The notes below the pieces were generated by a model. That model ran no database searches and was not told the origin of the DNA. It saw nothing but the letters and a program-made list of their open reading frames with translations. This document shows positions 1-22,955 of a stretch of DNA of 22,955 nucleotides, in pieces (positions within the stretch are counted from its first letter, which is position 1; the number at the start of each line of letters is the position of its first letter). Origin of the DNA: a virus; IMG/VR virus record IMGVR_UViG_3300021424_000251, positions 1 to 22,955 of that record. The stretch is one strand, 5' to 3'. Position numbers and translations under genes: made by a program.

Positions 1-3000
1 GATTTGATTCAGCATCCTTAGTAGCACTATCTGCATCTTTAGCAAGTGCAGGAGCTTATGTATTAAATAGTCAAACATCATCAATGAGTGTGTTTGGGGC
101 TGTAAGTGCTTCATACGCATTAACCGCTTCTCACGCACTAAATGGTGGTGGGGGTGGAACTGAATTACGAATTTTCCATACGGGTTCTTTAACGAAAACA
201 CAAGTTGCTAAAATTAACTTTAGTGGTTCTGGTGTAGATGTAGTATCATCTGGTTCAGATGGTGTGTTAGTAACTATAAATGGTGGATTGGCACAATCAT
301 CTCTAACTGCATCTTATGTACTTTCATCTGATGTTGATGGGCCTTTGGGAATGGATAGTATAAGTTTTGCAAGAACAGCATCATTTGCTATATTTGCATT
401 GAATACACCATCATCCGATACATCATCATTCCTACAAATTAATACTGACCAAACGATAAATGCATCGCTTGTAATTAGTGGAAGTTTGGGAGTTAGTGGA
501 AGTATAATTACAAATGGTAGATTACAATTAAATAATTTACCAACAGGTTCTTCGGATGAAGTTGTAATATGGAACGAATCAACAAAAAGATTAGAAAGAA
601 GAAACGTTGCAGCAGCTGTAGGTTCTTCCGGAACAGGCGGCACATCAGGATTTGATGGCACAGCCGGCACATCAGGAACATCGGGTTCGTCAGGATCATC
701 TGGAAGTAGTGGCACAAGCGGCACATCAGGAATTGATGGTTCATCCGGCTCAAGCGGCTCATCAGGAAGTTCTGGCTCAAGCGGCTCATCAGGAAGTTCT
801 GGAACAGCTGGCACGTCAGGCTCAAGCGGCTCATCAGGAAGTTCTGGCTCAAGCGGCACGTCAGGAACATCTGGGTCAAGCGGCAGCTCAGGAAGTTCTG
901 GAACAACAGGTTCAAGCGGCACGTCAGGAAGTTCAGGAAGTTCTGGCTCATCAGGAAGTAGTGGCACAAGCGGCTCATCAGGAAGTTCTGGAACAACAGG
1001 TTCAGATGGTACGAGTGGCACAAGCGGCTCGTCAGGAAGTTCAGGAACCAGCGGAACAAGCGGCTCATCAGGAAGTAGCGGCTCATCTGGCACAACAGGA
1101 TCTGATGGAACTTCTGGCTCATCTGGAAGCGGAGGCTCATCAGGAAGTTCTGGTACAAGCGGCTCGTCAGGAAGTTCTGGAACAAGCGGAAGCTCAGGAA
1201 GTTCTGGCACAAGCGGCACGTCAGCAACGTCTGGCAGTGGAGGAACATCTGGAAGTGGAGGTTCAAGCGGCACGTCAGGCTCAACAGGAACAGGAGGCTC
1301 ATCAGGAACATCAGGAACCTCTGGCTCCTCAGGAAGTTCTGGTTCATCATCAACCGCAGGAACTGGGGGTACTTCTGGCACAAGCGGCACGTCAGGCTCA
1401 ACGGGCACAGGAGGCTCATCAGGAACATCTGGGATTGATGGCTCATCAGGAACTTCAGGAACAAGTGGTAGTAGTGGAGAAGCAGGCACCTCAGGAACTT
1501 CTGGCACAAGCGGCACGTCAGGAACTGCTGGCTCAAGCGGAAGCTCAGGATCCTCAGGAAGTTCTGGTTCAACAGGCTCAGCAGGCACGTCAGGAAGTTC
1601 GGGCACATCTGGAACTGATGGCACAAGCGGCACGTCCGGCTCATCTGGTTCAAGTGGCACAACAGGATCAGACGGAACATCAGGCAGTTCAGGAACTAGC
1701 GGCTCAAGCGGAACGTCAGGAACTGCTGGCACAAGCGGGTCAAGCGGAACAACAGGATCAAGCGGCACAACAGGCTCGTCAGGAAGTAGTGGAAGTAGTG
1801 GAACTGCAGGCTCAAGTGGTGTAGATGGAACAAGCGGCTCATCAGGAAGTTCTGGCTCGTCAGGAAGTTCTGGCACAAGCGGCTCATCAGGAAGTTCTGG
1901 AACATCAGGATCTGATGGCTCATCAGGAACTGATGGAAGTAGTGGCTCGGCAGGCTCAACGGGAAGTGCAGGTTCAAGCGGCTCGAGTGGCACAACAGGC
2001 ACCTCAGGAAGTTCTGGCTTAACAGGAAGTTCTGGCACAAGTGGAACTGATGGGACTAGTGGTAGTAATGGCTCAACAGGAAGTGCAGGTTCATCCGGTT
2101 CAACTGGCTCTTCAGGAAGCTCAGGAAGTTCTGGCTTAACAGGAAGTTCTGGCACAAGCGGAACTGATGGCACAAGCGGTACGTCTGGGTCAACAGGAAC
2201 TGATGGCACATCGGGAAGTTCTGGCTCAAGCGGAAGCTCAGGAACAGCTGGCTCAAGTGGAGAAGATGGAACAAGCGGCTCAAGCGGCTCTTCAGGATCC
2301 ACAGGAACTGATGGAACTTCTGGCACAACAGGATCACATGGCACAAGCGGAAGTTCTGGCACAAGCGGAGAGGATGGTACAAGCGGAGAAGATGGTTCTA
2401 GCGGCACAAGCGGCATTGATGGAACAGCAGGAAGTAGTGGCTCATCAGGAAGTACAGGTTCTGCTGGTACATCAGGATTAAATGGTACATTCTTCGGAAG
2501 TAGCGGTACATCAGGTACTGATGGTTCAAGCGGCTCATCTGGCACTTCATCAACGTCAGGAAGTAGTGGAACTAGCGGCTCATCAGGATTAAATGGCACA
2601 TTTTTTGGTAGTAGTGGTATATCAGGAACTTCTGGCTCAAGCGGAGAGAATGGCACAAGTGGAAGTAGTGGTACAGATGGCTCAACAGGAAGTGGAGGTT
2701 CAAGCGGCTCATCAGGCTCATCAGGATTAAATGGAACATTCTTTGGAAGCAGCGGCTCATCAGGTACTGATGGTTCGTCTGGCTCAAGCGGAGAGAATGG
2801 CTCAAGTGGTGTAGATGGAACAAGCGGCTCATCGGGAAGTAGCGGCTCATCTGGTTTAAATGGTACATTCTTTGGCTCATCCGGTTCTAGCGGTGTATCA
2901 GGTACTGATGGCACGAGCGGAGAGGATGGTACAAGTGGTTTGGATGGCACAAGTGGAAGTAGTGGCACAAGCGGCTCATCAGGATTGAATGGTACATTCT

Positions 3001-4175
3001 TTGGCAGTAGTGGTTCATCAGGTACTTCGGGAAGTGAAGGTAGTACAGGTACGGCTGGCTCCTCTGGCGTAGATGGCACAGCTGGAACATCAGGAACAAG
3101 CGGCTCATCAGGCTCATCAGGATTAAATGGAACATTCTTTGGAAGTAGTGGTATATCAGGAACCTCTGGCTCAAGCAGCACATCAGGAAGCTCAGGAATT
3201 TCTGGTACTGATGGCACAAGCGGCACAAGTGGCTCATCTGGTCTAAATGGTACATTCTTTGGTAGTAGTGGCACATCGGGAAGTTCTAGTACATCTGGCT
3301 CATCAGGATCAAGCGGACAAACAGGAAGTGCTGGTTCTACTGGCTCTGCGGGAACAAGTGGCACAAGTGGTAGCTCAGGATTGAATGGTACATTCTTTGG
3401 TTCATCCGGTAGTAGTGGAGTTTCAGGATCGCAAGGTTCTACGGGTGAAGCCGGCACATCGGGTTCATCAGGAACCTCATCACCCGGTATTACGTCAGGA
3501 ACATCAGGAACTGATGGACTGACAGGCACATCGGGCTCATCAGGAACATCAACACCTGGTATTACATCTGGTACATCAGGTAGTGGCGGTGTTGCTGGCA
3601 CATCTGGAACATCAGCACTTGGAGTAACATCTGGCACAACAGGAACTGCAGGTAGTGGTGGTGCTGCTGGCACATCTGGAACATCTGGATTTGCATCATT
3701 TAGTGGTACTTTGGATAATGGTGTATTAACATTAGAAGGTTCAGCACCAAATGTAAGAGTAGAAGATAATATGACGTTTGATGGGACTACTCTCAACGTT
3801 ACTGGAAATGTAACAGTATCAACATCTGTTGTGGCTACAACATTTATAACAGCAACAACATTTAGAGAAACTTATGTAGATTTAGGTACAGGCGGAAGTG
3901 CAACATTTAATCTATCATTAGCAAATAATTTCAGAAGACAATTTAATAGTTCTGCAACAATAACATTTAGTAATCCACCAGCATCAAATGCATTTGGATT
4001 TACAATGACAACAGTTAATGCAGGTGCATATGTTATAACATGGCCGGCTTCTATTGATTGGGTAGGCGGAACAGCTCCAGTTTTAACATCTGCGGGTACT
4101 GATGTTTTAACATTCTTTACATTTAATGGTGGTACAACATATTATGGATTTGTAGTAGGAAAAAATCTTAGTTAA
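1..4175 (+). CDS. Long tail fibre with giant Gly-X-Y (collagen-like) shaft, 5' end outside window
   Basis: The frame is open from base 3 with no stop, so the ATG at 84 is probably internal and the protein begins upstream; about 1,390 residues are visible. Order: an N-terminal part with ASYAL/TASFA motifs typical of phage fibres (to about base 620), with an adaptor containing EVVIWNESTKRLERR just before the repeats; a Gly-X-Y tract (about 621-3690); an exit module with DNGVLTLEGSAPN and TFDGTTLNVTGN; and a C-terminal beta module (about 3850-4172) with VITWPASIDWVGGTAP and GGTTYYGF, a pattern familiar at phage fibre C-termini. There is no S74 chaperone domain. It likely forms a trimeric host-contact fibre on the tail or baseplate. 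It is followed after 11 bases by the BspA-like gene and then the assembly chaperone, as expected for a fibre operon. Fibre identity is well supported; its place on the virion is not. The shaft uses GGC and AGC codons far more than the flanks. Confidence 0.88.
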   Translation, partial: FDSASLVALSASLASAGAYVLNSQTSSMSVFGAVSASYALTASHALNGGGGGTELRIFHTGSLTKTQVAKINFSGSGVDVVSSGSDGVLVTINGGLAQSSLTASYVLSSDVDGPLGMDSISFARTASFAIFALNTPSSDTSSFLQINTDQTINASLVISGSLGVSGSIITNGRLQLNNLPTGSSDEVVIWNESTKRLERRNVAAAVGSSGTGGTSGFDGTAGTSGTSGSSGSSGSSGTSGTSGIDGSSGSSGSSGSSGSSGSSGSSGTAGTSGSSGSSGSSGSSGTSGTSGSSGSSGSSGTTGSSGTSGSSGSSGSSGSSGTSGSSGSSGTTGSDGTSGTSGSSGSSGTSGTSGSSGSSGSSGTTGSDGTSGSSGSGGSSGSSGTSGSSGSSGTSGSSGSSGTSGTSATSGSGGTSGSGGSSGTSGSTGTGGSSGTSGTSGSSGSSGSSSTAGTGGTSGTSGTSGSTGTGGSSGTSGIDGSSGTSGTSGSSGEAGTSGTSGTSGTSGTAGSSGSSGSSGSSGSTGSAGTSGSSGTSGTDGTSGTSGSSGSSGTTGSDGTSGSSGTSGSSGTSGTAGTSGSSGTTGSSGTTGSSGSSGSSGTAGSSGVDGTSGSSGSSGSSGSSGTSGSSGSSGTSGSDGSSGTDGSSGSAGSTGSAGSSGSSGTTGTSGSSGLTGSSGTSGTDGTSGSNGSTGSAGSSGSTGSSGSSGSSGLTGSSGTSGTDGTSGTSGSTGTDGTSGSSGSSGSSGTAGSSGEDGTSGSSGSSGSTGTDGTSGTTGSHGTSGSSGTSGEDGTSGEDGSSGTSGIDGTAGSSGSSGSTGSAGTSGLNGTFFGSSGTSGTDGSSGSSGTSSTSGSSGTSGSSGLNGTFFGSSGISGTSGSSGENGTSGSSGTDGSTGSGGSSGSSGSSGLNGTFFGSSGSSGTDGSSGSSGENGSSGVDGTSGSSGSSGSSGLNGTFFGSSGSSGVSGTDGTSGEDGTSGLDGTSGSSGTSGSSGLNGTFFGSSGSSGTSGSEGSTGTAGSSGVDGTAGTSGTSGSSGSSGLNGTFFGSSGISGTSGSSSTSGSSGISGTDGTSGTSGSSGLNGTFFGSSGTSGSSSTSGSSGSSGQTGSAGSTGSAGTSGTSGSSGLNGTFFGSSGSSGVSGSQGSTGEAGTSGSSGTSSPGITSGTSGTDGLTGTSGSSGTSTPGITSGTSGSGGVAGTSGTSALGVTSGTTGTAGSGGAAGTSGTSGFASFSGTLDNGVLTLEGSAPNVRVEDNMTFDGTTLNVTGNVTVSTSVVATTFITATTFRETYVDLGTGGSATFNLSLANNFRRQFNSSATITFSNPPASNAFGFTMTTVNAGAYVITWPASIDWVGGTAPVLTSAGTDVLTFFTFNGGTTYYGFVVGKNLS
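621..3690 (+). repeat. Proline-poor Gly-X-Y tract, about 1,020 residues
   Basis: Nearly every third residue is Gly, with X mostly Ser or Thr (also Asp, Ile, Val, Glu, Leu) and Y mostly Ser, with Asp, Ala and Gly. At DNA level it is an imperfect array of 9-base units such as GGCACAAGC, GGCTCATCA and GGAAGTTCT. Apart from two SPG/TPG sites near the end it has no proline. Isolated Gly-to-Ser or Gly-to-Ala changes (for example GTSATSGSG, GSSSTAG) keep the three-residue register. Eight GLNGTFFGSSG segments shift it by one residue. Such a tract may form a collagen-like triple helix or a polyglycine-II bundle; the sequence alone does not decide. Confidence 0.95.
2475..3410 (+). repeat. Eight GLNGTFFGSSG interruptions in the Gly-X-Y shaft
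   Basis: Copies start at 2475, 2586, 2724, 2853, 2982, 3120, 3240 and 3378, each 33 bases and almost identical in protein, with synonymous DNA differences (for example TTCTTCGGA, TTTTTTGGT, TTCTTTGGC). Spacings are 37, 46, 43, 43, 46, 40 and 46 residues. Every spacing is one more than a multiple of three, so each copy adds exactly one residue (the second Phe) to an otherwise kept triplet register. They occupy only the last third of the shaft. Confidence 0.95.
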
Positions 4176-4186
4176 TAATTAAAGTT

Positions 4187-5089
4187 ATGAGTATAGCAAG
4201 AAAATTAATACCAAGCGGTGAGGAGCAATTTCCTTTTAAAATTGAAATTACAACAACTACTGCTAATACTGTATGGACTACTCCATTATCAGATTATGGT
4301 GGATTAACTCCGCAATGTATAATTGATTGGGGAGATGGTACTGCTAATTCTGGTACGATTACAGCATCTAATTCTGCAAATAGAGTTCATACTTATTCTT
4401 CAGCTGGAACTTATATAATAACTATAAGTGGATTTATGCCAGGATTTACAGTCAATAACCTCTCATCTATAAGAAATTTAGTAACAGGGATTGTACAATT
4501 TGGTCAAGTTGGTTTAAGAGCTTTAAATTTTTATGGTTGTATAAATATAACTAATGTTCCATCTAGTGCTTTTTTAAGTGCAGTAGGTGGATATACCGGA
4601 CTAAATGAAATTCGTACCTATTCAAGCTTTTTAAGAGGAACAAGAATTACCTCTATTCCGTCTGATTTATTTTCATATTCTATTTATGCAACAACATTTA
4701 CAGACACATTTTCATCAATAACAACTTTAACAACTGTACCAAACAATTTATTTAATAATAATATTTCAGCAACAACTTTTGCATCTTGTTTTTTTGGAAA
4801 TACGGCATTAACTTCGGTTCCTGCAAGTTTATTTGATACTTGTACTTTAGTAACAAACTTTTCAGGTACTTTTAGAAATTGTTTAGCTTTAGGAAATGTT
4901 TTACAATTTACATATAATACTTCAGTAACTATTTTTAATAACTGTTATAATATGAGTAGTACAACAAATTCATTAAATGGAACTGCACCCGAATTGTGGA
5001 ATAGAGTTCCAACTCCATCTGGAACTGATTGTTTTAATAATTGTGTAAATTTATCTAATTTTGCATCAATACCATTAAACTTTAAGTAA
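4187..5089 (+). CDS. PKD-like and BspA-type repeat protein, candidate receptor-binding factor
   Basis: 300 residues. Residues about 18-90 look like a PKD-type beta-sandwich, with IDWGDGT near residue 48 followed by HTYSSAGTYIITISG. Residues about 105-290 carry BspA/DUF285-type repeats of roughly 27 residues with the core (T)(S/T)(V/I)P..LF.....ATTF...F, seen as ITSIPSDLF, TTVPNNLF and TSVPASLF. BspA-type repeats occur in surface proteins that bind proteins or other cells, so a role in host recognition is plausible but inferred. There is no signal peptide or membrane segment. It starts 11 bases after the long fibre stop and ends 2 bases before the chaperone gene, so it is very probably cotranscribed with both. 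It could be a separate fibre tip, a baseplate decoration or a fibre cofactor. Confidence 0.65.
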   Translation: MSIARKLIPSGEEQFPFKIEITTTTANTVWTTPLSDYGGLTPQCIIDWGDGTANSGTITASNSANRVHTYSSAGTYIITISGFMPGFTVNNLSSIRNLVTGIVQFGQVGLRALNFYGCINITNVPSSAFLSAVGGYTGLNEIRTYSSFLRGTRITSIPSDLFSYSIYATTFTDTFSSITTLTTVPNNLFNNNISATTFASCFFGNTALTSVPASLFDTCTLVTNFSGTFRNCLALGNVLQFTYNTSVTIFNNCYNMSSTTNSLNGTAPELWNRVPTPSGTDCFNNCVNLSNFASIPLNFK

Positions 5090-5091
5090 TT

Positions 5092-5535
5092 ATGTATCTA
5101 AGAATAATAAATAATATTACAACCTATCCTTACTCTTTGGAAAAATTAAGAGAAGATAATCCAAGAAATAGCTTTCCATCTGAAATGACAGAATCGGTGA
5201 TGACTGAATTTAATATTTTTGAAGTTAAGCAAACTCCAAAACCAAATGATTATACAAAAAATATTTTAGAAGGTACTCCAATATTAATTGATGGAGTATA
5301 TTATCAAAATTGGGAAGAAACTCAAGCAAATCAATCTGAAATAAATTCAAGAATAGAAATTAAGTGGCAAGAAATTAGAGAAATCAGAAATGAATTATTA
5401 AAAGATTGTGATTGGACACAATTAGGTGATATATCAGCTGGATTGAAAACTATTTGGCAATCATATAGACAACAATTAAGGGATATTACAACCCAAACAA
5501 ACCCTTTTAGTATAGTATGGCCTGCGAAACCTTAA
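5092..5535 (+). CDS. Tail fibre assembly chaperone (Phage_tail_APC-like)
   Basis: 147 residues. The C-terminal 40 or so residues carry the pattern DWTQLGDIS, then WQSYRQQLRDI, ending FSIVWPAKP. This matches the (S/C)DWTQ...W..YRQ.LRD......WP.KP signature of phage tail-fibre assembly chaperones (the Phage_tail_APC family type). The N-terminal half contains GTPILIDGVYYQNWEE, a usual small beta segment of these proteins. Members help fold or trimerise fibres or attach them and sit directly beside the fibre genes. Here it closes the first fibre unit, 2 bases after the BspA-like gene, and the next unit starts after a promoter candidate. Whether it serves the upstream fibre, the giant downstream fibre or both cannot be told. 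Confidence 0.82.
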   Translation: MYLRIINNITTYPYSLEKLREDNPRNSFPSEMTESVMTEFNIFEVKQTPKPNDYTKNILEGTPILIDGVYYQNWEETQANQSEINSRIEIKWQEIREIRNELLKDCDWTQLGDISAGLKTIWQSYRQQLRDITTQTNPFSIVWPAKP

Positions 5536-5549
5536 TTGGTACTGTATTA

Positions 5550-5557
5550 TATTTATA
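5550..5557 (+). promoter_or_regulatory. Candidate late promoter element TATTTATA
   Basis: TATTTATA preceded by A, in the 41-base gap after the chaperone stop; 19 bases separate it from the ATG at 5577. It is one of seven intergenic copies. It would drive the two small genes and the giant fibre gene. Confidence 0.6.
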
Positions 5558-5576
5558 CATAAACATAAAATAAGTA

Positions 5577-5858
5577 ATGGTAATACACAACCCCATATTT
5601 TCAGGCTCAATCACCCAAGATAGAAACAACGCATTAGCTGATTTAAGTGGTTCATTTACTGGTTCTGTTACAGGTTCATTTAAAGGTACAATTGATGTTC
5701 AACAAGCTTCATTTGCAGATTTAACTGTAACAACAAGATTAAGAGTAACTGGTTCACAAATTGTGACAGGTTCTATTAATTTAACGCAAGGTGGATATTT
5801 AGTAGATGGGGTAAATGTTTTGGATTCGGCTATAGCATTTGCAATAGCATTAGGATAA
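5577..5858 (+). CDS. Small fibre-associated beta-rich protein
   Basis: 93 residues, Ser/Thr/Gly/Val-rich: GSFTGSVTGSFKGTID, then LRVTGSQIVTGSINLTQGG and a hydrophobic end VLDSAIAFAIALG. The alternating V-T-G-S pattern is the same as in the N-terminal beta regions of the two fibres (for example ISGSIVVTG in the giant fibre), so it looks like a short stand-alone fibre or fibre-collar piece. The start ATG at 5577 fits the candidate promoter 19 bases upstream. A gap of 13 bases leads to the next small gene. No family is recognised with certainty. A virion role is inferred from context. Confidence 0.6.
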   Translation: MVIHNPIFSGSITQDRNNALADLSGSFTGSVTGSFKGTIDVQQASFADLTVTTRLRVTGSQIVTGSINLTQGGYLVDGVNVLDSAIAFAIALG

Positions 5859-5871
5859 AAAATAAAAATTA

Positions 5872-6204
5872 ATGGCAAACGCATTTAAAAATAGTATAAC
5901 AGGTTCAATTGGAACAATAGGAGCAAAAGTTTATGAGACTCCATCTAATACATCAACAACTGTAATTGGAGTTGGTGTGGCAAATGTAAATTCAAATAAT
6001 ATTTCAGTTAGTGTAATGGTTAGAGATAACTCAGCAAATAAAACGGTATTTGTTGTGAAAGATTCCTTAATTTTACCTGGAAGTTCTAATGTATTGATAG
6101 GTGGTGAGCAAAAATTAGTTTTAGAGGCTGGAGATTTTCTTTCGGTAACATCCTCATTAGCTAATTCAGCAGATGTAATTGTTTCGGTATTAGAGATAAC
6201 ATAA
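5872..6204 (+). CDS. Small conserved phage virion-type protein
   Basis: 110 residues beginning MANAFKNSITGSIGTIGAKVY, with TVIGVGVANV, VKDSLILPGSSNVLIGGEQKL and a C-terminal VTSSLANSADVIVSVLEI. The pattern (MANAFK...VG....VY..., then TTVIGL.VANT, then an I-GG-(D/E)QK-VLE-GD turn and D-V.SVLEI) resembles a small all-beta protein seen near fibre and neck genes in many marine and freshwater phages; I recall it only as virion-associated and of unproven role. No signal peptide or transmembrane segment. It lies 13 bases after the 93-residue gene and 12 bases before the giant fibre, so all three are likely one transcript. Confidence 0.65.
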   Translation: MANAFKNSITGSIGTIGAKVYETPSNTSTTVIGVGVANVNSNNISVSVMVRDNSANKTVFVVKDSLILPGSSNVLIGGEQKLVLEAGDFLSVTSSLANSADVIVSVLEIT

Positions 6205-6216
6205 AAGTTGTAATGA

Positions 6217-9200
6217 ATGGAGTATTTAGGTAAGAATCCTAATGGTTTAAATCAACTAAGCGCAAGTTTAGTTTCTTTATTTGTAAGTGGTAGTAGAATA
6301 GCTAATTTCTCATCTGAATCGGTGAGTGTAGTAGGAAATTTTACTGCTTCTGCTATACAAACACCATTAATTGGTTCGCCTACAAATTCAATTCAAATAA
6401 ATGCAAATGTAAGAGTTAGCGGCTCAATTTCCTCATCATTATTTAGTGGAGATGGTAGTGGATTAACAAATATTAATGCATCATCTATTGGAGATTTAAA
6501 TCAAATTAAATCTGGCTCTGCTATCGCAAATGTATCACCAAATAAAGGATTAATAGTAAATACAGGTGTATCAATTGATAGTTTTCTAATTGTAAGTGGT
6601 AGTGGAATCTTTAACGGAAATATTAGCGTAGCTGGAAAAATAACATCAACTGAATTACATACAACATTTATTTCATCATCAGTAATATTTGCAACAGGTT
6701 CTAATAAATTTGGTGATAATGTTAATGATAGACAAGAAATTACAGGAAGTTTAAATATAAGTGGTTCTATTGTAGTAACTGGTGAGACAATACCAACTGA
6801 TAATACAACAAATGAAGTATTAGTATTAAACACAACAACCGGTAGAATTAGTAGAAGATTTGCAGCAGCAACATCTGGAACTTCAGGAACCTCTGGAACA
6901 AGCGGCAGTTCAGGAAGTTCTGGCTCAAGCGGCTCAAGTGGTACGTCAGGAAGTGGAGGCTCATCAGGAAGTTCTGGTTCAAGCGGCTCTAGCGGAAGTA
7001 GTGGTTCGTCAGGAAGCTCTGGCTCTTCTGGCACAAGCGGAAGTGGAGGCTCATCAGGAACTTCTGGAAGTGGAGGTTCAAGCGGCACAAGCGGCAGTGG
7101 TGGAACATCAGGTAGTGGTGGAACGTCTGGCTCAGGAGGCACATCAGGAAGCGGTGGCTCTTCAGGCACCTCAGGAAGTGGAGGCTCTTCAGGAAGTTCT
7201 GGCTCATCAGGAAGTAGTGGAAGTTCAGGATCGTCTGGAACAACTGGCTCAGCGGGAACTACTGGCTCAGCAGGAACTTCAGGAAGTGGAGGCTCATCAG
7301 GTTCAACAGGTTCTGCAGGAACTAGTGGCTCGGGAGGTTTAACAGGATCATCAGGAACTTCTGGCACAAATGGCTCATCCGGAACGGGTGGTAGCGCAGG
7401 TACTGCAGGAAGTGGAGGCACATCAGGCATATCAGGCGCAGGAGGTAGCGCAGGTACATCTGGAAGTGGAGGCTCATCAGGAACAAGCGGCTCATCAGGC
7501 AGCAGTGGAAGTAGCGGAAGTAGCGGCTCATCAGGATTATCTGGAGCTGGTGGAACAGGTGGTACAGCAGGCACATCAGGTAGTGGTGGCACATCAGGAA
7601 CTTCTGGTAGTGGTGGCACGTCAGGAAGTTCTGGTAGCGGAGGCTCATCAGGAACTTCTGGAAGTGGTGGCTCATCAGGAACATCTGCAAGTGCAGGCAC
7701 AGGAGGAAGTTCAGGATCTAGTGGAACAAGCGGCTCGTCAGGAACAACTGGCTCGGCAGGTTCTTCTGGTACATCATCTACATCAGGAAGTGGAGGCTCA
7801 TCAGGAACTTCTGGAAGTGGAGGTACAAGTGGACAAAGTGGTGGAATAAAATATGATTTTAGTACAACAATAACTGATTCAGATCCTGGTAATGGAAAAG
7901 TTCAATATAATAATGCCACTATTTCTTCAGTTACATTTATATACATAGACCTTTTAGACCAAAATGGTAATAATCAATTAGCATGGTATAATACATGGGA
8001 TGATAGTACAACTTCTTCTGCAAGAGGATATGTTGTATTATCTTCAAGAGATAATGGTACAATCAATAATATATTTTTAGTTAATGGTGGTGTCACAAAC
8101 GCATCTGGATATTTTAAAATTCCTGTTTCTTATGTAAGTGGTACATTACCATCAAATAATGCACAATTAGTTATAGATTTTGTGAGAACGGGAGATGGTG
8201 GTACATCTGGTTCGGGAGGCACTTCTGGCACAACAGGAACTTCTGGTAGCGGAGGCTCATCTGGCACAACAGGAACTTCTGGAAGTGGAGGCTCATCAGG
8301 TACTGCGGGTAGTGGCGGCTCATCAGGAACTTCTGGTAGCGGAGGCACATCAGGAACTTCTGGTAGCGGAGGCTCATCAGGAAGTGGTGGCTCATCGGGC
8401 ACCGCAGGAAGTGGTGGCTCTTCAGGAACATCTGGAAGCGGCGGCACATCAGGAACAAGAGGCACATCAGGAAGTGGTGGCACATCCGGTACTGGAGGTA
8501 CATCTGGATTATTATCATTGACCGGTACAACTGATAATGGTGTAATCACCTTAAATGGGTCAGCACCAAACGGAACTGTTGAATCTAATTTGACATTTGA
8601 TGGTACTACATTGGCTGTTACTGGTAACGCTACAATTAGTGGTAATCTTACAGTAAATGGTACAACAACTACAGTCAACACAGAAACAATATTACTTGCG
8701 GATAATATAATCACATTAAATTCTAATTTTACTTCCGGCGCACCATCTGAAAATGCTGGTATAGAAGTAAGAAGGGGTTCATCATCAACCGTTTCATTCT
8801 TTTGGAATGAATCAACCGATAGATGGTATGCTGATAATACATTAGAAGTAGCTGGTAACGTTGTTCTTAGTGGTACAATTGATACTGGACAAGGAGCTAC
8901 GGAAGTTCACCTAATGAATCAAAACGTTAGAACAACTGATAGTGTAACATTCGCAAACATATCAGGTCCTTTAAGTGGTAATGCAACAACAGCAACAACG
9001 GCAACCTTTATAAATGTACAAGATACAAGAGCATTAGTAACAACACCTCAGACTCAAAATATGAATCAGGGTGTTAGATTTGATTTTAGACAAAATTCAA
9101 CAAACGGTTTAAATGATGGTGGTACTTACAATGGTGTAATGTATTTCAGAAAATATGGTAGTGGTGGTGATTGGTCTGGTGGTGGAGCAAACGAATTAGG

Positions 9201-12200
9201 ATTTACTGATAATGGTAATATGTGGTTGAGATATGGTAGTTCAACTACATGGGGAGCTTGGAGACGTATAATGGATACTACATCTTATGCGTTTGCAGCT
9301 AATATGAACCAAAATGTTCGTACAACCGATAACGTAACATTCAATCAAGTAACAGCAACCTCTACGGGAACATCAGTTAGTATAGCTGGTTCAGTAAATG
9401 TTGTAACATATAATAAACCTGGTTTACTTTTAAATTCTTCTGGAACTTCATCTGCTGGAGCAGCATTTGGTATGCAGCAAGTAACAGGTGAAGGTTGGAC
9501 AGGTATCTTTGTGGATTATGAACCATATACTGGATGGGGATTATATCATGATAATCCTTCAAATTATTTCTTAATTACATCTGAAGGTTCAACTGGAGCA
9601 ATTGGTGCCGGATTTACTGTACCATCAAGACAAAGTGGTAATAGAACAGCATATGTTAAAATGCGTTTTGACCAAAATAATGGTGATTTTACAACAGGTA
9701 GAGATGGATACGCTCAAACCTCATTCAGAGCACCAATATTCTATGATTCAAACGATACTGGGTATTATTTAGACCCAACATCTACTACAAGAATAAGATA
9801 TCTAAAAGTTAATGGAACTGGTACATCTTCTGGAACAAGATCATTAACAATATTAAATGATGGGCAAGCAGAAATTAACTTTGGCTCATATCCTGCATCT
9901 TGGACATCTGCATTACAAATTCAAAATAATAACAATACTGATTTTATCTGGATTTCACCAATAGATGATGGATATAATGCAAGATTTAGAACAGCAGGAA
10001 GTGGATTAGATTTCTATACAGATGGTGGTAATGATACTGGTACATACTCAACATTTATTGGTTCCGGTTACGTTCAAGGAATTAATTCTGTAAGAGGACC
10101 TATCTTTTATGATTCAAATGATACCGGATATTATTTAGACCCTAATTCTACAGGAATTTCACTGTTTGCTGCGGGTTCAGTAAGAGGAACATTTTATGTA
10201 GCAAGTAATTTTGCTAGTACTGGTTATACACAGTACAAAGGTTATGATAACAATAACCACTTTATAATGATTAGGGGTAGAGTTACAGGTAATACATCAT
10301 CTCCTACTTTTACTGGTTATCATAGAACTTCATTAATAGAATATGCTGAAACAAATGATGATACAGGATGGTTTTTTCAAACAGCTGCAACTGGTAACTA
10401 CGATATTGTAGCAAGATTAACACGTTCATATTCACAGTTTGAAAGTAGTGTTAGAGCACCAATCTTCTACGACTCTAATGACACGACATACTACTTAGAC
10501 CCTAATAGTAGTTCACTTTTAAGAGGTAGATTTAATATAACAGGTGGACATGGTAATTCAAGTCTCAGAGTATTCCTACAACCTGGCGAAAATGGTGCAG
10601 CAACTGGAATAACTACACTTCAAATGTGGACATCGGAACCAGGTAATACATGGGACGGAGCGGGGTTTGGATATAATGTAGACAATAATCAGAATGAGTC
10701 TGGAAATGTTCCAGCTTATTACTTCGGTAGACCAAATACTGGCTTTGGTCAGGCTTATATGAGAATGACAACTGATGGTAACTGGTATTTTTACAATACA
10801 CCAAATGGTTCTAATACAAGACATCTTACAATGCAACTTGTAAGAGATGGTTATTTATTAGCACCACAATCACTTCGCTCTCCGATATTTTATGATTCAA
10901 ATGATACCGGTAGATATGTAGACCCAAATGGATTTAGTAATTTATCGAATAGTGGTTTGGTGATGGAAGTAACCAAACTTGGAACCGGCCCTAATAGTAG
11001 AGCAGTTCAGTTTGCAAATAATCAGGGTGATAACTCTTGGGGTATTGTTGCGGAATTTAGAGTAAATGGTTCACCGGGTGGTGATAGGCCTTCAATATTA
11101 TTTTCTAATGGATTTGATAGTCAGACTTGGTCCTGTGGATATGGATATGCAGATTCAGGATATTTCAGAATTAACTATGACCACGGACATAGAAATGGTA
11201 GTTGGGGTACAACTGCATTCTATATAGATAGAGGTAGGAATTCTTACTCTAATGGTTCATCAAGAGCACCTATATTTTATGACCTTAATGATACAGGTTA
11301 TTATGGAGATTTTAATTCAACATCTCGTTTTAATGTAACAATAACCAACACTACATATTTTGGTTCGGATACAAATAAGGGATATGCACAAGGATATGGT
11401 ACATATTCATCGCTTTTCACAAAAGTGGCATACATGTCATTCGATTGGAATGCAAACTATAATTATTATTTTTATCATGGTATAGCATCAACTGATTTAA
11501 ATGGTAATTTTTCAGATTCAATGTCATTGAATTCTTTTAATGATATTATACTAAGACTTGACTCAAATGATAATAACAATAACTCCTATGTAAGATTTAT
11601 GGATAATACCGCTGGTTACAACCAATTTGCTTACATCGGTAGAGAGAGTGGTTCTCCGATTGCGTACTTTGGTGGTTCAGTTTATGGTACTATATTCTAT
11701 GACGCAAACGATAGTGGGTATTATATAGACCCTAACTCAACAAGCCAATCGGCAGGTAGAATGAGAGGTGGATTTTTACATGGGCCTAACCCAACATGGG
11801 GAGCTTATTTATTAGTTGGTGGTGATGGTAGAAACGGATATATTGATTCATCATTTGCATCAGTAGCAGCAACAAATGGTAACCTACACTTAGATGCTGG
11901 TAATGGATATCAATTATACTTAAACTACTACGATGGTAATGTAATTTATTTTGGTGGTGGTGCATATAATAACTGGGGTGAATTTAGTAGTGGTATATTC
12001 TACGCATACAATCAGATGCGTTCCCCTATAATGTATGATTACAATGATACAGGATATTATGTTGACCCTAATAGTGAATCTGTTTTAAATTATACCACTG
12101 TAAGAAGAATAACATTTCATGGTGTAGGGGGTAATTCGGGAATGGGTGGTGAAGCATATGCTATATTTCAAGAAGGTGGTAGTTGGAGTTATCCATTTCC

Positions 12201-14955
12201 TGACCTAAGAATAGCATATCATACAGGAATAAAGCTCGGAGCTAACGCTAGCTATCAGGGAATAAGATTTTACACAGACTACGATATGAGTGGTCAAGTT
12301 ATGTCTGTTAATAACGGATTTGACCCGTTAGGTGGTGGTAATGTATATGTAAACAACTCACTTCAAGCAGGTAGTTCACTTCGTGCAACTATATTTTATG
12401 ATTCTAATGATACAACATATTACCTGAACCCAAATGGTGATTCTAGATTTAGTGGCATTTATCTAAGTGGTATATCATCAACTTCAAATGGAATATATTT
12501 CTATGGTGTTGTTGGTGATAATCCTGGCTCGTATAACCATACTGCCATAGTTGAAAGAATTTGGAGAAATGGTGATGAATCAGAATTATTATTATTCAAA
12601 GGTAATGATCCTGATACATCAACTATACATGACCGTATGAGAATAGCGGCAACCGGTAGAATTGTATTCCACTCAACTGCAACATATCATGATGTAAATG
12701 GATATTTTTCTTTTTCTGGTACGGGTAATATTGAGGGTAGTGGATATTTTTATGGTTCCGAATTGCATGTACCGGGAGCAATTCAAACTCCAATTGTATA
12801 TGATAGAAACAACTCAGGATATTTTGTAGACCCTGCATCTCGTTCTCGTTTAGCATCAATAGATTATGGTAATGGTGGTTTCTATTTAGCTGGTGGTTCT
12901 TGGGGTTTTAGACATAATACTCCTTATGGATATATTGAATTTGGACCTGCAAACTCATCTCATGCTCACATTTATACTGACCGTGGTAATTTTTATTTCA
13001 ACGTAAACGAATTATATGCAAATGGTTATCATGTGATAGTACACAACCTATGGTGGGGTAACACTTACTTTGGTAGTGGTGGTGATATGTATGCAACTAT
13101 TTGGTATGATACGAATGATACCGGATACAGATTAGACCCGAATGGTTCTTCAAGACTTAACTTTGTTCATTCAAATAACCATTATATACAACCTGGTCAT
13201 ATGTTGTATTCCGATCCTGGTGGTTGGACTGGTGAATACAACAAAATCCAATGGCATAGTTCGCACCTTTATTATCAAATGATTAATAACGGATATCACA
13301 TTTTCCGTTATGGTGGTGATGGGTTGGAATCTCAATATTTTGCTAGAGATGGAAACTTTTGGAATAGATATATTGGGTGGTTATCAAACTGGGCAAACCA
13401 AAACGTAAGAACTGATGCTAACCCAACTTTTAATAACATATATTCAAACGGATGGTTTAGAAATAATAATTCTGGACAAGGTTTATATAACGAAAATAGA
13501 GGAATGCACTGGTACACCAATAACGGATATTGGAAATCAGCAGGTGGTGGATATGGATATGGTGGTGTAGTAATGTACAACAACTACGAATCTGATATAA
13601 GAGGATACTCTGGATATTGGGACGGTAGTGGTTTTGGTATGTTAAATAACTCTGGAAACTGGCAGATTCGTATTGAATACGGAAATGCTAATATGGAATT
13701 GTATCGTGTGACATGGGCAAACGATATGAGAGCATATATCTTCTATGATAGAAATGATACGGGTTATTATATGGACCCTAACGCACGTTCTCAATGGTTA
13801 GGATTAGAAGATAGAGGTAAGGGTAATATTTCATTAACAGGTAAATCGAACTGGAGAAGACCTCAAGATATCACTGGAGACAGAAACTATTGGACAGGTG
13901 CTATGGGTTGGGGTACTACGGACTTTAACTGGGTAATGGATTGGGGTAGTGGTGATATTGATACTTGGTCAAACCCCGCTAACCAACCTCCTGGTACATC
14001 TCACTGGGTGGGTGTTCAATCATATCACTATGTAAACTGGTATAACTCCGGTTATGGATGGCAATTAGTTGGTGGACCTGTTGATAGATTATGGTTTAGA
14101 AACTCTTGGCCAAATAATACCGGATGGAAAGCACAAGTTGACTCTAATAATAGAGGTGAATATTGTATTCCTACATATGATTACAACCACTATTCAAGAG
14201 TTTACTTTACTTATAATAGAGGATATTACGCAACACAAACCGATTCGGCAATGTGCCAACCATACTCAACTGGTAATAATGGTGCGTTTATGTCATTCCA
14301 CAAAGGTGGTTACTATGCATTAAACTTAGGTTTGGATGGTGATAACGTTGTAAGATGGGGAGGTTGGTCTTCCAGATGGCAAAGATATTATTTGAATGAT
14401 GATACGTTGGGTACTCCATATGTATTACGTTCTAATTTTGATAACTATACTGGTGGTGGTGTTTGGGTATCTGATGATGGTGATTTAGCAGATATAAACG
14501 ATGGATATTTATCACTTCGTGCTTCTTATGGTTTGAGAATCTTCTCTGGTAATAGAGGTGGTGGTGCAAACATCAATTTGAGATATGATGGTGTAATTAT
14601 TGCATCAAACAATATTATTGCTTATGGTTCACCTTCGGATAGAAGATTGAAAGATAATGTTAAATTCTACGAAAACGCTTTAGAGAAAGTATTAAAACTT
14701 AGAGGTGTTGAGTTTGATTGGAAAGAAGGTACTGATGAATATGAAACAACAGGTCTAAGACATGATATTGGATTTATTGCACAAGAAGTTGAAGATGTTG
14801 AACCATTGTTGGTAAGGCCAGATGATGCAGGATATTTAGCATTAAGGGATAGAGCAATGCCAGCACTATTGGTAAACGCTATTAAAGAATTAAAGGCGGA
14901 ATTGGATGAAGCTAAAGATAAAATAAAAATATTAGAACAAAAATTAGGTTTATAA
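6217..14955 (+). CDS. Giant tail fibre with Gly-X-Y shafts, IFYDSNDT repeats and C-terminal S74 chaperone
   Basis: 2,912 residues. Order: N-terminal beta region (1-218) ending in an adaptor (NEVLVLNTTTGRISRR); Gly-X-Y tract (219-543); folded domain (544-660); second Gly-X-Y tract (661-764); an exit module with DNGVITLNGSAPN (about 765-810); a fibre module with LTVNGTTTTVNTETILLADN, AGIEVRRG and FFWNESTDRWY; two NQNVRTTD motifs (bases 8917, 9307) and a third, NQNVRTDA, at 13396; eleven IFYDSNDTGYYLDP modules (1172-2520); and at 2807-2912 a Peptidase_S74 intramolecular chaperone starting SDRRLKDN. In this family the fibre cuts itself before that Ser after trimerising, releasing the chaperone; Ser2807 and nearby Lys fit. 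A coiled-coil end (LKAELDEAKDKIKILEQKL) supports trimerisation. The 12-base gap to the preceding small gene indicates one operon. The product is probably a long adhesive fibre. Confidence 0.94.
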   Translation: MEYLGKNPNGLNQLSASLVSLFVSGSRIANFSSESVSVVGNFTASAIQTPLIGSPTNSIQINANVRVSGSISSSLFSGDGSGLTNINASSIGDLNQIKSGSAIANVSPNKGLIVNTGVSIDSFLIVSGSGIFNGNISVAGKITSTELHTTFISSSVIFATGSNKFGDNVNDRQEITGSLNISGSIVVTGETIPTDNTTNEVLVLNTTTGRISRRFAAATSGTSGTSGTSGSSGSSGSSGSSGTSGSGGSSGSSGSSGSSGSSGSSGSSGSSGTSGSGGSSGTSGSGGSSGTSGSGGTSGSGGTSGSGGTSGSGGSSGTSGSGGSSGSSGSSGSSGSSGSSGTTGSAGTTGSAGTSGSGGSSGSTGSAGTSGSGGLTGSSGTSGTNGSSGTGGSAGTAGSGGTSGISGAGGSAGTSGSGGSSGTSGSSGSSGSSGSSGSSGLSGAGGTGGTAGTSGSGGTSGTSGSGGTSGSSGSGGSSGTSGSGGSSGTSASAGTGGSSGSSGTSGSSGTTGSAGSSGTSSTSGSGGSSGTSGSGGTSGQSGGIKYDFSTTITDSDPGNGKVQYNNATISSVTFIYIDLLDQNGNNQLAWYNTWDDSTTSSARGYVVLSSRDNGTINNIFLVNGGVTNASGYFKIPVSYVSGTLPSNNAQLVIDFVRTGDGGTSGSGGTSGTTGTSGSGGSSGTTGTSGSGGSSGTAGSGGSSGTSGSGGTSGTSGSGGSSGSGGSSGTAGSGGSSGTSGSGGTSGTRGTSGSGGTSGTGGTSGLLSLTGTTDNGVITLNGSAPNGTVESNLTFDGTTLAVTGNATISGNLTVNGTTTTVNTETILLADNIITLNSNFTSGAPSENAGIEVRRGSSSTVSFFWNESTDRWYADNTLEVAGNVVLSGTIDTGQGATEVHLMNQNVRTTDSVTFANISGPLSGNATTATTATFINVQDTRALVTTPQTQNMNQGVRFDFRQNSTNGLNDGGTYNGVMYFRKYGSGGDWSGGGANELGFTDNGNMWLRYGSSTTWGAWRRIMDTTSYAFAANMNQNVRTTDNVTFNQVTATSTGTSVSIAGSVNVVTYNKPGLLLNSSGTSSAGAAFGMQQVTGEGWTGIFVDYEPYTGWGLYHDNPSNYFLITSEGSTGAIGAGFTVPSRQSGNRTAYVKMRFDQNNGDFTTGRDGYAQTSFRAPIFYDSNDTGYYLDPTSTTRIRYLKVNGTGTSSGTRSLTILNDGQAEINFGSYPASWTSALQIQNNNNTDFIWISPIDDGYNARFRTAGSGLDFYTDGGNDTGTYSTFIGSGYVQGINSVRGPIFYDSNDTGYYLDPNSTGISLFAAGSVRGTFYVASNFASTGYTQYKGYDNNNHFIMIRGRVTGNTSSPTFTGYHRTSLIEYAETNDDTGWFFQTAATGNYDIVARLTRSYSQFESSVRAPIFYDSNDTTYYLDPNSSSLLRGRFNITGGHGNSSLRVFLQPGENGAATGITTLQMWTSEPGNTWDGAGFGYNVDNNQNESGNVPAYYFGRPNTGFGQAYMRMTTDGNWYFYNTPNGSNTRHLTMQLVRDGYLLAPQSLRSPIFYDSNDTGRYVDPNGFSNLSNSGLVMEVTKLGTGPNSRAVQFANNQGDNSWGIVAEFRVNGSPGGDRPSILFSNGFDSQTWSCGYGYADSGYFRINYDHGHRNGSWGTTAFYIDRGRNSYSNGSSRAPIFYDLNDTGYYGDFNSTSRFNVTITNTTYFGSDTNKGYAQGYGTYSSLFTKVAYMSFDWNANYNYYFYHGIASTDLNGNFSDSMSLNSFNDIILRLDSNDNNNNSYVRFMDNTAGYNQFAYIGRESGSPIAYFGGSVYGTIFYDANDSGYYIDPNSTSQSAGRMRGGFLHGPNPTWGAYLLVGGDGRNGYIDSSFASVAATNGNLHLDAGNGYQLYLNYYDGNVIYFGGGAYNNWGEFSSGIFYAYNQMRSPIMYDYNDTGYYVDPNSESVLNYTTVRRITFHGVGGNSGMGGEAYAIFQEGGSWSYPFPDLRIAYHTGIKLGANASYQGIRFYTDYDMSGQVMSVNNGFDPLGGGNVYVNNSLQAGSSLRATIFYDSNDTTYYLNPNGDSRFSGIYLSGISSTSNGIYFYGVVGDNPGSYNHTAIVERIWRNGDESELLLFKGNDPDTSTIHDRMRIAATGRIVFHSTATYHDVNGYFSFSGTGNIEGSGYFYGSELHVPGAIQTPIVYDRNNSGYFVDPASRSRLASIDYGNGGFYLAGGSWGFRHNTPYGYIEFGPANSSHAHIYTDRGNFYFNVNELYANGYHVIVHNLWWGNTYFGSGGDMYATIWYDTNDTGYRLDPNGSSRLNFVHSNNHYIQPGHMLYSDPGGWTGEYNKIQWHSSHLYYQMINNGYHIFRYGGDGLESQYFARDGNFWNRYIGWLSNWANQNVRTDANPTFNNIYSNGWFRNNNSGQGLYNENRGMHWYTNNGYWKSAGGGYGYGGVVMYNNYESDIRGYSGYWDGSGFGMLNNSGNWQIRIEYGNANMELYRVTWANDMRAYIFYDRNDTGYYMDPNARSQWLGLEDRGKGNISLTGKSNWRRPQDITGDRNYWTGAMGWGTTDFNWVMDWGSGDIDTWSNPANQPPGTSHWVGVQSYHYVNWYNSGYGWQLVGGPVDRLWFRNSWPNNTGWKAQVDSNNRGEYCIPTYDYNHYSRVYFTYNRGYYATQTDSAMCQPYSTGNNGAFMSFHKGGYYALNLGLDGDNVVRWGGWSSRWQRYYLNDDTLGTPYVLRSNFDNYTGGGVWVSDDGDLADINDGYLSLRASYGLRIFSGNRGGGANINLRYDGVIIASNNIIAYGSPSDRRLKDNVKFYENALEKVLKLRGVEFDWKEGTDEYETTGLRHDIGFIAQEVEDVEPLLVRPDDAGYLALRDRAMPALLVNAIKELKAELDEAKDKIKILEQKLGL
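6871..7845 (+). repeat. Gly-X-Y tract 1 of the giant fibre
   Basis: About 325 residues of GTS, GSS and GSG triplets, with a GSG/GGS-rich middle (for example GSGGTSGSGG). No proline. The coding DNA is an imperfect array of 9- and 18-base units such as GGAAGTGGAGGCTCATCA. It begins directly after SRRFAAA and ends at GQSGG before a folded domain. Confidence 0.94.
8191..8508 (+). repeat. Gly-X-Y tract 2 of the giant fibre
   Basis: About 104 residues of Gly-X-Y triplets, again Ser/Thr/Gly-rich and proline-free, with one GTRGTS. It links the inserted domain at residues 544-660 to the DNGVITLNGSAPN exit module. Confidence 0.93.
9730..13779 (+). repeat. Eleven IFYDSNDTGYYLDP fibre modules
   Basis: Modules start near bases 9730, 10096, 10456, 10879, 11266, 11686, 12022, 12385, 12787, 13093 and 13732. 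The consensus is (A/S)PIFYDSNDTGYYLDPNS..., a motif known from phage tail fibres. Variants include IMYDYNDTGYYVDP, IVYDRNNSGYFVDP and IWYDTNDTGYRLDP. Spacings are 122, 120, 141, 129, 140, 112, 121, 134, 102 and 213 residues. The segments between are unlike one another but similar in character (Gly, Asn, Tyr and Trp rich). Confidence 0.93.
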
Positions 14956-14966
14956 AAAAAACTATA

Positions 14967-14974
14967 TATTTATA
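14967..14974 (+). promoter_or_regulatory. Candidate late promoter element TATTTATA
   Basis: TATTTATA preceded by A, in the gap after the giant fibre; 20 bases separate it from the ATG at 14995. AAAGGA lies between it and the start and could act as a weak ribosome binding site. Confidence 0.6.
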
Positions 14975-14994
14975 TATATTAAAGGATAATAATT

Positions 14995-15420
14995 ATGGCA
15001 ATAAAGATAGCAGCAGAAATAGGAACATCTCAAGGTATTACTAATGAAGCTTATGTAAGGATTTACCGATATGTGGTAGATAGAAATAAAGGTGCTTTAG
15101 AATTATACGTCAACGTTTTTAAAAACGAAGAATCTGCAAGATTATTAGAAACTAATATTTCAAACCGTATGGGAGCACCAATTAATGAAAGATTTCTTGC
15201 TAAAATTGATGCAATACCACATTGGCATTCTTTATCAATGGTAAAAATTGAACAAGAAATTATTGATGGTAGAGTTTACGAAAAGAAAATTCCTGATTTT
15301 AGTGTGTTGGAAGGAGCGGATATATTTTCAAAAGCATATCCATTATTAAAACAAAAAATAGCTGCAGATTTGATTGAAAGAAAAATAATTCAATCAGCAA
15401 CAGTTTTAGAAGATGTATAA
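14995..15420 (+). CDS. Hypothetical phage protein in tail module
   Basis: 141 residues starting MAIKIAAEIGTSQGITNEAYVR. I do not recognise a family. It is soluble-looking: a first half with several beta-type stretches (ALELYVNVFKN, SLSMVKIEQEII) and a helical end (FSKAYPLLKQKIAADLIERKI). No membrane segment or signal peptide. It has its own promoter candidate and a weak AAAGGA site upstream, and is followed after 12 bases by a 95-residue gene, so the two form one short unit between the giant fibre and the sheath. The position suggests a minor tail or fibre-attachment component, but that is inference only. Confidence 0.75.
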   Translation: MAIKIAAEIGTSQGITNEAYVRIYRYVVDRNKGALELYVNVFKNEESARLLETNISNRMGAPINERFLAKIDAIPHWHSLSMVKIEQEIIDGRVYEKKIPDFSVLEGADIFSKAYPLLKQKIAADLIERKIIQSATVLEDV

Positions 15421-15432
15421 AATAAAAAGAAA

Positions 15433-15720
15433 ATGATAACAATTATTGAAGAAAAAAATATTTTTGGTAAAAAAATAAACACAATTTTTACAAATATTCT
15501 AAGATATGATTTAGCTAGTGATGATTGTGTACTACGATATGAATTAAGATATAGAGACCCTAGTAGAGAATCTGTTGCAATACCTGATTCAATTATTTCT
15601 TCTGGTGAATGGAAAGTACCAACAAACGTCTTAAATGCATGGACAGGTAGTAATTTCTATTTAGCTGAAAAAATGTGTGAGGATTTTAATTTTACAATGA
15701 TAAGACAAGAAATAGGTTAA
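15433..15720 (+). CDS. Hypothetical phage protein in tail module
   Basis: 95 residues starting MITIIEEKNIFGKKINTIF. No family recognised. It contains CVLRYELRYRDPSRESVAI and a middle WKVPTNVLNAWTGSNFYLAEKM, suggesting a small alpha/beta fold; no membrane segment. It starts 12 bases after the 141-residue gene with AAAGAAA just before the ATG, and has no promoter candidate of its own, so it should be cotranscribed with that gene. The role is unknown; a tail or fibre accessory is possible from its position. Confidence 0.7.
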   Translation: MITIIEEKNIFGKKINTIFTNILRYDLASDDCVLRYELRYRDPSRESVAIPDSIISSGEWKVPTNVLNAWTGSNFYLAEKMCEDFNFTMIRQEIG

Positions 15721-15735
15721 TTTACAAAAAACAAA

Positions 15736-15743
15736 TATTTATA
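15736..15743 (+). promoter_or_regulatory. Candidate late promoter element TATTTATA
   Basis: TATTTATA preceded by A, 15 bases after the preceding stop codon; 17 bases separate it from the ATG at 15761. Confidence 0.6.
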
Positions 15744-15760
15744 ATTAAAATAAAAATAAA

Positions 15761-16147
15761 ATGGCAATAAATTATACATGGAAAATTACATCTGTATCCA
15801 AAACAAACGATGAAGGATTAGAAAATGTAATTATAGGCACAAGATGGGAATGCGAAGGAACTGATACCGCAGATAATATTTCTGGAAAATTTATCGGAGC
15901 AACACCTTTTCAAATTGGTTCGGTAAATCCTGATACTTTTATAAACTACTCAGAATTGACTGAAGAAAAGGTATTGGGATGGATTAAGAATGTAGTTAGT
16001 GGTTCTAATACTTCTTATTGGGACCATATTACTGAAAGAATTGAAAAAGATATCAAAAGTAAAAGAAATATTGTGACTAATGTTGATAACTTCGATTTAC
16101 CTTGGGCACCTACTTCCGGTTCATATACAGGTTCAAAACCTATATAA
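15761..16147 (+). CDS. Small phage structural-type protein with LTEEKVLGWIK motif
   Basis: 128 residues starting MAINYTWKITSVSKTNDEGL. The layout (M-(A)-x-x-Y-TW-I-x-x, then a beta part with W.C.GTD, then F..Y.ELTEEKVLGWIKNV, then a D.....I..Q/K.. helix and a closing LPWAP) resembles a small protein often found next to tail-fibre genes in phages, whose function I do not know. No membrane or signal segment. It stands alone: a promoter candidate 17 bases upstream of the start and a possible hairpin terminator from 16171, before the sheath gene. Confidence 0.75.
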   Translation: MAINYTWKITSVSKTNDEGLENVIIGTRWECEGTDTADNISGKFIGATPFQIGSVNPDTFINYSELTEEKVLGWIKNVVSGSNTSYWDHITERIEKDIKSKRNIVTNVDNFDLPWAPTSGSYTGSKPI

Positions 16148-16170
16148 TTTTTAAAGAATTTATGAAACCT

Positions 16171-16209
16171 AATATCCAAAGCATTATTATTGTGTTTTGG
16201 ATATTTTGC
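16171..16209 (+). terminator. Hairpin, possible weak terminator before sheath gene
   Basis: AATATCCAAA (16171-16180) pairs perfectly with TTTGGATATT (16196-16205) across a 15-base loop. The stem is AT-rich and the following T run is broken (TTGCTT), so termination may be partial. Confidence 0.5.
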
Positions 16210-16212
16210 TTA

Positions 16213-16220
16213 TATTTATA
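16213..16220 (+). promoter_or_regulatory. Candidate late promoter element TATTTATA upstream of sheath
   Basis: TATTTATA preceded by A, right after the 16171-16205 hairpin. It is 54 bases from the sheath ATG, much farther than the other copies. A looser TATTTTTATA at 16225-16234 is 40 bases from the ATG. Confidence 0.5.
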
Positions 16221-16274
16221 TGTGTATTTTTATAGGAATACAAATTATAACAAAAATCTAATTGGAGAAATAAA

Positions 16275-18647
16275 ATGGCAGAAAGAATCGTATCACCTGG
16301 CGTATTCACAAGAGAAAATGACCTATCATTTATAGCACAAGGTATAGGAGAAATAGGAGCAGCATTTATAGGACCTTTAAAACAAGGACCTGCGTTTGTT
16401 CCAACAATTGTGAGAACACAATCAGAATTCGAAGATATCTTCGGCGTTCCTGATGGGACATATTATACTGAATATGCAGTACAAAATTATTTAAGGGAAG
16501 CTGGCTCAGCAACAATCGTAAGAGTAGCTGGAGTTGGTGGTTATAAGCAACAAAAACCTTTGGGTATATTTGCAACTGCTGCAAATTCTGGAGCTAGTGA
16601 AAAACTAATTGGTGTTTTATATAATACCAATTTGGGAGCACAAGATGTAGGATTTGATACTGTAACAGCAGCAAGTTCAAGTTTTGCAGATTCATTAGGT
16701 AGATTTATACTATTTGGTGGATTAGATGCTAACTTACTATCTGGTTCAGCTATAGCTATATCAGCATCTATAAATCCTGGCGATACAAATGATTTATCTG
16801 ATGTCTTTGGTACTTCTCCAATTGTATCACAAGCAAGCACATCTAAAAAATCATACACATACGTTTATTTCGAACATACAGCATCTTTACTATATGCATC
16901 ATCTTCAATGAATATTAAGAAATTGCCTGAACAAGATTATTCTGGTAATGAAAAATTTCCAGCTTATTCTGAAGCATTTACTCCTTGGGTTAAATCTCAA
17001 AACATAAGTGGTGAAAGATATGACCTTTTCCGTTTTGCAACTTTAGGACATGGTACAAATTATAATACTAAATTCAAAATTGGTATTTCTAACGTAAAGG
17101 CAGCTGGTGAAGATGGAGCAACTGATTACGCTACATTTACTGTAACTATTCGTAGTTATAGTGATACTGATAAGAGAAAAGGTGTAATTGAAACATATAA
17201 CAATGTAAACTTAGACCCAGCATCTCCAAACTATATAGCAAGAAGAATCGGTGATAGATATGTAACAATTGATTCAGATGGTAAGATTACTGAATATGGT
17301 GATTATGTAGCTAGGTCAAAATATATTAGAGTTGAAGTAAAAGAGGCAGGAGCATTTGCTGTATCAGCAGCACCATTTGGACATGCAGCTTATTACAATC
17401 CAATTAAAGTTGCAACAGCAGATGAATCAAAAGTTCCTCCTGTTGTATTCCAAACTGGTTCATTAGGAAATACAGCATCATCTCCTGTATATTTTTCAGG
17501 ATTTGATTTTGAAACAACTGGTGTATCAACCGATAACAAACAATATTTAAGACCATTACCACAAGGTGTGGCTAATGGAAGCAACTCAGTATTTGCGTTT
17601 GATAATACATCTTTAGGATTATCATTTGAAATGACTGGTTCAACTTCATCTGATATGTCTAGGAGACAATTTATCTTAGCATTCCAAGGTGGATATGATG
17701 GTATGAATCCAACTGTAAAACCTGCAAAAGCTGGTGATGCAGAGTGGGGAGCAGCAAATACGCAAGGATTCAATTGTTCTAACGCAGCATCTTCAGGTTC
17801 CCTTTCTTACTTTAGAGCAATTAACGCTGTTTCAAATCCTGATGAATATGATATCAATATGGTAGTAACTCCTGGTATCGTAAGAAGTCTTCACCCATCA
17901 GTAACTACAAAAGCTATTGATATGGTTGAAGATAGACAAGATGCATTCTATATCGCTGATTTCAACGATTATGATAATACAATTACTGAGGCTACTGAAG
18001 CAGCAAATGCAGTTGATTCCAACTATGTAGCTACTTATTATCCTTGGGTTAAAACAATTGATACAAATACAAATAAACTTACAACTGTACCACCATCAGT
18101 ATTGATGCCAGCTGTATTCGCTCAGAATGATAGATTGGCAGCAGAATGGTTCGCACCTGCTGGTTTGAATAGAGGTGGTATTGTAGGAGCAGTAACTGTA
18201 TTGAATAGATTAACACACTCTGAGAGAGATACTTTATATGAGAACAAAGTAAACCCAATTGCAGCATTCCCTGGACAAGGTATTGTAGCATTTGGACAGA
18301 AAACATTACAAGATAAGGCTTCAGCATTAGATAGAATCAACGTAAGAAGATTACTTATAACTGTTAAGAAGTTTATCGCATCTACTTCTCGTTTCTTGGT
18401 ATTTGAACAAAATACTTCAACAACTAGAGGAAGATTTTTGAATACTGTAAATCCTTATTTAGAAGCAATTCAACAAAGACAAGGTTTATACGCATTCAGA
18501 GTTGTAATGGATGAAAGTAATAATACTCCTGATGTGATTGATAGAAACATATTAGCTGGACAAATTTTCTTACAACCTGCGAAGACAGCGGAATTCATCG
18601 TAATTGATTTCAACATTCTTCCAACCGGAGCAAGTTTTTCAGCATAA
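16275..18647 (+). CDS. gp18: Contractile tail sheath protein (T4 gp18-like)
   Basis: 790 residues, longer than T4 gp18 (659). The N-terminus, MAERIVSPGVFTRENDLS followed by GAAFIGPLKQGPAF.P..V and F...FG....TYYTEYAVQNYL, is the standard sheath opening: the strand that links subunits, then the first conserved domain. The C-terminal domain has the sheath signature, with a VNPYLEAIQQRQGLYAFRV-type stretch, NNTPDVIDRN, and an IFLQPAKTAEFIVIDFNI strand. The middle carries variable domains, which probably hold the extra length. Sheath subunits surround the tube and contract to drive it into the host. GGAG lies about 8 bases before the ATG. The tail tube gene follows after 51 bases with its own promoter candidate, the usual sheath-tube order. 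Confidence 0.96.
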   Translation: MAERIVSPGVFTRENDLSFIAQGIGEIGAAFIGPLKQGPAFVPTIVRTQSEFEDIFGVPDGTYYTEYAVQNYLREAGSATIVRVAGVGGYKQQKPLGIFATAANSGASEKLIGVLYNTNLGAQDVGFDTVTAASSSFADSLGRFILFGGLDANLLSGSAIAISASINPGDTNDLSDVFGTSPIVSQASTSKKSYTYVYFEHTASLLYASSSMNIKKLPEQDYSGNEKFPAYSEAFTPWVKSQNISGERYDLFRFATLGHGTNYNTKFKIGISNVKAAGEDGATDYATFTVTIRSYSDTDKRKGVIETYNNVNLDPASPNYIARRIGDRYVTIDSDGKITEYGDYVARSKYIRVEVKEAGAFAVSAAPFGHAAYYNPIKVATADESKVPPVVFQTGSLGNTASSPVYFSGFDFETTGVSTDNKQYLRPLPQGVANGSNSVFAFDNTSLGLSFEMTGSTSSDMSRRQFILAFQGGYDGMNPTVKPAKAGDAEWGAANTQGFNCSNAASSGSLSYFRAINAVSNPDEYDINMVVTPGIVRSLHPSVTTKAIDMVEDRQDAFYIADFNDYDNTITEATEAANAVDSNYVATYYPWVKTIDTNTNKLTTVPPSVLMPAVFAQNDRLAAEWFAPAGLNRGGIVGAVTVLNRLTHSERDTLYENKVNPIAAFPGQGIVAFGQKTLQDKASALDRINVRRLLITVKKFIASTSRFLVFEQNTSTTRGRFLNTVNPYLEAIQQRQGLYAFRVVMDESNNTPDVIDRNILAGQIFLQPAKTAEFIVIDFNILPTGASFSA

Positions 18648-18668
18648 TATAAAAACGTAACGAAGAAA

Positions 18669-18676
18669 TATTTATT
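18669..18676 (+). promoter_or_regulatory. Candidate late promoter element (TATTTATT variant)
   Basis: TATTTATT preceded by A, one mismatch to the other copies; 22 bases separate it from the tube ATG. AAAGGA lies between. Confidence 0.5.
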
Positions 18677-18698
18677 AATAAAATAAAGGAATAATAAA

Positions 18699-19196
18699 AT
18701 GGCAGAAATACTAGAGTTTGATAAGATGTTCTATACGAACTTCGAACCTAAGATGAAAAATAGATATGTGATGGAGTTCGGCGAAGTCGGATTACCTGCG
18801 TATCTTGTAAAAGCAGCTAATAGACCTACTATTCAATTTGAAGTAGTAACTTTAGACCATATCAACGTAAAAAGAAAGTTGAAGGGTAAAGGTGAGTGGC
18901 AAGATATCACTGTCACCCTATATGACCCAATTGTTCCTTCAGCAGCTCAAGGTGTAATGGAATGGGTGAGATTATCTCATGAATCTATTACAGGTAGAGA
19001 TGGATACGCTGAGTTTTACAAAAAAGATATTGATTTCTATATGTTAGGTCCTGTTGGTGATAAAATTGAACAGTGGAAAATTAAAGGAGCATTTATCAGT
19101 CAAGCAAACTTTGGTGATTTAGCATTTGATTCTGCTAACGAACCTGCAACAATTGAATTAACATTATCTTACGATTACGCAATCCTTGAATTCTAA
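18699..19196 (+). CDS. gp19: Tail tube protein (T4 gp19-like)
   Basis: 165 residues, close to T4 gp19 (163). Features seen: an N-terminal helix part (MAEILEFDKMFYTNFEPKMKN), RYVMEFGEVGLPAYLVKAANRP, the conserved HINVKRKLKGKGEWQDITVTLYDP region, the G..EW.RLSHES.TGR.GY loop, and an ISQANFGDLAF...E..TIELTLSYDYAILEF end. This is the Hcp-like beta-barrel tube fold of the phage tail tube family. The protein would form the inner tube in stacked hexamers around the tape measure, inside the sheath. AAAGGA about 11 bases upstream may aid initiation. A strong terminator follows at 19221, so the gene looks monocistronic apart from any readthrough from the sheath. Confidence 0.95.
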   Translation: MAEILEFDKMFYTNFEPKMKNRYVMEFGEVGLPAYLVKAANRPTIQFEVVTLDHINVKRKLKGKGEWQDITVTLYDPIVPSAAQGVMEWVRLSHESITGRDGYAEFYKKDIDFYMLGPVGDKIEQWKIKGAFISQANFGDLAFDSANEPATIELTLSYDYAILEF

Positions 19197-19220
19197 TCTA
19201 AGAAAAAAACTATAAAAACT

Positions 19221-19250
19221 AAGGGATACTTAAAACGTATCCCTTTTTTA
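19221..19250 (+). terminator. Rho-independent terminator after tail tube gene
   Basis: AAGGGATAC (19221-19229) pairs with GTATCCCTT (19237-19245) across a 7-base loop and is followed directly by a T run. It lies 25 bases after the tube stop and before the next promoter candidate. Confidence 0.88.
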
Positions 19251-19273
19251 TTTTCAACTTTTTTAAATTAATG

Positions 19274-19281
19274 TATTTATA
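19274..19281 (+). promoter_or_regulatory. Candidate late promoter element TATTTATA
   Basis: TATTTATA preceded by G, 24 bases after the terminator; 20 bases separate it from the ATG at 19302. No Shine-Dalgarno-like sequence is seen between. Confidence 0.6.
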
Positions 19282-19301
19282 TATACAAAACAAATTACGT
19301 T

Positions 19302-20054
19302 ATGCAAGAAAAACAATATGATTTTCCAACGGAAGTATTAGACCTTCCATCAAAAGGGTTGGTGTACCCAAAAGACCACCCATTATCATCGGGTAGAATT
19401 ACAATTAAACATATGACAGCAAAGGAAGAAGATATTCTTTCTAATCAAAACCTTATTAAAAAAGGTGTTGTTTTGGATAAATTATTTGAATCAATTGTTG
19501 TTGATGATGTTAATGTAAGTGATATTATTATTGGTGATAAAAATGCAATTGTATTAGCAACAAGATTATTGGGATATGGGCCTGAATACAAAATGAAGTT
19601 TTATTCAACTATCACCAACGATAGTAAAGAGATAACAATTGATTTATCTAAAATACAAACAAAAGAAGTAGATTTTTCAGTTTTTAAGCATAAAAATGAG
19701 TTTGAATATACTCTACCATCGAGTGGTAAAAAAATTACTTTTAAATTACTTACGCATTTTGATGAAATAGCGATTGAAAAAGATATTGATGCATTGAAAA
19801 AATTAAGTAAAGATGTATCAGCAGATATTACAACTAGATTACGTTATATGATTAAATCGGTTGATGGTGATAATAGTGTAAGTGCCGTAAGTAAGTTAAT
19901 AAATGGTATGTTAGCTAGAGATAGTAGAGCATTTAGAGAATATGTAAAGAGTATTTCTCCTGATATGGATATGAAATATGAATATGAACATGAAACTGGT
20001 GAAAAGGAGGTCATCAATATTACATTAGGTGTTGGGTTTTTTTGGCCTAGCTAA
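19302..20054 (+). CDS. gp26: Baseplate/tail assembly protein, T4 gp26-like
   Basis: 250 residues. The start, then DFPTEVLDLPSKGLVYP, SSGRITIKHMTAKEEDIL and a KGVVLDKLFESI helix match the T4 gp26-type baseplate protein family (T4_baseplate), as do TRLRYMIKSVDG, the acidic-rich SRAFREYVKSISPDMDM and the closing GVGFFWPS. T4 gp26 (208 residues) is a baseplate hub assembly factor; in many related phages this protein is placed just ahead of the tape measure, as here, and may act as a tail assembly chaperone. The last 26 bases overlap the next frame at a T7 run, suggesting a frameshifted longer product. A promoter candidate ends 20 bases before the ATG. Family assignment is fairly firm, exact role less so. 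Confidence 0.82.
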   Translation: MQEKQYDFPTEVLDLPSKGLVYPKDHPLSSGRITIKHMTAKEEDILSNQNLIKKGVVLDKLFESIVVDDVNVSDIIIGDKNAIVLATRLLGYGPEYKMKFYSTITNDSKEITIDLSKIQTKEVDFSVFKHKNEFEYTLPSSGKKITFKLLTHFDEIAIEKDIDALKKLSKDVSADITTRLRYMIKSVDGDNSVSAVSKLINGMLARDSRAFREYVKSISPDMDMKYEYEHETGEKEVINITLGVGFFWPS

Positions 20055-20253
20055 AGAACATAGTGTATTAGTACATTCTCAAATATTTGATATGATAAAT
20101 TATGGGAATGGGTTCACATTTTCAGATGTTTATCATATGCCAACTTATTTAAGAAATTTTTATTATAATAAGTTAGTAGATGCTAAAAAGAAAGAATCCG
20201 AACAAATTAAAAAATCAAACTCTCAAAAATCATCTAAAGTTAGGATAAGGTAA
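20029..20253 (+). CDS. gp51-like overlapping frame, or frameshift extension of the gp26-like protein
   Basis: Up to 74 residues from a GTG at 20029: GFFGLAKEHSVLVHSQIF, then GNGFTFSDVYHMPTYLRNFYY and a Lys-rich tail. The (V)HSQIF...GFTFSDVY.MP..LR.FY pattern resembles the short protein that follows gp26 in T4-like phages (gp51 position) and the frameshift extensions of tail-assembly chaperones. Only GTG 20029 or TTG 20032 could start it, because TAG at 20026 closes the frame just upstream. AGGAGG at 20005-20010 is a good Shine-Dalgarno but sits 18 bases from the GTG, too far for ordinary use. A +1 slip at GGG TTT TTT TGG would instead join it in frame to the gp26-like protein with no residues lost. 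Its stop lies inside a terminator hairpin. Confidence 0.65.
   Translation: MLGFFGLAKEHSVLVHSQIFDMINYGNGFTFSDVYHMPTYLRNFYYNKLVDAKKKESEQIKKSNSQKSSKVRIR
20034..20045 (+). other. Candidate +1 frameshift site in T7 run
   Basis: The upstream frame reads GGG TTT TTT TGG; the downstream frame reads TTT TTT GGC after moving one base forward. A Phe tRNA on TTT (20040-20042) can re-pair perfectly with TTT at 20041-20043. A -1 slip would hit TAG at 20048. Confidence 0.45.
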
Positions 20254-20278
20254 CTCCAAATCCTAACTTTTTGTTTTA
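20236..20278 (+). terminator. Rho-independent terminator overlapping the gp51-like stop
   Basis: AAAGTTAGGAT (20236-20246) pairs perfectly over 11 bp with ATCCTAACTTT (20260-20270), with a 13-base loop and then TTGTTTTA. The left arm and the TAA at 20251-20253 belong to the gp51-like frame. Confidence 0.85.
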
Positions 20279-20283
20279 TTGGA

Positions 20284-20291
20284 TATTTATA
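20284..20291 (+). promoter_or_regulatory. Candidate late promoter element TATTTATA
   Basis: TATTTATA preceded by A, just after the terminator; 20 bases separate it from the ATG at 20312. It would drive the 79-residue gene and the tape measure. Confidence 0.6.
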
Positions 20292-20311
20292 GAATATAAA
20301 ACGATGTCAAT

Positions 20312-20551
20312 ATGAAAAAATATAAAATATCTAAAAAAAATTTAAAAGAATTTTTTGGATTTTTCACTAAAAAGAAAACTCCGCAAGAAATTCAAAAATT
20401 AATAGATAATGATCCTGTATTGCAGAGACTTCAAAAAGATATGAGGGCAATTAATGATAAAAGTAAGGATTATTTTGATAAATTAAAAACAACAAATCCA
20501 AAATTATATAAATGGGCTAAAGACTCTGGTATGATAAATCCAAATAATTAA
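20312..20551 (+). CDS. Small Lys-rich hypothetical protein before tape measure
   Basis: 79 residues starting MKKYKISKKNLKEFFGFF. It is strongly helical and basic at the N-terminus, followed by KKTPQEIQKLIDNDPVLQRL, then KDMRAINDKSKDYFDKL and a P..Y.W.KDSGMI end. The pattern I..LI..DP.L..L...M..IN....D.......P.......SG(M/L)I looks like a short phage protein near tape-measure genes, but I cannot name it. The ATG at 20312 fits the promoter 20 bases upstream. The tape-measure gene follows after 3 bases, so translation is probably coupled. It may help load or chaperone the tape measure; that is a guess from position. Confidence 0.72.
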   Translation: MKKYKISKKNLKEFFGFFTKKKTPQEIQKLIDNDPVLQRLQKDMRAINDKSKDYFDKLKTTNPKLYKWAKDSGMINPNN

Positions 20552-20554
20552 TAG

Positions 20555-22870
20555 ATGACAAATGAAGCGCAAAAACGTGCGTTGCTGGAAGAAATAAAAG
20601 AAATTCAGGATAGAATAGCTGAACAAAATAGACAGGCGGCAACGGCAACGGGTATCGAATTACAACAATTGGAAGCTAGAATTGCTTCTGAAAAAATACG
20701 TCTTAGATTACAAAGAGAATCATTAGGTAACGTACAGGCTACATTAGATGCCGAAAAAGAAGCTGCAAAACAAGCTGAAGCCAGAAATACTAGATTACAG
20801 GAAGCAAACGATTTACAGGATGAATTTTCTACATCTTTGACTAGAATGGGTGAACAGCAACGAAAAATGCTTACCGATTCAAATACCGGTACTAGTGCGT
20901 ACGCTGCGATAACTACCAAAATATTAGAATTAAAACAACAAGAAGTAGATGCATCCGATGATGATAGAGCTATTTTGGCAGCAAGAAGAAATATATTAGA
21001 AGGAATACGAACCGAACAAATTGAAGCCGCTGAGGCAGCTGCTATGGCTAGACAAGAGTTATTTGGAATATCTGATGCTGAACAAAGGAGAATAGAGTTT
21101 CAGCAATCAATAGCGGGATTGAGCCAGGATGAAATAGATTTGGCAACGCAAGCGTTTGAGGCTAAAGAAAACCTAATACAACAACAAGAAAGGTATAACC
21201 AATTACAAGAAGGTGGTAATGAAATTATGGGTAAATTACCAAGTGGGATTCGAAGTGTAATTGGTGGTATCAAAAATATGATAATGGGAATCCGAGCATT
21301 TGGACTGCAAGCTGCAATCGCAACCGCTGGACTTACATTAGTAATTGGAGCAATAGTGGCCGGTGTAGATTACTTCATGGGGTTAAATAAAGCCGGTGAA
21401 GATTTTAGAAAAGAGACTGGTGTTACTAATTCTATGATGGCTGATATGGAAGATAAAGCCGTTGCAATAAGTAAACAATATGGGAATTATGGTGTATCTT
21501 TAGAAGATGCATACGATACGATGGCTGCTTTAAGAGATGAATCTTCCGATATTGCAAACTATTCAGAAGCCGCAGTAGCCGGACTTACCTTAATGAAAAC
21601 AAATTTTGGTGTAAGTGCGGAAGAAGCTGCTAAAGTACAAAATGTATTAGAAAGTGTAGGTGGATTATCCGAAGATACTGCTGTTAATGTTCAAATGCAA
21701 GTTGCTAATATGTCTAAATTAGCAGGAGTTGCACCAAAGAAAATATTAAAAGATATTGCGGAAAATGCTGAAGCAACCTCTACATTTTTTAAAGGAGATA
21801 TTACATTGTTGGCACAACAGGCAATTCAAGCTAGAAGATTGGGTACGAATTTAAAAGATGTAACCGCTACCGCAGAAAAACTTTTAGATTTTGAAAGTAA
21901 TATTGAAGAAGAATTAGTTGCGGCTACCTACGTTGGTGGCCAGTTTAACCTTAGTAGAGCAAGAGCTTTGGCGATGGAAGGTAAGTTGGTGGAGGCACAA
22001 GAAGAAACCTTAAAACAAATCCAACGAAGTGGTGATTTTAGAAAACAAGATTATTTTACTCAACAACAATTAGCTAAAGCAGCTGGTATGAGTGTTGAAG
22101 AAATAAATAAACAATTGAATGCTCAAGAAAAATTAGGTAAACTAAATGAGGAAGATAGAAAACGTGCAGAAGAAGCTATTAATGCTGGATTGGATATTAC
22201 TAATATTGGTGATGAACAATTAATGCAAGAAGTTCAAAAAGCTGCTGCACAAAAAGAAATGGCATCAACAATAACTGATATGGAAAACACATTCAAAGGA
22301 ATATTAGCAACAGTGGGTGGTGCACTTATGCCTTTATTTGAAATATTAGGTCCTGTTCTTAAAGTTGCATTTATGCCATTAAAAATAGCTGCAAAACTTT
22401 TACAGTTTGTACTTGATGGGATAATGTGGTTTATAAAGAAAATACCATTTCTTGGAAAATTTGTTGAAGGAGTTGGAAATGCATTTAACACATTTGACCA
22501 AGGTGTAACGAATTTCTCAGTAGCAGGATTAGAAGGTGGAGGTATGGGTAGTGTTATTGAAGCGGGTGATGTAATTTCTCCTGCAAATGGACAAACTATG
22601 ATTTCTACAAAAGAAGGTGCGTTATTAAAACCTTCATCAAACGATGATATAGTGGCTGCACCAGGTGCGGCTAATGCAGTTGGAGGTGGTTCTAGTTTGG
22701 CTGCTTTATCTGCACCATTAAACGCTATGATTGGTGAATTAAAAGCATTAAGAGCAGATTTGGCAGCAGGTAAAATTTCTGTAAATATGGATGGAGTAAA
22801 AGTTGCGTCTGGAATTGGTAAAGTTGTGGATGGTAGTACCAGAAATAACTTTGCTATGGCACAAGCGTAA
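20555..22870 (+). CDS. Tail tape measure protein
   Basis: 771 residues. Long heptad-type coiled coil rich in Ala, Glu, Gln and Arg (about 1-215); a hydrophobic segment (about 250-275, AIATAGLTLVIGAIVAGVDYF); a long helical middle (280-590); a second hydrophobic region (about 597-640, with VLDGIMWFIKKIPFLGKFVEG); and a closing part with a Gly-rich turn, AMIGELKALRADLAAGKISV and VKVASGIGK, the familiar end of tape measures. Such proteins set tail length inside the tube and may form a channel in the host membrane. If extended as helix at about 0.15 nm per residue, 771 residues would give a tail of about 115 nm (inference). It starts 3 bases after the 79-residue gene, downstream of sheath, tube and gp26-like genes, the normal place. 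Confidence 0.88.
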   Translation: MTNEAQKRALLEEIKEIQDRIAEQNRQAATATGIELQQLEARIASEKIRLRLQRESLGNVQATLDAEKEAAKQAEARNTRLQEANDLQDEFSTSLTRMGEQQRKMLTDSNTGTSAYAAITTKILELKQQEVDASDDDRAILAARRNILEGIRTEQIEAAEAAAMARQELFGISDAEQRRIEFQQSIAGLSQDEIDLATQAFEAKENLIQQQERYNQLQEGGNEIMGKLPSGIRSVIGGIKNMIMGIRAFGLQAAIATAGLTLVIGAIVAGVDYFMGLNKAGEDFRKETGVTNSMMADMEDKAVAISKQYGNYGVSLEDAYDTMAALRDESSDIANYSEAAVAGLTLMKTNFGVSAEEAAKVQNVLESVGGLSEDTAVNVQMQVANMSKLAGVAPKKILKDIAENAEATSTFFKGDITLLAQQAIQARRLGTNLKDVTATAEKLLDFESNIEEELVAATYVGGQFNLSRARALAMEGKLVEAQEETLKQIQRSGDFRKQDYFTQQQLAKAAGMSVEEINKQLNAQEKLGKLNEEDRKRAEEAINAGLDITNIGDEQLMQEVQKAAAQKEMASTITDMENTFKGILATVGGALMPLFEILGPVLKVAFMPLKIAAKLLQFVLDGIMWFIKKIPFLGKFVEGVGNAFNTFDQGVTNFSVAGLEGGGMGSVIEAGDVISPANGQTMISTKEGALLKPSSNDDIVAAPGAANAVGGGSSLAALSAPLNAMIGELKALRADLAAGKISVNMDGVKVASGIGKVVDGSTRNNFAMAQA

Positions 22871-22884
22871 AATAAAATTATAAA

Positions 22885-22955
22885 ATGCCAACATTACAAG
22901 AATTATTTAAGACGAAAAAAATTGATGGTAATTTAACCGCAGAAAAAAAATACGA
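22885..22955 (+). CDS. Start of another tail-module gene (3' end outside window)
   Basis: ATG at 22885, 14 bases after the tape-measure stop, opens a frame through the right edge beginning MPTLQELFKTKKIDGNLTAE. The AT-rich spacing (AAAATTATAAA before ATG) matches other internal starts in this window, and there is no promoter candidate, so it is likely cotranscribed with the tape measure. The visible 23 residues are too few to name it; genes after a tape measure usually encode baseplate or tail-tip parts. Confidence 0.7.
   Translation, partial: MPTLQELFKTKKIDGNLTAEKKY

Follow-up and report, generated by a model that had tools for sequence, protein, structure and literature searches.

What is the role of the octamer TATTTATA, which recurs ahead of the genes of a T4-like tail module, and which protein reads it? 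The module, with genes for sheath, tube, baseplate hub and tail-fibre assembly, lies on 22,955 bases that form a fragment of an IMG/VR record and are here called the window. We consider it likely that TATTTATA is the single-box late promoter of a T4-like phage, a variant of the T4 late box that would be read by a divergent gp55-type sigma factor. The promoter role, the late timing (from the class of the genes concerned) and the reading by a gp55-like protein are all inferred from sequence.

All boxes in the gaps of the window are on the plus strand and intergenic, six of them being TATTTATA and one the variant TATTTATT, exactly where an earlier note on this DNA had placed them. The first TATTTATA (5550-5557) stands 19 bases before the ATG of a unit (5577-14955) of three genes for proteins of 93, 110 and 2912 residues. 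The second (14967-14974) precedes genes at 14995 (141 aa) and 15433 (95 aa) by 20 bases and the third (15736-15743) a gene at 15761 (128 aa, DUF7936) by 17 bases. The candidate late promoter box of the 790-residue tail sheath gene (16275-18647) is found at 16213-16220, directly 3' of a terminator-like stem-loop (16171-16205, plus strand, z -3.7) and 54 bases from the ATG. TATTTATT (18669-18676) lies 22 bases before the tail tube gene (18699-19196). The interval between this gene and the next box holds a strong terminator (19221-19245, plus strand, z -3.75), and the box itself (19274-19281) is 20 bases away from the baseplate hub gene (19302-20054). The last TATTTATA (20284-20291) follows a terminator-like stem-loop (about 20236-20270, plus strand, z -2.8) that overlaps the end of an open frame at 20029-20253, and it stands 20 bases before a gene at 20312 (79 aa), behind which a gene at 20555 encodes a 771-residue protein that is tape-measure-like by position. 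Seven candidate promoter boxes are thus spaced 19, 20, 17, 54, 22, 20 and 20 bases from the start codon, in agreement with the 17-22 bases claimed for six of the seven and with the sheath gene as the exception. The base 5' of the box is A in six of the seven copies and G at 19274, again as described. Stem-loops with T-rich stretches occur directly upstream of three copies, and the count of two terminators in the earlier note has to be corrected accordingly. Every plus-strand gap of at least 39 bases (7/7) holds a box and the eight junctions of at most 15 bases all lack one, so the closely spaced internal genes indeed lack it.

Two further properties of the window concern its very long genes. 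A 2912-residue open frame (6217-14955) lies within the tail module. G+C content is about 0.46-0.53 in parts of two such genes (1-4175 and 7000-9000) and about 0.30 elsewhere, and a long antisense open frame (314-3796) is located in the G+C-rich part; the rise in G+C and the antisense frame suggest acquired or repetitive fibre-like sequence.

As a mere count over the whole window TATTTATA is only mildly unusual (7 copies versus 3.2 expected, with at least 7 in 6 of 100 shuffles). Six of these copies fall into the 514 gap bases, where 0.26 are expected, and not one of 20,000 dinucleotide shuffles reached this number. Once any octamer is allowed, the probability of such gap placement is P = 0.0005. 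Chance is excluded as the reason for the placement of the box in the window gaps. The single exact TATTTATA in coding sequence of the window lies on the minus strand (4540), and TATTTATT occurs there twice on the plus strand (10852 and 11806). The observation that coding sequence is free of exact copies therefore holds for plus-strand TATTTATA and fails for the one copy on the minus strand.

A megablast search of the window against phages gave no match. Judged by the sheath protein, the nearest isolates are Microcystis phage Mel-JY01 (49% identity) and Flavobacterium phage immuto (42%), with Rhodothermus phage RM378 (28%) more distant. Closer relatives were collected as a clade of 80 contigs whose sheath shares at least 72% identity with that of the window. 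In these contigs TATTTATA is the most gap-enriched of all octamers (about 138-fold): it was counted in 130 distinct gap contexts, and about 1.04 Mb of coding sequence yielded 58 copies. The T4 late box TATAAATA shows no such enrichment there (6 gap versus 57 coding copies), nor is the reverse complement of TATTTATA enriched in the clade gaps. Ahead of the sheath gene, 39 of 40 distinct gaps of relatives carry the exact box, always with a spacing of 54-61 bases to the ATG; ahead of the hub gene 44 of 45 do so, and ahead of the tube gene all 30 have a box that deviates from TATTTATA by at most one mismatch (six exact). The box is retained in relatives while the surrounding gap sequence changes. 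The clade consensus is [A/G]TATTTATA, base frequencies reveal A+T-rich sequence directly 3' of it, and the 199 clade contexts contain no positioned upstream information. The enrichment before genes, proposed earlier as a test by scanning, is thus found genome-wide in the relatives, where the octamer accumulates in gaps and is not scattered across coding sequence.

In immuto (NC_055915.1, 160 kb, complete) TATTTATA again ranks first among all octamers, with 27 gap versus 4 coding copies. Eighteen of the 26 sites situated at most 150 bases from a gene belong to the structural half, to which only 35% of the noncoding sequence falls (P = 0.0006), and eight lie outside it. The excess is weaker in Mel-JY01 (15 gap versus 16 coding) and pronounced in a 137-kb contig, G028, with 14 versus 4 copies of TATTTATA and 0 versus 9 of TATAAATA. 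When T4 was run through the same script as a positive control, TATAAATA came out on top in a late stretch of 50 kb (10 gap and 5 coding copies) and occurred once in an early stretch of equal length. Cyanophage gp55 neighbourhoods were useless as a promoter control, as these regions are not late. RM378 (NC_004735.1) carries a sister motif, TATTTAA(A)(g)AAAA, which stands ahead of many genes on either strand at a distance to the ATG of mostly 6-17 bases, and this motif probably represents a late promoter with nearly leaderless transcripts. The replacement of TATAAATA by TATTTATA is not clean everywhere: in some marine and more divergent gp55-like contigs (L123-L185 and L287-L354) both words are enriched in gaps, TATAAATA with 54/32 and 44/54 gap/coding copies, which perhaps reflects two promoter classes or bidirectional sites. 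In these contigs TATAAATA is usually farther from the ATG than TATTTATA. Shine-Dalgarno-like leaders precede 63% of the genes in G028, 37% in Mel-JY01 and 3% in immuto. Phages with the common late box seem to infect hosts that differ in their translation-start habits.

The most serious competitor of a phage-specific late promoter is an ordinary element for the primary sigma factor of the host, such that the unmodified host holoenzyme would read the late genes. The primary promoter of Bacteroidetes consists of TTG at -33 and TAnnTTTG at -7 (PMC9723704). The TATTTATA box shares its TAnnTTT-like letters, and TATATTTA, which is common in the clade, resembles TAnnTTTG minus the final G. It is just this G that is missing, the base being A by definition in the counted sites, and the enriched word is TATTTATA and not TATTTG. 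Moreover, no -33/-35 signal is present upstream of the late boxes, neither in the 199 clade contexts nor at the 26 immuto sites, at which TTG occurs in at most three cases at any one upstream position. The late boxes thus do not combine TTG at -33 with TAnnTTTG. Immuto does possess such promoters. A second class, agTTGC-N-TATATTTAGGTA(tcaataattaaaac), precedes many small genes of the early region, mainly at 60-76 kb; TTG is found at one position in 16 of its 17 members, nearly all of which lie in the early region, and it looks like a strong host-type promoter. With TTG in the early class and none at the late boxes of one and the same phage, the late box is not merely a host promoter, and this positioned-TTG test led to the rejection of a host primary promoter for the late boxes. 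In addition, the box is shared by phages that have Shine-Dalgarno leaders and phages that lack them, whose leaders point to different host types, and it therefore follows the phage lineage and not one type of host. Reading by the host holoenzyme is accordingly unlikely. A scan of the window for E. coli-type sigma-70 promoters was uninformative (71 matches versus 88 in shuffles).

A function in RNA, as a translation enhancer or an AU-rich ribosome landing site, would agree with the position of most clade copies 15-30 bases 5' of the ATG. Such a function is hard to reconcile with the long spacing that the sheath copy holds across relatives, with a spacing that shifts from phage to phage (10-25 bases in immuto, 27-40 in Mel-JY01, 6-17 for the sister motif of RM378) and with the lack of the box ahead of closely spaced downstream genes. 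Furthermore, three copies directly follow terminators, where a new transcript must begin, and we regard a role in translation as quite improbable. The same three copies argue against an endonuclease processing site in long late transcripts, as do the retention of the box at unit starts only, its form close to the T4 late box and its association with the same gene classes. Processing would yield similar 5' ends in primer extension, a caveat expressly raised in a review on T4 (PMC2988020), but we rate it as even less probable than a role in translation. Least of all does a functionless excess caused by base composition merit belief. The gaps are indeed 84% A+T, and yet their dinucleotide shuffles yield far fewer copies, the gaps show no enrichment of the reverse complement, and the word persists in relatives while its flanks change. 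Shuffles, reverse-complement control and conservation together refute chance in A+T-rich gaps.

If TATTTATA is a late promoter of the T4 type, a gp55-like protein should read it. The 23-kb window fragment does not contain a gp55-like gene, and the link is made via relatives. The gp55 family profile (phrog_234) retrieves immuto gp118 weakly, with E 0.008 in a genome search and E 0.5 in hmmscan, and 4 of 55 members of the gp118 family match this profile at E<0.1. Profile-profile comparison (hhalign) of the gp118 family with gp55 resulted in P 0.00015 and a probability of 42-52% for an alignment that is collinear over about 100 residues and includes the core FD..(N/K)xx(A/S)Y. The sigma region-2 core of the family aligns in order with gp55, and the C-terminal part of gp118 is longer than, and different from, that of gp55. 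Single-sequence prediction of the gp118 fold was poor (pLDDT 54) and was replaced by an alignment-based AlphaFold model (pLDDT 84). The top folds retrieved with this model from the PDB and a viral library are mostly sigma factors. The model superimposes on the T4-type sigma factor of Klebsiella phage KPV15 with prob 1.00, rmsd 3.8 and TM 0.65 by target; against solved structures all E values exceed 0.07 and none is significant. Taken together, sequence and fold comparison moderately back the assignment of immuto gp118 as a divergent gp55-like protein.

Hundreds of gp118 relatives exist in environmental sequence, and a search of 50,697 phage records found the family only in immuto, Mel-JY01 and the uncultured huge phage LR756508; the phages that hold the gp118 family are the same phages that are nearest to the window by sheath. 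A profile of the gp118 family also detects RM378 p020 (L098:17032-17826, E 7e-8), which is annotated as hypothetical. The annotated sigma factor of RM378, gp144, was considered as the gp118 relative and dismissed, as it lacks significant similarity and p020 is the relative. RM378 gp144 is an ECF-like sigma factor unrelated to p020. Contig G028 carries a gp118-family gene together with a sheath that has 53% identity to that of the window. Contigs of the window clade, up to 82 kb in length, contain no gp55-like gene, as would be expected if the gene were about 60-80 kb away from the sheath gene, as it is in immuto, Mel-JY01 and G028. A divergent gp55-like protein, which the earlier note had recommended looking for, is thus present in related genomes long enough to hold one. 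A gp118-type reader has three moderate lines of support, none of which is decisive.

In T4, gp55 acts together with gp33 and gp45. A profile search for a gp45-type clamp found that of T4 and none in immuto, Mel-JY01, RM378 and G028, with the reservation that a very diverged clamp would escape, and the T4 route of activation may therefore not apply. Mel-JY01 encodes a 250-residue protein between its PolB and clamp-loader genes, in the place of a sliding clamp (L094:25755-26504). This frame was tried as gp45 and gave no match to a clamp family. A phage-coded RNA polymerase was also considered as reader and dropped, as there was no T7-type match; this test is weak because the control genomes are likewise without a match. 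The DFDGD motif was absent apart from one match in a small frame of Mel-JY01.

A wider generalization, which we put forward tentatively and hold to be possible but rather doubtful, is that a large T4-like branch with Flavobacterium, Rhodothermus, a cyanobacterium (the host of Mel-JY01 as recorded) and others as hosts uses an unlabelled branch of late sigma factors, whose -10 specificity has shifted from TATAAATA to TATTTATA or TATTTAA, and that its late transcription does without a recognisable gp45-type clamp. The T4-family late promoters that we found described all keep an AAATA core, and the present box would be a natural two-base change at its very centre. With a candidate reader and a cultured pair, immuto on Flavobacterium sp. 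LMO8, the altered box is testable. With the box as a guide, late genes could be assigned in hundreds of environmental T4-like contigs that lack annotation, a protein family at present called hypothetical would gain a label, and a direct comparison of how gp55-type sigma factors read the -10 box would follow. The question is also raised whether these phages couple late transcription to replication in the way T4 does. A literature search retrieved no paper with TATTTATA as a phage promoter and no late promoters for Bacteroidota phages.

As to the mechanism, we propose that TATTTATA would act as the lone -10-type box of late promoters without a -35 partner. Transcription would start about 5-7 bases 3' of it. 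In most units the predicted leader is then about 10-17 nt long, and that of the sheath gene about 50 nt. The probable reader of the box is a gp55-type sigma factor of the immuto gp118 family, encoded by the phage, highly divergent and bound to the core of the host RNA polymerase. The late-promoter reading, already offered in the earlier note, gains support from the enrichment before genes, the lack of a -33/-35 signal and the gp55-like protein in relatives. The note had also stated that the coding strand carries the T4 box in reverse complement. This is formally true, although an inverted reading is unneeded: TATWWATA is palindromic, the reverse complement is the same as TATAAATA with its central AA changed to TT, and no inverted polymerase is required.

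In the T4 late promoter a box of 8 bases lies one helical turn upstream of the start, a -35 element is absent and an A+T-rich stretch follows the box (PMC2988020). The system described here has in common with it the single 8-base TATA-type box without -35 element, the A+T-rich downstream sequence, a short leader (here predicted), the location upstream of sheath, tube, hub and other virion genes and a gp55-like protein in relatives. It differs in the central AA to TT exchange, by which TATTTATA departs from the TATAAATA consensus, in a highly diverged putative reader with an extra C-terminal part and in the negative outcome of the search for a gp45-type clamp. In silico variants of the T4 box have been reported before, namely NATAAATA for cyanophage S-PM2 (PMC2984593), likewise the box of Syn9, and CTAAATA for Aeromonas phage Aeh1, which likewise has a diverged gp55 (PMC1524935). 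In these variants positions -13/-12 are altered and the AAATA core is kept, whereas here the core itself is altered; the pairing of a changed box with a diverged gp55 in Aeh1 is the same pattern as here. The TATTTAA motif of RM378 ends in AA and not in TA and mostly stands much nearer to the ATG, but it shares the TATTTA core, it likewise precedes genes, there on both strands, and its phage has a gp55-like protein as well.

Follow-up and report, generated by a model that had tools for sequence, protein, structure and literature searches.

The tail-assembly chaperones of T4-like phages, of the gp26/gp51 type, are reportedly the subject of a 2022 paper by Vladimirov, Gautam and Davidson. In excerpts of a 2010 review, gp26 and gp51 are listed as hub assembly chaperones, with gp51 being essential in T4 and of unknown function (PMC3004832). 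Passages of two later papers, both citing Vladimirov et al. 2022, describe some T4-like phages as having a short gene alongside a long fusion gene (PRFect, PMC10885494) and poly-T -1 signals in T4-like chaperones (PMC12846349). As far as these passages go, chaperone pairs made in T4-like phages by a -1 shift or from two genes are already published, so that the chaperone identity of the locus described here is known in kind. The T4-like chaperones belong to the same family as this locus (PF12322, phrog_150), comprise a short form and a C-terminally extended long form, and occupy the same place in the tail module. In T4, the two forms come from two genes on opposite strands, whereas the phage studied here has one gene and an overlapping +1 frame.

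More generally, frameshifting of the G-T type is described, in a section of a 2016 review, as conserved except in T4, with a direction of -1, -2 or +1 depending on the phage (PMC5009743). The pairs gpG/gpGT of lambda and gp17.5/17.5* of SPP1 offer a functional analogy, in which a chaperone pair precedes the tape measure gene and its ratio is set by a shift; the SPP1 slip sequence is given as UUUUUUC in a passage of PMC6316719. Both of these pairs shift -1, whereas the present locus would shift +1. In direction it can be likened to the tail chaperone gene of the myovirus HSTV-2, which very likely uses a +1 shift according to part of the same 2016 review (PMC5009743), but HSTV-2 is an archaeal virus. 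Bacterial prfB (CUU_UGA) likewise involves a forward slip of the P-site tRNA on pyrimidine-UU followed by U, and Flavobacterium phage immuto, a relative of the present locus, has CUU_UGG. In prfB, the A site holds a stop codon and an SD-like motif lies 3 nt upstream, while the +1 clade described below has a sense codon in the A site (UGG, UAC or UAU) and GGAGG 26 nt upstream.

Here we analysed a 22,955-nucleotide stretch of viral DNA (the window; IMG/VR virus record IMGVR_UViG_3300021424_000251, positions 1 to 22,955), focusing on positions 19,302 to 20,054. Sequence comparisons led us to conclude, with a probability of roughly 0.87, that this locus is a tail-assembly-chaperone gene of the gp26/gp51 family with two products, a short form and a long form that would arise by a +1 shift. 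Judged by titles and the openings of abstracts, full-text searches of the open-access literature brought up no +1 shift in the gp26/gp51 family; Vladimirov et al. 2022 may report part of what is described here. Subject to that paper, the +1 direction in this family, the rule that no T precedes the run, and the conserved GGAGG are new here.

Overlapping frames and their genomic setting

The genes of the tail module follow the order sheath, tube, ORF1/ORF2 pair and tape measure (Table 1). Profile searches revealed that ORF1 matches PF12322 at 30.2 bits, above the curated Pfam cut-off of 24.5, and phrog_150 at 44 bits (E 3.7e-11). The gp19-like tube ORF also matches PF06841 at 28.0 bits, slightly under the cut-off of 28.2. 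The 771-aa ORF itself reached no Pfam cut-off and matched no tape-measure PHROG; it was assigned by its place in the gene order, and immuto has an annotated tail tape measure protein at the equivalent place. Position and homology thus identify ORF1/ORF2 as a putative tail-assembly-chaperone pair. Between the chaperone and tape measure genes lies a 79-codon ORF (20312-20551) whose profile matches are all below cut-off, and short CDSs are annotated at the equivalent place in immuto and SP-15. Elsewhere in the window, two very long ORFs (3-4175 and 6217-14955) consist by eye mostly of Gly-Ser-Thr repeats (GTSGSSG), with repeated YDSNDTGYYLDP units in one of them; they probably encode tail fibre or adhesin proteins.

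Table 1. Coordinates of the features of the tail module and of the ORF1/ORF2 junction in the window
Feature	Position	Strand	Remarks
Tail sheath protein, gp18-like	16275..18647	+	PF04984 and PF17482 above cut-off
Tail tube protein, gp19-like (upstream neighbour)	18699..19196	+	phrog_4542 tail tube, 100.5 bits
ORF1, putative gp26-like short chaperone	19302..20054	+	250 aa, zero-frame product; PF12322, phrog_150
AGGAGG within ORF1	20005..20010	+	GGAGG 20006-20010 ends 26 nt before first slip-site Phe codon
GTG, annotatable ORF2 start	20029..20031	+	Not conserved; judged not used
ORF2	20029..20253	+	74 aa from GTG; frame open from TAG 20026-20028 to 20253
Candidate slip site GGG_TTT_TTT_T	20037..20043	+	Seven T; Phe tRNA would move from TTT 20040-20042 to TTT 20041-20043
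Putative +1-frame extension, like the gp51 C-terminus	20044..20253	+	Predicted fusion translation of 316 aa, ...GVGFFGLAKEH...
Tape measure protein, probable (downstream neighbour)	20555..22870	+	771 aa; position and size

An AlphaFold2 model of ORF1, built from a 29-sequence alignment (pLDDT 89), matched in BFVD the SP-15 baseplate hub subunit (E 1.1e-17), T4-like baseplate hub assembly proteins and gp26 of Aeromonas phage 25 (2e-5). Its best PDB match was the HK97 tail assembly chaperone 2OB9, a weak one both in Foldseek (E 0.43, prob 0.66) and in VIA-align (Z 4.8, 81 residues, rmsd 4.5; next rows 3.6).

Analysis of the junction bore out the original prediction in its description of the frames: ORF1 ends in GTT GGG TTT TTT TGG CCT AGC TAA, the next frame overlaps it by 26 bases and is open only after the TAG at 20026, the step from ORF1 to ORF2 is +1 (or -2), and the -1 frame is closed by TAG 20048-20050. 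The prediction had also placed AGGAGG 18 bases 5' of the only GTG, a poor position for initiation; the spacing stands, and a TTG at 20032 is a further possible start of ORF2. T runs of at least seven occur on the + strand of the window only at 4789-4795 and at the slip site. A sequencing error at the run was ruled out, because the site recurs in 159 of 160 related loci from many samples. The ORF1/ORF2 overlap is real, and it very probably has a function.

In the mechanism that we propose, most ribosomes would stay in the zero frame and produce the short form. In a fraction of them, a peptidyl-tRNA-Phe on TTT 20040-20042 would, with the A-site codon TGG still to be read, slip one base forward; GGC would be read next, giving the long form. 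The final 69 residues of this product are the counterpart of the C-terminus of T4 gp51. If the pair works as gpG/gpGT of lambda does, the tape measure would be coated by the short form and the tail tube subunit recruited by the long form, and neither would be expected in the virion.

Conservation and coding status of the +1 frame

Two scans of IMG/VR yielded 160 loci of the clade, on 156 contigs as four contigs were common to both 80-locus scans; all 160 carry the ORF2 homologue in +1, and 159 have TTT TTT T at the site. The first scan, with ORF1 as query (80 of 288 loci kept), returned TTT TTT TGG CCT in 79 loci and TTT TTT TGG AAA in one, with ORF2 in +1 throughout (80/80). The second, with an alignment as query (80 of 595 loci kept, identity down to 47%), returned TTT TTT followed by TAC (47), TGG (28) or TAT (4) in 79 of 80 loci and TTC TTT TAC in the remaining one (L182), and the ORF2 homologue is again in +1 in 80/80. 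In L210 and L213, the +1 ORF2 was recognised by inspection, a longer unrelated frame having been picked first. Scanning bacterial and archaeal genomes added 10 loci, seven of them in MAGs named as Bacteroidota; ORF2 is in +1 in 9/9 usable loci, with TTT TTT TGG in eight and TTT TTT TTC in one.

A scan with a distant protein as query gave 20 loci, of which 18 were usable. Left out of the counts for these last two scans were the truncated L327 and L328 and the partial L308. ORF2 is in +1 in 16 of these 18, with TTC TTT TGG at 14 of the 16 sites. In the other two, L319 and L324 (near 2700), ORF2 lies in a different frame and has an ATG to itself, possibly a further arrangement of the gp51-like part. 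A normal separate start, which the original prediction had named as counter-evidence, is thus found in two of the 18. Among named phages, the +1 arrangement occurs with TTT TTT TGG in Microcystis phage Mel-JY01 and Rhodothermus phage RM378, TTT CTT TGG in immuto, TTT CTA in LR756508, TTC TTT CGT in Streptococcus phage SagM-GXN1, TTT TTT CAC in Bacillus phage SP-15 and TTT TTT AGT in Listeria phage LIS04. The Firmicute phages SP-15 and LIS04 (L087 and L088, near 2190) have no GGAGG in the stretch shown. IMG/VR searches with the RM378 and SP-15 proteins gave no matches beyond those phages themselves. Overall, the comparison with related phages proposed in the original prediction favours it: the overlap, the T run and the +1 frame were all kept, and many relatives have no independent ORF2 start.

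Each +1 locus whose junction was read contains TTT_T, TTT_C or CTT_T. The forward re-pairing that had been predicted for the T7 run is therefore possible at all +1 sites read, by a Phe tRNA moving from TTT to TTT or TTC, or by a Leu tRNA moving from CTT to TTT in immuto. The same frame would also be reached, with one extra Phe, if the ribosome slipped -2 as in phage Mu. The P-site Phe tRNA in the T7 run could indeed re-pair two bases back, an upstream GGAGG at long spacing would, if paired, presumably pull backwards rather than forwards, and such shifts are known in tail genes according to a portion of PMC5009743. Pairing after a -2 slip would, however, be poor at TTC TTT TGG (14 loci), TTC TTT TAC (L182) and TTT CTT TGG (L001), where +1 is kept, and the seventh-position T stays constant even as the codon there changes among Trp, Tyr and Phe. 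Since the TTC TTT TGG and TTC TTT TAC sites leave only a +1 slip on TTT_T, we consider a -2 shift unlikely.

Comparison of 26 relatives (<95% identity) over the 45 codons past the slip site gave a pN/pS of 0.295 in the +1 frame, which has no stop in any of the 26 (0/26), while each of the other two frames is interrupted in 26/26; ORF2 is thus under purifying selection. In one close locus (L038), ORF2 is shortened. We then considered ORF2 as a separate gene, started from GTG 20029 or TTG 20032 via the AGGAGG. This AGGAGG is conserved, the window and several relatives do contain a GTG or TTG, and two distant relatives have a separate ATG. The 18-nt spacing is, however, too long, and GGAGG precedes none of the 14 window gene starts examined. 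In the stretch from the stop that closes the +1 frame to 28 nt beyond the slip codon, no ATG, GTG or TTG was found in 11 of 28 non-redundant relatives (a set without L029, L035, L038, L056, L003 and L004) or in 27 of 77 in a second set, though ORF2 remains in them; the next in-frame ATG of relatives without an earlier start mostly lies inside the conserved domain. The conserved residues begin at the slip site and not at the start. The frequent absence of a usable start suggests that ORF2 is mostly unable to start independently, and a separate gene is scarcely credible.

Nucleotide signals around the slip site

To separate nucleotide signals from codon usage, 78 ORF1 sequences with <90% identity were compared with 500 synonymous codon shuffles within each gene; because the 78 relatives share kinship, the shuffles indicate a departure from codon usage and not a probability. 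TTTTTTT is present at the site in 77 of 78 sequences (shuffle mean 53.6, max 68), and 76 of 78 have a base other than T immediately 5' of the first Phe codon (mean 33.0, max 45); both features coincide in 75 of 78 (mean 22.9, max 36). A T placed before the run would make the -1 heptamer T_TTT_TTT, and its avoidance fits selection against a -1 slip.

Slippage on homopolymers is also a known mechanism, and RNA polymerase could slip in the T7 run, so that some mRNAs would be one U shorter and could be read without a ribosomal shift. That the run is exactly seven T long in 75 of the 78 non-redundant relatives is in keeping with this, but the arrangement is kept with only three or four T in L309-L318, L320-L323, L182 and L001, and the avoidance of T before the run (76/78) would be pointless, as a longer run would slip more. 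We regard polymerase slippage as very improbable and favour a +1 slip of the ribosome.

Upstream of the site, 61 of 78 sequences have a GGAGG whose end lies precisely 26 nt from the first Phe codon (shuffle mean 3.1, max 9), with a spacing of 23 nt instead in some relatives. The Glu codon within it is GAG in 67/72 cases compared with 350/1612 overall. The codon 5' of it encodes various amino acids and has G at its third position in 64/78, against 10.8% overall. By a plainer measure of codon identity along ORF1, other columns rank equally high, so the T run and the GAG stand out by which codon is kept and not by identity alone. An SD-like stimulator close to the slip site as in prfB is absent, the distance from the end of GGAGG to the first Phe codon being 26 (or 23) nt; known stimulators are spaced at 3 nt in prfB and about 10 nt for -1 shifts, and 26 nt matches neither. 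An internal start driven by the AGGAGG at a conserved Ile codon 8 nt further on is unlikely, as this codon varies among ATT, ATC and ATA. Analysis of 26 relatives with RNAalifold gave no pairs that would indicate a conserved stem or pseudoknot, and in the window alone folding is somewhat better than in shuffles 3' of the site (z -2.3) and not 5' of it.

The hosts are probably Bacteroidota, as indicated by the MAG names, the hosts of immuto and RM378, and the lack of GGAGG before the 14 window gene starts examined; the weaker AGGA or GGAG occurs at 4 of these 14. Most gene starts in the window are preceded by A-rich sequence and have no evident Shine-Dalgarno motif, a pattern also seen in Bacteroidota and their phages. 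An SD-like tetramer precedes 3/65 ORF1 starts versus 54/231 starts of longer ORFs in the +1 clade and 28/226 in the -1 clade, a scarcity at ORF1 that is not decisive for the host. Ribosomes of Bacteroidota-type hosts have an occluded anti-SD, but prfB shifting that involves AGGAGG is nevertheless widespread (523/726 genomes), as stated in part of PMC8710568.

Relation to T4 gp26/gp51 and the cyanophage pairs

Examination of ORF2 in ten further named T4-type phages revealed RM378 as the +1 case among them. In Syn9, P-SSM2, S-PM2, phiM12, pf16 and PhiW-14, the short ORF ends in T_TTT_TT(C/T) and ORF2 is in -1; in HTVC008M, DLP6 and Vi01, match coordinates place ORF2 in -1, and Vi01 has no T_TTT_TTY heptamer despite this frame. 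A scan with the P-SSM2 protein (80 of 574 loci kept) returned TTTTTTC (T_TTT_TTC) with a -1 ORF2 in 80/80. In this -1 clade, 15 of 24 non-redundant loci have GGAGG ending 10 nt upstream of the heptamer, and the Glu codon there is GAG in 23 of 24; an ATG directly follows the short-ORF stop, making separate ORF2 starts possible. The cyanophage pair (Syn9, P-SSM2, S-PM2 and the 80 IMG/VR relatives) therefore resembles the +1 clade in its Phe-Phe end at a T run, its overlapping extension and its upstream GGAGG, but differs in frame (-1), in site (T_TTT_TTC) and in the position of GGAGG, 10 nt being the usual spacing of an SD-like -1 stimulator.

T4 gp26 (208 aa) and gp51 (249 aa) match PF12322 at 215.6 and 177.5 bits, respectively, and both match phrog_150; gp51 extends about 48 residues beyond its Pfam match, and phrog_634 covers the gp51 C-terminus and cyanophage ORF2. 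In a single hhalign comparison, 271 columns of the +1-clade fusion aligned with gp51 and the -1-clade fusions taken together (prob 96.6, E 6e-10), with the Phe-Phe in register. The C-termini of the +1 clade, compared once with those of the -1 clade together with T4 gp51, aligned with prob 93.3 and E 2.8e-7. T4 gp26 and gp51 are paralogues of the ORF1 protein, with gp51 comprising a gp26-like part and a C-terminal part homologous to the overlapping frame. The shared PF12322 and phrog_150 matches, together with the fusion alignment, show that T4 has as two genes what the window phage encodes as a gene and an overlapping frame. The label "gp51-like" given to ORF2 in the original prediction is upheld by the profile-profile comparison and the architecture of gp51, though not by direct search, as the single ORF2 of the window had no PHROG match and no Pfam family above cut-off.

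At rather less than even odds, we suggest that this family has solved the need for a short and a long form by a -1 shift, a +1 shift and a duplication. The direction would have been switched through the base before the shared Phe-Phe T run, T in the -1 case and another base in the +1 case, plus a move of GGAGG from 10 to 26 nt, and GGAGG at 26 nt would be a new long-range stimulator, in hosts (probably Bacteroidota) that hardly use SD for initiation.

The annotated records read here treat the extension unevenly: no gene is given for the frame in immuto or SP-15, and in Mel-JY01 it stands as a separate hypothetical protein; in annotation, frames of the ORF2 type in these phages would be extensions and not genes. 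The GGAGG at 26 nt represents a conserved nucleotide signal, held against codon preference. T4 gp26/gp51, the cyanophage -1 pairs and the +1 clade fall into one homologous series, which would make both the function of these proteins and the switch in shift direction directly testable.
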